In this document: one piece after another, positions 1 to 64,000 of the stretch
Numbering within the stretch: the stretch's first letter is position 1
How the letters are laid out: each line of letters begins with the position of its first letter
Notes under the pieces: model-generated
The model's input: the letters and a program-made list of their open reading frames with translations, nothing else
Database searches by the model: none
What the model was told of the DNA's origin: nothing
Assembly (NCBI RefSeq): GCF_039529835.1
Contig: NZ_CP154262.1
Location: 1,054,001-1,118,000 of the forward strand
Direction of reading: 5' to 3'
Source of the DNA: Arthrobacter sp. TMP15
GTDB taxonomy: Bacteria; Actinomycetota; Actinomycetes; Actinomycetales; Micrococcaceae
Length of the DNA stretch: 64,000 nt
Translations under genes and position numbers: made by a program

Positions 1-666
1 AGGCCAGCAATCGTCACCCTTGATCTTGGTCTTCCTGACATTGACGGGTTTGAGGTAGCGCGGCGAGTCCGGCTCTTCAGCGATGCATACATCATCATGC
101 TTACCGGACGGGCAGATGAGATGGACACTTTATTGGGGCTGGAAACTGGTGCCGACGATTACCTGACAAAACCCTTCCGTCCTAGAGAACTCCGTGCCCG
201 CATCAGTGCAATGATGCGCCGGCCACGAGTATCCAGCGTAGAGAATGTGACGGCGCAGGTAGTTACTCCAGCGATCGTCAGTGATATGGAGAGTTCCGGC
301 TCTAAGGATCCAGCCTTAGCCGTGACGGCGACTGCTTTAGCTACTGAACCGCGCACTCTCAACGGACTGGTTTTTGATTGTGGTGACAGGACCGCTGAAG
401 TGGACGGCAAAGAACTGGAATTAACGCGCACGGAATTCGATCTGCTTGCAGCGCTCTTCGACAGCGGTAAGCAAGTACGCACAAAGTCGGACTTGGTGCG
501 CAGACTTCGAGGGGAAGAATACGATGTTGGTTCTTTCATCAGCGACTCGGATGAGCGGACGGTGGAAGTTCACATGGCTAACTTGCGTCGCAAACTGGGG
601 GATAACCCACGTGACCCGCGCTGGATCAAAACCGTGCGCGGCGTGGGGTACCGACTGGTGGTTTAG
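1..666 (+). CDS. OmpR-family response regulator (5' truncated by window edge)
   Basis: DNA-binding two-component response regulator, open from base 1 in the same frame, so the N-terminus lies outside the window. The visible receiver half starts just before the phospho-acceptor Asp (codon 8, context VTLDLGLPD), followed by the conserved Thr (MLTGR) and Lys (LTKPF). A long linker of about 45 residues leads to a winged-helix domain with typical OmpR/PhoB features (LTRTEFDLL, RTVEVHMANLRRKL, VRGVGYRL). Its receiver resembles that of the lone receiver at 6959. The cognate kinase is not visible: it may lie upstream, or be the kinase at 7308. Family assignment is secure; the regulon is unknown. Confidence 0.93.
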   Translation, partial: RPAIVTLDLGLPDIDGFEVARRVRLFSDAYIIMLTGRADEMDTLLGLETGADDYLTKPFRPRELRARISAMMRRPRVSSVENVTAQVVTPAIVSDMESSGSKDPALAVTATALATEPRTLNGLVFDCGDRTAEVDGKELELTRTEFDLLAALFDSGKQVRTKSDLVRRLRGEEYDVGSFISDSDERTVEVHMANLRRKLGDNPRDPRWIKTVRGVGYRLVV

Positions 667-678
667 TCCCGAAGATAT

Positions 679-1182
679 TTAGCTGGCGTGATTGTCCAAC
701 CATTTCTGGGCCAGCGTGGCTTGCAAGTTCAGTGCCCTCCCAATTACAGGTTCTGCCGCTGTGGCGATCTTGACACCGAGAAACGGCACGCCGGACTTGA
801 CACTGCCCGTGAGTTCCACGAGGGTGGATTCACCGGTGGCCGAGAGTTTCTGAAGAGCGGCGATATCAACCGGTGCACCGGTGACTTTGAGCTCTATGGC
901 GTTGTTGCGCGAGCCATCCGCTTCGGGAGCACTCCACGATTCAATCTGGGTCACTGTCAAGGTAGCACCAACAAACTTCTGCACAATCTCCGGCATCCGA
1001 GTAGTGGGAAGTGTGCGCACAGTCTTAGTGGTGAAAGCCGCGGTGGTGGGCCCGCTAATGGTGAATGACTTCAGCTCCCCACCAACTTCTTCGCTGACAT
1101 GTTTGATGAAGTCTGCATTAGTAAAGACATCTGTCACACGCTGAGCTGTTGCTGTGAGCGTCGTTGAGGCGGCAAGCGCCAT
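679..1182 (-). CDS. DUF2505 domain protein
   Basis: 167-aa protein matching the actinobacterial DUF2505 family, a START/polyketide-cyclase-like fold of unknown ligand. The N-terminus (LTATAQRVTDVFTNADFIKHV) and the GTLTVTQI-like central strand fit the family and the length is normal. There is no signal peptide or membrane segment, so it is probably cytosolic. The ATG at 1182 is preceded by a strong GGAGG (1187-1191, minus strand), which fixes the start. It converges on the response regulator with 12 nt between stops, and is divergent from mfd across 1183-1390. No function can be read from the neighbourhood. Confidence 0.85.
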   Translation of the reverse strand: MALAASTTLTATAQRVTDVFTNADFIKHVSEEVGGELKSFTISGPTTAAFTTKTVRTLPTTRMPEIVQKFVGATLTVTQIESWSAPEADGSRNNAIELKVTGAPVDIAALQKLSATGESTLVELTGSVKSGVPFLGVKIATAAEPVIGRALNLQATLAQKWLDNHAS

Positions 1183-1390
1183 GTTTCCTCCAAAATAGGG
1201 GGGTGTTAGGGGGTGCTCCTAGGATACCAAGCCCGGGGCACTGCGAGTAAGCTGGATTATGTCCCGGGGATTGTATTAATTTCCGGGCTTTCGTGCTGTC
1301 CCCGGTACGGTAAACAACGCGCGCACGCTGGCAGTGGCCATCAAGTGGGCAGTGGTCAGGCATCAACAGGCACCAAGGAGAAAATCACCC

Positions 1391-4300
1391 ATGAGTCTTG
1401 CAGGGTTGCGGACCGCGCTGTCACAGGATCCACTCTTCGCCAGGGTACGCAGCTACGCAGCGGCAGATCCCGCAACACGCAGCACGGACGTAGCCTTCAG
1501 CGCCCCTGCCGGCATGCGTGCCGTGCTCCTTGCCGAAGTAGCGGACGGGCTAAGCGAACGGAGTGCTACTGCAGCAGCCTCCGCTGACAGTGAACCAGGG
1601 GTGGTCCTGGCCATCACAGCGACAGGCCGCGAGGCAGAGGACACCGTGGCCGCGCTACGTTCGTACTTGCCCATTGGTTCGGTAGCGGAGTTCCCCAGTT
1701 GGGAAACGCTTCCGCACGAGCGGCTGTCTCCGCGCTCGGATACCGTGGGTCGCCGTCTTGCCGTTTTGCGCAGGCTGGCGCACCCCGAGCTCGACTCCGG
1801 AACTCACCTCCGGGTGATCGTGGCGCCGATCCGGGCTGTTGTGCAGCCGCTGGTAGCTGGTTTGGGTGAGCTTGTCCCGGTGCGCGTAAAAGTAGGCGAG
1901 GACATCCCGTTTACAGAATTGATCAAACTCCTATCTGATGCCGCATACGCTCGCGTAGACATGGTGACTCACCGGGGTGAATTTGCCGTTCGTGGTGGTA
2001 TTTTGGACGTATTTTCACCCACCGAAAACCACCCCGTTCGCATTGAATTTTTTGGCGACGAGGTTGAAGCCATGCGTTGGTTCAGCGTTGCCGATCAGCG
2101 CACCTTGACGTCAGTGAAAGGCAACATTTCCCACCCTGCTGAACTGTATGCCCCGCCGTGCCGCGAAATTTTGATCACCCCCGCCGTCATGTCCCGTGCC
2201 GCAAAGCTCAAAGATATGATGCCTGCCGCATCCGCCATGTTGGAAAAAATTGCTGGTGGCATAGCTGTAGAGGGCATGGAATCGTTGGCGCCGGCCCTAG
2301 TTGACGGTATGGTGGCGATGACATCGCTACTTCCGGCCAGCTCAATCACCGTGGTGCTGGACCCTGAAAAGGTCAGCGCCAGGGCGCACGATTTGGTATC
2401 CACCAACGAGGAATTCCTCGAAGCCGCCTGGTCCACAGCATCCGATGGCGGCAATGCACCCCTGGACCTGGCCTCAGCCTCTTTGCCTGCGGACGGAATC
2501 GACCTGGCAACAGCTGGATTCAAATCTTTGGCGGAGACACGCGAACTGACACTTGGCCATGGAGTGAGCTGGTGGACCATGAGCGCACTGGCGCAAGACG
2601 AGGAACTAGGGACAGCTACGGATGTACTAAATCTGCACGCGCGGGAACCTCGCGGTTACCGCGGTGATGTGGCAGAAATGATGGAGTTTATTGGTTCGCG
2701 GATCAAGGACCAGTGGCGCGTTGTTGTCGCGACGCAGGGCCCTGGCCCAGCCCAACGCCTTGCCGAGCTATTCCACGAAGCCAACATTCCGGCGTCGCGC
2801 GTTGAAACACTGGACCATGAACCGCAACCGGGGATTATTGAGGTGACCACAGCGGATACCGGACGTGGCTTTGTTCTTGACTCGCTGAAGCTAGGCCTGC
2901 TCACTGAAGCTGACCTGTTGGGGCGTGCCTCAGCCGTCTCTACCCGGGACATGCGCAAGATGCCTTCCAAACGCAGGAATGCCGTGGATCCTCTCCAGCT
3001 ACAAGCGGGGGATTACGTTGTTCACGAACAGCACGGTGTGGGCAAATTTGTTGAGTTGATTCAGCGCAAAGTAGTGGGCGCAGGAGTTGGCGGAGCCGCA
3101 GGACTGCGTGAATATTTGGTCTTGGAGTATGCCCCATCCAAGCGCGGTGCACCCGGGGACAAACTGTTTGTGCCCACCGATCAGCTGGATCAGGTGACCG
3201 CTTACGTAGGTGGGGACGCCCCGGCGCTGTCAAAAATGGGTGGTTCTGACTGGGCAGCCACTAAAGGCAAAGCTCGCAAGGCAGTTAAGGAAATTGCAGG
3301 AGAGCTCATCCGTTTGTATTCGGCCCGCATGGCAAGCCGTGGCTACGCTTTCGGAGCTGACACGCCCTGGCAGGCCGAGTTGGAGGAAGCCTTCCCGTAC
3401 GTGGAGACGCCGGACCAGCTCGTTGCCATCAACGAGGTCAAGGCTGACATGGAAAAGGAAGTCCCCATGGACAGGCTGATTTCCGGTGACGTGGGATATG
3501 GCAAGACTGAGATTGCTGTGCGTGCGGCTTTCAAGGCCGTTCAAGACGGCAAACAGGTTGCCATGCTTGTGCCCACCACGTTGTTGGCACAGCAGCACTA
3601 TGAAACGTTTAACGAACGCTTCTCCGGCTTTCCCATCCGCGTCAGACCGCTCTCTCGCTTCCAAACGGCAAAAGAGTCAAAGGAAATTGTTGAAGGGGTC
3701 AGAACCGGGACAGTGGATGTGGTCATTGGTACTCACCGGCTGCTTTCAAAGGACTTTGCGTTCAAGGACCTAGGGTTAGTGATTGTCGATGAGGAACAGC
3801 GCTTTGGTGTTGAGCACAAAGAAGCGCTGAAGAAGATGCGCACTAACGTGGATGTTCTGGCGATGAGTGCAACACCCATCCCGCGCACCTTGGAAATGTC
3901 TATGACGGGCATTCGTGAAACCTCCACTTTGGCCACACCGCCCGAGGAACGTCACCCTGTGTTGACCTATGTGGGTGCGCACAGCGACAAGCAGGTGGGT
4001 GCTGCGATCCGTCGCGAGCTCATGCGTGAAGGGCAGGTGTTTTATGTGCACAATCGGGTTAAATCAATTGAGCGCACCGCCGCCCATATTCAACAGTTGG
4101 TTCCTGACGCACGCGTAGCGGTGGCACATGGCCAGATGAGCGAGTCACGGCTGGAGCAGATCATTGTTGACTTCTGGGAGAAACGCTTTGATGTTTTGGT
4201 CTGCACAACCATCATTGAAACAGGACTGGATATTTCCAACGCCAACACGCTCATAGTGGAGCAAGCCAACAACTACGGGCTGTCCCAACTGCACCAGCTG

Positions 4301-5059
4301 CGCGGACGCGTGGGCCGCGGCCGTGAGCGTGCCTACGCCTACTTCCTCTACCCCGCGGACAAACCGCTGGGCGAGGTTGCGCTGGAGCGTTTGAAAGCTG
4401 TGGCAGCTCACAATGAGCTAGGTGCAGGAATGGCCTTGGCCATGAAAGATCTTGAAATTCGAGGAGCCGGAAACCTACTAGGCGGGGAGCAATCGGGCCA
4501 CATCCAAGGCGTTGGGTTCGATCTGTACATCCGGTTGGTGGGCGAGGCAGTAGCCGAATACCGCGGTGAAGGGGAGGAGCGGCTGGCGGAAATGAAGATT
4601 GAGCTGCCCGTCAATGCTCACTTACCGCACGACTACGTTCCCGGGGAGCGCCTGCGCCTTGAGGCTTATAGGAAACTCGCGGCAGCTGTCAGCGTTGAAG
4701 GAATAGCAGAGGTGCAGGCGGAACTGGTTGATCGGTACGGTGAGTTGCCTCCTGCCGCCACCAACCTCATTGCGGTGGCTCACTTTAAGGTGATGGCTCG
4801 CGGTGCAGGGCTTTCGGACGTAGCGTTGCAGGGGAACTTCATTAAGTTTGCCCCTGCCGATCTGCCCGAATCAAAGGTGATGCGTTTGATGCGCATGTAT
4901 CCGGGATCGTTGGTGAAACCGGCGTTGAATTCAGTGTTGATTCCGAAGCCCAAAACCGCGCGTATTGGTGGACGGGATCTAGCCGATGCTGAGGTTCTTA
5001 CCTGGGCGCAGGGGGTGCTTGAAGCGATCTTCGATGCGACAGCAGTGCCAACCGCTTGA
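1391..5059 (+). CDS. mfd: Transcription-repair coupling factor
   Basis: Mfd frees RNA polymerase stalled at DNA lesions and recruits UvrA for nucleotide excision repair. The 1,222-aa product has the full family layout: an N-terminal UvrB-like module (SWETLPHERLSP), an RNA-polymerase-interaction/CarD-like domain (DYVVHEQHGVGKFVEL), a RecG-like SF2 translocase with Walker A (GDVGYGKTE), a DEEQRFG box and a helicase C lobe (TTIIETGLDI, RGRVGRG), and a C-terminal TRCF domain. The ATG at 1391 is chosen over an earlier in-frame start at 1334 because AAGGAG (1375-1380) sits 10 nt upstream of it. The 208-nt gap before it holds the divergent promoters; I see no strong structure there. Confidence 0.97.
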   Translation: MSLAGLRTALSQDPLFARVRSYAAADPATRSTDVAFSAPAGMRAVLLAEVADGLSERSATAAASADSEPGVVLAITATGREAEDTVAALRSYLPIGSVAEFPSWETLPHERLSPRSDTVGRRLAVLRRLAHPELDSGTHLRVIVAPIRAVVQPLVAGLGELVPVRVKVGEDIPFTELIKLLSDAAYARVDMVTHRGEFAVRGGILDVFSPTENHPVRIEFFGDEVEAMRWFSVADQRTLTSVKGNISHPAELYAPPCREILITPAVMSRAAKLKDMMPAASAMLEKIAGGIAVEGMESLAPALVDGMVAMTSLLPASSITVVLDPEKVSARAHDLVSTNEEFLEAAWSTASDGGNAPLDLASASLPADGIDLATAGFKSLAETRELTLGHGVSWWTMSALAQDEELGTATDVLNLHAREPRGYRGDVAEMMEFIGSRIKDQWRVVVATQGPGPAQRLAELFHEANIPASRVETLDHEPQPGIIEVTTADTGRGFVLDSLKLGLLTEADLLGRASAVSTRDMRKMPSKRRNAVDPLQLQAGDYVVHEQHGVGKFVELIQRKVVGAGVGGAAGLREYLVLEYAPSKRGAPGDKLFVPTDQLDQVTAYVGGDAPALSKMGGSDWAATKGKARKAVKEIAGELIRLYSARMASRGYAFGADTPWQAELEEAFPYVETPDQLVAINEVKADMEKEVPMDRLISGDVGYGKTEIAVRAAFKAVQDGKQVAMLVPTTLLAQQHYETFNERFSGFPIRVRPLSRFQTAKESKEIVEGVRTGTVDVVIGTHRLLSKDFAFKDLGLVIVDEEQRFGVEHKEALKKMRTNVDVLAMSATPIPRTLEMSMTGIRETSTLATPPEERHPVLTYVGAHSDKQVGAAIRRELMREGQVFYVHNRVKSIERTAAHIQQLVPDARVAVAHGQMSESRLEQIIVDFWEKRFDVLVCTTIIETGLDISNANTLIVEQANNYGLSQLHQLRGRVGRGRERAYAYFLYPADKPLGEVALERLKAVAAHNELGAGMALAMKDLEIRGAGNLLGGEQSGHIQGVGFDLYIRLVGEAVAEYRGEGEERLAEMKIELPVNAHLPHDYVPGERLRLEAYRKLAAAVSVEGIAEVQAELVDRYGELPPAATNLIAVAHFKVMARGAGLSDVALQGNFIKFAPADLPESKVMRLMRMYPGSLVKPALNSVLIPKPKTARIGGRDLADAEVLTWAQGVLEAIFDATAVPTA

Positions 5060-5065
5060 AGCCGG

Positions 5066-6904
5066 TTATTCTGCGGTGAATCGCAGCAAACGCATGGAAT
5101 CCACCGCGGCCTCGCCGATACGGTTTAGCTGGGCTAGCGCCCCTTGGGCCGTTGCCGGGTCCGCTGCGAGGATCAGTTCTACGATTTGTGCCCCCGCAGT
5201 CTCTAGCTGTGTTGCGCCTACCATCGTGGCGGATACCCGGATGCTACCGGCCGCATCGTTAGCCTGCTCGTAATTTTGTGCCGCTACCGCCTGTTCCAGA
5301 CGTGCCATACGCTGAGGCCACATCATGGCGAAGGCATTCGAGAAGTTGGTGGCCAGTTCTGCGCTGCCTAAATCCTCAGCTAGTTGCGCCAGAGTCCGCC
5401 GGTCAAGAACTGGCAGCTCACCAAGCATGAATACATCGGCCATAGCTAGGACGTTTCTGCCATCCTTGTTCCTAGCCGTCTTCGCCCAAGAATTACGCCC
5501 GGTCAATAGACGGCCTATAGCGCGGGGATAGTACAAATACGTAGCATAAAGGTAGAATAACGCTCCAACGCCCAGCAGTAGTCCACCAAATCCTCGCCCT
5601 TCTGTCCGTGTTTTCCTGCGATACAGGACCCCCCAACTCGAGTAGGGGATTAAAAGAAATAGGACGATCACCAGAACCTGCAGAATTACTGCGCTGGCGT
5701 CGAGGAAACCGAATCTGCCCTCAATGAGCGCAAAGTAAGTGAGGATCGGGATGAGCAACAAGTTACCCATCATTATCAACGGCTGAGCCATGAAATAATG
5801 AATTTCAAGTGCACCAGAGAATCTAAGCGACTTGGACCGGCGAAGATCAGAAAGCAAAGAAGCACATTCCATGTTGCCTTGTGCCCAGCGGGTACGTTGC
5901 GTTAGCAGACGGCGCGTGAATGGTAAAGCCTCTTGCGAGACATGACCCTCAGGAACATAATGGTTTCGCCAGCCGAGCCCCAATATTCGCAGTCCAAGTT
6001 CGTAGTCTTCGGCGAGCTTATTGCCCCAAGGCTTGCCATACTTTGTTGCTACCTCATCTAGAACGGACAGCCGGGTGAACTGTCCGTTCCCACCCATACC
6101 GACGGTGCCTGTGCGCACTCGAAGCATCTGCATGGCAGAATTAGTGGCCCGAAACTCCAAATCCTGCATTTTAATCAAGTATCTGGCCAATGCGTTTGAA
6201 GGTGTTCCCCGTTCCGGCAGTGGCCTCCGATCATCGCGATTTTTCATCCACACTTCAAGTTGGGCGGCGCCGACGTTTGGATCGCCGAAGGACTCAGGTC
6301 CGGACAAAAATTTGAGCGAGTCGTCTGAGAGATAACCGTCGGCGTCAAGAATGCCAATAACAGTCCGTGCCCGGCGAGAACTGTCGCTTCCGATGAAATC
6401 CGAAACAATCGTGAAAGCGTGGTTGAGGGCTTCACCTTTGCCGATTCTAGCCTCAGGGGGTACCCGGGATATCAGGTGCACGCGTTTATCGAAATCCATG
6501 GCACGGGAGACTACGGCTGCGGTCCCGTCTTCACTTGAGTCATCGATAACCCAAACATGTGCAAAGGGAAAACTGGTGCGGGCAGCAGAAATAGTGGCCG
6601 CCACCACGGTTTCCTCGTCTCGGCAAGGGATCAGAAAGTGCCAATCCAGAATCTCCGGGTCGCCAATGTTATTTGGGCGTCTGCGCAAATAGGCGTAATA
6701 GAGCATCGAAATATAGGTCAGTGCGCACGAAGCCGTTAACGTCACTGCCAGCAGCGCGGTGTCACGCCAAGGATTTTCACCAAAGTCTCCGAATAGACCG
6801 GAGCTGCAAAATACCAAAAATGCTGCAGCACCATAGACGAGAGCCAAAGCAACCATGACCACTGAATCAGCGCAGTGTGGGGCACGAGGCTGGTTTGTTG
6901 GCAC
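5066..6904 (-). CDS. Processive GT2 glycosyltransferase with C-terminal histidine-less HPt-like domain
   Basis: Membrane family-2 glycosyltransferase, 612 aa from the GTG at 6904 (AAAGGGAAG 8 nt upstream). Longer starts up to 6958 would run through the divergent promoter. Two N-terminal membrane segments precede a catalytic domain with WVIDDSSEDGT, a DAD metal motif (about 187-189), AEDYELG and a QRTRW motif (about 336-340) typical of processive synthases such as cellulose, chitin or hyaluronan synthases; at least three further membrane segments follow. The last ~115 residues look like an HPt four-helix bundle (PVLDRRTLAQLAEDLGSAEL), but where HPt domains have A-A-H-S-L-[KR]-G-S this has AAGSIRVS: the phosphorylatable His is Gly553. 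It faces the receiver/kinase pair at 6959-8990, suggesting control of polymer synthesis by two-component signalling. Product sugar unknown. Confidence 0.85.
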   Translation of the reverse strand: MPTNQPRAPHCADSVVMVALALVYGAAAFLVFCSSGLFGDFGENPWRDTALLAVTLTASCALTYISMLYYAYLRRRPNNIGDPEILDWHFLIPCRDEETVVAATISAARTSFPFAHVWVIDDSSEDGTAAVVSRAMDFDKRVHLISRVPPEARIGKGEALNHAFTIVSDFIGSDSSRRARTVIGILDADGYLSDDSLKFLSGPESFGDPNVGAAQLEVWMKNRDDRRPLPERGTPSNALARYLIKMQDLEFRATNSAMQMLRVRTGTVGMGGNGQFTRLSVLDEVATKYGKPWGNKLAEDYELGLRILGLGWRNHYVPEGHVSQEALPFTRRLLTQRTRWAQGNMECASLLSDLRRSKSLRFSGALEIHYFMAQPLIMMGNLLLIPILTYFALIEGRFGFLDASAVILQVLVIVLFLLIPYSSWGVLYRRKTRTEGRGFGGLLLGVGALFYLYATYLYYPRAIGRLLTGRNSWAKTARNKDGRNVLAMADVFMLGELPVLDRRTLAQLAEDLGSAELATNFSNAFAMMWPQRMARLEQAVAAQNYEQANDAAGSIRVSATMVGATQLETAGAQIVELILAADPATAQGALAQLNRIGEAAVDSMRLLRFTAE

Positions 6905-6946
6905 TGTGGGGGCTTCCCTTTCAGCAGAAGTAAAGTAACTCTTCAC

Positions 6947-6952
6947 TATACT
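6947..6952 (+). promoter_or_regulatory. -10 element TATACT, leaderless start of receiver gene
   Basis: TATACT lies exactly 6 nt before the ATG at 6959, which would put the transcription start on the start codon. There is no Shine-Dalgarno sequence in front of this ATG, and no clear -35 hexamer. Confidence 0.6.
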
Positions 6953-6958
6953 GGGCAC

Positions 6959-7330
6959 ATGTTGGATTTTAGGGGAAAAAAAGCACTGGTCATTGAAGAC
7001 GACGACGATATCAGGGGATTGCTGGAAATAGTTCTGAGCCAGATGGGCTTCTCAGTTACTTCTTTGGCAACGGGTCGGGCCGGCTTAGAAAGTGCGCGTA
7101 GTGCTCGGCCAGATTTGATCACATTGGACATTGGGCTCCCGGACATTAATGGAGTGGCTGTTCTGCGGGAACTGCGGATCTTCCACGATGGAAAGGTGGT
7201 GATGCTCAGCGCCCGTGGGCGCCAAGGGGATATTGACAGTGCCATGGCCGCGGGAGCAGACGCTTACATTCTCAAACCATTCAGGGCGACTTCGTTAAAG
7301 CAAGAACTTGCGGAAATCATTAGGCGCTGA
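6959..7330 (+). CDS. Receiver-only response regulator (CheY-like)
   Basis: A 123-aa single receiver domain with acidic pocket IEDDDD (residues 12-17), phospho-acceptor Asp57 (LITLDIGLPD), Ser in VVMLSAR and Lys in ILKPF. There is no output domain, so it must act by protein contact or phosphorelay. The ATG at 6959 is preceded by TATACT at leaderless spacing; an upstream in-frame extension to 6875 lies in the divergent promoter and is rejected. It overlaps the start of the histidine kinase at 7308 and is divergent from the glycosyltransferase that carries an HPt-like domain. A natural but untested idea is that it docks on that domain. Confidence 0.92.
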   Translation: MLDFRGKKALVIEDDDDIRGLLEIVLSQMGFSVTSLATGRAGLESARSARPDLITLDIGLPDINGVAVLRELRIFHDGKVVMLSARGRQGDIDSAMAAGADAYILKPFRATSLKQELAEIIRR

Positions 7331-8990
7331 GCCGCCTCGCGGTGACACGGACGCCACTTTACATCGCGGGTTGAGAGTCACTGTGGGGGCGGATTTCTTT
7401 GCCTTACCCCGTGCGTACAGGGTACTGTGGAGCCAGACTCCGCTGACCGTTACCACCTTGATTGTGGTGCTGTTCTTGCTAGTCATTGACCCAGACTTGG
7501 TAACAAACGAGCTATTTAGTTTGGGTGTTGCAGGGGTCTTCTTACTGACAGGCGCTGCTGCGCTGCTGCGCTGGAGCCGGCTGCCGCACTGGTGCATGTG
7601 GCTGGTTCCATTGGCGGATTTCATTCCCATTGGCGCGATGGTCCATGGCACCAATTCCACTTTGAATGGTGTGAGCCTTTTATCCGTCTTTCCCGTGCTT
7701 TGGCTTGCGTGGTCGGACATTCCCCCGCTCGTCACAAGGATCGTTGCTTTTTTCGCTCCCTTGGCCATCGCATGGGCACCTTTCATTTTTGCCACTACCG
7801 AGCCCACCCGTTCAGGCTTGATCAAACCGTTGCTGATCCCATTGATCATGTTGGCGCTGGCTATCGCAGCCACGATCGTCACCAGAAGTTTGACCGTGCA
7901 GGCGAAACGTTTGACGGAAACTTCTACCATTGCGCACCGACGGGCATGGCATCTTGACACCATTATCAACGTGGCAGAGGTGGGAGTAGTTGTAGTGGAT
8001 GAAGAAGGGCGTGACGTTCTCATGAACACTCGACAGCGGACTTTTCACAGTTTGGCCGTACCTCCAGGCAAGCTCAATCCAACTGAAGCGGAACTACTAG
8101 TGTTCGGTTCTGACAGGACAACAGCTGTAGAGCCGGTCAAACGGCCGGTCCAGCGAGCAGTGGACGGGGCCGAATTTTCTGGTGAGCTGTATTGGTTGGG
8201 CAGGGGGGTCAATCAGCGTGCTATGTCAACGTCGGCACGACAAATAATTGATGACCGCGGGAACAACCAGGGAGCAGTTGTGGTGTTCCACGATGTGACG
8301 GAAGTGATGGAAGCGGTGGCGGCGCAAGAAGATTTCGTGGCCAGTGTATCCCACGAACTCCGCACGCCACTCACCTCCATTCTGGGTTACCTAGAACTGG
8401 TCATGGATGAGGAGAAAGACGACACGACGGCTGCCTATCTGAAAGTAATTTCCCGCAATGCCGAACGATTGTTGACCCTAGTCAGTGACTTACTGGACTC
8501 GACACGCGATGGCATGGCGGTCTCTTTGGTTCCGGAGGATGCGTATCCTCTGCTTATCTCGGCAGTGGACGCTGCCCGACCGCGTGCTGTGGAACGGGGT
8601 ATTACGCTTCGTCTGGATGCCAAAGAGGGGATGGTAGGTAGCTTTGATGGCGGCAGGATCAGTCAGGCTATTGATAACTTGATCTCCAATGCCATTAAAT
8701 TCTCCCCTACCTCCAGTGTTGTGGACGTTGTGGGGTGGAATGAGGATTCTGACGTGGTGGTGTTGGTACGTGACTACGGGGTGGGCATGAATGATGATGA
8801 ACAAGCACGGCTCTTCACACGCTTTTACCGAACTGATTCAGCCCGCAGTGCCGCTGTGCCAGGTGTTGGTTTGGGGCTGGCTATCACCAAAGACATTGTC
8901 GATGCCCACGGCGGAACTTTATCGGTACACAGCGAAACCGGGAAAGGGAGTACTTTCACTCTGAGGATTCCGGCACTGGGCAAACAATGA
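7308..8990 (+). CDS. Membrane sensor histidine kinase with PAS-like domain
   Basis: Hybrid-free sensor kinase of up to 560 aa. Five to six hydrophobic segments (about residues 46-195) form an N-terminal membrane sensor, followed by a PAS-like region (about 205-335), a HisKA dimerisation domain with phospho-acceptor His349 (VSHELRTPLTS) and a HATPase domain with N box (NLISNAIKFSP), G1 (DYGVGMN) and G2 (GVGLGLAI). The start is uncertain: TTG at 7308 overlaps the receiver gene by 23 nt; GTG at 7383 is the main alternative and still leaves all membrane segments. Numbering is from 7308. Overlap with the receiver implies co-transcription and a functional pair. Confidence 0.93.
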   Translation: MRKSLGAEPPRGDTDATLHRGLRVTVGADFFALPRAYRVLWSQTPLTVTTLIVVLFLLVIDPDLVTNELFSLGVAGVFLLTGAAALLRWSRLPHWCMWLVPLADFIPIGAMVHGTNSTLNGVSLLSVFPVLWLAWSDIPPLVTRIVAFFAPLAIAWAPFIFATTEPTRSGLIKPLLIPLIMLALAIAATIVTRSLTVQAKRLTETSTIAHRRAWHLDTIINVAEVGVVVVDEEGRDVLMNTRQRTFHSLAVPPGKLNPTEAELLVFGSDRTTAVEPVKRPVQRAVDGAEFSGELYWLGRGVNQRAMSTSARQIIDDRGNNQGAVVVFHDVTEVMEAVAAQEDFVASVSHELRTPLTSILGYLELVMDEEKDDTTAAYLKVISRNAERLLTLVSDLLDSTRDGMAVSLVPEDAYPLLISAVDAARPRAVERGITLRLDAKEGMVGSFDGGRISQAIDNLISNAIKFSPTSSVVDVVGWNEDSDVVVLVRDYGVGMNDDEQARLFTRFYRTDSARSAAVPGVGLGLAITKDIVDAHGGTLSVHSETGKGSTFTLRIPALGKQ

Positions 8991-9063
8991 CTCGATTTCT
9001 AAGATTCGCTTAAGTCATATTGGTGATTCGTGGGAGCGTCTTTCTGCGCAGCGCCAGGAGTCC

Positions 9064-9783
9064 CTAGGCCGTGATGGTGATTGTGCGTTCCACCACGTTC
9101 ATGGAGGTCTCATACAGTGGCGTGCTGTGGGAGCGTGCGTAGGAACGCAGGAGGGTAAAAGCCTCATCCATGGTGACGTTGGCGGTTTGCGCAATGACGC
9201 CCTTGGCTTGTTCAATCACGATCCTGCTATTCAGCGCCCGCTGGAGCTGCTCATTCACCAGGGTACTTTCCCGCAGTGCCCGTTCCTGCAGGAGGCTGAT
9301 GGTGGCAATGTCAGCAAACCCTTGGGCCAGGATTGCGTCTTCCTCGCTGAGTCGGCCTTTCTCCTGACGGAAAAGGTCCAGAGCGCCGATGGTGTTCCCG
9401 CGCAGCCTCATGGGGACAGCATGAACTGAGACAAAGCCCTGTGAGAGCGCTGCGGCCTGAAAATGGGGCCAGCGTGCGCCATCGGAAGCAATGTCAGGGA
9501 CAGAGACCACGGTGCCCGTCCGAAAACACTCAATACATGGTCCTTCCCCGGCTTCCAGCTCAAGTACTTCCACAAGCTGGCTTCTCTCGCTCGTGGAGGC
9601 AACCACCTGTAATTCACCTGCAGGGTCCACCAGCAGCAGCCCGGCTGCTGAAGCATCTAGAAGTCCAACGGTCTCCCCAACAAGTGTGTGCAGCATGTCT
9701 ACAACGTCGTAGTCAGTCACCAAAGTGTCCGCTATCTTCACGAAAGCGGCACTCACGCGTCGGGCGCGGTTTATAGTCGACAT
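9064..9783 (-). CDS. GAF and ANTAR domain transcription antiterminator
   Basis: 239-aa regulator: an N-terminal GAF sensor domain (about 20-165; GEGPCIECFRTG, FVSVHAVPMRL) followed by an ANTAR RNA-binding domain (about 178-236; IEQAKGVIAQTANVTMDEAFTLLRSYAR). ANTAR proteins bind paired RNA hairpins and prevent termination. It is the second gene after a paralogous GAF-ANTAR gene, 37 nt away. The ATG at 9783 also has TAGAAT (9790-9795, minus) 6 nt upstream, so a leaderless internal transcript is possible besides read-through. Ligand and target RNAs are not visible. Confidence 0.9.
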   Translation of the reverse strand: MSTINRARRVSAAFVKIADTLVTDYDVVDMLHTLVGETVGLLDASAAGLLLVDPAGELQVVASTSERSQLVEVLELEAGEGPCIECFRTGTVVSVPDIASDGARWPHFQAAALSQGFVSVHAVPMRLRGNTIGALDLFRQEKGRLSEEDAILAQGFADIATISLLQERALRESTLVNEQLQRALNSRIVIEQAKGVIAQTANVTMDEAFTLLRSYARSHSTPLYETSMNVVERTITITA

Positions 9784-9820
9784 TTGTTAATTCTACTCCT
9801 CTAGGAGCGCGGAGATCGCC

Positions 9821-10507
9821 TCATCCTTGTTGTGTGAAGTCAAGGCGTTTGCTGACCACATCACGTGAGACCTCATGCACTGTTTGATCATGTGAAAAAG
9901 CGTGGGCGCGTAATAACAAAAGCGCATTCGTGGCCGACAGTCCTGTTTGGACCAAAACCATACCCGTGGCTTGGTGGATTGCCCGGCGGGAAACTCGCTC
10001 TGTGGACTCTGAGTGCTCCATACTTTGGGTGCCCTCAGCCGGACCTAGGGACAAAATGTACCGTAAAAGGTGCCAGGAGGCGGCCTCGCAAAGCTGGATG
10101 GCTAGTGAATAATCCGCGGATTCCAAAGATCCTGGCGTTGAGCTATACATTTCTATAAGACCCACATCTACGGCACCAACACGCAGCGGGAACACAAATA
10201 TGGCGGCTACCTCAAATTCGGAGACGGCTTTACTAAAAACAGGCCAGCTTACAGGCGCCTCCAATTTAACGTCTGGGAGCAACACCGGCTGGCGCGTTTG
10301 CAGCGCAGTCCACCGGGGCCCTTCCCCCAAATCAAATTGCAGCTCATCTATCCCGGCAGAGGTGGTGTCGCTGGAAAACACCGAGGTTTCTGGTCCAAAG
10401 CCCGAAGATGCTGACATAGAGATACCAGTAATGGGCAACTTCTGCAGAAAGCTTGCACATAGCCCAGCCCCAAAATGGGCAAATTCAGAGTCCACACTTT
10501 CAACCAT
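9821..10507 (-). CDS. GAF and ANTAR domain regulator (paralogue)
   Basis: 228-aa protein with a more divergent GAF domain (about 15-150; FDLGEGPRWTALQTRQPVLLPD) and a C-terminal ANTAR domain (about 165-225; IHQATGMVLVQTGLSATNALLLLRAHAF). Same architecture as the next gene, which it precedes by 37 nt, so the two are probably co-transcribed and may form hetero-oligomers. A CRP/GlxR-like palindrome (10512-10527) sits 5 nt upstream of the start codon, consistent with cAMP-linked control. There is no clear Shine-Dalgarno sequence. Confidence 0.88.
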   Translation of the reverse strand: MVESVDSEFAHFGAGLCASFLQKLPITGISMSASSGFGPETSVFSSDTTSAGIDELQFDLGEGPRWTALQTRQPVLLPDVKLEAPVSWPVFSKAVSEFEVAAIFVFPLRVGAVDVGLIEMYSSTPGSLESADYSLAIQLCEAASWHLLRYILSLGPAEGTQSMEHSESTERVSRRAIHQATGMVLVQTGLSATNALLLLRAHAFSHDQTVHEVSRDVVSKRLDFTQQG

Positions 10508-10511
10508 TGGC

Positions 10512-10527
10512 TGTGCTCATAGTCACA
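10512..10527. promoter_or_regulatory. CRP/GlxR-like binding site
   Basis: TGTGCTCATAGTCACA matches the TGTGA-N6-TCACA consensus at nine of ten half-site positions. It lies immediately upstream of the GAF-ANTAR gene that starts at 10507, a position where a bound regulator would block transcription or translation initiation. The window also encodes an adenylate cyclase at 40688. Confidence 0.4.
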
Positions 10528-10751
10528 ACCGCAGAAGTTGACGCAGAGACCGGACGGATGAGGGTAGACACATTCAACCATGAGGCATTAGCGCAGGCAT
10601 TGAGAGGCACGGGAACGCGCCTCCTTGGATTTGATTAAAAAGCACTGAAACACATCACAGGATTACTGATGTCCCTCCACCCTATGCCCGTTTTTCACGC
10701 TAACTACCCAGAAGACACGAGAAATTGTTACCTATTCTTCCTTTGTCCATC

Positions 10752-10788
10752 TACAATGAGATATTCGCCCCAGACCCCGGCGCAATAT
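10752..10788 (+). promoter_or_regulatory. Candidate promoter and 5' hairpin of leader ORF
   Basis: TACAAT at 10752-10757 is a good -10. Right after it ATATTCGCC (10761-10769) pairs with GGCG-c-AATAT (10779-10788), a hairpin at or near the 5' end of the predicted transcript. The 321-nt gap 10508-10828 otherwise holds only the CRP-like site and divergent promoters. Confidence 0.35.
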
Positions 10789-10828
10789 TAGCAATATCAA
10801 TAGTCGCGATTTACGGGGGAGTGACGCA

Positions 10829-10909
10829 ATGTCAATGAATCGACTGCAACACAGAACACCGCTGCTGACAGGTTGCTTGGCTTATGCCACGGCCGGGTTG
10901 CTGCCATGA
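10829..10909 (+). CDS. 26-aa leader peptide translationally coupled to the next gene
   Basis: Short ORF starting MSMNRLQHRT and ending YATAGLLP. It has a strong GGGGGAG Shine-Dalgarno (10815-10821) 7 nt before its ATG, better than any site in front of the downstream gene. Its TGA overlaps the ATG of the next ORF as ATGA (10906-10909). This is the layout of a translated leader or a coupling ORF. The C-terminal half is hydrophobic, with LTGC resembling a lipobox but without a proper preceding signal helix. Function unknown; reality rests on the ribosome-binding site and the overlap only. Confidence 0.5.
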   Translation: MSMNRLQHRTPLLTGCLAYATAGLLP

Positions 10910-11244
10910 GAGCGCCACGAGAAAATGACAATGCCACGAGCAGCAACCCTGAAATTACACCAGAAAGTCTGCGACCGCTGACTCTTGTAGGCCAAAGACG
11001 AGTGCGTCAATCCCGCGCGCAGCAACACCAACAAGTTTCGGGGGAGATCGTTGAGCTCGTCGTGGAGCTCAAGGACAAACTAAGGGATTACCTGGCCTTG
11101 AACGCCCTGAGCCCAACCAGCGGATCAGCGCCAAACGATACCAGAGACGCCGTTAAGTGGATGGAAAATACCATTGAAGATTTGCTGGCCACAGTGGTAG
11201 GCGTTGAGGCCACCACTGCCCGCACAGATGCCGGCCATCCCTGA
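10906..11244 (+). CDS. Unknown 112-aa protein, coupled to leader ORF
   Basis: I do not recognise this protein. It starts MRAPRENDNA, has a polar, Arg/Gln-rich N-terminal half, a likely amphipathic helix or coiled coil (EIVELVVELKDKLRDYLALN) and an acidic helical C-terminus (WMENTIEDLLATVVGV). There is no signal peptide or membrane segment. The ATG at 10906 is preferred over TTG at 10873 because it overlaps the stop of the 26-codon leader as ATGA. It is followed by a strong bidirectional terminator. The real start could still be the TTG. Confidence 0.6.
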   Translation: MRAPRENDNATSSNPEITPESLRPLTLVGQRRVRQSRAQQHQQVSGEIVELVVELKDKLRDYLALNALSPTSGSAPNDTRDAVKWMENTIEDLLATVVGVEATTARTDAGHP

Positions 11245-11293
11245 ACCGGGGCAGGCGTAGAAGGTTAGTGACGCCGTCGTTCATTACAAAAAG

Positions 11294-11331
11294 ACCCGCA
11301 CCAAATGATCCAAGGATCATTTGGTGCGGGT
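11294..11331. terminator. Bidirectional intrinsic terminator
   Basis: Perfect 18-bp inverted repeat (arms 11294-11311 and 11314-11331, 2-nt centre) with an A-run on the left and a T-rich run on the right, so it can act on both strands. It separates the convergent genes ending at 11244 and 11350. Confidence 0.9.
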
Positions 11332-11349
11332 TACTTTTGTTACAACTAC

Positions 11350-11574
11350 TTACTCACCAGCGGAGTTGGAGCGGCCCATGATTGTTACAGGGACAAAGAT
11401 GGCCAGCGTGCACAAGCCCAGACCAAGACCGGCGGGCACAAACGCGTGCGCAAAGCTCTCCAGGGACCAGTAGGAGAAGGCAAAGATTCCGCCAAGAAAC
11501 AAGGCGAAGAAGATAACAAACAAGACGACGGACTGCACAAGATCATTCTCGCGGCGGTAGCTACCGTTGGACAC
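11350..11574 (-). CDS. Small two-helix membrane protein
   Basis: 74-aa protein with two clear membrane helices (about 14-36, LVQSVVLFVIFFALFLGGIF, and 45-66) and short polar ends. The GTG start is fixed by AGGAGG 5 nt upstream. It stands alone between the bidirectional terminator and deoC, transcribed in the same direction as deoC but upstream of nothing obvious. I do not recognise a named family; small proteins of this type are common in Micrococcaceae envelopes. Function unknown. Confidence 0.75.
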   Translation of the reverse strand: MSNGSYRRENDLVQSVVLFVIFFALFLGGIFAFSYWSLESFAHAFVPAGLGLGLCTLAIFVPVTIMGRSNSAGE

Positions 11575-11658
11575 GGTTCCTCCTTACCCCAAGGTGGGGA
11601 ACTGGGTGGGGTGCACCGGAGAGCCGGCGCGCTTATCTACCCATGATCTTAGTACGGA

Positions 11659-12366
11659 TTAATACGAACTGGTGCCTGCACCGCCGGTGACGATGGCAAT
11701 GCCTGAACTGGTGCCAATCCGGGTGGCCCCGGCGGCGATCATTTCAAGTGCTTTTTCGCGGGTACGCACGCCACCTGATGCCTTCACACCAATGTCCGGG
11801 CCCACGGTTTGACGCATGAGCGAGACGTCGGAGGCATTGGCGCCGCCACCGTTGAAACCTGTCGATGTTTTCACGTAATCGGCCCCGGCTTCCACCGCGG
11901 CTTGGCACGCCAGCACCTTTTCAGCGTCGCTGAGCAGGGAGGTCTCAATAATGACCTTCAGCAAGGAATCTTCACCGTGAACCACCTCAGCCACAGCGGA
12001 AATATCAGACACGAGCGCTTCCTTATCCAGTGCGCGGGCGGAGGCGATGTTGATCACCATGTCAATCTCATCCGCGCCGTCCATGGTGGCCCCGCGAGCT
12101 TCAAACACCTTCACATCAGTGTTGTGGGTACCCAGCGGGAATCCCACCACTGTGCAGGTCAGCACCCCTGATCCCAGCAACGCCTTCTTGGCCGTTTCTA
12201 CCCAGACGGGGTTGACGCAGACAGACTTGAAGTGGTGCTCGGCTGCCTCTTTGCACAGCTTCAGGATCTCTTCCCGGCTGGCCTGAGGCGCCAGAAGGGT
12301 GTGGTCAATGTAGGCGGCCAGATCGTCAGCGGCGTTATTGGCCGTGAAGGGGCTGTTGGGTGTCAT
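11659..12366 (-). CDS. deoC: Deoxyribose-phosphate aldolase
   Basis: Cleaves 2-deoxyribose 5-phosphate to glyceraldehyde 3-phosphate and acetaldehyde, the last step of deoxynucleoside catabolism. The 235-aa class I aldolase has the family's signature segments: YIDHTLL near the N-terminus, VCVNP, VVGFPLG, the Schiff-base Lys in DYVKTSTGF and the second Lys in GVKASGGVR. The ATG at 12366 (AAGG about 8 nt upstream) gives the normal N-terminus; a start at 12414 adds 16 unusual residues. It lies downstream of the mutase and phosphorylase on the same strand, so purine deoxynucleosides can be processed by three adjacent enzymes. Confidence 0.96.
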   Translation of the reverse strand: MTPNSPFTANNAADDLAAYIDHTLLAPQASREEILKLCKEAAEHHFKSVCVNPVWVETAKKALLGSGVLTCTVVGFPLGTHNTDVKVFEARGATMDGADEIDMVINIASARALDKEALVSDISAVAEVVHGEDSLLKVIIETSLLSDAEKVLACQAAVEAGADYVKTSTGFNGGGANASDVSLMRQTVGPDIGVKASGGVRTREKALEMIAAGATRIGTSSGIAIVTGGAGTSSY

Positions 12367-12450
12367 GATGAGTACCTTCCCAAGTGCGGTTGTAGACCTA
12401 CTATGGTGCCACATGAGTTCGTGAAAACCGCGTGGGCGCTGTTGCTGCGG

Positions 12451-14310
12451 TTAGCTGGCTGCCAGTCCCAGCGCCGCTTTTGTGTCCTGTACGACGGCGG
12501 CCAAGGCCCGGTTGGCTTCCTCCCGGGCTGCACTAAGCTGGTCTTTATCTGCCACGGGCACTATCACCTCCAGATAACACTTGAGCTTGGGCTCGGTGCC
12601 GCTGGGGCGCACAATCACCCGTGTGCCATTCTCCGTCAAGAATGATAAACCGTCGGTGGCCGGCAGCTCGGGTGATCCCTGCGCCAAATCAGTGAACTGT
12701 GCAACCTCTGAGCCATCAAAGCTGAGAGGAGGTGCAGCCCGGAGCCCGGCCATCATGTCCGCTATGCCTTGGGGGTCCTCAACTCTGATGCTGACCTGAG
12801 TGCTGGCATGCAAACCATGAGCTAACGCCAGCCCATCCAGTACGTCAAAGAGCGTGCGCCCGGCAGCCTTAAGCGCGGCAACCATCTCGGCAATGAGCAA
12901 CCCTGCCGAGATCCCGTCCTTGTCCCGGACCAGCTCCGGCGCCACGCAATAGCCCAGCGCCTCCTCGTAACCGAACGTCAACTGGGGAACTCGCGAAATC
13001 CATTTGAAGCCTGTCAGCGTCTGGACGTGGCGGTACCCTGCAGCTGCAGCAATCTTGGCCAGCAGTCTGGAAGAAACAATGGAGTTGGCGAACACCCTTG
13101 TTTCTGCGCCACTTGGGTCCTGATCCCTGACGACCATGTGGGCACCCAGCAGGGCACCCACCTCGTCCCCATGAAGCTGACGCCATTGACCAGTATTTGG
13201 ATCCAGGGCGCCCACTGCGGCCCTGTCGGCGTCGGGATCGTTGGCCAGGACCACGTCTGCGCCCACCTCCCGCGCCAAAGCAAACGCCAGGTCCATGGCT
13301 CCGGGCTCTTCCGGGTTTGGGAAGGTGACAGTAGGGAAATCGGGATCAGGGGCGGACTGCTCGGGAACGGCGTGAACGTCGGTGAAGCCGGCGTTGTGGA
13401 GCACATCCATGGCCGTCTCATGCCCCACACCGTGCAGGGAGGTATGGACAATTCTGATATCCCGGTCAGGGAAAACAGCGCTGTCAGCCAGGGCCACCAC
13501 CGCTATCTTGTAGCGTTCAACAAACTCGGGGTCCAGAACGCTCCACCCATTGGGGGCCAAGGTGATGGAGGAGGTTTCGCCGATTTCGCCGGAGTTCGCT
13601 ACCGCCTTGATGTGCCCGGCGATGAGCGCATCATGCGGAGCCACAATTTGTACGCCGCGGGCTTCTGCCTCCACGGCCCGGCCACCAAGATAGACCTTGT
13701 AACCGTTGTCCCTGGCCGGGTTATGGCTGGCCGTGACCATCACGCCTGCTTCACACCCCAGAGAGCGCACAGCAAAGGCCAGAACAGGGGTGGGCAGCGG
13801 TGCCGGCAGCAGGAACGTCTCAATCCCTGCCGCGGTGAAGATAGCGGCAGTTTCCTGGGCAAAGTCCGCTGAGTTGTAGCGGGCATCAAATCCCACGACA
13901 GCCCTGGGCTGGTAGGTGAGAGAAGACGCGAAGGAGGTTCCGACGTCGTCCGGGGCCTTTTGGGCCAGTTCCTCCTGGGCCTGATCCTTGTGGGCCTGAT
14001 CCTTTTGGGCCAGGGCCAGCAGGTGAGCGGCCACCCCGGCAGCGGCGCGGCGCACCACCACCTTGTTCATCCGGTTGGGACCAGGACCCATGGCCGCCCG
14101 CAGACCCGCCGTGCCAAACTGCAGATCGCCGGCAAAACTATCAGCCAGCTCGGCAGCGTCGGAGGGATCCGTGCTGGCGATCAAGGCCTGCAATTGCGCG
14201 GCGGTGGCCGGATCGGGGTCATGGGTGGCCCACTGCGTAGCGGCCGTCTTCAAGGCCGCAGCCTCGAGCGCAGCATTGGACTCGGAGCGGAACTCATTAA
14301 GATGTCTCAC
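12451..14310 (-). CDS. Phospho-sugar mutase (phosphomannomutase/phosphoglucomutase, PmmB type)
   Basis: Alpha-D-phosphohexomutase superfamily enzyme of 619 aa, probably converting pentose or hexose 1- and 6/5-phosphates. Visible motifs: FGTAGLRA near the N-terminus, the phosphoserine loop VTASHNPARDNGYK, metal loop ANDPDADR, sugar-binding GYEEALGY and phosphate-binding RPSGTEPK. Between residues ~100 and 120 lies a five-residue repeat (AQKDQ AHKDQ AQEEL AQKAP) encoded by a 15-bp tandem repeat, an insertion not expected in the family. The GTG start follows the phosphorylase stop by 33 nt; TACATT sits 6 nt before it. Adjacent phosphorylase and aldolase suggest ribose/deoxyribose 1-phosphate as a substrate (inference). 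Confidence 0.92.
   Translation of the reverse strand: MRHLNEFRSESNAALEAAALKTAATQWATHDPDPATAAQLQALIASTDPSDAAELADSFAGDLQFGTAGLRAAMGPGPNRMNKVVVRRAAAGVAAHLLALAQKDQAHKDQAQEELAQKAPDDVGTSFASSLTYQPRAVVGFDARYNSADFAQETAAIFTAAGIETFLLPAPLPTPVLAFAVRSLGCEAGVMVTASHNPARDNGYKVYLGGRAVEAEARGVQIVAPHDALIAGHIKAVANSGEIGETSSITLAPNGWSVLDPEFVERYKIAVVALADSAVFPDRDIRIVHTSLHGVGHETAMDVLHNAGFTDVHAVPEQSAPDPDFPTVTFPNPEEPGAMDLAFALAREVGADVVLANDPDADRAAVGALDPNTGQWRQLHGDEVGALLGAHMVVRDQDPSGAETRVFANSIVSSRLLAKIAAAAGYRHVQTLTGFKWISRVPQLTFGYEEALGYCVAPELVRDKDGISAGLLIAEMVAALKAAGRTLFDVLDGLALAHGLHASTQVSIRVEDPQGIADMMAGLRAAPPLSFDGSEVAQFTDLAQGSPELPATDGLSFLTENGTRVIVRPSGTEPKLKCYLEVIVPVADKDQLSAAREEANRALAAVVQDTKAALGLAAS
13961..14014. repeat. 15-bp coding tandem repeat in mutase gene
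   Basis: Three-plus 15-bp units beginning TGGGCC (13961, 13976, 13991, partial 14006); the second and third differ at one base. They encode the AQKDQ-like pentapeptide repeat and look like a slippage expansion in a surface loop. Confidence 0.8.
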
Positions 14311-14343
14311 GAGACAAATGTAACCGGACTTCGGGGCGAACTC

Positions 14344-15165
14344 CTATAATTTGGCAATCACGTCTGCCAACAAGGCTGAAATCCTGGGCCCGGCAGCTTC
14401 GCCCGCGGCAATGACCTCACCATGGCTCAACGGTGTGGGACTGATCCCGGCAGCCAGATTGGTGACAAGGGAAATGCCAAAAACTTCCATGCCTGCGGCA
14501 CGGGCGGCGATGGCCTCCAACGCCGTAGACATGCCAACCAGATCAGCGCCAATACGCTTGGCGTACTGCACCTCCGCCGGGGTCTCATAATGCGGGCCGG
14601 TGAACTGCGCGTAAACACCCTCATCAAGGGTGGGATCCACCTCGCGGGCCAGCGCACGCAACCGTGCTGAATATAGATCCGTCAGGTCCACGAAAGTGGC
14701 GCCCTCCAGCGGAGAGGCCGCCGTGAGGTTGATGTGATCGCTAATCAGCACAGGAGTGCCCGGGGCCCACGCCTCATTGAGGCCACCGCAACCGTTAGTC
14801 AGCACAATGGTGCTTGCTCCTGTGGCAGCAGCCGTGCGCACGCCGTGAACTACTGCACGCACTCCGCGGCCCTCATAGAAGTGGGTGCGGGCACCCAGCA
14901 CCAACACGTTTTTGCCTGCAGGGGTGCGAATGGATGTCAATGAACCTGTATGCCCCACCACGGCCGGCGCGGAGAATCCGGGCACGTCAGCGGCATCCAG
15001 AACTGCCGTGACCTCACCAATGAGACCGGCAGCTTCACCCCATCCCGAACCCAGCACCACGGCTAGGTCATGGTGGGCAACTCCTGTGTGTTGTGCAATG
15101 TAGGCTGCCGCATCGCGGGCAAGATCGCTGGGGTCAGTGTGGGCCAAGGCCTGAGAATTAGTCAC
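14344..15165 (-). CDS. Purine nucleoside phosphorylase (trimeric class I type)
   Basis: Phosphorolyses purine (deoxy)nucleosides to free base and (deoxy)ribose 1-phosphate. The 273-aa product shows the trimeric PNP signatures: [12 protein letters not shown] phosphate loop, [28 protein letters not shown] and the purine-binding GMSTALEA. The GTG at 15165 is chosen: it gives the usual N-terminus, and TATGTT lies 6 nt before it (15172-15177), a leaderless layout; an in-frame extension to 15201 is possible. Upstream of the mutase in the same direction, hence likely one operon feeding ribose 1-phosphate onward. Named deoD or punA in relatives. Confidence 0.94.
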
Positions 15166-15258
15166 GGAACCAACATACCGGCACAACGCGCTGCGGCGCA
15201 CTGTTGGGCCCTGTTGCCTTGGCTAAGTTGGTGCAAAGTCTCCGCTAGGGAAGAATGG

Positions 15259-16692
15259 ATGATTGTGACGAGCCAACCAGATATCATTAATCCCTTTGCC
15301 CTCCCCAGTCTGGCCATCCTTGGCGGCGGTCCAGGCGGCTATGAAGCCGCCATGGTGGCTGCCTCAATGGGGGCCAAAGTGACCATTGTGGAACGCTCCG
15401 GTGTAGGCGGTGCGGCCGTTCTAACCGATGTGGTCCCGTCCAAAACGCTGATCGCCGTGGCTGAGGCCATGAACCGCAGCGTTGACTCCACTGAGATGGG
15501 TGTGAGTTTCAACGCCCAGGATGGTGACCCCAAGACGGTCATGCAGGCCGATCTGAAGCACATCAACGAACGCGTGATGCTGCTGGCCCGTGAACAGTCC
15601 ACCGATATTCGGCGCGGGCTTGAAGCGGTAGGAGTCAAAATTGTCATTGGCACCGGCCGGCTCCTGGATAACAGGACCATTGAGGTTGACCGCGGAGAGT
15701 CCAAGGAGATCATCAAAGCTGATGCGATTCTGATCTCCGTGGGCGCCCACCCACGGGAGCTTGCCACCGCCCAGCCTGACGGGGAACGCATCCTGAACTG
15801 GACGCAGATTTACGATCTCGATGAACTGCCCAAGGAACTCATTGTGGTGGGCTCCGGTGTCACGGGTGCGGAATTCGCTTCTGCGTTCAACGGCCTAGGC
15901 TCGAAGGTCACCTTGATTTCCAGCCGTGAGCAGGTGCTGCCCGGTGAAGACTCTGACGCCGCGGCCGTGCTTGAGGACGTCTTTGAACGGCGTGGCCTGC
16001 GCGTGCTCTCTCGCTCGCGCGCAGAGTCGGTAGAACGCACCGAGAACGGCGTCACTGTCACGTTGGGCGATGGCAGCAAGGTCACCGGTACGCATTGCTT
16101 GGTCTGTGTTGGCTCCATTCCAAACACCACCGACATTGGTTTGGAAGCTGCCGGTGTTGAAGTCACGCCCAGCGGCCACATTAAAGTTGACGGGGTTTCC
16201 CGCACCAGTGCATCCAACGTCTACGCGGCGGGGGATTGCACGGGCGTGTTTGCGCTGGCCTCCGTGGCTGCTATGCAGGGCCGGATCGCCGTAGCCCACC
16301 TGGGTGGCGATGGTGTGCGCCCACTGAAGCTCAATCAGGTCTCCTCCAATATCTTCACATCCCCTGAGATTGCCTCCGTGGGCGTCTCGGAAGCGGATCT
16401 GGCCTCGGGTAAGTACCAGGGGGATGTTATCAAGCTGTCCCTGCAAACCAACGCGCGGGCCAAGATGAGAAACGTCAATGACGGGTTCATCAAGATCATT
16501 GCCCGTAAGGGTTCTGGCACAGTAATTGGCGGCGTGGTGGTGGGCGCTGGCGCCTGTGAACTGATCTTCCCGATCGCCCTGGCCGTGACCCAGAAACTGC
16601 ACGTGGATGACGTTGCCAACACCTTCACCGTGTACCCGTCCATGTCAGGCTCCATCTCCGAGGCCGCCCGGCGCCTGCACGTGCACATGTAG
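15259..16692 (+). CDS. lpdA: Flavoprotein NAD(P)H quinone reductase, LpdA type without redox disulfide
   Basis: 477-aa member of the pyridine nucleotide-disulfide reductase fold: FAD-binding GGGPGGYEAA at the N-terminus, NAD-binding VVGSGVTGAEFA, second FAD motif VYAAGDCTG and a C-terminal dimerisation domain. At the site where dihydrolipoyl dehydrogenases have G-G-T-C-x4-C it has GGAAVLTDVVPSKT, with both cysteines gone. That is the pattern of mycobacterial LpdA (Rv3303c), a NAD(P)H:quinone reductase, not a lipoamide dehydrogenase. The ATG at 15259 follows AGGGAAG; longer upstream reading is not protein-like. Divergent from the phosphorylase. Confidence 0.9.
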   Translation: MIVTSQPDIINPFALPSLAILGGGPGGYEAAMVAASMGAKVTIVERSGVGGAAVLTDVVPSKTLIAVAEAMNRSVDSTEMGVSFNAQDGDPKTVMQADLKHINERVMLLAREQSTDIRRGLEAVGVKIVIGTGRLLDNRTIEVDRGESKEIIKADAILISVGAHPRELATAQPDGERILNWTQIYDLDELPKELIVVGSGVTGAEFASAFNGLGSKVTLISSREQVLPGEDSDAAAVLEDVFERRGLRVLSRSRAESVERTENGVTVTLGDGSKVTGTHCLVCVGSIPNTTDIGLEAAGVEVTPSGHIKVDGVSRTSASNVYAAGDCTGVFALASVAAMQGRIAVAHLGGDGVRPLKLNQVSSNIFTSPEIASVGVSEADLASGKYQGDVIKLSLQTNARAKMRNVNDGFIKIIARKGSGTVIGGVVVGAGACELIFPIALAVTQKLHVDDVANTFTVYPSMSGSISEAARRLHVHM

Positions 16693-16703
16693 CACTTGGA
16701 CTC

Positions 16704-16774
16704 CTGCGCACCGTTGAGTGCTGGCGTGCCGCTACGGTGAGCGCTGCGGCACCTGGCCACTTCACGGTGCGCAG
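16704..16774. repeat. Long nested inverted repeat downstream of lpdA
   Basis: CTGCGCACCGT (16704-16714) pairs perfectly with ACGGTGCGCAG (16764-16774); inside, TGCCGC (16727-16732) pairs with GCGGCA (16746-16751), and CACTT/AAGTG extend the outer stem imperfectly. No T-run follows, so it may be a U-less terminator or a structured element. The 311-nt gap 16693-17003 holds this and the MFS operator. Confidence 0.55.
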
Positions 16775-16925
16775 AAATCGAAGTGGCCGCCAGCAGCGTG
16801 TCCACATAGTGAAAAGATTGTCCAGTGGGTGGACGCAGGGTCTAGGATTAAAAGCCGCAGAGCGAATTAAACCGTCCTGCCGCTACTATTTACCCGCTAA
16901 TCTCTAGATTTCTGTTAGCTTGGCT

Positions 16926-16957
16926 ATTTATGCATGAGACACAGATCACGCATAAAT
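16926..16957. promoter_or_regulatory. Candidate operator upstream of MFS gene
   Basis: Perfect 8-bp inverted repeat ATTTATGC (16926-16933) and GCATAAAT (16950-16957), half-site centres 24 bp apart. It lies 46 nt before the preferred start codon and overlaps an alternative upstream ATG at 16956. Confidence 0.4.
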
Positions 16958-17003
16958 GGACTGTTCGAATATGAGCGGCAGGGCCCCTAGAGAAAGCCAC
17001 CCC

Positions 17004-18413
17004 ATGAGCACGCCTGAAAAAGCGGAGACAGTGGAGAACCCACAGGTCAACACCAAAGGCCGGGTCATTGTTGCCAGCCTTATTGGCACCACCATTGAGT
17101 TTTACGATTTTTATGTATACGCAACTGCAGCAGTGCTGGTCTTCCCGGCACTATTTTTCCCCAACGCTGACGCTGCCACAGCCCTGCTGAGCTCGTTTGC
17201 GATCTTTGGTGTGGCCTTCGTTGCCCGCCCACTGGGATCGATTGTCTTTGGCCACTTTGGTGACAAGGTGGGCCGCAAGGGCACCCTGGTGGCATCCCTG
17301 CTAACAATGGGTATTGCCACGTTCTTGATTGGCTGCCTGCCCACGGCACTTGTGCCCGGTTGGGTGTTCTGGGCCCCGGCCCTCCTGGTTGTTATGCGCT
17401 TCATGCAGGGCCTTGCGTTGGGTGGGGAGTGGAGCGGTGCCGCACTGCTGGCTACCGAGAACGCTCCTGCCGGCAAGCGCGCCATCTGGGGAACTTTCCC
17501 TCAGCTGGGTGCTCCCATCGGTTTCATCCTGGCCAATGGCATCTTCCTTGCTCTGAGCTTCGGCCTGAGCACAGCCCAGTTCCAGGCGTGGGGCTGGCGC
17601 ATCCCGTTCCTGCTCAGCGCGGTCATGGTCATCATTGGCCTGTACGTGCGCTTGAAGCTGGTTGAAACCCCGGCCTTCCAGCAGGTTGTTGACCAGGGGC
17701 ACGTCTCCAAGCTGCCTGTTGGCCGCGTGTTCAAGACAAGCTGGCGTCCCCTGATCCTGGGCACCTTCGTTATGCTGGCCACCTACGTTTTGTTCTACCT
17801 GATGACAACGTTCACGCTCTCCTACGGCACCACGCCGGCAACTATTGAGGCCGCGAAGGCCAAAGCGGAAGCCGCTGGCAAACCCATGGGTGCCGATGCT
17901 ATTGCTTCATGGGTCCCCGGACTTGGCTACACCCGCAACGAATTCTTGATCATGCTGATCATTGGCGTGGTGTTCTTTGGCATCTTCACCCTTGTCTCAG
18001 GACCTCTGGCCGAAAAGTTTGGCCGACGCAAAACGCTTTTGTGGGTTACCAGTGCCATCATCGCCTTCGGCCTAGTCTTTGTACCGCTGTTTGGTGCAGG
18101 CCTGGCAGGCGTCATGACACTACTTATCCTGGGCTTCACACTGATGGGGCTGACCTTCGGGCCCATGGGGGCGTTGCTCCCTGAACTGTTCCCCACCAAT
18201 GTCCGCTACACGGGATCCGCCATCAGCTACAACATGTCAAGCATCTTGGGTGCTGCTGTTGCCCCGTTCATTGCGGTGGCGCTCTGGCAGTCTGCTGGCG
18301 GCAGCCCGGTCCTGGTGGGTATTTACCTCTCCTCCATGGCGGTCCTGACCTTGATTGCGTTGCTGATCATGAAGGAAACCCGCGACCTGGATTACACCTC
18401 CAACCTCACCTAA
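17004..18413 (+). CDS. MFS transporter, metabolite:H+ symporter (MHS) family
   Basis: About 469-aa, 12-helix major facilitator of the ProP/ShiA-like MHS type, importing a carboxylate, betaine or aromatic acid with protons. Typical segments: IGTTIEFYDFYVYATAA in helix 1, RPLGSIVFGHFGDKVGRKG in the 2-3 loop, LALGGEWSGAALLATE in helix 5, and a second RKT loop (EKFGRRKT). The ATG at 17004 (MSTPEKAE) is preferred since earlier ATGs at 16956 and 16971 fall in or next to a palindrome that looks like an operator. It stands alone and ends at a bidirectional terminator; the substrate cannot be told. Confidence 0.9.
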   Translation: MSTPEKAETVENPQVNTKGRVIVASLIGTTIEFYDFYVYATAAVLVFPALFFPNADAATALLSSFAIFGVAFVARPLGSIVFGHFGDKVGRKGTLVASLLTMGIATFLIGCLPTALVPGWVFWAPALLVVMRFMQGLALGGEWSGAALLATENAPAGKRAIWGTFPQLGAPIGFILANGIFLALSFGLSTAQFQAWGWRIPFLLSAVMVIIGLYVRLKLVETPAFQQVVDQGHVSKLPVGRVFKTSWRPLILGTFVMLATYVLFYLMTTFTLSYGTTPATIEAAKAKAEAAGKPMGADAIASWVPGLGYTRNEFLIMLIIGVVFFGIFTLVSGPLAEKFGRRKTLLWVTSAIIAFGLVFVPLFGAGLAGVMTLLILGFTLMGLTFGPMGALLPELFPTNVRYTGSAISYNMSSILGAAVAPFIAVALWQSAGGSPVLVGIYLSSMAVLTLIALLIMKETRDLDYTSNLT

Positions 18414-18423
18414 CAAGGCGTTA

Positions 18424-18466
18424 AACTAAAGCGGGTCCCGAGCGTCGCTCGGGACCCGCTTTAGTT
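18424..18466. terminator. Bidirectional intrinsic terminator
   Basis: Perfect 20-bp stem (arms 18424-18443 and 18447-18466, loop GTC) whose ends read AACTAAA/TTTAGTT, giving U-rich tails in both directions. It separates convergent MFS and accA3 genes. Confidence 0.92.
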
Positions 18467-18471
18467 GGTAC

Positions 18472-20286
18472 TTAGTCTTCGATGGATGCCAACACGGCAC
18501 CAGCAGAAACTGTGTCACCGGCGGCCGCGCTTAGACCGGTGATGGTCCCGGCCCGGTGCGCCGTGAGGGGTTGTTCCATCTTCATGGCCTCCAGCACTAC
18601 CACCAGGTCACCTTCTGAGACCACATCGCCGTCCGCCACTGCCACCTTCACAATGGTTCCCTGCATAGGGGAAGTCAGTGCGTTGCCGTTGGCTGCCGCC
18701 GGGTTGGAGGAGCGGTTGCGCCCGGCCTTCTTGGCCTTCTTCGCGCCGCTACTGTTGCCATTGCTGGAAGCGAACGACGCCGGGAGGGTCACCTCAAGCC
18801 GTTTGCCACCCACCTCAACGGTCACGCTTTGGCGAGTTCCGGCGTCGTCCGCTGAGCTGGAAACACCCGTGAGATCGAAGGCGGGGATGGTGTTGTTGAA
18901 CTCGGTTTCGATCCAGCGCGTGTGAGTGGTGAAGGGGGTGCCGTCGGTGGGGGCGAAGGCGGGGTCGATCACCACTGCGCGGTGGAAGGGCAGGACTGTG
19001 GGCAGGCCGCCGACCTGCATTTCGCTCAGCGCGCGGCTGGAGCGTTGGAGGGCCTGCTCGCGGGTGGCGCCGGTGACGATCAGCTTGGCCAGCATGGAAT
19101 CGAAATTCCCGCCAATGACTTCGCCGGCGGTGATGCCTGAATCGACGCGGACGCCGGGGCCTGTGGGCAATATCAGGGTGGTGACGGTGCCGGGGGCTGG
19201 CATGAAGCCGCGGCCCGGATCCTCGCCATTGATGCGGAACTCGAAGGAGTGGCCGCGGATCTCAGGGTCCCCGTAACCGAGTTCCTCGCCGCGGGCGATC
19301 CGGAACTGTTCGCGGACCAGATCGATCCCTGTCACTTCTTCGGAGATGGTGTGTTCCACCTGCAGGCGTGTGTTGACCTCGAGGAAGGAGATGGTTCCAT
19401 CCGGGCCCACAAGGAATTCGCACGTGCCGGCGCCTGCGTAGTTTGCTTCCTTCATGATGGCCTTGGAGGCTTCATAGAGGCGCTTGTTTTGATCATCGCT
19501 GAGGAACGGCGCCGGTGCTTCTTCAACGAGCTTTTGGTTACGACGCTGCAATGAGCAGTCACGCGTGGAGACAACAACCACATTGCCGGCGGCATCCGCC
19601 AGACACTGGGTTTCCACGTGCCGGGGAGCTTCTAAGAAACGCTCCACGAAGCACTCGCCACGACCAAAAGCCGCCACGGCTTCACGGACGGCAGATTCGT
19701 AGAGTTCGGGGATCTCTTCACGAGTGTGGACAACCTTGATGCCCCGGCCGCCACCGCCGTAGGCTGCCTTGATGGCCAGGGGGAGCCCAAATTCATCGGC
19801 AAATGCCAGGACTTCCTGTGTGGATTCAACAGGGTTCTTGGTGCCGGGGACCAGAGGTGCACCGACCTTTTCGGCGATGTGGCGAGCCTGAACCTTATCG
19901 CCAAGAGCCGCGATAGCCGCAGGGGACGGGCCAATCCACGTGAGGCCGGCATCGATGACCCGTTGGGCGAATACGGCGTTTTCGGCCAAGAAACCATAGC
20001 CGGGGTGCACACAATCGGCCCCTGCAGCCTGGGCCGCAGCAAGGAGCTTGTCCATGACCAGGTAGGAATCGGCGGCCGTCTCACCGCCAAGTGCGAACGC
20101 CTCATCAGCCATGCGCACGTGGAGGGCGTCCCTATCCGGCTCTGCGTAGACAGCAACGGAGAGGATGCCTTCGTCGCGAGCGGCCCGGATGATACGGACG
20201 GCAATTTCGCCGCGGTTGGCTATCAGGACTTTGGTCAGCGGGGTTGCCTCCGCTGCATTGGCAGTTGCAGAGCGTGAAATGGTCAC
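18472..20286 (-). CDS. accA3: Acyl-CoA carboxylase alpha subunit (biotin carboxylase + BCCP)
   Basis: 604-aa subunit that carboxylates its own biotin with bicarbonate and ATP and hands the carboxyl to AccD, making malonyl- or methylmalonyl-CoA for lipid synthesis. N-terminal biotin carboxylase: [11 protein letters not shown], glycine loop GGGGRGIK, catalytic [11 protein letters not shown] Lys/Ser/Asn-rich linker (about 500-525) leads to the carrier domain with biotinylated Lys in EAMKMEQ. The GTG at 20286 has GAAGGAG upstream and TAGGCT (20312-20317, minus) as likely -10. Its partners accE/accD and the ligase birA lie at 37-40 kb. The gap 20287-20558 holds only the repeats noted. Confidence 0.95.
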
Positions 20287-20466
20287 ACGGGACTCCTTCT
20301 ATTCTCAAACGAGCCTAGCGTGGATATGTCGATTTTCGGCACACATGAGACTGTTTATGCGTGTATGGACGGAATATTTTGTGGGTTTCCTACAAGAAAG
20401 TTCCTTTGTGACCCCGTCCCTGTTGGTACCGCCGCCAAGGCGGCTTGGCTGACTTGGCTGCACTCT

Positions 20467-20505
20467 GGCCCGGGGGCTTGGCTGACCTTCGGCCCGGGGG
20501 CTTGG
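20467..20505. repeat. 15-bp direct repeat between regulator and accA3
   Basis: GGCCCGGGGGCTTGG occurs at 20467-20481 and 20491-20505, with further GGCTTGGCTGAC copies around 20441-20485. It lies downstream of the winged-helix regulator on the minus strand, upstream of the accA3 promoter. Meaning unknown. Confidence 0.6.
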
Positions 20506-20558
20506 CCCCGCTTCGAAATCGCGTGCGGGCTCCGGGGTATTTGCTACCCCGTTATCCG

Positions 20559-20876
20559 CTACCCGCCGGCAATCAGGCGCAGGGTGGCCAAGTGCTGCTC
20601 CCAAGCCTGAGTTCCCGAGGCTGTTAGTTTGACCGAAGTACGCGGAAACTTACCAACAAATGCCTTCTTGATATCAATATAGCCCGCTTTTTCCAGTGCC
20701 GAGAGTTGCTTGCTCAGCACCGAATCGCTGACCTGAATGGCATTGCGAAGGTCCTTGAAGTCCATGGTTTCAGTTCGTGACAGAGCTGCCGCAATGGAGA
20801 ACCGCACGGGCTGATGAAGGACTTCGCTGAGTTCGTGGCGGGGGTGCTGCGCTGGGTTCTCAGATTGCTCCTTCAT
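20559..20876 (-). CDS. Winged-helix transcriptional regulator
   Basis: 105-aa regulator of the ArsR/MarR-like winged-helix group acting without a separate ligand domain: helix-turn-helix about residues 38-68 (MDFKDLRNAIQVSDSVLSKQLSALEKAGYI) shown here only to locate it, then the wing VGKFPRTSVKLTASG. The start at 20876 is fixed by ATGA overlap with the upstream membrane gene, so the pair is translationally coupled; the open frame upstream of 20876 is only antisense-frame noise within that gene. The likely target is its own promoter, which carries two AAGTACTT palindromes. Confidence 0.88.
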   Translation of the reverse strand: MKEQSENPAQHPRHELSEVLHQPVRFSIAAALSRTETMDFKDLRNAIQVSDSVLSKQLSALEKAGYIDIKKAFVGKFPRTSVKLTASGTQAWEQHLATLRLIAGG

Positions 20877-21316
20877 GCCCGCAGTTCCCTGAACGCACCG
20901 GCAAGACCGGCTGCTGCAAGCACCACGGCCGCAGTGATGTAGTACGCGAGGCTGCCGTGGGGAAAGGCCAGTGTTCCAATCAGCAGGGCCACAACGTACA
21001 AGCCCATGTAAATGGCAATTGATGACAGGAACCGTTTGGAGTAACCAGCCTTGGTGGTGCGCTGCATGAAGGTCCAGGTTAGTGAGGTGAAGATGGCCCA
21101 GAAAACAACCGACATGCTCATGAGCGCGGCGCCGTACCCTGTGTGGGCAACAATGTGCAGTCCAATCATGAGTAGGGAGCCGAAGATCGCCAGGCTGTTG
21201 AAGATCATTGCAGTGGGCCATCCGGTGTTGCTGATGGCTGTGCTGCTGATGCCGTCAGCCCTGGCCAGGAGCGCCCGCGCCTCTTCTGCCGAGAGGGAAT
21301 TGTTGCCCTGAGTCAT
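20873..21316 (-). CDS. Four-helix membrane protein co-transcribed with its regulator
   Basis: 147-aa integral membrane protein with four hydrophobic helices (about 36-57, 63-83, 97-117, 122-142) after a polar N-terminus (MTQGNNSLSAEEARALLARA). Its stop overlaps the start of the winged-helix regulator, a frequent arrangement for small membrane proteins sensed or controlled by a dedicated repressor. AAAGG precedes the ATG. The 5' region contains three 12-bp repeats and a promoter with a double palindrome. I do not recognise the family; function unknown. Confidence 0.82.
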   Translation of the reverse strand: MTQGNNSLSAEEARALLARADGISSTAISNTGWPTAMIFNSLAIFGSLLMIGLHIVAHTGYGAALMSMSVVFWAIFTSLTWTFMQRTTKAGYSKRFLSSIAIYMGLYVVALLIGTLAFPHGSLAYYITAAVVLAAAGLAGAFRELRA

Positions 21317-21334
21317 TGGGAGTACCTTTCATGG

Positions 21335-21370
21335 AATGGTTCGCTAAATGGTTCGCTAAATGGTTCGCTG
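21335..21370. repeat. Three 12-bp tandem repeats in 5' leader
   Basis: AATGGTTCGCTA starts at 21335, 21347 and 21359, the third ending in G. They lie between the promoter (21376-21405) and the start codon at 21316, so would be transcribed as 5' UTR on the minus strand. Confidence 0.8.
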
Positions 21371-21375
21371 AACCG

Positions 21376-21411
21376 ATTCTAGAGAAGTACTTTCCATTAC
21401 GTCAAGTACTT
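21376..21411 (-). promoter_or_regulatory. Promoter with paired AAGTACTT operators
   Basis: On the minus strand TTGACG (21400-21405) and TAGAAT (21376-21381) are 18 bp apart. Two identical palindromes AAGTACTT (21385-21392 and 21404-21411) have centres 19 bp apart, nearly two helical turns, one overlapping the -35 and one in the spacer: a classical autorepression layout for the winged-helix regulator. Confidence 0.6.
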
Positions 21412-21464
21412 TCTCTAAATCCACTTCCCATTTGTGCTCTCGGGGGCTGTCGCGATTAGAAAGA

Positions 21465-22076
21465 TCATGCCCATAAATCTGTGATTGACACGCCGGTTTT
21501 GGCTAACAGACGGCGAAGTGTGGAGATCGAAAGTCCCACAACCGTGTGGGGGTCGCCCTCAACACCACAGATGAACGCTCCCGCGAGACCGTCAATAGTG
21601 AATCCGCCAGCCACCGCGAGAGGTTCCCCGGTAGCCACGTAGGCGTCGATCTCGGCGTCGGACACGTCTTCAAAGGTGACCACAGCGCTGGTGACCTCAC
21701 CGTGCCCAACGGAAGATCCGGCGTCGTCCAAGGAAATGAGCCAGTGGCCCGTGTGCAATACTCCTGACTTGCCGCGCATCATTTGCCAGCGTTCGCGTGC
21801 CACCTCCGGTTCCCATGGTTTGCCATAGGGCTCTCCCGCAAGTTCAAACACTGAATCGCAGCCCACAACAAGTGAGTTCGGGGCGTTCAAAGCAACCGAT
21901 TCGGCCTTCGCGCGGGCCAGCAGGAGGGCGGTTTCGGGTGGTGTCAGGGGACCTGCAGCGGCGGTGGCGGCGTCCTCATCCACGTCGGAAACCATGACTG
22001 TGTGGGCAATGCCTGCTTCGCTCAGGAGTTTGGTGCGGGCAGGAGAGGCGGAGGCAAGCACGAGTGATTGGGTCAT
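21465..22076 (-). CDS. maf: Maf-family nucleoside triphosphate pyrophosphatase
   Basis: 203-aa Maf protein, which hydrolyses dTTP/UTP or modified nucleotides to monophosphates and is linked to septum control. Motifs: LVLASASPARTKLL at the N-terminus (S/R-R/P loop), VVGCDSVFEL with the catalytic Asp, GKPWEP, and SGVLHTGHWL. Length is normal. The ATG at 22076 has no Shine-Dalgarno but TAGGCT (22083-22088, minus) 6 nt upstream, a leaderless arrangement. In relatives it sits between accE and accA3; here accA3 is downstream but accE is 15 kb away. Confidence 0.94.
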   Translation of the reverse strand: MTQSLVLASASPARTKLLSEAGIAHTVMVSDVDEDAATAAAGPLTPPETALLLARAKAESVALNAPNSLVVGCDSVFELAGEPYGKPWEPEVARERWQMMRGKSGVLHTGHWLISLDDAGSSVGHGEVTSAVVTFEDVSDAEIDAYVATGEPLAVAGGFTIDGLAGAFICGVEGDPHTVVGLSISTLRRLLAKTGVSITDLWA

Positions 22077-22232
22077 GCCTCAAGCCTAGACTTAGCCGGC
22101 CCAACTTTCCTGATCCGGCTTCCCGTCTCCAACTTTTCCGCCCCAGGCTTTTTCGCCTGCGACTTTTCTGCCTCAGGGGGCCTCGCCTATGCTTGAGGCT
22201 GGTTTGTGAACACGACGGAGGGAGGGGAACGA

Positions 22233-22322
22233 ATGGAAATCGCCATGGCCGGCGCCATCGTGGTGGCCGTAGTGGCTGTCATTGTGCAAAAACGGCAGCA
22301 GTCTAAACGTAAGCGCAAATAG
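22233..22322 (+). CDS. 29-aa single-pass membrane peptide
   Basis: Very short ORF with a strong purine-rich ribosome-binding site (GGAGGGAGGGG, 22217-22228) ahead of its ATG. The product has one hydrophobic stretch (MAGAIVVAVVAVIV) followed by a strongly basic tail (KRQQSKRKRK), the typical form of a small inner-membrane peptide with cytosolic C-terminus. It is divergent from maf. TATGCT around 22186-22191 could be the -10. Too short for homology; could be regulatory or a type I toxin-like peptide, but no antisense RNA gene is evident. Confidence 0.5.
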   Translation: MEIAMAGAIVVAVVAVIVQKRQQSKRKRK

Positions 22323-22401
22323 GCTTTATGCGTGTCATGATCTCCAATCTCAACCGGGGGGTTTGGGGTGTGCCTAGGGCGCGAGGCTTAGGGGACGGGG
22401 G

Positions 22402-22818
22402 CTAGGTCTGGGCGGGAACAAACCCGTCCACGAGCTTGGATCGGATCAGGAATCGTTTGCCTTCAGGGGCTTCAACGGAGAAGCCGCTGCCGCGTCCGGG
22501 AACAACATCAACGGTAAGATGCGTGTGCGACCAGTAGTTGAATTGTTCCTTGGACATCCAAAATTCCAGTGGTCCGCAGTCAGGAAGCTCAAAGAGTCCC
22601 AACAGGATGTCCGCTTCGGCTGTGATGAACTCTCCGGCCGGGTAGCACATGGGGGAGGAGCCGTCGCAGCAACCACCGGATTGATGGAACATTAACGGAC
22701 CGTGCAAACCCCACAACTTTTGCAACAGCTCGACTGCCATGCCAGATAAAGCCACGCGTGATTTGCTCTCACCCGGGATGGTGATGGCGGCATCCAGAAC
22801 ATCGGCTGTAGTTGTCAT
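22402..22818 (-). CDS. DUF779 protein (aldehyde dehydrogenase accessory)
   Basis: 138-aa DUF779 protein. The family is a regular neighbour of acetaldehyde/aldehyde dehydrogenase genes and its role is not established. A conserved cysteine cluster GGCCDGSSPMC suggests metal or redox function; SHTHLTVDVVPGRGSGFSVE is also family-typical. The ATG at 22818 begins the conserved part; reading further upstream would translate the 32-bp repeat array. It lies downstream of the dehydrogenase, 188 nt away, on the same strand. Confidence 0.88.
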   Translation of the reverse strand: MTTTADVLDAAITIPGESKSRVALSGMAVELLQKLWGLHGPLMFHQSGGCCDGSSPMCYPAGEFITAEADILLGLFELPDCGPLEFWMSKEQFNYWSHTHLTVDVVPGRGSGFSVEAPEGKRFLIRSKLVDGFVPAQT

Positions 22819-22846
22819 TGCAGGGTTTCTTTTCTTCTCGGTTGCA

Positions 22847-22963
22847 CGTGGAGTGAGCGCGCGACGACAAAAACACGACGTGGAGTGAGCGAGCGACGGC
22901 CAAAACACGACGTGGAGTGAGCGAGCGACGGCTAAAACACGACGTGGAGTGAGCGAGCGACGG
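22847..22963. repeat. Four 32-bp tandem repeats between aldehyde dehydrogenase and DUF779 genes
   Basis: Units start at 22847, 22879, 22911 and 22943 with core CGTGGAGTGAGCGAGCGACG followed by an A-rich CAAAACACGA spacer. Units 2-4 are nearly identical; unit 1 is diverged (GAGCGCGCGACG). CACGACGTG within each junction is a small palindrome. The array is entirely non-coding, in the 188-nt gap. Confidence 0.88.
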
Positions 22964-23006
22964 GGCCGGGCACCGCTCTGAGTATTTGGGGTGCCCGGCG
23001 TCCGGT

Positions 23007-24530
23007 TTAGAAGAAGCCCTGCTTGTCCTCGCCGTGGCTGACCAGCAGGTTCTTGGTCTGCTGGTAATGATCGAGCATCATGGCGTGGTTTTCCCTGCCA
23101 ATACCTGAAGACTTGTACCCACCAAAAGCGGCTCCAGCGGGGTAGGCGTGGTAATTGTTCACCCACACTCGCCCGGCCTGGATCTCACGGCCTGCACGGT
23201 AGGCCACATTGCCGTTGCGGGACCAGACTCCTGCGCCCAAGCCGTAGAGCGTGTCATTGGCAATGTGCATGGCGTCGGCGTAGTCATCAAACTTTGTCAC
23301 CGCCAGCACAGGGCCAAAGATTTCCTCCTGGAAGATGCGCATATTATTTGTGCCCTCAAAAATGGTGGGCTTGACGTAATAGCCGCCAGCCAAGTCACCT
23401 TCGAGGATATTGCGCTCGCCACCGGTGAGGATCTTGGCGCCTTCCTGCTGGCCAATGTCCATATAGGAGAGGATTTTCTCCAGCTGATCATTGGAAGCCT
23501 GGGCGCCAATCTGCGTGTTGGTATCCAGCGGGTTGCCCTGAATGATGGCCTCGGTGCGGGCAATGGCGTCTACCATGAACTTTTCATAGATGGACTCCTG
23601 CACCAGCGCGCGTGAGGGGCAGGTGCAAACCTCGCCCTGATTGAAGGCATAGAGCGTGAAGCCCTCCAGTGCCTTGTCATAGAACGCATCCTTCTTATCC
23701 ATAACATCCTCAAAGAAGACGTTGGGGCTCTTGCCGCCCAGCTCCAACGTAACCGGGATGAGGTTTTGGCTCGCGTACTGGCTGATGAGCCGCCCGGTAG
23801 TGGTCTCTCCGGTGAACGCGATCTTGCGGATGCGCTTGGAGGAGGCCAGTGGTTTGCCCGCCTCAACACCGAAGCCGTTGACCACGTTAATGACACCGGC
23901 CGGGAGAATGTCTGCCAGCAGTTCCATCAGGACCAGAATGGAGGCGGGGGTTTGTTCAGCAGGTTTAAGGACAACAACGTTGCCCGCCGCGAGGGCCGGC
24001 GCCAACTTCCACACCGCCATGAGAATAGGGAAATTCCAGGGGATGATCTGCCCCACCACACCGAGGGGCTCGTGATAATGGTAGGCAGTGGTGTTCTCAT
24101 CGATCTGAGTGAGGCTGCCCTCTTGGGCGCGAACCACTGAGGCAAAGTAACGGAAATGATCGGCCGCTAGGGGGATATCAGCGTTGAGGGTTTCCCGGAT
24201 TGCCTTACCGTTATCCCAGGTTTCGGCAACGGCCAGCAACTCAACGTTTTCATCGATCCTGTCGGCGACTTTATTCAAAATTCCGGCGCGTTCAGCGGCA
24301 GAAGTTTTGCCCCAGCTGGGAGCCACTTTATGTGCTGCATCTAGTGCTAATTCAATGTCCTCGGCCGTGCCGCGGGCAATTTCACAGAAAACCTTGCCGG
24401 TGACGGGTGTGATGTTCTCAAAATATTCGCCCTTAACCGGGGCAACCCACTCGCCACCAATCCAGTTCTCGTAGCGGTCCTTAAACGTGACCTTTGAGCC
24501 TTCACTACCGGGCTGTGCATAAACAGTCAT
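23007..24530 (-). CDS. NAD-dependent aldehyde dehydrogenase (acetaldehyde type)
   Basis: 507-aa aldehyde dehydrogenase of the ExaC/AcoD-like group, oxidising acetaldehyde and similar aldehydes to acids. Motifs: [19 protein letters not shown], cofactor-binding [18 protein letters not shown], catalytic Glu in LELGGKSP and catalytic Cys in [11 protein letters not shown], with a further Cys two residues on, typical of this subgroup. AAAGGAG lies 8 nt before the ATG. It is followed by DUF779 and has a GAF/HTH regulator nearby, the usual aldehyde/alcohol utilisation set. A 10-bp inverted repeat upstream may be the operator. Confidence 0.95.
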
Positions 24531-24610
24531 GGTCTAACTCCTTTGCGTGGGGGACCTCAGCGTCCTTGGTTGGAAGCGTACGCGTGGGGAGGTTGCAAGC
24601 ACGTTGCATG

Positions 24611-24637
24611 ATCTGCCTCACACTGTATGAGGCAGAT
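24611..24637. promoter_or_regulatory. Perfect 10-bp inverted repeat upstream of aldehyde dehydrogenase
   Basis: ATCTGCCTCA (24611-24620) and TGAGGCAGAT (24628-24637) separated by 7 nt, about 80 nt upstream of the dehydrogenase start codon. A candidate operator for the GAF/HTH regulator at 25186-26463; it also could form a hairpin. Confidence 0.5.
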
Positions 24638-24650
24638 AAACGTGGCCTCG

Positions 24651-24710
24651 TTGCTCGGCTGGGCATTGCTCGGCTGGGCGTTGGTCGGCGGGGGATTGCT
24701 AGGCTGAGTA
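24651..24710. repeat. Four 15-bp tandem repeats forming a promoter
   Basis: Units at 24651, 24666, 24681 and 24696: TTGCTCGGCTGGGCA, then the same ending in G, then a diverged copy, then TTGCTAGGCTGAGTA. The last copy changes TCGGCT to TAGGCT, creating a -10 hexamer (24700-24705) exactly 6 nt before the ATG at 24712. Confidence 0.8.
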
Positions 24711-24711
24711 A

Positions 24712-25101
24712 ATGGGGAACGAGATCTGGGTGTACGGGATAGCGGCACTGATAGTGCTGGTGACACTGGGAATTTTGTTGCTCGGCTGCCTGCTTTTACG
24801 GGCAATGGCCAGAGTGCGCAGTTGGAACTTTTACTTTGGCGCCGTGGGTATAGCACTGCTGGTCCTGATGTGGGCAGCCGCCAAAGTCAACCGACTCATA
24901 GGGCTCTCCGCGCAGGAGTGGGACTTGAGCGGGCCGGTGAGTGATCAGGAGGATATATACCTCTCGCTGTTTCTCAATGGTTCACTTTTCGCCATCGCTG
25001 CGGTGTTCATTGGCGGTCTCTTGCTGGGACTTCTTGGCTGGACTGCAGCCCGGGACCGGCACCAGCTTCAAGAACACGGCGAAGAGGCACGCGCGGGCTG
25101 A
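24712..25101 (+). CDS. Three-helix membrane protein
   Basis: 129-aa membrane protein with hydrophobic helices at about 7-30 (containing LLLGCLLL), 40-58 and 87-112, an exposed acidic segment between helices 2 and 3 (AQEWDLSGPVSDQEDIYLS) and a polar C-terminus. There is no Shine-Dalgarno; the ATG follows TAGGCT by 6 nt, indicating leaderless expression from a promoter created by a tandem repeat. It sits alone between the divergent dehydrogenase and the convergent regulator. Family not recognised. Confidence 0.72.
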   Translation: MGNEIWVYGIAALIVLVTLGILLLGCLLLRAMARVRSWNFYFGAVGIALLVLMWAAAKVNRLIGLSAQEWDLSGPVSDQEDIYLSLFLNGSLFAIAAVFIGGLLLGLLGWTAARDRHQLQEHGEEARAG

Positions 25102-25185
25102 CATGCGTGGGCCACTCAGTAACAGAGCCAGGGCCTAACGTTCCGGCGCCCCTTTTGCCCCTTGTATCTGTATCCGTGCCTGTGC

Positions 25186-26463
25186 CTAGTGTTCCAGCGG
25201 TTCTCTTTCCAGCGCCTGCACGTGGGCCACTATGGCGGAGCGCTTAGGTGAGCGCGGCGGGAGGAGACGCAACGCTGTGCGCCAGGCGTCGACGTCGTTC
25301 GCTACCTCGGGAAGCTGCAAGTAGGTCAGGAGCACCTCCGGACTGGCGTCGTTGAGGATGGCCTCGCGCAGTTGAACCGCAACCCGGTTCCGGATGGCCT
25401 CGATCTCCGGGGCTATGGAGCGGGGCATGACGGCGCCGCGGTATATGTTCAACGCCAGGCGATGCGCTCCGCGGTCAAGATAATTGCTGACCTGCTCAGC
25501 GTCCACCACGAGCGGGCGCGGCAGCCTATATGGCCGGGACGCCGGCACCAGCGTCGGTGCAACAGTGAGCAGTAACTTGCGCAGGCGCACCAACTCAGCA
25601 CGGATACTGGTCAAAGAAGTGCCATCGGGGTAAATTTTCTCGGTGAGCTCCTCGGCGCTGAGACCGTGCGGGTACAAGGCCAAAACGGCCAAAATCTCGG
25701 TGTGCCGCTCACTGAGCGTGACGGCCTTGCCGGCAACATGGAGCAGGCCCTGATCGCGGCCCAGAAGCTGCAGAGAGTCACGGTAAAGCGGTTTAGTGGT
25801 GGCGGCAGTCTGGCCACGACGGCCGGCTGAACGCGAAGAACCCCGTTCCCCGGCATTGCTGGCCCGCCGTTCCAGACGATGGATGCGCAGCTGAGCCTCC
25901 GCGGCAGCCACCGTGGCTTGCACCAGCGAGAGCGTATTTGCCCCGACGGCGTCCGGACCTCCTGTAATGTCAACAACGCCCAAGAGTGAGCCGGAATCGG
26001 GATCGTGGACAGGAACGGCCGTGCAACTCCACGAGTGAACATCGGGGTTGAAGTGTTCCTGCCCCACGATCTGCACACTCTGGCCAAGCACCAGCGCGGT
26101 GCCCGGGGCGCTGGTGCCCACCACTGTCTCTGACCAATCGGCGCCCGTGGCGAAGTTGATGTTTTCACCGTTGCGCCGGGCAGGGGAGTCGCCTTCTACC
26201 CAGAGCAGGCGCCCATGCTCATCGCCCACGGCAACCAAAAGTCCTGTGTTGTGGCTGGGCTCAATCAGCAATTTGGTGATGACGGGCATGATGGCCGCCA
26301 GCGGGTGGTCACGGCGGAAATCGTTTAGTTCCCGGCTTTCCCACATGACAGGAGGCGGCCGCCCGGCAGATGAAGTCAGGGCGGCAAGGGAGCGTTTCCA
26401 GGATTCGCGCACCAAGTCCCGCATCTGTGGCGAGCCTTCACCAGAGGGGTGCAGCGGGGACAT
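25186..26463 (-). CDS. GAF-domain regulator with C-terminal HTH (AcoR-like, no sigma-54 domain)
   Basis: 425-aa regulator: an N-terminal AcoR-type start (RDLVRESWKRSL), a GAF sensor domain (about 75-200; FATGADWSETVVGTSAPG, SWSCTAVPVHDPDSG), a linker and a winged-helix region (about 255-320; TLSERHTEILAVLALY, LSAEELTEKIYP). It lacks the AAA+ domain of true sigma-54 activators, as is usual in actinobacteria. The ATG at 26463 is preferred over TTG at 26484 because GGAG lies 6 nt upstream. Proximity suggests it controls the aldehyde dehydrogenase/DUF779 operon, perhaps through the inverted repeat at 24611. Confidence 0.88.
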   Translation of the reverse strand: MSPLHPSGEGSPQMRDLVRESWKRSLAALTSSAGRPPPVMWESRELNDFRRDHPLAAIMPVITKLLIEPSHNTGLLVAVGDEHGRLLWVEGDSPARRNGENINFATGADWSETVVGTSAPGTALVLGQSVQIVGQEHFNPDVHSWSCTAVPVHDPDSGSLLGVVDITGGPDAVGANTLSLVQATVAAAEAQLRIHRLERRASNAGERGSSRSAGRRGQTAATTKPLYRDSLQLLGRDQGLLHVAGKAVTLSERHTEILAVLALYPHGLSAEELTEKIYPDGTSLTSIRAELVRLRKLLLTVAPTLVPASRPYRLPRPLVVDAEQVSNYLDRGAHRLALNIYRGAVMPRSIAPEIEAIRNRVAVQLREAILNDASPEVLLTYLQLPEVANDVDAWRTALRLLPPRSPKRSAIVAHVQALEREPLEH

Positions 26464-26566
26464 CAACTCTCCAAAACCAAGCAAGGGGCAATTGGCGGCT
26501 GGCGCTCAAGGCGAGAGACGTGCCGTGAGTCACAAGTGTAGTTCACTTGGTCACAGCCCGGGCAAG

Positions 26567-26604
26567 CAGAAGGCGGGCCGGGCCGAAGCCCTGCCCGCCT
26601 TCTG
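26567..26604. terminator. Stem-loop between MMPL gene and regulator
   Basis: CAGAAGGCGGGC (26567-26578) pairs perfectly with GCCCGCCTTCTG (26593-26604), 14-nt loop. It is 32 nt past the MMPL stop on the minus strand; without a T-run it would be a U-less actinobacterial-type terminator. Confidence 0.55.
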
Positions 26605-26635
26605 GGTGACGCCATGGGCGTCTCCTACGGTGGTG

Positions 26636-29302
26636 CTACTTAGCCGGCGCGCTTCCGGAAACGGGAGTTTCGGCGTCGTCCGTGGCAGTGATGGAAGCCA
26701 ACTTGGCGCCTTCCACATCAACGTCGGGGAGGATCTTATCTAGCCACTTCGGCAGCCACCAGGCCGACTTGCCGAGCAGGTGCATGGTGGCCGGAACAAT
26801 GGTCATGCGCACCACGAACGCATCAATCAGCACGCCAAACGCCAGCGCAAAGCCCAACGGGCGGACCATGGTCAGGTGGGAGAAAATGAACCCCGAGAAC
26901 ACGCTAATCATGATGATCGCCGCGGCGGTAACCACCGGGGCGGCATGCTTAAAGCCGGTCCGCACAGCCTGCTTGGCATCCTGACCATGGGCGTACGCTT
27001 CACGCATTCCGGAGGCAATAAACACCTGGTAATCCATCGCCAACCCGAAGAGCACGCCAATCAAAATAATCGGCAAGAAGCTCAGTACGGCTGCCGGATT
27101 CGCCACATCGAAGATCAAGCCCAGCCAGCCCCACTGATAGACGGCCACCACACCGCCAAAGGCAGCCACGAGGGAGAGCAGGAAACCGGCGGTTGCCAGC
27201 AGCGGGACCAAGATGGAGCGGAAGACCAGGATCAGCAGCACCAGGGAAAGTCCGACGACGATCGCCAGGTAAGGCGGAAGCGCCGCTCCCAGCTTTTCTG
27301 AGACATCGACGTTGGCGGCCGTTTGGCCCGTCAGCCCAATGCTGACGTCCAAATCTGAGCTGATGGTTGCTCCCTCAGCCCGCAGATCATGGATCACCTG
27401 GACGGTACTTTCGCTGGCGGGACCTTCTGCGGGGACCACTTGATAGACGGCGGTGCGCAGGTCCTTACTGACAGTGACAGGCACGGCTGCCTCAACATTT
27501 TTGACCTGGCGCAGCTTGTCAGCCACATCCAAATTCAGTGTTGTGGCGCTCGCTTCATCCAAGCCGGCAGGCAAGGAGCCAACCACAATGATGGGCCCGT
27601 TCATGCCTTCGCCAAAGTTCTTTCCAGTGATCGAGTACGCCTGGAAAGCGCTGGAATCGACAGGTTCAGAGCCGCCGTCGGGCAGGGCCAGCCGCAGTCC
27701 GGTGGCAGGAATGGCAATGACAACCAGAGCAATGACAGCACCCACCAGCGAGATGACTGGATGCTTTGTCACAAGACCGCCCCAACCGCGGGCGCTGCGG
27801 GCAACATCGGCCGCCTCATCAGCGTCAGCCTTCTGGGCGTTATTCATACCCACAAGGTTTGCGTTGTGCTTCGCGGTAGACAGGGAGTTCTTGGCCCAGG
27901 CCTTTTTGGAGATGAGCTTAGTGCCAATCAATGACAGCAATGCAGGTGTCAAAGTCAAGGCGATCAGGACTGAGACAGCAACCGTGGCAGCCGCGGCCAA
28001 GCCCAAGATGGCAAGGAACGGCAGGCCCGTGACGGAGAGTGCGGCCAGGGCAATAACAACTGTCAGCCCGGCAAAGGTCACGGCATTGCCGGAGGTGCCG
28101 GTGGCCTTGGCGATAGAGTCACGGACCCCCACACCCGCCAGAAGCTGCTGGCGGTGCCGGTTGACGATGAACAAGGAGTAATCAATTCCCACAGCCAGGC
28201 CCAGCATCAAGGCCAGCATTGGCGAAATGGAGGACATCTCAATAACGGTTGTCAGGGCCATCGTGCCACCCACACCAATGCCGACGCCCACAACGGCCAT
28301 CAACAGCGGCAAACCGGCAGCAACAAAAGTACCCAACATGATCAGCAGGACGGCGGCGGCAACGGCAATGCCAACTACCTCAGAAATTCCGAACAGTTCG
28401 GAAACGTCTTCAACGATTTCCTTGCTGTAAGAGACACTGACGCCACTGGATTCCAAGGTGTTCAACCTGTCCTGGACCAGCTGGCGGTTATCCGGGGTCA
28501 CGGCATTCATCGACTGGCTGAACTGGATCTGGCCAATGGCGGCCTTATTGTTCTCAGAGACAAAGCGGAGCCCGGCTGTGGCATCGACGGTGCGCTGGCC
28601 CGCGGTCAGTTCGGCCTTCTTGGCAGCCAGAGTTGCCTGGCCTTCGTCAAACTTGGCTTTACCGGCGTCGAACTGGTCCTTGCCGGCTTGCCACTGGGCC
28701 ATGCCAGCATCCAGCTGTGCTTGCGCGCCAGCAACTTGTGCCCCTGCTGCCTGCGCCTGGGGTGACCCTGGCGGCAGTGCCGCTATCTGCTCCTTTTGAG
28801 CATCGAGCTGTGCTTGAGCGGCATCCAGTTTGGCCTTGGCAGCGGCTATTTCAGCGGCTCCAGCTTCCAATTTGGGGGCTTGTTCAGCGGCCTGTGCTTC
28901 TCCGTCCGCCAACGCCTTGGCGCCTTCTGCGAGCTTGGCTGCGCCGGCTTTCTGGGCAGCTGTTGTCAGGAACGGGTCTATGACATCTTTGACGGTGGGA
29001 ACAGTTTTCACTGATTCAAGTGCGTCGGTGATGGCGCTTTCTTGGGCGGTAGTGAACGGTTCACCATTGGTGCTGGTGAATACCACAGAGCCCGTGCCAC
29101 CGGAAGCTTCGGGCAGATCAGCCTTGAGCTTGTCCGCCATCTGCTGGGTCTCAGTACCGGGGATTTGGAAGTTGTTTGACATGGGGCCCATGAAAAGTAC
29201 TGCGGCACCTCCCACCAAGCCCATGATCACGGCCCAGGCGGTGATCACCAGCCAGGCACGTCGAGCGGCGAACCGTCCCAATTTATAAAGCCAAAGGGCC
29301 AT
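26636..29302 (-). CDS. MMPL/RND-family efflux transporter
   Basis: 888-aa transporter of the MMPL branch of the RND superfamily, moving lipids or drugs by proton motive force. One N-terminal helix (ARRAWLVITAWAVIMGLVGG), a large outer loop rich in Ala/Gln/Lys heptads (about 130-235, likely coiled coil), a five-helix bundle containing GIDYSLFIVNRHR, a second loop, and a second bundle with GLAMDYQVFIASGMRE; these GxxxDY motifs carry the proton-relay Asp-Tyr pair. It follows a TetR gene by 50 nt, so is most likely an inducible efflux operon. Substrate unknown. Confidence 0.93.
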   Translation of the reverse strand: MALWLYKLGRFAARRAWLVITAWAVIMGLVGGAAVLFMGPMSNNFQIPGTETQQMADKLKADLPEASGGTGSVVFTSTNGEPFTTAQESAITDALESVKTVPTVKDVIDPFLTTAAQKAGAAKLAEGAKALADGEAQAAEQAPKLEAGAAEIAAAKAKLDAAQAQLDAQKEQIAALPPGSPQAQAAGAQVAGAQAQLDAGMAQWQAGKDQFDAGKAKFDEGQATLAAKKAELTAGQRTVDATAGLRFVSENNKAAIGQIQFSQSMNAVTPDNRQLVQDRLNTLESSGVSVSYSKEIVEDVSELFGISEVVGIAVAAAVLLIMLGTFVAAGLPLLMAVVGVGIGVGGTMALTTVIEMSSISPMLALMLGLAVGIDYSLFIVNRHRQQLLAGVGVRDSIAKATGTSGNAVTFAGLTVVIALAALSVTGLPFLAILGLAAAATVAVSVLIALTLTPALLSLIGTKLISKKAWAKNSLSTAKHNANLVGMNNAQKADADEAADVARSARGWGGLVTKHPVISLVGAVIALVVIAIPATGLRLALPDGGSEPVDSSAFQAYSITGKNFGEGMNGPIIVVGSLPAGLDEASATTLNLDVADKLRQVKNVEAAVPVTVSKDLRTAVYQVVPAEGPASESTVQVIHDLRAEGATISSDLDVSIGLTGQTAANVDVSEKLGAALPPYLAIVVGLSLVLLILVFRSILVPLLATAGFLLSLVAAFGGVVAVYQWGWLGLIFDVANPAAVLSFLPIILIGVLFGLAMDYQVFIASGMREAYAHGQDAKQAVRTGFKHAAPVVTAAAIIMISVFSGFIFSHLTMVRPLGFALAFGVLIDAFVVRMTIVPATMHLLGKSAWWLPKWLDKILPDVDVEGAKLASITATDDAETPVSGSAPAK

Positions 29303-29352
29303 GGTGAATCCATTCTCTATAAGATGGCTGGGCGGACCCAGTCGATAAAAAA

Positions 29353-29979
29353 CTAGTTATTGAAACCGTTACGTATGTGAGAGATTGTGCGTTCCAAGTT
29401 CGTGCGCAGCTGAGCCAATGACTCCGGGCTAGTACTGGTTCCGTAAGTTTGGGACCAGACCGAGAATGCTGCACGGCAACTACCCATGACGGCACCAACC
29501 AGGGCGCACAAATACAACTCATCTGTGCCTGCCGGGAGACGGCCCCGAGCTACTTCGGTGACTTTGAAGGTGCATTCCTCCCAAGCTTGCAATTGAAACC
29601 TGTCCAATTGGGGGTCTTGGGTGAGAGTGAACGTTTCGGCCAAAATGGCTAGATCGTGGGGGCTACCCACGGCGGAGAGCGCTATTTGGGCCGATTCAAG
29701 CAGTGACTCATCAACCGGCCGGGCTTCAAGCTCCACAATGACCTGATCCAGGTAGTTTTGCGTAAAGCTGGCAACAGCGGCTTCCACGGAGGAGAAGTAG
29801 TTGAAGAAGGTGCGTCGGGATACCCCGGCGGCGGCAGCAACGTCGTCGACCGTGAACGAGTTAACGCTCTGGTTGCGCAGAAAACCTAGGGCAGCGGTGG
29901 CGATGGCTTCACGCGTGGCAGTTTTGTTCAGCTCACGGCGCGAAGGCTGGTTGGGAGGGGGAGATGCGGGGGTGCTCAC
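29353..29979 (-). CDS. TetR-family repressor of the efflux operon
   Basis: 208-aa regulator with an N-terminal TetR helix-turn-helix (about 22-68; FTVDDVAAAAGVSRRTFFNYF) and a helical ligand-binding C-terminal half. The start is GTG at 29979: no ribosome-binding site, but TAGTGT lies 6 nt upstream (leaderless). Its promoter is overlapped by two palindromes built on TTGCAC/GTGCAA, so it almost certainly represses itself and the MMPL gene 50 nt downstream. Confidence 0.93.
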   Translation of the reverse strand: MSTPASPPPNQPSRRELNKTATREAIATAALGFLRNQSVNSFTVDDVAAAAGVSRRTFFNYFSSVEAAVASFTQNYLDQVIVELEARPVDESLLESAQIALSAVGSPHDLAILAETFTLTQDPQLDRFQLQAWEECTFKVTEVARGRLPAGTDELYLCALVGAVMGSCRAAFSVWSQTYGTSTSPESLAQLRTNLERTISHIRNGFNN

Positions 29980-29985
29980 ATGACT

Positions 29986-30016
29986 ACACTAAGTGCAAGT
30001 TTGCACTTTGTGCAAA
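29986..30016 (-). promoter_or_regulatory. TetR promoter with overlapping operators
   Basis: Minus-strand TTGCAC (30010-30015) and TAGTGT (29986-29991) are 18 bp apart, and the start codon follows 6 nt after. Palindromes GTGCAAGTTTGCAC (29993-30006) and TTTGCACTTTGTGCAAA (30000-30016) cover the spacer and the -35. Confidence 0.65.
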
Positions 30017-30021
30017 CTGAA

Positions 30022-30054
30022 GGAGCGCCCGGAACCATGTGTTCCGGGCGCTCC
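30022..30054. terminator. Stem-loop terminator downstream of UPF0145 gene
   Basis: GGAGCGCCCGGAAC (30022-30035) and GTTCCGGGCGCTCC (30041-30054), a perfect 14-bp stem with a 5-nt loop, 31 nt past the stop of the gene ending at 30086 and just before the TetR promoter. Confidence 0.75.
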
Positions 30055-30085
30055 GCTTCGCCGCTTGAGCTAGGTGCGCTGTGTC

Positions 30086-30466
30086 TTAGCCCTGCGGGTT
30101 TTGCGATAGATAAATCGACTGGCCTGTTGCGCCCGGCTGACCTTCAGCGAGCGGGATCGCGAAGACCGCTGTGCCATACGCGCAGACCTCAGTCCAGTTC
30201 CCGCCCATTTCGGAAGTGTCGAAGCGGGCGGCAACAATCGCATTGGCACCCTTTGATTGGGCTTCCGTGACCATCCGCGCCACAACCTCCTGCCGACTCT
30301 CATATAGGGCCTTTGTCATCTCAGGTAGTTCCCCGCCGCCGAGAGCCCGAAAGCTGGCGGTGAATTGGGCGCCAATATGCCGGGACCGAACCGTCAGGCC
30401 CATGACCTCGCCGAACACAGCATCAATTTTGTAGCCCGGGAGGTCGTTGGTGGTAACGATGATCAT
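30086..30466 (-). CDS. UPF0145 / YbjQ-family protein
   Basis: 126-aa member of the UPF0145 (YbjQ) family, small pentameric-type beta proteins sometimes called heavy-metal-binding. Typical segments: VTTNDLPGYKI at the N-terminus, GEVMGLTVRSRHIG, ARMVTEAQSKGANAIVAARFDTSEM and EVCAYGTAV. AAAGGAC 7 nt upstream supports the ATG at 30466. It is a single-gene unit closed by the stem-loop at 30022. Biochemical role unsettled in the family. Confidence 0.9.
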   Translation of the reverse strand: MIIVTTNDLPGYKIDAVFGEVMGLTVRSRHIGAQFTASFRALGGGELPEMTKALYESRQEVVARMVTEAQSKGANAIVAARFDTSEMGGNWTEVCAYGTAVFAIPLAEGQPGATGQSIYLSQNPQG

Positions 30467-30594
30467 TGCTGTCCTTTAGCTGATGGGGCGCCAGCGGTGA
30501 TGGATACCGGCGTAGGCTGCAATATTTACTGCCTGGTTCAAATCCTACGTGCGAACATTTGGGATCCGGGTTCCCTACACGCCTGCGAGATTAC

Positions 30595-32052
30595 CTATGC
30601 ATTGGCCGGTTCGCGCTTCGAATCGATCCCGTCCAAGCCTGAATCCAACGCTGCCACTAGATCATCGATGCTGTCCGTTTCAGTGTCTGGATCATCCGCG
30701 AAGGGATCGCCGTTGCGGGGAGCATTGTAGAGTCCCTCATCGAGGATGCCCTGGCGCTTGGCAACGATTGTGGGTACCAAGGCTTGGCCTGCAACGTTCA
30801 CGGCTGTGCGGCCCATATCCAAAATGGGGTCAACGGCAAGCAGAAGTCCGACGCCGGCCAGCGGCAGTCCCAGCGTTGAGAGCGTCAGGGTGAGCATAAC
30901 GACGGCGCCAGTGGTGCCCGCGGTGGCAGCGGAGCCAAGGACCGAGACGAGCACGATCAGCAGGTACTGGCCCAGATCAAGCTGAATACCGAAGAACTGT
31001 GCCACAAAGATCGCTGCAATGGCCGGATAAATGGCGGCGCAACCGTCCATTTTTGTTGTTGCGCCCAAAGGTACAGCGAAGGATGCGTAAGCGCGCGGCA
31101 CGCCAAGGTTGCGTTCGGTCACACGCTGGGTTAGCGGCAGCGTGCCAATAGAGGAGCGGGATACGAAGCCCAGCTGAACTGCCGGCCAGACACCGGAGAA
31201 GTACGCCTTGATCGAGAGGCCGTGGGATTTGATCAGTACCGGGTACACGACGAAGAGGACAAGTGCCAGACCCACATAGATGGCAATGGTGAACTTCCCG
31301 AGGGAGCCGATGGTTGTCCAGCCGTAACTTGCAACAGCGTTGCCGATCAAACCGACCGTACCAATCGGTGCTAAACGGATTATCCACCAGAGCACCTTTT
31401 GGATGACGGCTAGAGCCGAACCATTCAGCTTCAGGAACGGGTCAGCTGCCTTGCCAACTTTCAGTGCGGCGATGCCGATGACGATGGCGATGACAAGGAT
31501 CTGCAGAACATTGAAGTTCACGCTGGTGGTCAGGGCTCCGGACTCGGCAGCCTTGGTTGAGGCGCTCAAACCCAGGAAGTTGGAGGGGAACAGTCCAAGG
31601 AGGAAGGCCCACCAATCGCCTGACTTACCGGTGTAATCCGCGGGGGTCGCCGTGCCGGTGCCGGCGCCCGGCTGGAACAAAGTGCCCAAACCGATTCCGA
31701 TGGTGACGGCTATCAGCGCGGTGATGGCGAACCACAGCAGCGTATTCCACGCCAAACGGGCCGCATTAGTGACTTGGCGCAGATTTGCGATCGAGGAGAC
31801 CACAGCCGTGAAGATCAACGGCACCACGGCCGCCTTCAAAATAGAGACGTAGCTGGATCCAATAACGCTCAGTGTGGTGACCAGGCCGTTGGGGGTGGTC
31901 TCTGGATCGCCACCGAGCTGGCGCGCAATCAGGCCCAAGACCAGGCCGAGGATCAGACCGGCAATAATTTGAACGCCGAATGAACTTGCCCATTTGGGTA
32001 GCCTCGAGGCCTTGGGGGTAGTGGCCTTGGGGGTGGTGGCTGTAGATGTCAT
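30595..32052 (-). CDS. Dicarboxylate/amino acid:cation symporter (DAACS)
   Basis: 485-aa sodium or proton symporter for glutamate/aspartate or C4-dicarboxylates (GltP/DctA family). Visible: eight or so membrane helices, re-entrant loop FVSRSSIGTLPLTQR, GATTKMDGCA, second re-entrant loop near TAGTTGAVVML, and the substrate/cation site DMGRTAVNVAGQA. The C-terminus has an acidic, Asp-rich tail (DPFADDPDTETDSIDDL) that is not part of the transport core. TACCGT lies 6 nt before the ATG, a leaderless layout. The gap 30467-30594 shows nothing convincing. Confidence 0.93.
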   Translation of the reverse strand: MTSTATTPKATTPKASRLPKWASSFGVQIIAGLILGLVLGLIARQLGGDPETTPNGLVTTLSVIGSSYVSILKAAVVPLIFTAVVSSIANLRQVTNAARLAWNTLLWFAITALIAVTIGIGLGTLFQPGAGTGTATPADYTGKSGDWWAFLLGLFPSNFLGLSASTKAAESGALTTSVNFNVLQILVIAIVIGIAALKVGKAADPFLKLNGSALAVIQKVLWWIIRLAPIGTVGLIGNAVASYGWTTIGSLGKFTIAIYVGLALVLFVVYPVLIKSHGLSIKAYFSGVWPAVQLGFVSRSSIGTLPLTQRVTERNLGVPRAYASFAVPLGATTKMDGCAAIYPAIAAIFVAQFFGIQLDLGQYLLIVLVSVLGSAATAGTTGAVVMLTLTLSTLGLPLAGVGLLLAVDPILDMGRTAVNVAGQALVPTIVAKRQGILDEGLYNAPRNGDPFADDPDTETDSIDDLVAALDSGLDGIDSKREPANA

Positions 32053-32131
32053 AAGGCAACGGTAGGCCGGGTGCTCTAGAGGCGGATAATTTGTGTTGCC
32101 CCTTGTTACGGATCTCAGAGGTGCCCAACGC

Positions 32132-32192
32132 CGCGAGTTGCCACATATGGTGTCCAGAAGCGCCCTGTGGACGCCATATGTGGCAACTCGCG
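32132..32192. repeat. Long palindrome A, left of nuclease-like gene
   Basis: Arms CGCGAGTTGCCACATATGG (32132-32150) and its exact complement (32174-32192), extended inward by TGTCCA/TGGACG with one mismatch. It shares its outer 13 bases (CGCGAGTTGCCAC) and TGGTGTCCA core with the palindrome at 33310. It lies in the 247-nt gap between the symporter and the nuclease-like gene. Confidence 0.95.
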
Positions 32193-32299
32193 AAGTTCCT
32201 CAGAGCGTTCTTGGCGCAGGAGTCGCCCGTTATCCACACATTCGAGTATTTTTTCTCTATGGCCCTCCACGGCGGATAGTAGTTGCTGTTAATGGGTGC

Positions 32300-33292
32300 A
32301 TGGATAAGTTCAAACCACTTCCCTTGCACCTCTCAATCCGTCCCTTCACCATGGACGAGGCGAAAACCGCCGGAATCTCCCGAAGCAGGTCTCGGCGAAA
32401 GGACCTCTGGACGCCCTCACGGGGAATTCGAGTGCCCCAGGACGCGCCGCTTAGCCTCTTGGAAAGCTGCCGAGCGCACACGGCCGTGACGGCAAGGGGC
32501 ATTGTCAGCCACGTGAGCGCGGCAACATTGCATGAGTTCTACTTGCCTCAGCGGCTTACACAGTTGCCGTGCATCGATGTGGCCACGCCCGTGGGTGCGC
32601 GCCAGCCCAGAAGAAAAGGAGTAACCGGCCATCTCCTGGCCCTGGGGCCCCATGATGTTATCCACATTGGCGGAGTTCCTGCCACCTCCGTGGAACGCAC
32701 GCTCGTAGATATTGCGCAGCTGCTCAGTGTTGATGAATTGGTGGCCGTGAGCGATCAAATAATTTGTGAACATCGCAGGACATTTGGGCGTTTGGTGTGG
32801 CCAAAAGTTCAGCTGGAGGCGCTGGAACTTTATGTTCTCCAGCATGCAGGAGCTAGGGGAATGCGCAGGCTGCGGGCAGCGATGGAGCTAACACGTGTGG
32901 GCTCGGACTCACCTCGTGAAACCATGCTGCGCTTGATGATTGCCCGGTCCCCACTTCCGACTTTTGAACACAACGTAGAGATCAGGGACGCGGCCGGCCA
33001 AGGCAAAGTTGGTCCGGATTTGGCGTGTGAGGAGTACGTGACGTGCATTGAGTATGATGGCGGGCATCATTTCACCCGGGAGCAGCAAGTCAGGGACCAT
33101 GACAGAGACTTCGTGACCGCATCTCTGGGCTGGCACCAAGTGCTGATCAACAATGACGATATCCGTGCAGGAGAATTAGTGGTTGTCACCAAAATTGCTC
33201 GGATGCTTAAACGTGGCGGCTGGCCGGATCCGACGAACCTGTCCGGGCGCTCGCTGCAGGGACGGCTGATGACGCGCAGAGACTTTCAGTGA
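32300..33292 (+). CDS. Putative PD-(D/E)XK-like endonuclease with AbiEi-like N-terminal part
   Basis: 330-aa protein. The C-terminal ~90 residues look like a DUF559/Vsr-type restriction endonuclease fold: VGPDLACEEYVTCIEYDGGHHF supplies P-D and I-E-Y-D-G-x-x-H acidic positions, then a basic region and LGWHQVLINNDD. The N-terminal two thirds (ARGIVSHVSAATLHEF, VPATSVERTLVDIA) resembles AbiEi-type antitoxin/transcription-factor domains often fused to this nuclease in actinobacteria. No ribosome-binding site marks the ATG at 32300; earlier in-frame starts would begin within palindrome A. The gene is bracketed by palindromes A and B. Role unknown: defence, selfish element or repair are possible. 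Confidence 0.7.
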   Translation: MDKFKPLPLHLSIRPFTMDEAKTAGISRSRSRRKDLWTPSRGIRVPQDAPLSLLESCRAHTAVTARGIVSHVSAATLHEFYLPQRLTQLPCIDVATPVGARQPRRKGVTGHLLALGPHDVIHIGGVPATSVERTLVDIAQLLSVDELVAVSDQIICEHRRTFGRLVWPKVQLEALELYVLQHAGARGMRRLRAAMELTRVGSDSPRETMLRLMIARSPLPTFEHNVEIRDAAGQGKVGPDLACEEYVTCIEYDGGHHFTREQQVRDHDRDFVTASLGWHQVLINNDDIRAGELVVVTKIARMLKRGGWPDPTNLSGRSLQGRLMTRRDFQ

Positions 33293-33309
33293 TCACCCAC
33301 ATCCTTGGC

Positions 33310-33370
33310 CGCGAGTTGCCACTTGTGGTGTCCAAATTCGCGATATGGACACCACAAGTGGCAACTCGCG
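33310..33370. repeat. Long palindrome B, right of nuclease-like gene
   Basis: Perfect 25-bp arms (33310-33334 and 33346-33370) with an 11-nt centre, beginning CGCGAGTTGCCACTTGTGG and continuing TGTCCA. It starts 18 nt after the nuclease-like stop and is 24 nt from the DUF885 stop, so could double as a terminator, though it has no T-run. It is followed by GGGCCATAGC/GGGCCATAGT short repeats. Confidence 0.95.
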
Positions 33371-33393
33371 GGCCATAGCGGGCCATAGTGGGC

Positions 33394-35109
33394 CTAGTTT
33401 CCGGCGGATGAGTCCAAAAGCGCCATTTTCAAGGTGTCCAGACCCACGGAGCCAAGGTTTAAGGCCTGGGTGTGGAAGTCCCGCAGCGAAAATTCGGAGC
33501 CGTCCCGTGTTGCTCGAGCGTCGCGGATGTCTTCCCACAGGCGCTGACCGAGTTTGTATGAGGGAGCCTGCCCCGGCCAGCCCAGATACCTGTTGAACTC
33601 AAAGTTGAGCTGGCCTGCTGAGATGTCCAAGTTTTGGCGCAGAAACTCTAGGCCCTTTTCGGCAGTCCACGTCCCGGAGCCCCACTGGGCAGGAATTTCA
33701 AAGCCCAAGTGCACGCCAATATCAAAGACGACGCGGGCAGCACGCATGCGCTGTCCATCCAGCATGCCCATTTTATCGCCCGGATCACGCAGGTAGCCTA
33801 AATCGTCCATGAGCCTCTCAGCATAGAGCGCCCAGCCCTCGCCGTGTCCGGACACCCAGCAAACATTGCGCCGCCAGTCATTTAGGAGAGCCGATTGGCG
33901 CGTGGCAGTGGCAACTTGGAGGTGGTGGCCCGGAACACCTTCGTGGTAAACGGTGGTGGTTTCGGCCCATGTGGTGAACGTATCCTCACCCTCAGGCACC
34001 GACCACCACATGCGACCGGGTCGCGAGAAGTCCTCGGAAGGTCCCGTGTAGTAAATACCGCCATCCTGAGTTGGCGCAATACGGCACTCCAGGGTGCGCA
34101 TGATCTCGGGAATCTCGAACTGGGCCCCGGCCAAATCTGCCAAGGCGGTGTCGGAGAGCTTCTGCATCCAGGCCGTCAACGCGCCGGTACCGTGCAGGAT
34201 GCGTTGCGGATCAGCGTTCAGAACAGCCTTGGCTTCCTCGATTGAAGCGCCCGGCTTGATCTGTTCGGCCACTGATTTCTGCTCAGCAATGATGCGGTCC
34301 AGTTCGGCCACACCCCATGCGTAGCTCTCCTCTAGATCTACTTCAGCCCCCAGGAACAACCGTGAGGCAAGGCTGTACCTGTCCCTGCCCACTGCATCGG
34401 CTGTGGGCGCCAAAGGCAAAAGTTCGGTGCGTAAGAAATCTACCAGGGTGCTGTAACTTGCACGGGCCAGCTCAGCGTTGGCGAGCAGCGCGGTGGTGAG
34501 TTCGGCTGGGAGGCTGGAATCGGCGTCGTCCGGAGAGGGCGAAGCATCCCGAGCCAGCGAAACGAAGAAACCATCTGCGCTGGCATGCCGTTCGCACTGC
34601 TCAATGACTGTGAGAACCTGACGGCGGGCAGCCACCAGATTAAGTGCTGCACCTGCCCGCAGAGAAGCGATATAGCCTTCGACGGCGGCGCAGACATTGG
34701 CGAGCCGGTCAGCAATGTGTCCCCAATCCGTGACCGTGGCGGTGGGCATGAGATCGAAAATAGCTCGGATACTTTGGGCGGGGGAAGCAATATTGTTCAA
34801 GTCCGCCAAAAGCCAACCACTGGCGTGCAGTTCAAGGTCAAGACCCAGGCGCTCGTTCATGGCGTGCAGGGTGACCCTGTCCACCTCATCGGTGGGCGTC
34901 AGGAGGGCCAGGGCTGCAAGAGTGTTGCGGGCGGCCTGAGCAAACGCGTCCAAACCGGCGGGGGAGTGATCTGAGTATTCGCTCTCATGCCCTGGCCGGC
35001 CCAGTTCTGTGGCAAATCCCGGATCTAAGGCCAGCAACGTCTCGGTGTAACTGTTGGCGGCATGGTCAATGGCGGTAGCGGCCCGAACGGCCTGCGCAGG
35101 TAAGCTCAT
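33394..35109 (-). CDS. DUF885 metallopeptidase-like protein
   Basis: 571-aa DUF885 protein, a family related to zinc carboxypeptidase/M32-M3-like peptidases. The metal-site motif YHEGVPGHHLQ is at residues 388-398 (His389, Glu390, His395, His396) and a second helix with HGEGWALYAERL supplies the third ligand. There is no signal peptide, so it acts in the cytosol. TAGGCT (35117-35122, minus) lies 7 nt before the ATG, suggesting a leaderless mRNA. Divergent from the oxidoreductase at 35301. Substrate unknown. Confidence 0.88.
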   Translation of the reverse strand: MSLPAQAVRAATAIDHAANSYTETLLALDPGFATELGRPGHESEYSDHSPAGLDAFAQAARNTLAALALLTPTDEVDRVTLHAMNERLGLDLELHASGWLLADLNNIASPAQSIRAIFDLMPTATVTDWGHIADRLANVCAAVEGYIASLRAGAALNLVAARRQVLTVIEQCERHASADGFFVSLARDASPSPDDADSSLPAELTTALLANAELARASYSTLVDFLRTELLPLAPTADAVGRDRYSLASRLFLGAEVDLEESYAWGVAELDRIIAEQKSVAEQIKPGASIEEAKAVLNADPQRILHGTGALTAWMQKLSDTALADLAGAQFEIPEIMRTLECRIAPTQDGGIYYTGPSEDFSRPGRMWWSVPEGEDTFTTWAETTTVYHEGVPGHHLQVATATRQSALLNDWRRNVCWVSGHGEGWALYAERLMDDLGYLRDPGDKMGMLDGQRMRAARVVFDIGVHLGFEIPAQWGSGTWTAEKGLEFLRQNLDISAGQLNFEFNRYLGWPGQAPSYKLGQRLWEDIRDARATRDGSEFSLRDFHTQALNLGSVGLDTLKMALLDSSAGN

Positions 35110-35288
35110 GCCACCGAGCCTACCTGCCGCAGTTGGCTCCGCTACTCAACCAATTTGCCCACGACGCTCTCATCGCCCAACGTCATCAACGAAGCAGCCG
35201 CGCCAGGTGTCGAGATGACTGGCTCCTGGGACGGAAGTTTGTAAATTAATGGGGCGTTTAAGTCGGCTCCTATGCGCTCCTCTGGTGC

Positions 35289-35294
35289 TAGGTT
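35289..35294 (+). promoter_or_regulatory. -10 element TAGGTT, leaderless start
   Basis: TAGGTT ends 6 nt before the ATG at 35301, which has no conventional ribosome-binding site. Confidence 0.5.
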
Positions 35295-35300
35295 CAGGAC

Positions 35301-37079
35301 ATGGACTCCTCTCAGGACGAACCGAACTCTCCCGCAGCAGACAACACACCAACAGTGCAGCAGAGCTTCCGCACCGAGCTTGTCAAAAAAGAGCACGATG
35401 TCGTGGACGCAGCGTGGGCCGGCGGTGTCCCACCGCAATTCGGTGTCGCCCCACGCATTCGGATTGGGAAGAACAAATGGTTCAATCTGCTCTGGTTGAT
35501 CCCTATCGGTGTGCTCCTGCTCATTGTTGGCATCGCTGTGGCGAAGGGGTTGCGCGAACTCCCTGCGGTGCAGGACTTCATCACCCGCTACCCCGGCGAG
35601 TCCGAACTCCCGGGGAATGCCCCTGTCGGTTTTCCTGCCTGGCTCGGGTGGCAACATTTTCTTAACGCGTTTTTGCTGATCTTTATCATGCGCTCCGGTG
35701 TGACGATCCTCGCCGACCATCCACGGTTGTACATGACCCGTCACTCCACCCCAGGTAAGGATTGGTTTCGTATCCAGAAACCAATCCCAACCGATCCGCT
35801 CTACACGGCCAAGCAGGACTCCATCACCTTGCCCGATGGGGTGGGTCTTCCCGGTAGGCGGCACTCTATTGGGCTCGCCCGCTGGTGGCACTTGGGCGTG
35901 GACACGTTGTGGCTGCTCAATGGGATCATCTTCATGGTTCTACTCTTCATCACCGGGCAGTGGATGCGTTTGGTCCCTAGGAGTTGGGACGTGATCCCAA
36001 ATTCCATCTCGGTCGCCATCCAGTATCTGTCGCTAAACTGGCCCATCGAAAATGGCTGGGTCAACTACAACAGCCTGCAACTCATGGCCTACTTCATCAC
36101 CGTTTTCATCGCTGCACCGGCGGCGTTGATCACGGGGTTGGGGATGTCCCCGGCACTGTCCACCAGGTTCCGCTGGATCAGTTCCATCTTCAGTATCCAG
36201 ATCGCCCGGACCCTGCACTTTTTGGTGCTGTGCTGGTTCCTGATGTTCATCCTTGTGCACGTGACGTTGGTCCTGACCACCGGTGCCCTGCGAAACCTGA
36301 ACCATATGTACGGCGCGCGTGACGATGGCTCATGGGTTGGTTTCTGGATCTTTGCTGCGTCGCTGATCGTCATGATTGTTGCGTGGGTTGCTGCTTCCCC
36401 GCTCACCTACCGTTTCCCGCGAAAGGTCCAGAAAGTAGGCTATGCGCTGGTGGGACCGGCGCAAAAACTGTTCGAGCACATCGATGCTAAGCCTGGCCAG
36501 TACACCGAGAAGGACATTTCTCCGTACTTTTGGCACAACGGCAAATATCCAGAGACGGAAGAGTACAAGAAGCTGCAGTTGGCTGAATTTGCCGATTACA
36601 AACTGCGCATCAACGGCCTGGTGGAGAACCCGGTGGAACTGGACTTAGAGCAGTTGCGCGCGCTGGCCCATCACGAACAAATCACCCAGCACTTCTGCAT
36701 CCAAGGCTGGTCAGGGGTGGCCAAGTGGGGCGGCGTCTCGATGAACACAATCCTGGAGCTGGCCAAGCCCAAGCCCGAAGCGAAGTGGGTTATTTTCTAT
36801 TCGTTCGCGCTGGGCCCTGACGGCGGGATTTACTACGACGCCCAGCCCATCGAGCAGATGCACTACCCGCTCACCATGCTGGCCTACGAGATGAACGATG
36901 AGGACCTCTCCTTTGGCCACGGCGCCCCACTGCGTCTGCGCAACGAAGTTCAGCTCGGGTTCAAGCTCGTGAAGTGGATCAAGGGCATAGAGTTCGTTGA
37001 GCACTTTTCCGAGGTGGGCGGCGGGCAGGGCGGCTACAACAACGACCACGAGTTCTTCGGCTACCGCCAGTCAATCTAG
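35301..37079 (+). CDS. Cytochrome b561-like membrane domain fused to a molybdopterin oxidoreductase
   Basis: 592-aa fusion. Residues about 60-370 form a b-type cytochrome with helices at about 60-82, 115-138, 200-220, 258-282, 298-328 and 345-365; candidate haem ligands His119, His197, His306 and His320. Residues about 425-592 form a sulfite-oxidase/MsrP-type molybdopterin domain with the probable Mo-ligand Cys466 in HFCIQGWSGVAKWGG. It thus joins in one chain what E. coli makes as MsrP and MsrQ. Electrons could pass from quinol through haem to a cytosolic or exported Mo site; the topology and substrate (sulfoxide, nitrate-like or sulfite) are not determined. No Tat signal is visible. Confidence 0.87.
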   Translation: MDSSQDEPNSPAADNTPTVQQSFRTELVKKEHDVVDAAWAGGVPPQFGVAPRIRIGKNKWFNLLWLIPIGVLLLIVGIAVAKGLRELPAVQDFITRYPGESELPGNAPVGFPAWLGWQHFLNAFLLIFIMRSGVTILADHPRLYMTRHSTPGKDWFRIQKPIPTDPLYTAKQDSITLPDGVGLPGRRHSIGLARWWHLGVDTLWLLNGIIFMVLLFITGQWMRLVPRSWDVIPNSISVAIQYLSLNWPIENGWVNYNSLQLMAYFITVFIAAPAALITGLGMSPALSTRFRWISSIFSIQIARTLHFLVLCWFLMFILVHVTLVLTTGALRNLNHMYGARDDGSWVGFWIFAASLIVMIVAWVAASPLTYRFPRKVQKVGYALVGPAQKLFEHIDAKPGQYTEKDISPYFWHNGKYPETEEYKKLQLAEFADYKLRINGLVENPVELDLEQLRALAHHEQITQHFCIQGWSGVAKWGGVSMNTILELAKPKPEAKWVIFYSFALGPDGGIYYDAQPIEQMHYPLTMLAYEMNDEDLSFGHGAPLRLRNEVQLGFKLVKWIKGIEFVEHFSEVGGGQGGYNNDHEFFGYRQSI

Positions 37080-37127
37080 GCCCAATTTGTATGGAAGTAG
37101 TGCCATGCGGGTGCGCTCAACGATGCG

Positions 37128-37343
37128 CTAGTGCCCCGAACGCCGCCACGATCCAGCACCAGGGGTGGGCGGCAGCTTCAACTGTGCCCGCCTAGCCCAG
37201 TGCCGTGTGGGAGTTTGGACATTTTCGCTGCTGCCATCGCTTTGCAGAGCAAGTACGACGGCGGTCACCGCCGCCAGTTCTTCGGCGGTGGGATTGCCGC
37301 GGGTCACCGTAAGCAACGGCGCTTCTAGGGGCTGGTCCGTCAC
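37128..37343 (-). CDS. accE: Acyl-CoA carboxylase epsilon subunit
   Basis: 71-aa actinobacterial AccE, a small subunit that stabilises or stimulates AccA-AccD complexes. The N-terminal motif [20 protein letters not shown] is diagnostic; the rest is a disordered basic tail ([12 protein letters not shown]). The GTG start overlaps the accD stop as GTGA (37340-37343), so it is translationally coupled to accD. In related genomes maf follows; here the next gene downstream is convergent. Confidence 0.93.
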
Positions 37344-38923
37344 AGCGGGATGTTCCCATGCTTCTTAGCAGGCAGCGAGGCTCGCTTGTCCCGTAGGGCT
37401 CGCAGCCCTTTAATGAGCTGGATGCGCGTGTCAGAGGGGGCAATGACGGCGTCGATATAGCCAAGTTCGGCAGCCTGGTAAGGGTTCAGGAGCTCATCCT
37501 CATAGTGGCGAACAATTTCTGCGCGGCGTGCCTCAACGTCGCCACCCTCTGCATCCACGGCGGCAAGATCCCGGCGGTACAGGATATTTACTGCGCCTTG
37601 GGCGCCCATGACACCAATTTGGGCTGTGGGCCAAGCCAGGTTCAGGTCGGCGCCGAGCTTCTTGGAACCCATAACAATGTAGGCGCCACCGTAGGCCTTA
37701 CGGGTGATCACTGTCAGCTTCGGGACGGTGGCTTCGGCGTAGGCATAGAGCAGCTTTGCGCCGCGGCGGATGATGCCTTGGAATTCCTGGTCTTTGCCGG
37801 GCAGGAAGCCTGGCACGTCAACCAGTGTGATGATGGGGATATTGAAGGCATCACAGTTGCGGACAAAACGGGCAGCTTTTTCGGAGGCGTTAATATCCAA
37901 GGTGCCAGCGAACTGCATGGGCTGGTTGGCCACAATGCCCACCGTGTGGCCCTCAACCCGGCCGTAACCGATCATGACGTTGGGAGCGTACAGGGCCTGC
38001 ATTTCCAGGAAGTGATCGTCGTCCAGGATTTGCTCAATCACTGTGCGCATGTTGTAGGGCTGGTTGGCGGAGTCGGGGATCAGCGTGTCAAGGGCCAGAT
38101 CGGCGGCGTCGAGCACTAATTCCTGCTCATGCTCAGTGACGGGGGACTCGGAGAGATTATTGGAGGGCAGGAAGTCAAGGAGTTCACGGACAAACTCAAT
38201 GGCGTCCGTTTCATCAGTGGCCAGATAGGTGGAAGTACCCGTGGTGCTGTTGTGCTGACGGGCACCGCCAAGAGTTTCCATATCCACGTCTTCACCGGTG
38301 ACTGTCTTGATGACGTCGGGACCGGTGATGAACATGTGCGAGGTTTTATCAACCATGACAACGTAGTCAGTCAAAGCGGGGGAGTACGCGGCACCACCGG
38401 CGCACGGGCCCATGATGAGAGAGATTTGCGGGACAACCCCAGATGCATGCACGTTGTTGCGGAAAATGTCAGCGAACATCGCCAGCGAGGCAACACCTTC
38501 TTGGATACGTGCGCCACCGCCGTCGTTGATGCCAACCACCGGGCACCCGTTGCGCAGAGCAAACTCCTGCACTTTGACGATCTTCTCGCCATTCACCTGA
38601 CTCAGCGAACCACCGTAAACGCTGAAATCTTGGCTGTAGATGCCGATCAAGCGTCCATCCACTGTGCCGTAACCGGAAACAACACCGTCACCAAGAGGTT
38701 TTTTCTTCTCCATGCCGAAGGCGTGCGAGCGGTGCACGGCGAGGGCGTCAAACTCCACAAACGAATCAGGGTCAAGGAGCATATCAATGCGCTCGCGGGC
38801 GGTGTTGCGGCCCTTGGCGTGCTGCTTCTCGATGGCCGCCTCACCTGAGGGCATCTCCGATTGAGCCAATCGGTCGCGGAAATCGGCAATTTTGCCTGCT
38901 GTCGTTGAAAGATCGTGGCTCAT
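37340..38923 (-). CDS. accD: Acyl-CoA carboxylase beta subunit (carboxyltransferase)
   Basis: 527-aa biotin-dependent carboxyltransferase (AccD5/PccB group) that moves carboxyl from biotin to acetyl- or propionyl-CoA. The N- and C-terminal crotonase-like halves carry the oxyanion loops [13 protein letters not shown] and [16 protein letters not shown], and in the second half VDVPGFLPG and [18 protein letters not shown] precedes the ATG. It is followed by accE with overlapping codons and is divergent from birA, whose product biotinylates AccA3. Choice between acetyl and propionyl-CoA cannot be read reliably. Confidence 0.95.
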
Positions 38924-38965
38924 TGATACTCCGGCTCGGTAGTGGGAAAGCGTAGCGACCCTTCA

Positions 38966-39045
38966 GTAGGAACCGCACAAAAGGGCAAACTCTAAGATCA
39001 GTCTAGTAACGGAAATTGCCGTTGTGTGTGTAGGAACCCTACAAA
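38966..39045. promoter_or_regulatory. accD-birA intergenic control region
   Basis: The 217-nt divergent region carries a 16-bp direct repeat, GTAGGAACCGCACAAA (38966-38981) and GTAGGAACCCTACAAA (39030-39045), and an inverted repeat AACGGAAATTGCCGTT (39008-39023; arms AACGG/CCGTT) midway between them. They are likely regulator sites for lipid-synthesis control; the regulator is not in the window. Confidence 0.45.
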
Positions 39046-39140
39046 GTCGTTATCCAACTATCTAAGGGTCCTCCACCGTGGCAAGTATGAGAGGGTGTGC
39101 CCCGAGCGAATGCAATGCTGTGCCGGATAGGATTGAAGCC

Positions 39141-40106
39141 ATGAATGGCCTCTCACCTGAACAAAACCAGCACCCCCTGAAGAAAACGGCTCTGAAGGCT
39201 GCTCTGGTGCACCCCCAAGGCCGCTTTGCTCGTGTGGAAGTGGTTGTTTCCAGCGGTTCAACTAACAGTGATTTGGCCGCTGGTGCAGCAAATGTTGATG
39301 AATATTGGCCTAGTTTGAGCGTTTTGATCGCTGATGCCCAGCCAGCCGGAAAGGGCCGCATGGGCAGGAGCTGGGAAGTTCCCCCCGGTGCAGCCATGAT
39401 CTCAAGTGTGTTTTTGCGGCCGGGGGAGGACCTGGGCCCGGGGCACGGAGTGGCCTTCGCACCAACTGGTTATGGCTGGCTTTCCATCCTGGCCGGCGTG
39501 GCGTTGTGCACGGTTCTGCGGTCCGTCACGGGGGTGCCCGCCGAGCTAAAGTGGCCCAACGACGTGGTGGTCAAGGGGCGCAAAGTAGCCGGCATCCTGG
39601 CCCAATTGGTACCAGCAACACCCGGCGCCCAAGGCAGCCGGGGGGCTCAGCCTGGTACCGGTGTGGTGCCTGGTACCGGTGTGGTGGTTGGTGCCGGTGT
39701 CAATGTCAGCCTGGACTCTGCGGATCTGCCCACGGAGCGGGCCACCTCACTACTGCTTGAAAGTGCATCGACCCTTGACCGAAACCTGCTGCTTCCTGCG
39801 TACCTGAACAAGTTTGCGGCACTGTATCTGGACTTTGTGGCAGTAGGCGGGGATGCGCAACGTCCGCTGGGCGGTGTGCAGGACCAGAGCGTGTTGGAGC
39901 TCGCGCAGGGCTGCATGAGCACTTTGGGCCAAGAAGTCCGTGCCGAACTACCCGGCGGAACCATGCTGCACGGTACCGCAACAGCCTTGGACGCAGACGG
40001 CAGTTTAGTGCTGCGCGATGCTAGCGGGGCGCTCCATGCTGTCAGCGCAGGGGATGTGATTCACCTGCGCCGCACAGGGCCTGGCGGCACGGTGAACTAT
40101 GCGTAG
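39141..40106 (+). CDS. birA: Biotin-[acetyl-CoA-carboxylase] ligase
   Basis: 321-aa ligase that activates biotin to biotinyl-AMP and attaches it to the BCCP Lys of AccA3. It has no N-terminal DNA-binding domain, so is monofunctional. Motifs: SSGSTNSDL, the biotin loop GKGRMGRSW, ELKWPNDVVVKGRKVAGIL, and a G-x-G-x-NV strand (VGAGVNV). Just before the latter an exact 18-bp tandem duplication (39651-39668 and 39669-39686) gives PGTGVVPGTGVV. TAGGAT lies 7 nt before the ATG (39128-39133); an upstream in-frame extension to 39078 is rejected. Overlaps the next gene by 8 nt. Confidence 0.94.
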   Translation: MNGLSPEQNQHPLKKTALKAALVHPQGRFARVEVVVSSGSTNSDLAAGAANVDEYWPSLSVLIADAQPAGKGRMGRSWEVPPGAAMISSVFLRPGEDLGPGHGVAFAPTGYGWLSILAGVALCTVLRSVTGVPAELKWPNDVVVKGRKVAGILAQLVPATPGAQGSRGAQPGTGVVPGTGVVVGAGVNVSLDSADLPTERATSLLLESASTLDRNLLLPAYLNKFAALYLDFVAVGGDAQRPLGGVQDQSVLELAQGCMSTLGQEVRAELPGGTMLHGTATALDADGSLVLRDASGALHAVSAGDVIHLRRTGPGGTVNYA

Positions 40107-40647
40107 TTGGTTGCGCAGCCGCGAACAGGTTGTTATCCGCTGCCGGCCGCACTCCCGAATTCTGATCTGGCCCATCACGGCAGGACTGCTTCTGGTTCTT
40201 GTGGGATCTGCCGCCTTGGCTAAATTACAATCCGTTCCTTTTGCACAGTGGGCACCAAGTTCCGCTGCTGCGCCATGGCGAGAGCCTGCCATTGTTATCC
40301 TCGTGGTGGCGGTGGTTCTTCTTGAGCTCATCTTCCCGGTGCGGCGAGTGCTCCGGTGGAACTGGACGCGGTACATCCTGACCAACCAGAGACTGTTGGT
40401 GCGGCGCGGGCCGCTGAGCCGCATCGAACAAATTCATGATTTTGAACAAGTCCAAGAGGTGCGCCCGGTACAAAAGTGGCGTCAAAGGATGGTTGGATCA
40501 GGAGATCTGCAGCTATACATGTACAGGGGCGCCATGCGGACGGTGGCGGAAGTTCCTGACTTGAAGAGCTTTAATGAGGAAACCCAACAGGCTTGGACAA
40601 GAGTGTTTCGGGAGTCCATACAGCAAACACCCCGAGAAGGGGACTAG
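40099..40647 (+). CDS. Bacterial PH-domain membrane protein
   Basis: 182-aa protein with two membrane helices (about 22-41 and 64-82) followed by a bacterial pleckstrin-homology (bPH2/YdbS-like) domain: RYILTNQRLLVRRGPLSRIE is its characteristic first hairpin. The ATG overlaps birA by 8 nt, indicating co-transcription. Such proteins sit at the inner face of the membrane; no specific ligand is known. The neighbouring cyclase starts 40 nt after it. Confidence 0.85.
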   Translation: MRSWLRSREQVVIRCRPHSRILIWPITAGLLLVLVGSAALAKLQSVPFAQWAPSSAAAPWREPAIVILVVAVVLLELIFPVRRVLRWNWTRYILTNQRLLVRRGPLSRIEQIHDFEQVQEVRPVQKWRQRMVGSGDLQLYMYRGAMRTVAEVPDLKSFNEETQQAWTRVFRESIQQTPREGD

Positions 40648-40687
40648 GCTGGTTGAGTTGACATGACAGAGAAGGAGCTGCGCAAGC

Positions 40688-41791
40688 TTGGAAGAAACAA
40701 CTGATCCACCCGAGCCGCTGTCTCCTCTTGTCTCGCGTAATCTCTTACCCCCCGCCTCTCGCAATCAAACGCGAGCTCTTGAGGCGCAGCTTCTTGGCGG
40801 CGAGCGGACGCTCAAGCGCCGTGATGTTGCCGCCGGAGTGGGAGTCTCACTCTTATCTGCGCGTAAAATTTGGCGTGCCATGGGATTTCCCAACCTGGGC
40901 GATGACGATGTTGCGTTTACCCAGCGCGACCAAAAAGCGCTGCAAACTGTTGTCACAATGGTTCGGGAGGGCCTCCTGACAGAGGAAACCGCCATCTCCG
41001 TGACCCGCTCCATCGGTCAGATGACTGACAGGATGGCTGTCTGGCAGATTGAGGCGCTGGTAGAAGACCTTGTTGTGGAACACGGAGTCAGTGACGCTGA
41101 GGCACGCCGTGCAGTGGTATCTGAGCTGCCGAACCTGATTGCACCGTTGGAAGAACTTCTGGTGTATTCCTACCGCCGCCAGCTCAATGCCGGAATCCAG
41201 CGGCTGGCCGTGCGCGCCGAAGAAGGACTTGCTTCTAGTGAGTTGGGACGTGCCGGCGATGAAGACGATGCGCCGCTTCCCCTGGCGCGGGCCGTTGGTT
41301 TCGCAGATCTTGTTAGCTACACGTCGCTGTCCCGTCGCATGAATGAAAAAACACTTGCCCGTCTGGTGCAGCGCTTTGAGAACGTGTGTGCGGAGATCAT
41401 CAGCGTTGGTGGTGGACGCCTGGTGAAGACCATTGGCGATGAAGTGCTGTTCAACTGTGAAACCCCCGTGGCCGGCGCACAGATTTCCCTCTCATTGGCA
41501 GAGGCCATGGCTGCGGATGATTTCCTACCCGAGGCTCGGGTAGCCATGGTGTGGGGGCGGGTGCTCTCGCGTCTGGGCGATATTTATGGGCCAACTGTGA
41601 ACCTCGCCGCGCGGCTGACCTCACTGGCTGAACCGGGCACCGTGCTCATTGACTCCGTCACAGCGTCAGCTTTGAAAAATGACGACAGATTTGTGCTGAC
41701 CCAGCTGCCCGTTGAAAACGTCCGTGGATTCGGGGAGATCGCGCCCGTTCTTCTCCAACGTGGAACCGGCAAAGGCCTGGTTATCGACTGA
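40688..41791 (+). CDS. Class III adenylate cyclase, Rv1264-like
   Basis: 367-aa (TTG start at 40688, GAGAAGGAG about 10 nt upstream) soluble cyclase making cAMP. The N-terminal ~190 residues are a helical regulatory region like the pH-sensing, autoinhibitory domain of M. tuberculosis Rv1264. The catalytic domain has metal-binding Asp207 (VGFADLVSY) and Asp251 (TIGDEVLF), adenine-selecting Lys247 and the transition-state Asn/Arg in GPTVNLAARL, so it should be an active homodimer. Third gene of a likely birA-PH-cyclase operon. A CRP/GlxR-like site at 10512 shows that cAMP control may be used nearby. Confidence 0.92.
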   Translation: MEETTDPPEPLSPLVSRNLLPPASRNQTRALEAQLLGGERTLKRRDVAAGVGVSLLSARKIWRAMGFPNLGDDDVAFTQRDQKALQTVVTMVREGLLTEETAISVTRSIGQMTDRMAVWQIEALVEDLVVEHGVSDAEARRAVVSELPNLIAPLEELLVYSYRRQLNAGIQRLAVRAEEGLASSELGRAGDEDDAPLPLARAVGFADLVSYTSLSRRMNEKTLARLVQRFENVCAEIISVGGGRLVKTIGDEVLFNCETPVAGAQISLSLAEAMAADDFLPEARVAMVWGRVLSRLGDIYGPTVNLAARLTSLAEPGTVLIDSVTASALKNDDRFVLTQLPVENVRGFGEIAPVLLQRGTGKGLVID

Positions 41792-41935
41792 CCCGCCAGC
41801 CAGGCAACGCCTAACAAATAATCTTTAAGCCATCATGTGGAGCAATCCGCTAGGATGGCCAGGGGACTGATGATTGCTCCCATGTATTCATTCATACCCG
41901 ATTCTCCGGCCGGCGCGGGGAAGCAAAGGTTTGTC

Positions 41936-44900
41936 ATGGCATTGATCTCCCTGTTCACCTCCTTCACTAACAAGAGGCAACTCTTTACTGCTTCGGCAGC
42001 GATTGTTGTTTCGGCGGCAGTGGTGACAGGGGCAGTGATTTATCCAGGCTTCGCCACAGCTGACGTAGACCTCAACGACGGCAGCGTATGGGTCACCAAC
42101 CGTGCCGACGGTTTGGTGGGCCACCTCAATGACCAGTCAAAGGTCCTCGACGGTGGGTTTACGGCCACGAGCCCCACCTTCGACGTAGTTCAAAATGCCA
42201 GTAATGTTTTCATGAGCGGTGATGGTGGTTCCCTGCTGAATCCCGTGAACGTATCCATGATGGCAATGGATTCCGAGACTAGCCTGGGCGGCGGCAAAAC
42301 GGTTTCCCAGGGCAGCCATCTTGTAACGCTTAGCGATTCCGGTGCCGGGAAAGTTTGGGCAATGCCCAATGCGGAGGTGCCGGGTTTCAACGATAAAACC
42401 ACCAAGCCCATCCTGACAAATTTGGGTGGCGCGGTTTCTGTCACCGCACCGGATGACACTATCTACACTGCGGACAGCGATGCCGGTGAGCTGATTACCA
42501 CAGTGCTGAACGACGCCGGAAAAGTTGACTCCCAGGAGCGCACGGTCCTTGCCGGGTTGGCTGGTTTGGGAGACGTACAAATCACCGTTGCCGGTGGAAA
42601 ACCGGTGGTCTTTGCCGCGGCGAAAGGAACGCTGTTCCTTCCCGGTGGCAAGACCATCACTATTCCCAACGCTCAGGGAGCTTTGTTGGCCCAGCCAACG
42701 GAAGAGGGTGATTTTGTAGCCGTAGAAACGGCTACTGCCTTGTTCACCCAGCCTCTTGACGGATCAGATGCGAACGTTCTGCAGTTATCTGGCACAGGAA
42801 AAACTGTGGCCCCGGTAGTTCAAAACAATTGTGTCCACGCGGCCTGGTCCCGAGCAAACAAATATGTGCTGGCCTGCAACGGCAGTGGTGAACTGGTGGA
42901 CATCCCCAAGGCAAGCGGGAAATCAGAGTTTGTTTTCCGTAAAAACCGGGACGTAGTGGTCCTCAACGATGTCAATACCGGCAATGTGTGGCTGGTCAAT
43001 CAAAATATGCTCCTGGTCAATAATTGGGATGACCTGAAGACGGACTTGAAGAAGGCGGACAACGCTGACAAGGACTCGGCTGACCCGAACGTTGTCAACA
43101 CCTTGCCCGACAGGACCAAACCTAACCGTCCCCCCGAAGCAGTAGCGGACTCCTTTGGCGTGCGAGCAGGGCGGACCACCATCCTGCCGGTGCTCTTTAA
43201 CGATTCCGACCCCGATGGTGACGTACTCACAGTGGAGCCTCCCGGTGTGGCACCTGAGATGGGTGCGTTGGCCTCCATCTATGATGGAACAGGCTTACAG
43301 ATCACAGTCCCGGATGGACAAGCCGGGGCCGGATCCTTCGCGTATTCCGTCAACGATGGCCGCGGCGGCACCTCCACGGCGGCTGTCAATGTGCGGGTAG
43401 TGCCGGTGAGTGAAAACTCCCCTCCCGACACCATGCGTGACTCCACCCTGGTGGTGGAGTCGGGCCAGACCATGAGCCAAAATATCTTGACGGATTGGAT
43501 CGATCCCGACGGGGATGATATCTATCTAAATGACGCGGTGTCAGAGGACGGCTCAGCCGTCATCAAGTCCACCCCTGATGGTCAGCTCAGCTATACCGAC
43601 GATGGTGAAAATATTGGTATGAAGTCCATGATGATCTCTGTTTCAGATGGTCAGGACATCACCGAGAAAAAAATTCTCGTCAACGTCAAGTCGGCAGGGG
43701 CCGTGCCTCCGGTTGCCAATGCGGACTTTTTCAAGGCTGTGGTTGGTCAGCCAGTAGTGCTAGCCCCGTTGAAGAATGATCAGGATCCGGCGGGTGGCAA
43801 ATTGCGGTTGGCGAGCGTTTCCAAGCCGGAAAATTCAACGGTTTCTGAGATCGCAGATAATGGTACATTCATCTTTACCTCCAGTGCTGTGGGACCTGTT
43901 TATTTGGAATACCAGGTGACGAATGGACCAATGAGCGCAACAGGTCTTATTCGAGTTGAAGTGGTGGAAGCTGATTTACAAGGGCTGCCTGTTGCGGTCA
44001 GGGATCTGGTCATGCTGCCCTCAGGTGGGTCAGCTTTGGTAGATGTATTGGGAAATGACTCGGACCCTGCGGGCGGCGTGTTAGTCATCCAGTCTGTTGA
44101 ATTGCCTACAGGATCGCCTGTCTCCGCCACGATCATTGACCGAAACATCATCAAGGTGACGGATTTGCGTGGCTTGAAAGACAAAATGAGCATCAAATAC
44201 ACCATTTCCAACGGAGTCGGCAATGCTGCCGGCGAAATCTCGGTGGTTCGTATTCCCGCACCGGATAAGTTGCTGCCACCAAGAGTTGAGCCGGACACCG
44301 CCATTGTGCGGGTTGGGGATGTGGTGACCATCCCGGTCCTGGAAAACGACTCAGACCCCAATGGTGAGGTACTTAAGTCCCCCGTCGTGGTGGAGTCTCC
44401 GGATGAAGCCTTGGGCAAACTATTTACGGATCAGAACCAGCTGCGCTTTATTGCCGGTCCAACGGCCAAAACAGTCCAAGGCGTGTACAAGGTGGCGAAC
44501 AGCTCCGGTCAGTTCAACTCGGCGCAAGTCACTATCACCATTGTTGCAGCCGACCCCGAACACAATCTGCCGCCGGCCCCTAAAAACCTTACCGGACGTG
44601 TTATTGCGGGAGACCAGGTTCGGATTGTGGTTCCACTGGACGGTATTGACCCGGAGGGGGATTCCGTTGAACTGGTTGGAATTGACCAAGGGCCGGGGCT
44701 GGGAACAGCTGAGACAGGCAATGGGTTTATTTACTATACGGCCGGCGGGAGCTCCTCCGGAACGGATTCATTCACGTACCGGGTGCGCGACAGGCTCGGT
44801 GCCGAAGCAACAGCAAGAGTTGACGTTGGTATTGCCCCGCCACTTGCTGTGAACCACCCTCCTGTCACCGAGGACGATTACATCACGATGCGCCCGGGGC

Positions 44901-47900
44901 GCAAGCTTGCTTTGGATGTTCTGCTCAATGATTCCGATCCTGACGGTGGACAGTTAGGGCTGGTCAAGGATGGCTTCCAGGGCCCGGCTGAGATGAAGCC
45001 GACTGTGACGGAGAAGTCAAAAGTGCTTCTAACATCTCCAGCGGAGCCCGGCATCTCCACCATGATGTACACGGTTTCAGATAAGTTTGGAGCCACAGCC
45101 ACCGGCAATATCCGCATGACTGTGACAGCGGATGCACCTTTGAAAGCGCCCATAGCCCGCGATGACCGTGTCACGGTCAAACAGATGCTGGGCAAGAACA
45201 CAGTTGATGTTCCAGTGCTTGAAAATGATGCTGATCCAGACGGGGTGACGGAGGAGCTCAAGGTCAGTATTCAAGCAGTCACCGGGATGAACTTAGATAC
45301 TGCCACTGTCACTTCTGATGGAGCCGTCCGGGTTGAACTTGTCCCACAAGAACAGTTGATTCCTTACACCATTACGGATCAAGATGAGTTGAGATCCACA
45401 GCGCTCATCTGGGTTCCGGGGCAGGATAAGCAATACCCCGCGCTCAAGAGCACTGACGTCATTCGAATGACGGCCGGTGAGAGTGCCGTGATGAAACTTG
45501 CCGACTATGTCCAAGTCAGAGATGGACGCACTCCCCGGCTGACTGAGGAATCGAAAATCTCACTTGTTGGTGCAGGAAAAGACAATGTCATTGTTGGCGA
45601 TGGTGCCGGAGTCAATTATGCCTCCGACATCAAGTTCTACGGTCCCGGATCAATCACCTTTGAGGTCACCGATGGGACGGGACCGAACGATCCAGCCGGG
45701 CTAAAATCCACGCTAACCGTCATGACACTGGTTGATCCTGCTAAGGTGTCTACCCCCGATAAAAAAGACGAAAAGAAGAATACCCCACCCACGTTCACAG
45801 GATCCTCATTGGATGTGCCCCAACAAGAAAAAGCCAGTTTGGATGTAGGCCCTTTGGCATTCGATATTGATCCAGGGGATAAGGAAAAGTTTAAGTACGC
45901 CATGGTGAGCAGCCAGCCTGGAAACTTCGAGGTATCTTTCGCCGGTACCATTTTGAGCGTATCCCAAAGTAATGGCACCCAGGTGGGTGCGCAGGCAACT
46001 GTGCAGCTTAGTGTTACTGACGGCAGCAACGATCCGGTTGTGGCCGAAGTCCTCCTGCGCGCAATGTCAACCTCACTTCCGCCCCCGGTGGCAAATGATG
46101 ACATTGTGCTGGAGGCCTTCGCTGGCCGTGCTGAAGTAGTCAAAGTGTTGGCAAATGACGTCAATCCATTCCCCGATACGCCTTTGCGCGTGGTGGACAC
46201 AACGACGGAAACCGGCAGTGCGGGTATCACCGTGACGCACACGGGCGACAGCGTGAGTGTTAACAGCAATGAAGATTACAAGGGCACGGTGGTGGTTAGA
46301 TACACCGTAGAGGACAAAACCAAGGATGCGGGCCGGCACGCAACAGGCCGCATCAAAATCACCATCAAGGGCAAACCCGAGGCACCCAGCAAACCTCAGA
46401 TTGTTGAAGAACGGGACAAGGCTGTCCTGCTGAAATGGGATCCACCAGCAGATAATGGCTCACCCATTACCAAATACACTGTGAGCTGGGCAGGTGGTAC
46501 TCAGGATTGTGCCACCAACACGTGCACCATTACAGGGCTGACCAACGCCAAAGAATATAAGTTCGCTGTGGCGGCTAGCAATGCTGTTGGTACGTCAGCA
46601 CCATCGCCGTTATCAGCCGTTGCGATGCCAGATAAAGTTCCAGACGCACCGGGAGCCCCTACTACTACTTTTGGTGATAAGTCGGTCAGCGTTGAATGGG
46701 TGACGCCCGTGGGAGAATTCTCCGCCGTCACGAAATTCAACGTTGAAATATCGCCCGCGCCACCGGGACAAAACGGCCAGAAACCCGGGGTAACTGGCAA
46801 CTCCCTAACCTGGTCCGGGCTGACGAACGGAACTGAATACCAGTTCAGAGTCCAAGCCATTAATAAGGCGCCTAAACCTTCAGCGTGGAGCCCCTACTCA
46901 GCTTCGGTAGTACCGGCTGGCGTACCATCCGCCCCTGCCGCGCCCACTGTTCAGATGCTCAACCAGGTTGGCAGTCAGAACCAGATTAGCGTCCAGTGGG
47001 CGGCGCCCTTCAACAACGGCGCAGCTATCAGCGGTTACACGCTGACCCAAAGCGGCGGGGGTGAGCCCTCACGGGCCTACACGCCGGGCACCAACGCTCA
47101 GACCGTAACGGTGAACAACTCAACGGCTCCCTATACTTTCGCGGTAGTCGCCACAAACAAGGCTGGAACCAGCGGTGCCAGCCCTGCCTCAACCCCGCAA
47201 CGAGCCGTAGGCAAGGTGGGCATCATGGCCGCACCGAGCATAAAGATAGTGGATGAAACCGCAGCTGGTGGGCGTGTTCAAGTTGGCTACACACCTCTAA
47301 CTGCTGCGCAGCTCAATGGTTATGCAGCCAATGAGGTTACGTACTGCGTTACCCTCACCACTACGGGAGAAACCTGTGGAGTTGCTTCCGGAGCCGTTCT
47401 GTCCTCTCCTAATGGAAGTGGCGTAGCAGCCACCGTCAGGGCACGGGCCGCTACGGGAGCGTTCGCATCGAACGGGGACAACTCAGCAGCATCCCCCACG
47501 GTTACTCCTTACGGTGTTCCGCAGCGGACCACAGTGAGCGGAAACCAAGCCGGAGAGGGAGATAAGACCTTGAGCTGGACCTGGGCGGCGGCTAACAACA
47601 ATGGCAGTGCCATCACCCGTTACGAAAGCAGCCTCAATGGTGCTGGCTGGGAAAGCAGGGCAAAGGCTTTGAGCTTTTCCTTTACGGGAGTCTATGATCA
47701 ATCAGCAACTCTGAGCGTGAGAGCTTGCAACGCTGGGGGTTGCGGTGCGCCCTCCCCTGCGGTTTCAGCCAAAGCCGGGTCTAAACCACCACCTCCAGCG
47801 CCGCCGGTGACTGAAGTCCGTGTACAAGCTGGAGACTGGCACTCTTGTACGCAAGGACCTGGAGAACGCAACAACTTCTCATCCAACCCGGCTACCTGCG

Positions 47901-48091
47901 ACGGTAATATTTCCCCTGGGGGAAACGTTGATCTTGGGGGAAAGTGGCTGGATTATGCCGATGGTTGGGTTCAGGTGACAGGCTGCAGCGGCAGCTGGTA
48001 CGTCATGTCAACAGGTCCACAAGCCGGTCGCTGGGTTAAGGGCATCACAGTAGATGTGCGTGATCGCAATGGGGGCAACGTCCGCTGCTAG
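41936..48091 (+). CDS. Giant Ig-like/FN3 envelope protein 1
   Basis: About 2,051-aa surface-type protein. Basic N-terminus plus one hydrophobic segment ending GFATAD (signal peptide or anchor), then ~350 residues of beta-propeller-like repeats (GSVWVTNRADGLVGHLN), about eleven Ig/cadherin-like modules of ~95 residues with LxNDSDPDGD loops (likely calcium-binding), three clear FN3 modules (GLTNAKEYKFAVAASN, GLTNGTEYQFRVQAIN) plus two weaker ones, and a four-Cys C-terminal module whose last residue is Cys. The ATG at 41936 has AAAGG upstream; an in-frame extension to 41837 is rejected. Tandem paralogue of the gene at 48284. Probably an adhesin or cell-wall scaffold. Confidence 0.85.
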   Translation: MALISLFTSFTNKRQLFTASAAIVVSAAVVTGAVIYPGFATADVDLNDGSVWVTNRADGLVGHLNDQSKVLDGGFTATSPTFDVVQNASNVFMSGDGGSLLNPVNVSMMAMDSETSLGGGKTVSQGSHLVTLSDSGAGKVWAMPNAEVPGFNDKTTKPILTNLGGAVSVTAPDDTIYTADSDAGELITTVLNDAGKVDSQERTVLAGLAGLGDVQITVAGGKPVVFAAAKGTLFLPGGKTITIPNAQGALLAQPTEEGDFVAVETATALFTQPLDGSDANVLQLSGTGKTVAPVVQNNCVHAAWSRANKYVLACNGSGELVDIPKASGKSEFVFRKNRDVVVLNDVNTGNVWLVNQNMLLVNNWDDLKTDLKKADNADKDSADPNVVNTLPDRTKPNRPPEAVADSFGVRAGRTTILPVLFNDSDPDGDVLTVEPPGVAPEMGALASIYDGTGLQITVPDGQAGAGSFAYSVNDGRGGTSTAAVNVRVVPVSENSPPDTMRDSTLVVESGQTMSQNILTDWIDPDGDDIYLNDAVSEDGSAVIKSTPDGQLSYTDDGENIGMKSMMISVSDGQDITEKKILVNVKSAGAVPPVANADFFKAVVGQPVVLAPLKNDQDPAGGKLRLASVSKPENSTVSEIADNGTFIFTSSAVGPVYLEYQVTNGPMSATGLIRVEVVEADLQGLPVAVRDLVMLPSGGSALVDVLGNDSDPAGGVLVIQSVELPTGSPVSATIIDRNIIKVTDLRGLKDKMSIKYTISNGVGNAAGEISVVRIPAPDKLLPPRVEPDTAIVRVGDVVTIPVLENDSDPNGEVLKSPVVVESPDEALGKLFTDQNQLRFIAGPTAKTVQGVYKVANSSGQFNSAQVTITIVAADPEHNLPPAPKNLTGRVIAGDQVRIVVPLDGIDPEGDSVELVGIDQGPGLGTAETGNGFIYYTAGGSSSGTDSFTYRVRDRLGAEATARVDVGIAPPLAVNHPPVTEDDYITMRPGRKLALDVLLNDSDPDGGQLGLVKDGFQGPAEMKPTVTEKSKVLLTSPAEPGISTMMYTVSDKFGATATGNIRMTVTADAPLKAPIARDDRVTVKQMLGKNTVDVPVLENDADPDGVTEELKVSIQAVTGMNLDTATVTSDGAVRVELVPQEQLIPYTITDQDELRSTALIWVPGQDKQYPALKSTDVIRMTAGESAVMKLADYVQVRDGRTPRLTEESKISLVGAGKDNVIVGDGAGVNYASDIKFYGPGSITFEVTDGTGPNDPAGLKSTLTVMTLVDPAKVSTPDKKDEKKNTPPTFTGSSLDVPQQEKASLDVGPLAFDIDPGDKEKFKYAMVSSQPGNFEVSFAGTILSVSQSNGTQVGAQATVQLSVTDGSNDPVVAEVLLRAMSTSLPPPVANDDIVLEAFAGRAEVVKVLANDVNPFPDTPLRVVDTTTETGSAGITVTHTGDSVSVNSNEDYKGTVVVRYTVEDKTKDAGRHATGRIKITIKGKPEAPSKPQIVEERDKAVLLKWDPPADNGSPITKYTVSWAGGTQDCATNTCTITGLTNAKEYKFAVAASNAVGTSAPSPLSAVAMPDKVPDAPGAPTTTFGDKSVSVEWVTPVGEFSAVTKFNVEISPAPPGQNGQKPGVTGNSLTWSGLTNGTEYQFRVQAINKAPKPSAWSPYSASVVPAGVPSAPAAPTVQMLNQVGSQNQISVQWAAPFNNGAAISGYTLTQSGGGEPSRAYTPGTNAQTVTVNNSTAPYTFAVVATNKAGTSGASPASTPQRAVGKVGIMAAPSIKIVDETAAGGRVQVGYTPLTAAQLNGYAANEVTYCVTLTTTGETCGVASGAVLSSPNGSGVAATVRARAATGAFASNGDNSAASPTVTPYGVPQRTTVSGNQAGEGDKTLSWTWAAANNNGSAITRYESSLNGAGWESRAKALSFSFTGVYDQSATLSVRACNAGGCGAPSPAVSAKAGSKPPPPAPPVTEVRVQAGDWHSCTQGPGERNNFSSNPATCDGNISPGGNVDLGGKWLDYADGWVQVTGCSGSWYVMSTGPQAGRWVKGITVDVRDRNGGNVRC

Positions 48092-48105
48092 GTTTACTCC
48101 AACCC

Positions 48106-48143
48106 CAATGGGGAGGCGCTCCGACGGGCACAACTCCCCATTG
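48106..48143 (+). terminator. Stem-loop after Ig/FN3 gene 1
   Basis: CAATGGGGAG (48106-48115) and CTCCCCATTG (48134-48143), perfect 10-bp stem, 14 nt past the stop. No T-run; likely a partial terminator or processing signal between the two paralogues. The 192-nt gap holds no gene. Confidence 0.5.
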
Positions 48144-48283
48144 CGAGCAATGCCCAGTTACGGAACACTAACAGTGGGTTAGTAGTCCTTAGGGGGAGCG
48201 CTGCCCAGTGTCACCACCGATCAATTATTTTTACAAGTGTCTTCTAGCCGGTCACCAAAATCCGGCGAGTTAAGGGTTTTTTC

Positions 48284-51200
48284 ATGGCTTTAAACGTTTT
48301 TGCCGGGAAGATCACGCAACGGCGGTTCTTCTCAGTATCCGCCGCTGCAGTTGTTTCCGCCGCTGTTGTTGCCGGGGCATTGATCTACCCCGGTTTCAGC
48401 ACCGCCGACGTGGATCTCAACGACGGCAGCGTGTGGGTGACCAACCGCAGCATCAACATGGTGGGGCACCTCAATGTCCCCTCGAAGGTGCTTGATGGCG
48501 GCTTCACCGCCACCTCGGATGGTTTCGACGTACTCCAGGACGCCGGAACGGTCTTCATGGACAACGATTCCGGGACCCTCCTGAACCAGGTTGACGTGCC
48601 CGCCATGACACTGACCCAGGACACAGCACTTGGCGCCAGCAAAACCATCTCCCTGGGCAGTGAAATCACTGTCATCACCGACCCGGCCTCCGGCAAGGTG
48701 TGGAGCGTACCCACCAACACCGCCGGCTCGTTCGATGAAAAAACCACAAAACCAATCCGGACGAAGATCACCAATGCACGCGCCGCCGTCGCCCTTAAAA
48801 CGGACGACGGCGTGAGTCAGGTTTTTGTGCTTGACCCGCGTGCCGCCGTGCTCACCGAGCTAAACGTCTCCGGTGACGGAAAAGTTATTGAGGCTACGGA
48901 CGCCACCATGGAGGGCTTGCCGGAAAACGGCCGGCTGACGCTAAGCGTTGTGGGGGATAAGCCGGTAGTGCTTGACCCCGAGACCGGGACCGTGTTTCTT
49001 CCGGGAAATAAAAAAGTGGTGGTCCCCTCAGCCAAGGGGGCAAAACTGCAGCAGCGCAGTGAGAAAAGCGATTTTGTCGCACTAGAAACCGGTAACTCGT
49101 TGGTGCTCCAACCCCTGGGCGGTGGCACGGCAACGATTATTGATGCGGGATCGTTGGGGACCCCCATTGCCCCAGTACAGCAGGGCGGCTGCGTCCACAG
49201 TGCCTGGAATGGCTCAAATAAATACCTTTTCCACTGTGTGGACGGTGAGTCAAAGCCACGGGATATTCCCAAGGCGACGGCGGCATCCGATCTGGTGTTC
49301 AGGAAGAACCGCGATGTGGTGGTGCTCAACGACATGGCCGGTGGGGACGTCTGGCTTGTCAATGAAAACATGATGCTTGTCAACAACTGGGATGATCTCA
49401 GTGTTGACCAAAAGAACGCCGAAGATTCTGATAAAGACTCAGCCGATCCCAACGTTGTGAACACGCTGCCGGATAGGACAAAACCCAACCGGCCACCCGT
49501 AGCCGAACCCGACCAGTACGGCGTCCGTGCCGGAAGCACCACGCTATTACCTGTGCTGTACAACGACTCCGACCCTGACGGCGACGTGCTCACAGTGCGT
49601 GACAGCGCCGAAAATATCAAGGCAGGGAGCTTGCAAACCGTCTATGGCGGGACGGGCTTGCAACTGGTGACTCCGGCTGACGCACCCGCCGTCACCGAAA
49701 CTTTTAGTTACACCAACGACGACGGTCGCGGCGGAACAGATCAGGGCGCCGTGAGCGTTCGGGTGGTACCCGAGGCTGAGAATTCAGAACCTGTTTCAAT
49801 GCGCCCCACCACCATGATTGTTGGCCAGGGGCAAACGATCAGCCAAAATGTTCTGGCAGACATGCTGGATCCTGACGGCGACAGCATCTTCCTTGTCGGA
49901 GCGTCCTCGGCCGAGGAAACCGGCCAGGTGAAGTTCACCCCGGACGGTGAACTGAGCTACACCGATGATGGATCCTCCAACGGTCTGCGCACCGTAACCA
50001 TCAAGGTCTCCGATACGCGCTCCATTGTGGAGAAGAAGATCAAGGTCAGCGTCAAACCTTCCGGCGGCGTGCCGCCAGTGGCCAACGCCGATTACGCCCG
50101 GGTTGTTGTGGGCCAAAGCGCCATTGTTGCACCCTTGGCGAATGACCAGGATCCGCTAGGTGGCGAACTTCGCTTAGCCAGTGTGGACAAGCCGGAGAGC
50201 GGAACTCTCTCTGCTATTGCCGATAACGGCACCTTCACCTTCTCTTCTGAAACTCTGGGCGCCAGCTACCTGACGTACCAGGTCACCAACGGTCCCCAAA
50301 GCGCTACGGGTTTGATTCGGGTTGATGTGGTTGCGGCGCAGAAAGACCTTGCCCCCATTGCTGTGAAGGATATGGCGCTGCTGCCCGTTGGCGGCAGCAC
50401 CTTGGTTGATGTCCTTGGCAATGACACCGATCCAGCTGGTGGGGTATTGGTGGTTCGCGGGGTTGACGTCTCAGCGGACGCAGGCGTCTCGGTAACCGTT
50501 TTGGAACACAACATTTTGAAGATTACTGACATCAGAGACCCAGGTTTCCCTGTCACCATTAATTACACAGTCTCAAACGGTCAGGGCACCTCTACCGGTG
50601 CTGTTGCCGTGGTACGTATTCCATCACCAGCTACGCTGCAACCACCCGTGGCGCATGATGACGTGGCAGACGTTCGGGTGGGCGATGTGGTGCGCATCCC
50701 CGTGCTCGCCAACGATTTTGATCCTAACGGGGCTACGCTAAAACATCCGGAAATTGTGGACCAACCGGATGAAGCAGCCGGAAAACTATGGGTGGATCAG
50801 GATTCGCTGCGTTTTCTGGCCGGGCCCACCCCGGGCGCTGTGAGCGTTATCTATCAAGTCACCAACGCATCGGGTCAAACCGATTCTGCCACCGTGACAA
50901 TCAACATCGTGGCCCAGGATGTTGAACGGAATCTGCCTCCGGCACCTAAAAATGTCAAGGGGCGGGTGATCGCCGGTGGTCAAACCAAGATTCAGATTCC
51001 TCTGGACGGTATTGATCCCGATGGGGACTCGGTGCAACTTGCCGGCATTGACATTGCCCCTACGCTGGGCACGGCCGTGGCGGGTAAGGGTTTCGTCTTG
51101 TATACGGCGGCAGGAAATGCTGCCGGGACTGACAAGTTCACCTATAAAGTCAGAGACCGTCTGGGCGCCGAAGCGATAGGAACGGTTGAGGTGGGGATTG

Positions 51201-54200
51201 CTCCGGAAGATTCCAGCAACCGCCCTCCAGCAGCCGCCGATGACTTCATCTCTATGCGGCCGGACCGTAAGGTGGCCCTTGATGTGGTCCTCAATGACAC
51301 TGATCCGGACGCAGACCAGCTCTTTGTAATCAAGGACGGTTTCAATGGTCCTGACGAGATGGAGCCTTCCGTTACCGATCTTGGACGGGTGCTGCTGACG
51401 AGCCCCTCAGCCACGGGTATTGCCACCATGGGGTACACGGTCAGTGATCCTTCAGGTGCCAGAGCAACAGCAAACATCCGAATGAACGTCACCCCGGATG
51501 CTCCTTTGCGTGCGCCGATTGCCCGCGATGATGAGGTCACAATTCAGGAGGCACTGGGAAAGAACACCGTCACTGTTCCTGTGTTGAAAAATGATGAGGA
51601 CCCGGACGGTGTTGCCGATGAACTGGCGCTGACTCTGACGCTGCCCAATGAGAATGCCTCCATCAATTCCGATGGCACGCTACGCATCACCTTGAGCGCT
51701 AAACCGCAGATGATCCCTTACACAGTGACTGATCAGGACAAGCTCTCCTCGAGCGCCATTGTGTGGGTGCCGGGCTTGGACGCCCAATACCCGGTGTTGG
51801 CCAGCAACGAAGTCATTAAAGTCCAGGCGGGTGAGACGGCTGTGGCGAACCTTGGCGACTACGTCAAAGTCCGCGAGGGGCGCACGCCCAGGATCAGCCA
51901 GGCTGACAAGATCCAGATGATTGGTGCCCCTGCCCGTGAGGCATTGACAGCCGATGGTGCGGCGCTGACGTACAAGGCCGATCTAGCTTTTTACGGCCCC
52001 GGATCCATCACCTTTGAGGTTACTGACGGCACAGGCCCGGAGGATCCTGACGGTTTGAAATCAACGCTGACGATCATGACCGAGGTAACTCCGGCACCGG
52101 CAAAGAATCTGCCGCCCAAGCTCCAGGGAACAGAACTGACGGTTGCCCAGCTTGAATCCGGCACCGTAAATCTTGGGCTACTAGCCAGCGACCCCGAGAA
52201 GGATCAGCTGAAGTTCGCCATCACCGGAGATAGTCCCGCCGGCCTCAAGACCAAGCTCGACGGCGCGAGCCTCACCGTTGAGGCGGCAAAAGAGGCAGGA
52301 CTGGGTTCGGCTCATTCTTTAGGAATTTCAGTGGAGGATGGGCACAACCCACCTGTCACAGCCGAGGTGAATATCATAGTGAGCTCCTCAACCAAACCCA
52401 AGGCCGTGGCCAATGCCGACTCAGTTCCTGATGCCCACGCAGGCAGGATGGAAACAATTCCTGTGCTGGAAAATGATGTCAATCCGTTCCCTGACACCGC
52501 CTTGAAAATAGTGGATGCAAAGATGGTCACGGGTGCCCCCGGCACACAGGTGTCTGTCGCGGGATCAAATGTCACAGTGCAGGCTCCGGAGGATTTCACC
52601 GGCAACGTAGTTGTTCTTTACACGGTGGCCGACAAAACCGAGGATCCGGCACGCCACGTTGATGGACGCATTACCTTGAACGTGAAAGGCAAGCCAGCCG
52701 TTCCAGCTGTTCCGCTGGTGCAGGAAGTCAAGAGTAAATCCGTGCTGCTGAAGTGGAGCACACCGGTGGACAATGGCTCAGCACTAACTGGTTACACAGT
52801 CAAACGCAGTGACGGTCTCACCCAGAGCTGTGCCACCAACACCTGTTTGATCACGGGGTTGACGAACTCAAAGCCTTATACCTTTACGGTGAGTGCAAAA
52901 AATGCTGTGGGGGAGTCCGCCTTCTCCAAAGCCTCTGCCTCGGCCACACCCGACCAACAGCCGGATAAGCCTGCACCGCCCGCCATTGTCCGTGGTGACA
53001 CAACGCTGGATGTGAGCTGGGTGACCCCGGTGGGCGAGTACTCTGCCGTCAAAAGTTTCAACGTGCAGATCTCCCCGGTTCCTGCCGGCCAGAACCCGCA
53101 AAAATCGGTGACTGGAAACAAGCTTGTTTGGCCGGGCCTGACCAACGGGACAGAGTACACGTTCCGTGTACAGGCAATTAACAGCGCGCCCAAGCCATCA
53201 GAGTGGAGTGCGTACACCGCCAAGGCGGTTTCACCGGCTGGTAAACCATTTGCCCCTGCGCCGCCAACAACCTCACTGGTTGATCAGGTGGGCAATCAAA
53301 ACCAAGTGCGGGTCAATTGGAGCGCACCAAAACTCAATGGCGGAGTGCTCAAGCAATACACGCTCTTCACGTATTTGGATGGGGCACAAAAAGATGCCAT
53401 CACCACCACGCAAACAAGCCAGACGGTGTCCCTGCCCAACGCGGTTGCCAACTACACATTCAAGGTCCAGGCAACTACCGAAGTGTCAGGATCTGAGCTG
53501 AGCCCGGCATCTGCTGGCTGGCGATCAGTCAGCCAGCCCGGTCAAGTGGGCCAACCTACTATCGCTTTGGCCAACACAGGCGGATCCGGTGGACAAGTCA
53601 CTCTTACTTTCCCGGCCCTCAGCGGCGCTGCCCTGGGTGGGGCCACGCCAGGGGAGATAACGTACTTTGCCAATGTGAGCCCAGGGGCCAACAACATACC
53701 TGTGACATCAGGACAAACGATTTCCGCCACCAATGGTGCAAACACCACCGTCACTGTGCGAGCCAAATCGGCAGTGTTCGCCAGCTCTGGAAGTGCCTCG
53801 GCGCCGTCGAACTCGGTGAAACCCTACGGCACCCCAGGGACAGCCGGACTTAGCGGCAGCAATGGTGGTGCTGACAGCACCTCTGTTTCCTACTCCTGGA
53901 GTTTCCCCGGAGGAGCCGTGGACGCCAAGCACGTGGAGATTCTCCTCCCAAGTGGTGGCTGGTCCAGTAAGAATGGGAATGGAAGTGCATCGTTTAATAC
54001 CGGCGGATATGACACCCAGGTCACCATCCAGGCACGGACGGTGAACTCCATTGGCCAGTACGGTCCTGTGCAGACTGTCACGCCCAAGAGCGGGAAAAAG
54101 ACGCCACCGAAGCCTACCTCGTGGACTCTTTCGGTCAATCCGCGGAGCTGCCTGGAGAAGGCGTCCGGCAACGGTGACCACTTCACCCCGGGCAGCCCTG

Positions 54201-54385
54201 CCAACTGCTCATCGCAGTGGTTGGAGGCCAACACCCCCGTGCAGGTCAACTGCTACAAGTATTGGGGTGGCAGGAATGATTCGCACAAGTGGTATCACAT
54301 CACTTCGCCCGGCTACAGCGACTGGGGATATGTGAAGGCCGAGTCTACGAATATACCAACTCCGGGCGGTATGGGGGAGTGTTAG
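48284..54385 (+). CDS. Giant Ig-like/FN3 envelope protein 2 (tandem paralogue)
   Basis: 2,033-aa paralogue of the preceding gene, co-linear along its whole length: the same start (SAAVVAGALIYPGFSTADVDL), propeller region with a conserved Cys pair (GGCVHSAWNGSNKYLFHC), the junction DPNVVNTLPDRTKPNRPPVA, about eleven Ig/cadherin-like modules, FN3 modules and a four-Cys tail ending in Cys. The C-terminal ~300 residues are the most diverged. AAGGG 7 nt before the ATG fixes the start. It is directly upstream of the moxR-DUF58-transglutaminase-FHA operon, whose chaperone ATPase and envelope proteins may serve its export or assembly (inference). Confidence 0.85.
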   Translation: MALNVFAGKITQRRFFSVSAAAVVSAAVVAGALIYPGFSTADVDLNDGSVWVTNRSINMVGHLNVPSKVLDGGFTATSDGFDVLQDAGTVFMDNDSGTLLNQVDVPAMTLTQDTALGASKTISLGSEITVITDPASGKVWSVPTNTAGSFDEKTTKPIRTKITNARAAVALKTDDGVSQVFVLDPRAAVLTELNVSGDGKVIEATDATMEGLPENGRLTLSVVGDKPVVLDPETGTVFLPGNKKVVVPSAKGAKLQQRSEKSDFVALETGNSLVLQPLGGGTATIIDAGSLGTPIAPVQQGGCVHSAWNGSNKYLFHCVDGESKPRDIPKATAASDLVFRKNRDVVVLNDMAGGDVWLVNENMMLVNNWDDLSVDQKNAEDSDKDSADPNVVNTLPDRTKPNRPPVAEPDQYGVRAGSTTLLPVLYNDSDPDGDVLTVRDSAENIKAGSLQTVYGGTGLQLVTPADAPAVTETFSYTNDDGRGGTDQGAVSVRVVPEAENSEPVSMRPTTMIVGQGQTISQNVLADMLDPDGDSIFLVGASSAEETGQVKFTPDGELSYTDDGSSNGLRTVTIKVSDTRSIVEKKIKVSVKPSGGVPPVANADYARVVVGQSAIVAPLANDQDPLGGELRLASVDKPESGTLSAIADNGTFTFSSETLGASYLTYQVTNGPQSATGLIRVDVVAAQKDLAPIAVKDMALLPVGGSTLVDVLGNDTDPAGGVLVVRGVDVSADAGVSVTVLEHNILKITDIRDPGFPVTINYTVSNGQGTSTGAVAVVRIPSPATLQPPVAHDDVADVRVGDVVRIPVLANDFDPNGATLKHPEIVDQPDEAAGKLWVDQDSLRFLAGPTPGAVSVIYQVTNASGQTDSATVTINIVAQDVERNLPPAPKNVKGRVIAGGQTKIQIPLDGIDPDGDSVQLAGIDIAPTLGTAVAGKGFVLYTAAGNAAGTDKFTYKVRDRLGAEAIGTVEVGIAPEDSSNRPPAAADDFISMRPDRKVALDVVLNDTDPDADQLFVIKDGFNGPDEMEPSVTDLGRVLLTSPSATGIATMGYTVSDPSGARATANIRMNVTPDAPLRAPIARDDEVTIQEALGKNTVTVPVLKNDEDPDGVADELALTLTLPNENASINSDGTLRITLSAKPQMIPYTVTDQDKLSSSAIVWVPGLDAQYPVLASNEVIKVQAGETAVANLGDYVKVREGRTPRISQADKIQMIGAPAREALTADGAALTYKADLAFYGPGSITFEVTDGTGPEDPDGLKSTLTIMTEVTPAPAKNLPPKLQGTELTVAQLESGTVNLGLLASDPEKDQLKFAITGDSPAGLKTKLDGASLTVEAAKEAGLGSAHSLGISVEDGHNPPVTAEVNIIVSSSTKPKAVANADSVPDAHAGRMETIPVLENDVNPFPDTALKIVDAKMVTGAPGTQVSVAGSNVTVQAPEDFTGNVVVLYTVADKTEDPARHVDGRITLNVKGKPAVPAVPLVQEVKSKSVLLKWSTPVDNGSALTGYTVKRSDGLTQSCATNTCLITGLTNSKPYTFTVSAKNAVGESAFSKASASATPDQQPDKPAPPAIVRGDTTLDVSWVTPVGEYSAVKSFNVQISPVPAGQNPQKSVTGNKLVWPGLTNGTEYTFRVQAINSAPKPSEWSAYTAKAVSPAGKPFAPAPPTTSLVDQVGNQNQVRVNWSAPKLNGGVLKQYTLFTYLDGAQKDAITTTQTSQTVSLPNAVANYTFKVQATTEVSGSELSPASAGWRSVSQPGQVGQPTIALANTGGSGGQVTLTFPALSGAALGGATPGEITYFANVSPGANNIPVTSGQTISATNGANTTVTVRAKSAVFASSGSASAPSNSVKPYGTPGTAGLSGSNGGADSTSVSYSWSFPGGAVDAKHVEILLPSGGWSSKNGNGSASFNTGGYDTQVTIQARTVNSIGQYGPVQTVTPKSGKKTPPKPTSWTLSVNPRSCLEKASGNGDHFTPGSPANCSSQWLEANTPVQVNCYKYWGGRNDSHKWYHITSPGYSDWGYVKAESTNIPTPGGMGEC

Positions 54386-54544
54386 CGGTACTTTCTTCAC
54401 CGGATGCTGCCGTTCTACAAAGCCGGCTAACTAGGAAAATCAACTCCCGTAGGCCCGCCAATGGCGAGTAACACTAATTACTGGATAAACTAATGCAGGT
54501 TTGCTGTGTGCTAGGCACGCAATAACACGATCGAAAGAGGAACT

Positions 54545-55516
54545 ATGTCCATGACCCCGGAACAGTCCACATGGTTTGCAGGAACGTTTGAGAAACTTGT
54601 CTCTAACGTTGGCCAGGCAATCTTGGGCAAGTCTCATGTCATTAGCCTGACCCTTGCGGCAATGCTGGCAGAAGGTCACGTGTTGTTTGAGGATGCTCCC
54701 GGCACGGGCAAGACCATGCTGGCCCGGGCCATTTCGGCAACTGTCAAGGGAACTAATTCCCGTATCCAGTTCACCCCCGACCTGCTGCCCTCAGACGTTA
54801 CCGGAGTCATGATCTACGATCAGAAGGCGCAGGAGTTTGAGTTCCACAAGGGCCCGATTTTCGCCACCATTGTGCTGGCGGATGAGATTAACAGGGCCTC
54901 ACCCAAGACCCAGTCGGCTCTGTTGGAAGTTATGGAAGAGTCCCGTGTGACCATGGATGGCACCACGTATGAGACGGGCCGTCCGTTCATGGTGCTGGCA
55001 ACCCAGAACCCCATTGAGCAGGCCGGTACTTACCGTCTGCCCGAAGCCCAGCTTGACCGTTTCCTGGTCAAAACCTCAATTGGTTACCCGGATCATGCCT
55101 CCACTGTGCAGCTGCTCTCCGGCTCCGGCCAGCGGGATAGGACTTCAACGCTGCAAGCCATCATTACACCGCAGGCCGTTGCCGAAATGGCTGATCTGGC
55201 TGCAACTGCGCATGCCGATGCGGCGGTGTTGGAGTATATTTCACGGCTGTGTGAAGAAACCCGTAGCGCTCCTGAAACTCGTTTAGGTGTTTCCGTCCGC
55301 GGTGCCATCGCCATGGTTCGCATCGCCAAGGTGTGGGCTGCCTCAAAGGGCCGCAACTACGTACTGCCAGATGATGTGAAGGAACTTGCCCCTTACGTGT
55401 GGACACACCGGTTCGTCATGGATCCGGAAGCTGAGTTTGCCGGCGCCACTCCTGAGGTTGTTCTCAGCCGTGTCCTGGCCGAAGTGGCCGCACCCCAACA
55501 GCGCGCGTCAGTTTAG
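54545..55516 (+). CDS. MoxR-family AAA+ ATPase
   Basis: 323-aa AAA+ chaperone of the MoxR/RavA class, usually paired with DUF58 or VWA proteins to mature or insert partners. Walker A EDAPGTGKTMLAR, Walker B TIVLADEINRA, sensor 1 ATQNPIEQAGTYRLPEAQLDR, and a C-terminal lid. AAAGAGG 5 nt before the ATG is a good ribosome-binding site. It lies 159 nt after the second Ig/FN3 gene and 90 nt before the DUF58 gene. Confidence 0.95.
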   Translation: MSMTPEQSTWFAGTFEKLVSNVGQAILGKSHVISLTLAAMLAEGHVLFEDAPGTGKTMLARAISATVKGTNSRIQFTPDLLPSDVTGVMIYDQKAQEFEFHKGPIFATIVLADEINRASPKTQSALLEVMEESRVTMDGTTYETGRPFMVLATQNPIEQAGTYRLPEAQLDRFLVKTSIGYPDHASTVQLLSGSGQRDRTSTLQAIITPQAVAEMADLAATAHADAAVLEYISRLCEETRSAPETRLGVSVRGAIAMVRIAKVWAASKGRNYVLPDDVKELAPYVWTHRFVMDPEAEFAGATPEVVLSRVLAEVAAPQQRASV

Positions 55517-55606
55517 TCCCGCTAGGCCACGTTAAAGCAGCAAAGCCACCACGCCCCGCCGAGCTGGTGCACACCCAGCTACAGCGCATTGAGCTAAAGG
55601 TAAAAG

Positions 55607-56938
55607 ATGAGTATGAAGTCCAACGCAGGAAAGGCCAAAGAGTTTCTCTCCCGGCCGTTCCAACGCGAAGGCACACCCACACGCCTGCACCCCACGTCCC
55701 TGTGGCGTGAGGGCGGCAGTTTCGCCAGCATTTATGGCGCTCCCGTGTGGTTGAAAGTCACCACGTGGTGGAAGCGTCACGTGGTACCGGTGCTTGAAAC
55801 CATTAGTACCTTAGGCTTCGTGGCCATGGGTGCAGCCATAGTGTTGTGGATTGTTGGTGCCGTCTTTGGCTGGCAGGAAGCCAAGATTGCCGCATTGTTT
55901 AGCGTGGTGTTGCTGCTCATCGCCATCGCCTTCATCCTGGGCAAGTCAATGTATGAGGTGACTCTTGATCTAGCGCGCACCCGTGTGGCCGTTGGGGATC
56001 GCGCTGTTGGTAGCATCGCCGTTACAAATACCTCCCCCCACGCTGTGCTGCCTGCCTCTCTTGAACTTCCGGTGGGCGCGGCAACTGCGCTCTTCCATTT
56101 GCCGCGCATGGCGCCGGGGCAGGTCCATGAGGACCTCTTTACCATCCCCACCACACGCCGTGCTGTGATCACCGTTGGGCCCGTGCGTTCCGTGCGTGCT
56201 GATCCATTACAGCTGCTGCGTCGCCAGGTTTTGTGGACCGATCCCACCGATCTCTTTGTGCACCCGCACACGACCGCCCTTGATGGGCCGGCCGCTGGAT
56301 TCCTGAAGGATCTGGAAGGCCTCACCACCAAGGACCTCTCAAGTTCGGACATCGCCTTCCATGCGTTGCGTGACTACGTCCCCGGTGACGATCGCCGGCA
56401 CATCCACTGGAAGACTACTGCCCGGACCGGTAAATTGATGGTCCGTCAGTTCGAGGAGACGCGTCGCTCCCACATGGCGGTGGCGCTTTCGGTGAACATG
56501 GATGAATACGCGCACGACGACGATCTTGAGTTAGCGATCTCGGCTGCGGCTTCGCTGGGCCGTCAAGCGATCAAGGAGAACCGTGAGTTGAGCGTTATGA
56601 CGCAGCGCGGACCCATCCGCTGTGAAACAGGGCGGAACCTCCTTGATGATATGACACGGTTGCAAAGTCACAACCGCAGAGGCACAGCCGTGGATCTGGC
56701 CCGCACACTCTCTGACACCGTTCCCAACGCCTCGGTGGTGTTCTTTGTTGTTGGCTCCAGGGTTACACCCTCACAGTTGCGCAGTGCAGCTGCCGCTGTC
56801 CCGCCAGGAGTGCGCGCCTTTGCTGTGCGCTGTTACTCGGGGGCCGAACCCGCCAGAGCAAATATTGCAGATCTCACAGTGCTGACACTGGGCGATTTGG
56901 CTGATCTTGCCATTGTTCTCAGGAAGGCAGTCGCGTGA
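55607..56938 (+). CDS. DUF58 protein
   Basis: 443-aa DUF58 protein: a polar N-terminus, two membrane helices (about 62-84 and 90-108), a beta-rich outer-facing or cytosolic segment, and the hallmark DYVPGDDRRHIHWKTTART before a VWA-like C-terminal domain. DUF58 proteins act with MoxR ATPases. The start at 55607 has AAAGG upstream; its stop overlaps the next gene as GTGA, so the two are coupled. Confidence 0.92.
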   Translation: MSMKSNAGKAKEFLSRPFQREGTPTRLHPTSLWREGGSFASIYGAPVWLKVTTWWKRHVVPVLETISTLGFVAMGAAIVLWIVGAVFGWQEAKIAALFSVVLLLIAIAFILGKSMYEVTLDLARTRVAVGDRAVGSIAVTNTSPHAVLPASLELPVGAATALFHLPRMAPGQVHEDLFTIPTTRRAVITVGPVRSVRADPLQLLRRQVLWTDPTDLFVHPHTTALDGPAAGFLKDLEGLTTKDLSSSDIAFHALRDYVPGDDRRHIHWKTTARTGKLMVRQFEETRRSHMAVALSVNMDEYAHDDDLELAISAAASLGRQAIKENRELSVMTQRGPIRCETGRNLLDDMTRLQSHNRRGTAVDLARTLSDTVPNASVVFFVVGSRVTPSQLRSAAAAVPPGVRAFAVRCYSGAEPARANIADLTVLTLGDLADLAIVLRKAVA

Positions 56939-59415
56939 GCGCCCGCAGGAAAGCACACCCGGCCGTTGCCACCCGGAGTCCTTCGGCAAGTCCTTCGGCT
57001 TTTGCCGGAGGGCGCCGGTGGTGGCATTTCCTCCTGGACGGCGCCGTATTGGCTATTTTGCTGGGCGTGGCCGTTGTGGGTTTCGGGCCGGCATTTGGGC
57101 ATAACCCGCATTACCTGGTTGCCGGTTTTGGTGCCATTGTTCTTGGTCTCGGTGTGGGCGCATTGGGTGCCCACTGGCGTTTGGGCCTGATTACCATGAT
57201 TGGCCTTGGTTTTGTTGTTTACATGGTTTTTGGCAGCGCATTGGCCGCTCCCGGAGAATCGATCCTTGGCTTCATCCCCAGCCTTGGATCATTACGTGGA
57301 CTCTTGCTGGGCATCATGCTTTCATGGAAACAACTGCTGACCCTGGCACCTCCCGTAGGGACGAGCGTAGAGGTATTAGTTGTCCCGTACTTAGCCGCTT
57401 TTGTGGCAGCCATTCTCACGGCAACGCTCGCTTGGCGCCTGCGCAACAGTTATTGGGCCATGATCCCCGTGGCGGTTTTATTCATCACAGCTATTCTGTT
57501 TGGCACCACGGAAGTTTTCCTCCCGGTACTGCGTGGATCTCTCTTGGCTGCAGGTGCCATCGCCTGGTTCGCTTACCGGCATGAAGTCCTCCGCCGCGAA
57601 ACTGCAGGTGCAATTTCTGCCAACCAGCAAATCCAGGACAAAGCAGCCACCCTGACTTCACTGCTCCGCCGTATCGGCATGGGCGCAGGTGTCATCCTTG
57701 TTGCCGGTGCCGTGACAATGGCGGCGGCACCCGCACTGACTGTCAGCGCCGATCGTGATGTTTTGCGTGACACAGTGATCCCACCGCCAGACCTCCACAA
57801 TTTGCCATCCCCGCTGACAAAGTTCCGTGACTACGTTAAAAATGAAAAAGACACAGCATTGTTGACGGTGAAGGACCTGCCAAAGAATGGCCGCGTCCGC
57901 CTTGCCGCCATGGACAATTATGACGGCGTTGTTTTCAACGTGGACCCCAACAGTTCTGCCTCCTTTGCCCCGATCGGGGACCCCAAATCATTGAACAACG
58001 GCATAGCCGGAACAGGAACAAGTGTTGGCGTTGTTGTAGATGGTTACAGCGACGTGTGGATTCCCACCGTCTCCGCCGCACAGAGCCTTAGCTATGAAAG
58101 CATTAGCGGCCAATCACCCAACCTGTACTTGAACAAGGCCTCAGGCACAGCATTGAACCTGGCAGGTGTGGCCAAGGGGGATGAGTACACCATGGATGTG
58201 CAGCTTCCCAGCGTTGATGCTAATAAACTTGCCGGGTCCGGTTTTGGTTCAGTTCCCCTGCCCAAGCTTGAAAATGTACCACCGGTGGTAGGGACCAAGG
58301 CCAACGAAATTGTCGGAGAAGTTGACACACCGTTGAAGAAGGTCCAGGCGCTGGAGAGTGCGCTGCAGCGTGAGGGTAAGTTCAGCAACGGCCTTGAGGG
58401 TCAAACCACCTCCAACTCTGGCCATAGCGCGGCCCGCATCACCAAAATGCTGAGCGGGAAAGAGATGGTGGGTGATGACGAGCAGTATGCAACAACAATG
58501 GCCCTAATGGCACGGCATTTGGGGATTCCGGCCAGGGTTGTCATGGGTTTCTACCTGGATGAGAAGGACCCTAACAATGGTGCCGGGAGTGTGGTTGTCA
58601 AAGGATCCGATGTTCACGCCTGGGTTGAGGTGAACTTTGCCGGCGTGGGCTGGGTACCTTTCAACCCCACCCCGGATAAAGACCACATCCCCAACCCACC
58701 AGAGCCCCAGAATGCTTCGAAACCCAAGCCTCAGGTCTTGCAGCCTCCGCCGCCGCCGCAGGAGCCGGCCGACCTGCCACCAGATAGCGCCCCCGATGCT
58801 TTGGACACTGATGGTAAAAAGAATAACCAAGCAGGGATCTTCGGAACAATTCTGATGATTCTTGGGGTGGCAGCCATCCCCATCATCATCATTGCCCTGC
58901 CCTTGGTTCTTATAGTGGTGCTTAAGACTCGGCGCCGCAAGAAGCGTCACAGCACAGGTCTTCCCACCGATCGTGTGGGTGGGGGATGGTCTGAAGTATT
59001 GAGTCTGGCCACCGACCTTGGTGCCGAAGTGGGCGGCAACGGGACTCGTCGGGAAAGCGCAGCCTCGCTTAACAGCGCCTTCCCGGCAAGCCAAGCCAGT
59101 ACGGCGCTGCTGGCCGAGCGGGCGGATGCGGCTATTTTTGGCCCCGGTCAGCCAAGTGAAGAGGAAGTAGCCACCTATTGGCAGAACGTGGACCATTCCG
59201 TCAACGGCATGACTGGGTCGGTAGGCTTCTGGAAGCGGCAACGGGCCAAGTTCTCCCCACGGTCGCTGCTGGCTGAGGCGAAAGTGCGCGCCGGCAAGAA
59301 AGCACGTCAGCGTGGTCTTCGCTCCAGCGAAGCGGCAAATAGTAGTGGTGTGGCCAATAGCCAGGGCGGGGCGGAAAAACGCTCCAAGCTGGCCCGGTTT
59401 CTGAAGAAATCCTAA
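56935..59415 (+). CDS. Transglutaminase-like membrane protein (TgpA type) lacking the catalytic Cys
   Basis: 826-aa protein: six N-terminal membrane helices (about 30-265), an external transglutaminase-fold domain (about 470-590), a Pro-rich stretch, a further membrane helix (about 638-662) and a basic cytosolic tail with an arginine/lysine-rich end. The fold motifs are present (YATTMALMARHLGIPARVV, HAWVEV, GWVPFNPTP), but where active enzymes have Cys-Glu-x-[FY]-Ala this has DEQYA: the nucleophile is Asp515. His561 is kept and the triad Asp is Asn577. It is therefore probably a non-catalytic binding domain. GTG start overlaps the DUF58 stop. Confidence 0.9.
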   Translation: MSARRKAHPAVATRSPSASPSAFAGGRRWWHFLLDGAVLAILLGVAVVGFGPAFGHNPHYLVAGFGAIVLGLGVGALGAHWRLGLITMIGLGFVVYMVFGSALAAPGESILGFIPSLGSLRGLLLGIMLSWKQLLTLAPPVGTSVEVLVVPYLAAFVAAILTATLAWRLRNSYWAMIPVAVLFITAILFGTTEVFLPVLRGSLLAAGAIAWFAYRHEVLRRETAGAISANQQIQDKAATLTSLLRRIGMGAGVILVAGAVTMAAAPALTVSADRDVLRDTVIPPPDLHNLPSPLTKFRDYVKNEKDTALLTVKDLPKNGRVRLAAMDNYDGVVFNVDPNSSASFAPIGDPKSLNNGIAGTGTSVGVVVDGYSDVWIPTVSAAQSLSYESISGQSPNLYLNKASGTALNLAGVAKGDEYTMDVQLPSVDANKLAGSGFGSVPLPKLENVPPVVGTKANEIVGEVDTPLKKVQALESALQREGKFSNGLEGQTTSNSGHSAARITKMLSGKEMVGDDEQYATTMALMARHLGIPARVVMGFYLDEKDPNNGAGSVVVKGSDVHAWVEVNFAGVGWVPFNPTPDKDHIPNPPEPQNASKPKPQVLQPPPPPQEPADLPPDSAPDALDTDGKKNNQAGIFGTILMILGVAAIPIIIIALPLVLIVVLKTRRRKKRHSTGLPTDRVGGGWSEVLSLATDLGAEVGGNGTRRESAASLNSAFPASQASTALLAERADAAIFGPGQPSEEEVATYWQNVDHSVNGMTGSVGFWKRQRAKFSPRSLLAEAKVRAGKKARQRGLRSSEAANSSGVANSQGGAEKRSKLARFLKKS

Positions 59416-59422
59416 GAAGGGT

Positions 59423-60952
59423 ATGAGTCAAATGGCGCAAAAAGAGTCGGATCTTTGCCGGAACTGTGGAGCAGAGCTGGCACCCGGTGCAGCCTTCTGC
59501 ACCCTGTGCGGTGCCGCTGTGGCTAATCGTGCCGCCTCGCCGGCGCCAACATCGGTACCCTTGGGAGGTCCGGCTCAAAATACGCAGCCTTCCACACTCC
59601 CAGGCATCATTGAAGTAGGCATGTCATCGACGGCGCCGCTCATGGCTCCGCAACAGGTTGGCGTTGACCCGCGCATCGCTGCTGCAACCGCGCTGGTGCC
59701 CGGAGGTGCAGGACGCCGCCTGGGCGCTAAAGTCATCGACGGTGTTTTGCCCTTCATTTTGGTGGGCGCAGCCGCTGGTATTGGTGCACTAAACATCAAG
59801 TCCACCCAGATGGGGAGTTCAGTCCAACTGGACTTGAGCTGGTTGCTGATCCTGATCAGCATCGCCAGCCTGCTCTCTGTGGCCTATGGCATTTGGTTGT
59901 GGCTTTGGGAAGCGAAGTCCGGGAAAACACCTGGCAACCTCATGGTGGGACTGCGAACAACCAATATGGAAGGTAGCCCGGCAGGGGTCCTGGCAATCTT
60001 TCTGCGCTACCTGATCATCTGTGTGAGCAACATTGTTCCAACGGTGGGTCCGTTGCTGGTGATCATTTCCAACTCCTGGGATTCAAACCAGAAGAAGCAG
60101 GGCTGGCATGACAAGGTGGCGCACACACTGGTTTTCAACGTAAAAAAGGGCCGCGACCCCCTTGAAACTGGCGGAATCACTGAACGGGAGAACTTCTCTC
60201 CAGCCGGCGTGCCAACAATTTCCGAGGTCAGATCACCGCTGAGCCGCCCGGCAACCAACCGTGCCGAGGATTCCTTTGCGCCCCAGCTGTTTGCGCCCCA
60301 GCCCGTTGCGTTCCAAAACCAACAGCAGCCAAAGCAACAGGGCCAGCAAGAGAATCCTTTTGCGCCGCCGTCCCAGCAAGCACAGCCAAACCAGCAAGCC
60401 CAGCCAAACCCGCAAGCTCAGCCAAACCAGCAAGCCCAGCCAATCCAGACTCCTGCTGAGCAGGGCCCCATCAGTTCCATACCGGGGTTCAGCGCCAAGT
60501 TTGTCCCCGAACGCCCAACCGGCCAAACCGCGCCAACTGTCCCGGATCCCTTTGCGCACGCTCCTTTAGCTGGTGCAGACGATGAGGTGGGGGAGACCCG
60601 GGTTCGCCCCGAGCCAGCCATCCCAGCCCTGCGGTTGACCTTTGATGATGGCCGCTTCGAGGACGTTAATGCCCTTGCACTCATTGGACGCAACCCCGCC
60701 GGTTACGATGGAGAGATGATTTCGCGACTCATCTCAGTTCAGGACTCCAGCAGGTCCGTGTCCAAAACACATCTGCACCTACGCGTGGCCGCGGATGGTC
60801 TCTGGGTCACAGATCGAAACTCCACCAACGGTAGCGCCATAACCAACTTGGCCGGTGCCATGAAACCCTTGAGCGCTGGCGCGCCCGCACTAGCTGATGT
60901 TGGTTCCCGAGTGCACTTTGGCGACCGCTCATTTGTGGTGGGACGCGCATGA
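59423..60952 (+). CDS. Zinc-ribbon/RDD membrane protein with C-terminal FHA domain
   Basis: 509-aa protein in four parts: an N-terminal zinc ribbon (CRNCGAELAPGAAFCTLCG), an RDD membrane domain (about 95-240, starting RRLGAKVID, with three or four helices), a Gln/Pro-rich linker containing a six-residue repeat (QAQPNQ/P) from an 18-bp tandem repeat at 60383-60448, and an FHA phosphothreonine-binding domain (about 410-505; IGRNPA, SVSKTHLHL, NSTNGS). It probably reads Thr phosphorylation by a Pkn kinase outside the window. ATG at 59423 lies 7 nt after the previous stop; ATG 59432 is possible. It overlaps the phosphatase start (ATGA). Confidence 0.92.
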   Translation: MSQMAQKESDLCRNCGAELAPGAAFCTLCGAAVANRAASPAPTSVPLGGPAQNTQPSTLPGIIEVGMSSTAPLMAPQQVGVDPRIAAATALVPGGAGRRLGAKVIDGVLPFILVGAAAGIGALNIKSTQMGSSVQLDLSWLLILISIASLLSVAYGIWLWLWEAKSGKTPGNLMVGLRTTNMEGSPAGVLAIFLRYLIICVSNIVPTVGPLLVIISNSWDSNQKKQGWHDKVAHTLVFNVKKGRDPLETGGITERENFSPAGVPTISEVRSPLSRPATNRAEDSFAPQLFAPQPVAFQNQQQPKQQGQQENPFAPPSQQAQPNQQAQPNPQAQPNQQAQPIQTPAEQGPISSIPGFSAKFVPERPTGQTAPTVPDPFAHAPLAGADDEVGETRVRPEPAIPALRLTFDDGRFEDVNALALIGRNPAGYDGEMISRLISVQDSSRSVSKTHLHLRVAADGLWVTDRNSTNGSAITNLAGAMKPLSAGAPALADVGSRVHFGDRSFVVGRA

Positions 60953-61968
60953 GCCCGGCAGATGGTGTTGGCGAAGATACCTCTGCGGGTGTCATACTCA
61001 GCTTTGGGTTTGGCACTGACCGTGGCCTGCGCCGGGAATTGAACGAAGATTCCTTCTTGGCGGCAGACCCGCTATTCACTGTTGCCGACGGAATGGGCGG
61101 ACACGAGGCGGGCGAGGTTGCCAGCCGCGAATGTATTGCCATTCTGAGCAACCAGGACTTCCTCACTGCCGCCTCCCGCACGGCTACCGCAGCTGATTTG
61201 CAACAGGCGCTTCGCCGCGCGGACGCACGGATCCGTGAAGTCACCAGCGATAAAGCGGGAACAACCGTCTCAGGTGTGGTTTTGGTAGAGGAACGCGGGG
61301 TGCCTTATTGGCTGGTGTTCAACGTGGGCGACTCCCGGACGTACCGCCTGAGTCAGGGCAGCTTTCGCCAGGTCAGTGTGGACCATTCCGAGGTTCAGGA
61401 ACTCGTTGATGCAGGGTTCATCACACCCGCGCAGGCGCTGACCCACCCCCGCCGCCACGTGGTCACACGGGCGCTGGGCGCCGGGTCCGACACCGAAGCT
61501 GACTTTTGGCTTGTGCCGGTTGAGGAAGGGGACAGAATTCTTGTCTGCTCGGACGGCCTGTCGGGGGAACTGAGCGACAGTGCGATTCATAGGACGCTCA
61601 GTACCCTGAGCCACCCTCAAGATGCCGTAGATTCACTGATTCAGTCCGCGTTACGCTCCGGGGGCCGGGATAACATCACAGTGATTGTGGTTGACGCCAG
61701 CCATGTCAATGGAGTGGCCGGGGATGAGACATTGAACAATCCGAAAACCGCTCAGATGGCAGTTCAAACCGGCGGTGATGACACACTTCCACGGATGCTG
61801 GCCCCGGAGAAGGACACCTTGGAAGCTCCTACCGAAGTTATTCCCGAAGACGTTCTGGAGTCCATCCCGGCGTCTGTACGAACACCCGAAAAATCAGTCC
61901 CGTCAGTCCAACCCACTGCATTGCTAGAAAATAGTGCAGCACCCTTGCACGAGGAGAATCATGGTTAG
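60949..61968 (+). CDS. PP2C-family Ser/Thr protein phosphatase
   Basis: 339-aa cytosolic phosphatase that would reverse kinase signals read by the two flanking FHA proteins. All metal-binding PP2C motifs are present: ELNEDSF, VADGMGGHEAGE, NVGDSRTY, VCSDGLSGELS and GGRDNITV. After the catalytic domain (about 15-255) is an ~85-residue acidic, Pro-rich tail with no membrane helix, unlike mycobacterial PstP. Starts by ATGA overlap with the RDD-FHA gene and overlaps the next gene by 8 nt. Confidence 0.94.
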   Translation: MSPADGVGEDTSAGVILSFGFGTDRGLRRELNEDSFLAADPLFTVADGMGGHEAGEVASRECIAILSNQDFLTAASRTATAADLQQALRRADARIREVTSDKAGTTVSGVVLVEERGVPYWLVFNVGDSRTYRLSQGSFRQVSVDHSEVQELVDAGFITPAQALTHPRRHVVTRALGAGSDTEADFWLVPVEEGDRILVCSDGLSGELSDSAIHRTLSTLSHPQDAVDSLIQSALRSGGRDNITVIVVDASHVNGVAGDETLNNPKTAQMAVQTGGDDTLPRMLAPEKDTLEAPTEVIPEDVLESIPASVRTPEKSVPSVQPTALLENSAAPLHEENHG

Positions 61969-64000
61969 CACCCAGTACAGTACAGGTTCCTGGCTTGGAA
62001 TTGTGCGCTCAGGATCGGTCATCATTTTAGAAGCACAGACCGATTCGGCCACCGTCAATCACCTGTGGGAGTACCTTGGCCAAAAGCCAACCATCCACGG
62101 GGTCCTGAATGAAGTCACCGAGAAATTTGGTACGGGCCTCACAGGCATGCCGGACTTCGCCGTGGTGGTTCAAAGTGACCGCCTGCACGCAATTTTGCGT
62201 GGGGACATCACCTTGCTGGCGCACACGGAGAACGGCACGGAGATTGTTTCGGGACGGGACGTCACCACCTGGAGTGAGCGCTCGTTGCCGCTTGCCGAAT
62301 CTATTGAACTGACAATGGCCGAGCCCGATTCACACAGTGCGGCACTTGTTCTGCCGCTTGGCGAGGGGGTTGTGGCCCTGCAGTCGCTGACAATTCGGCT
62401 AGTGGATTCCAAGTCTGCCGATTTCAAGTCTGCCGATTTCGTTGGGCCTTCAGGGACAGTCATGGGGCACAGCGCCTCCTCAGCCGAAACGTACGACGAC
62501 GCGGTGGCGCCTCTGTTGCCATTCGCCGCCCATGCTCACGAGCAAGCAAATGACGCACAGGTTTTTGTCGCTGATGCCAGCAGCGGGGACGCCGGCTCTC
62601 ACGCAGAAACCGAGACCAGGCTGTGGGATTCGCAGGCTCATGGTGGCGAGGAGGCTGTAGCCGTTCATGATGCACCTAGCCACGAGCCAGCAGAAGAGGA
62701 CGGCTCAGACTCGGAAGATGAGAGCTCCGCTGAGGCAGAGAGCGCGGAGGCAGAGAACTCCGCTGAGGTAGAGAGTTCCGCCGATGGCGACTACGAAGCT
62801 GATGACAGGTATGAAGACGCAGAAGCGTTAGCGAATTTTGCAAAAGCCGCAGAGGCTGCCGACGCCGAGTGGAACGCTCAGCTGGCGCCCCTTGACGTGG
62901 CAGGTGACGGACCAGGACCGGACTTAAGCCGCACGATCCGCCCTGACATGGGTGAAGACCACCAATTGGGTGAAGACCAGAACCTCAGCGAAGACCAGGA
63001 CCTCAGTGGTGACCATGATCCAGTCGAGAAGACTGACGAGCATGAGCCCTCTGCCAGCGCTGCGGGTACCCTGGGCGGGGAATCGGCACCGTCGGGGCAG
63101 GAACAAGTCGATGATGGATTCACCATCAACTACGACTACTTGTTTGGTGCCACCACCATGGCTCAAAGTGTGGAAGCTGCTGCTGTCAGATTGGATGAAA
63201 ACGGCCAGCCTCTGCAACAGGAAAACTCGGAGCCTGCCCTGCCGCCGCGACCACCGAAGCCCCCCGTGGCAGGCAATGTGGCAGGCGCACCGGCAGAAGA
63301 TGCCGCAGTTGACTCCGAAGATGCTGGCGGCTCCGGCTCAGGTTCTGGCAGCGAGGCAGAGGAAGCCGTTGATTCCGTGGCGGGAACATTCCAGAGCCCG
63401 GAGGCGGACCCGGATAGCCAGATGATCGACTCCGTGCCTTGGGGGAATTCTGGCAACCAGAACCAGAACCAGAACCAGTCTGCTCCGGTGGCATCGGTGC
63501 AGGATGTTTCTAAAGCCAACGAATCCTACGATCCCGATCATGACGGTCACACTGTGATGCGCGGAGATGTTGCCGTCGAGTCGGCACCACCGGTTGCCGA
63601 GCCTCTGGAGTCCCGTCCGCCAACAGGTCCCATGGTTCTGGCCCGGATGTGCCCCCATGGCCATGCCAACCCGCCAAGCCGCTCGCAGTGTTCAGCCTGC
63701 GGTGCCGGTATCAATTCGGAACCGCGTGAAGTGGGCCGGCCGCGGCTTGGCACCATGCACATTTCTACCGGCGAACTGGTGGAACTTGACCATTCGCTCA
63801 TCATTGGCCGCCAGCCTTCAGTGTCCCGGGTCATGGGTGGAGCCATGCCTCGCCTGGTTCAAGTCCAGAGCGGTAATGACGATATTTCCCGTTCCCATGT
63901 GGAAGTCCGTCTTGACGGCTGGGACGTGCTCCTTGTTGACCTCAAGGCCACTAACGGCACTGTGCTTGTTCGTGAGGGTGCCGCCCCGCGCCGTTTGAGC
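61961..64000 (+). CDS. FHA domain protein with zinc ribbon (3' end outside window)
   Basis: Open frame from ATG 61961 to the last base of the window (680 codons, no stop). GAGGAG 4-5 nt upstream supports the start, which overlaps the phosphatase gene by 8 nt. Order: a folded N-terminal ~130 residues, a long acidic low-complexity region (about 160-520) with in-frame repeats (KSADFKSADF, repeated Glu-Asp-Gln-rich units, NQNQNQNQ), a zinc ribbon (MCPHGHANPP...CSACG, about 567-588) and an FHA domain (about 605 onward; IIGRQPSVSR, ISRSHVEV, KATNGT). An effector or adaptor of Ser/Thr kinase signalling, probably followed by the kinase gene. Confidence 0.88.
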   Translation, partial: MVSTQYSTGSWLGIVRSGSVIILEAQTDSATVNHLWEYLGQKPTIHGVLNEVTEKFGTGLTGMPDFAVVVQSDRLHAILRGDITLLAHTENGTEIVSGRDVTTWSERSLPLAESIELTMAEPDSHSAALVLPLGEGVVALQSLTIRLVDSKSADFKSADFVGPSGTVMGHSASSAETYDDAVAPLLPFAAHAHEQANDAQVFVADASSGDAGSHAETETRLWDSQAHGGEEAVAVHDAPSHEPAEEDGSDSEDESSAEAESAEAENSAEVESSADGDYEADDRYEDAEALANFAKAAEAADAEWNAQLAPLDVAGDGPGPDLSRTIRPDMGEDHQLGEDQNLSEDQDLSGDHDPVEKTDEHEPSASAAGTLGGESAPSGQEQVDDGFTINYDYLFGATTMAQSVEAAAVRLDENGQPLQQENSEPALPPRPPKPPVAGNVAGAPAEDAAVDSEDAGGSGSGSGSEAEEAVDSVAGTFQSPEADPDSQMIDSVPWGNSGNQNQNQNQSAPVASVQDVSKANESYDPDHDGHTVMRGDVAVESAPPVAEPLESRPPTGPMVLARMCPHGHANPPSRSQCSACGAGINSEPREVGRPRLGTMHISTGELVELDHSLIIGRQPSVSRVMGGAMPRLVQVQSGNDDISRSHVEVRLDGWDVLLVDLKATNGTVLVREGAAPRRLS

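Follow-up and report, generated by a model that had tools for sequence, protein, structure and literature searches.

The window analysed here, a 64,000-nucleotide stretch of the Arthrobacter sp. TMP15 genome, carries a gene for a putative polysaccharide synthase of glycosyltransferase family 2 (GT2) and, divergent from it, genes for a response regulator and a sensor histidine kinase (Table 1). The synthase matches PF13641 (GT2 family, E 3.9e-20) in a Pfam search and has the motifs of processive GT2 enzymes of the BcsA, HAS and PgaC type (D, D, ED and QxxRW), with D122, D126, D187, D189, E299, D300, Q336, R337, R339 and W340 invariant across 29 aligned relatives, in agreement with its first description as a QRTRW-type synthase. 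A Foldseek search with the full model placed its fold nearest to BcsA and hyaluronan synthase, and the enzyme is predicted to produce and export a polymer. The resemblance to BcsA (best match 5ej1, TM-score only 0.43) is one of core architecture: in both, membrane helices accompany the GT2 core and a regulatory domain makes up the C-terminus. In BcsA this domain is a PilZ domain that reads c-di-GMP, whereas no PilZ domain was found in the window synthase among Pfam matches up to E 1, and an HPt fold is carried instead. The ORF caller also offered an alternative upstream start for the synthase, at 6958.

Table 1. Features of the synthase locus (window positions), and related signal peptidase fusions (positions within each named locus)
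Feature	Coordinates	Strand	Basis or remark
GT2 polysaccharide synthase, processive-type, with C-terminal pseudo-HPt	5066..6904	-	612 aa, stop codon within coordinates
Pseudo-HPt (His-less HPt-fold) domain, residues 495-612	5069..5422	-	Profile, AlphaFold, structure matches
Codon 553, Gly at the HPt phospho-acceptor His position	5246..5248	-	Translation, alignment
Low-confidence linker, residues 482-492, from synthase core to HPt-like domain	5429..5461	-	pLDDT < 50
QRTRW motif, residues 336-340	5885..5899	-	Q336, R337, R339 and W340 invariant in 29 aligned rows
54-base gap between divergent synthase and receiver genes	6905..6958	.	Synthase start 6904, receiver ATG 6959
Single-domain response regulator, 123 aa	6959..7330	+	PF00072, E 3.2e-24; Asp14/15, Asp57, Ser84 and Lys106 kept
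Receiver codon 57, phospho-acceptor Asp	7127..7129	+	Receiver alignment
Sensor histidine kinase (PAS, HisKA, HATPase_c)	7308..8990	+	H-box SHELRTP intact
SipW-type peptidase with His-less HPt	L209:4089-5237	-	PF10502 and PF01627 matched
SipW-type peptidase with His-less HPt	L212:6142-7296	-	PF10502 and PF01627 matched
SipW-type peptidase with His-less HPt	L214:5611-6897	+	PF10502 and PF01627 matched
SipW-type peptidase with His-less HPt	L210, L211, L213, L242		

The Pfam Hpt model (PF01627) matched residues 525-593 of the synthase below its curated cut-off of 24.6 (E 0.003, 18.2 bits), and the last 125 residues alone, at 21.1 bits, also stayed under this gathering threshold; some orthologues exceed it, for example that of genome G150 with 32.7 bits. 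AlphaFold modelled the tail as an HPt helical bundle, and the top 25 rows by Z among solved-structure matches were all HPts, so that the HPt-like bundle originally proposed from alignment by eye was confirmed. A profile of 46 tail-type domains (hereafter A1) also finds HPts in the PDB, the best being 7c1i (E 1.1e-8). Alignment of the tail AAGSIRVSATMVGA with a canonical HPt AAHTLKGSSGNMGA set Gly opposite the phospho-acceptor His that PF01627 domains possess, at the codon to which the loss had first been assigned. The invariant columns of the A1 alignment are L21, R45, S67, G76 and L80, with no His among them; a hidden alternative phospho-His in the tail, which had been named as an outcome that would speak against the proposal, could thus be ruled out.

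The response regulator has PF00072 as its sole Pfam match, with no output domain, and its frame overlaps that of the kinase by 23 bases provided that the TTG at 7308, the ORF caller's choice, is correct; the real kinase start is perhaps further in. Both the missing output domain and the overlap had been read from the sequence at the outset. Hydrophobic stretches are visible by eye in the N-terminal part of the kinase. Asp57 and Lys106 are kept in all 48 aligned receivers (20 short, 28 OmpR-type; one per nearby domain, duplicates kept), and the H-box is intact in 18 of the 19 kinases encoded beside synthases fused to a pseudo-HPt, the kinase of L035 being split between frames.

Elsewhere in the window, two proteins that contain Big_9, cadherin-like and fn3 repeats are encoded one after the other (41837-48091, 2,084 aa; 48284-54385, 2,033 aa), and a MoxR-type AAA gene follows (54545-55516). 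The product of 40688-41791 resembles class III adenylate cyclases and has a regulatory domain (PF00211, PF16701), and two adjacent GAF-ANTAR proteins are encoded at 9064-9783 and 9821-10507.

When relatives were searched with the synthase, short proteins matching its tail alone surfaced. A1 was run over 396 genomes of the window's order, where 51 matched at E 1e-8 (21 of 109 genera), and over 396 genomes of the phylum, where 48 matched at E 1e-5, the order's own counted in. His was absent from 81 of the 84 matches in the order, a figure to be read in the light of A1 having been built from His-less members, which it favours: in G027, a genome from the window's family, Pfam Hpt found three canonical HPts belonging to hybrid kinases, all of which A1 missed. 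Across every locus examined, 111 of the 114 distinct domains of the order have another residue at this position (Leu 78, Gly 10, Ala 8, Ile 4, Val 3, Met 2, Gln 2, Glu 2, Arg 1, Ser 1), and all 111 belong to the order. Outside it, His was present in 27 of 27 loci read, corresponding to 25 distinct domains; the phylum search listed 70 matches including those of the order, and of 28 outside loci fetched, L110 failed re-search and was left out of the count. In the window's genome, Pfam search and inspection of the sequences revealed three Hpt matches, all His-less. Short matches were also present in G108 and G254 by Pfam search, and two free pseudo-HPts matched no NCBIfam family.

The His-less domains share their fold and much of their helix pattern with canonical HPts such as HptB (7c1i) and ArcB. 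Apart from the acceptor His, they have lost the H+4 Gly, which is replaced by Ser, Val, Thr or others, and in many cases the H+3 Lys. The lost His is mostly followed by Ser, and H+8 is mostly Met, with V, L or A and then GA after it; relatives outside the order have mostly Asn at H+8. Among the three His-bearing domains of the order, L254 and L257 look like canonical HPts, and L243 is a member of the family. The latter (L243:1499-1849(-), DAVHSVTTSSMMVGALE) has His at the otherwise lost position in a DAVHSVTTSS setting with no canonical LKGS, possibly a relic or a regain, and is a counter-point to docking as the function of the family. A further member, L218:6161-6478(+), has Glu at the His position (AAAESLRASSETMGAAA) and lies downstream of kinase and receiver matches on the same strand. 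In a domain tree drawn from an earlier set of 77 plus 23 rows, with only 117 columns and with branches that are long, the row L127, which has His, sits on a long branch inside the His-less part, a placement that we do not trust.

The tail domain is under purifying selection, with dN of 0.08-0.14 against dS of 0.44-2.15 in 12 chosen pairs. This low dN/dS and the family-wide, conserved absence of His rule out a decayed remnant, the one term of the original prediction that did not survive; as judged from these alignments, the tail is a member of a selectively maintained His-less family. That the tail still relays phosphate through another residue is highly improbable: nothing speaks for it, no His is conserved, 111 of 114 domains in the order do without it, and two of the other three are canonical HPts.

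We next considered the company that the fused synthase keeps. Nineteen fused loci were compared: the window, its near-copy L031 from Arthrobacter sp. H35-MC1 (synthase 100% identical), and 17 others drawn from Nesterenkonia, Brevibacterium, Brachybacterium and further genomes. L077, whose synthase is split between two frames, was counted; L044, cut by a contig end, was not counted as fused, and the kinase count omits L188 because of its short flank. Within 3 kb of the synthase, 19 of 19 fused loci encode a short receiver and a kinase, in three arrangements. In the window and L031, receiver and kinase are divergent from the synthase; in most loci the kinase precedes the synthase on the same strand and the receiver converges on the pair; and in L077 the synthase is followed by a converging receiver and then by the kinase. 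The outer flanking genes differ by eye between genera, which indicates that the module as such is kept. Within its own genus (22 genomes, G000-G021), the fused synthase was found in the window's genome only, which tells against the docking proposal below.

As a control, 24 HPt-less GT2 loci (L133 and L137 with shorter flanks) were searched for matches to the receiver and kinase of the window (E 1e-4) and to A1 (E 0.01), and no receiver, kinase or pseudo-HPt was found in any of them. Chance adjacency of receiver and kinase is ruled out by these loci together with the small number of receiver domains in the window's genome, 22 in 3.7 Mb. An exosortase-like gene occurs in the stretch in 17 of the 24 HPt-less loci (L078-L081, L132-L151) and, searched with two exosortase-like query proteins, in none of the 19 fused loci, of which L032 has flanks of about 0.5-1 kb. 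Exosortase PF09721 was likewise not found in the window's genome (G000) at E 0.001. NF053846 (XrtP-associated glycosyltransferase) is nonetheless a close sequence family to the window synthase (E 3.8e-154; 513.6 bits, curated cut-off of 520 not reached), the fused loci having pseudo-HPt, receiver and kinase in place of an exosortase. In a tree of the core alone, 16 fused rows split from 13 unfused rows on a branch with support 100/100, so that one fusion event is enough; the fused tails also form one group in the domain tree (19 rows, support 94).

These comparisons bear on the possibility that the tail is a structural or dimerisation element, with receiver and kinase acting elsewhere and their linkage reflecting co-expression only. 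The synthase core does occur without a tail, as in the 13 aligned HPt-less relatives, which share 28-43% identity with the window synthase. We nevertheless find this reading distinctly unlikely: the domain accompanies a kinase-receiver pair in every fused locus, the 24 HPt-less relatives lack domain, receiver and kinase alike, the His-less domain recurs on an unrelated signal peptidase and as a free protein beside receivers, and a receiver with no DNA-binding domain needs some other target.

Over the whole family, 63 of the 111 His-less domains have a receiver gene in tail-to-tail orientation no more than 750 bp away, far above chance given the 22 receiver domains of the window's genome. By class, this holds for 18 of 19 domains fused to GT2 (the lone exception being the window type), for 3 of 7 fused to a signal peptidase and for 42 of the other 85. 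The original prediction had named homologues without the neighbouring receiver and kinase as evidence against it; fused homologues keep both in 19 of 19 loci, but relatives of the tail not fused to GT2 are less constant, with a tail-to-tail receiver in 45 of 92. The 48 His-less domains without one include most Arthrobacter-type free members, near which a kinase is encoded and the receiver lies further off, and for many loci the flanks, at about 1.5 kb, display near neighbours only. Seven distinct His-less domains, in two groups (tree of 5), form the C-terminus of a SipW-type signal peptidase, and an OmpR-type regulator converges on the fusion in L212-L214. Arthrobacter-type free members sit among SipW-type peptidases, kinases and an OmpR-type regulator, with GGDEF-EAL proteins nearby in some genomes and with proteins that we label TasA-like from position and appearance, there being no Pfam match.

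Just left of the window, locus L082 (G000:C1:1036000-1054000) forms with window positions 1-666 a cluster of this sort. It comprises a free His-less HPt (L082:9442-9801, matched at G000:C1:1045444-1045800) about 13 kb from the synthase, two kinases, a VanZ-like protein and a SipW-type peptidase together with its possible substrates; an OmpR-type regulator of the cluster straddles the window start. A third His-less HPt of this genome, L083:9724-10083(-) on the 112-kb contig C2, adjoins a gene for an 852-aa bacterial Ig-domain protein. In two loci, L208:6670-8475(-) and L217:6161-8881(-), free pseudo-HPt genes seem by eye to overlap the end of a glycosyltransferase-like gene in another frame.

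Gene linkage shows a common pathway, not contact, and the tail could instead bind the kinase, recruiting it to the synthase or tuning its kinase/phosphatase balance, with the receiver feeding back. Linkage to the kinase is no less constant than linkage to the receiver (19 of 19). Six wide Arthrobacter-type loci place a kinase gene immediately upstream of the free pseudo-HPt, on the same strand and 280-349 bp away, with the nearest receiver 4-11 kb off. The plant pseudo-HPt AHP6 is reported to compete for kinases and receivers alike (PMC6963811). Against this, HPt folds classically dock receivers, the receiver gene is the tail-to-tail partner of 63 of the 111 domains, and many such pairs have no kinase of this type in the examined stretch, many stretches being short. 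On balance, binding to the kinase rather than the receiver appears unlikely.

In OmpR-type regulators the alpha4-beta5-alpha5 face serves dimerisation on DNA, and alpha1 meets kinases and HPts. Among the single-domain receivers (n = 19, the 20 short ones above less L027, an OmpR-type frame cut by the locus end; receivers were taken from the same 77 plus 23 rows as the domain tree), mean entropy was 0.37 bits in alpha1, 1.90 in alpha4 and 1.84 in alpha5; among OmpR-type receivers beside other pseudo-HPts (n = 28) it was 1.57, 1.06 and 0.66, at similar mean identity (57 and 61%). With alpha1 nearly frozen and alpha4 and alpha5 drifting, the reverse of the OmpR-type set, the single-domain receivers look released from dimerisation and held to the face that docks HPts and kinases. 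Conservation of alpha1 fits docking on the tail, though the kinase alone could also account for it.

Taken together, we consider it reasonably probable that kinase, receiver and synthase work as a single module by which production of a cell-surface polysaccharide is controlled rapidly and after translation, with the receiver docking on the tail. The membrane kinase would sense a signal and phosphorylate Asp57 of the stand-alone receiver, whose output would be to dock on the synthase, its alpha1/beta5-alpha5 face meeting the HPt-fold tail. As the tail has no His, phosphate would stay on the receiver instead of being relayed, and an HPt fold that once carried phosphate would now read the state of the receiver. 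The tail follows the last membrane segment on a flexible linker, in the slot that PilZ takes in BcsA, and would face the cytosol, assuming the usual GT2 topology; docking could then shift it relative to membrane and catalytic core and so switch synthesis. Since positions H+3 and H+4 of canonical HPts face the receiver, loss of the H+4 Gly and often of the H+3 Lys means that the docking geometry must differ from the canonical one. As far as sequence can tell, the idea put forward originally, a phosphorylated receiver that binds the pseudo-HPt and gates synthesis of a polymer, is supported; docking, its dependence on phosphorylation, its effect on the enzyme and the nature of the polymer are what we infer.

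The closest tested parallel is EpsW-EpsZ of Myxococcus xanthus, in which a kinase-phosphorylated single-domain receiver is reported to stimulate an exopolysaccharide enzyme post-translationally by direct interaction (PMC12802240). All 19 fused synthases similarly have a phosphorylatable single-domain receiver and a kinase linked to a polysaccharide enzyme, and the receiver would act by contact here too. EpsW acts on the phosphoglycosyl transferase that initiates a Wzx/Wzy pathway and not on a processive-type GT2 synthase with a fused pseudo-HPt, and the part of that report available describes no HPt-fold docking domain for the pair (PMC12802240). Because phosphorylated EpsW activates by contact, activation is our first guess, and the phosphorylated receiver would more likely activate than repress the synthase. 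The opposite sign, in which unphosphorylated receiver on the tail holds the synthase off (or on) and phosphorylation releases it, seems rather unlikely, a judgement that overlaps with the probability given to the preferred reading. Nothing in the sequences fixes the sign, and a tail that cannot remove the receiver's phosphate could bind either state; in the nearest tested case, however, the phosphorylated receiver is both binder and activator (PMC12802240).

AHP6 offers the second parallel, as a protein with no acceptor His that acts in a His-Asp pathway through binding (PMC6963811). It is a free competitor of true HPts in a phosphorelay, whereas the tail is fused to an enzyme and, as the three Hpt matches in the window's genome all lack His, would meet few true HPts or none to compete with. 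A search of open-access literature, which need not be exhaustive, yielded no bacterial His-less HPt family and no HPt-fused synthase; on the subject it gave plant pseudo-HPts, EpsW-EpsZ, a bacterial kinase domain without His and the RcsD transmitter. Pseudo-HPts in plants and receiver-controlled polysaccharide enzymes in Myxococcus are thus each known, and the literature searched showed no bacterial module in which the two are fused.

A broader reading, which we hold only tentatively, is that the fused synthases arose once, with the kinase-receiver-pseudo-HPt module replacing an exosortase partnership, and that a family of HPts almost invariably devoid of His exists in Micrococcales-type bacteria, its members having given up phosphate relay to serve as response-regulator sockets. 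These sockets would be fused to, or lie beside, a polysaccharide synthase and SipW-type peptidases, with free forms often tail-to-tail with OmpR-type regulators, such that two-component output may proceed by docking on enzymes as well as through transcription, the partners being biofilm-matrix machines.

Single-domain receivers are common and their targets often unknown, and a His-less HPt as a docking mark would reveal such targets from sequence. If the proposed module is real, it would add a mode of control for polysaccharide synthases beside c-di-GMP and PilZ, would show how an HPt can become a reader, and would connect several probable matrix components of a large actinobacterial group through a single signalling fold.
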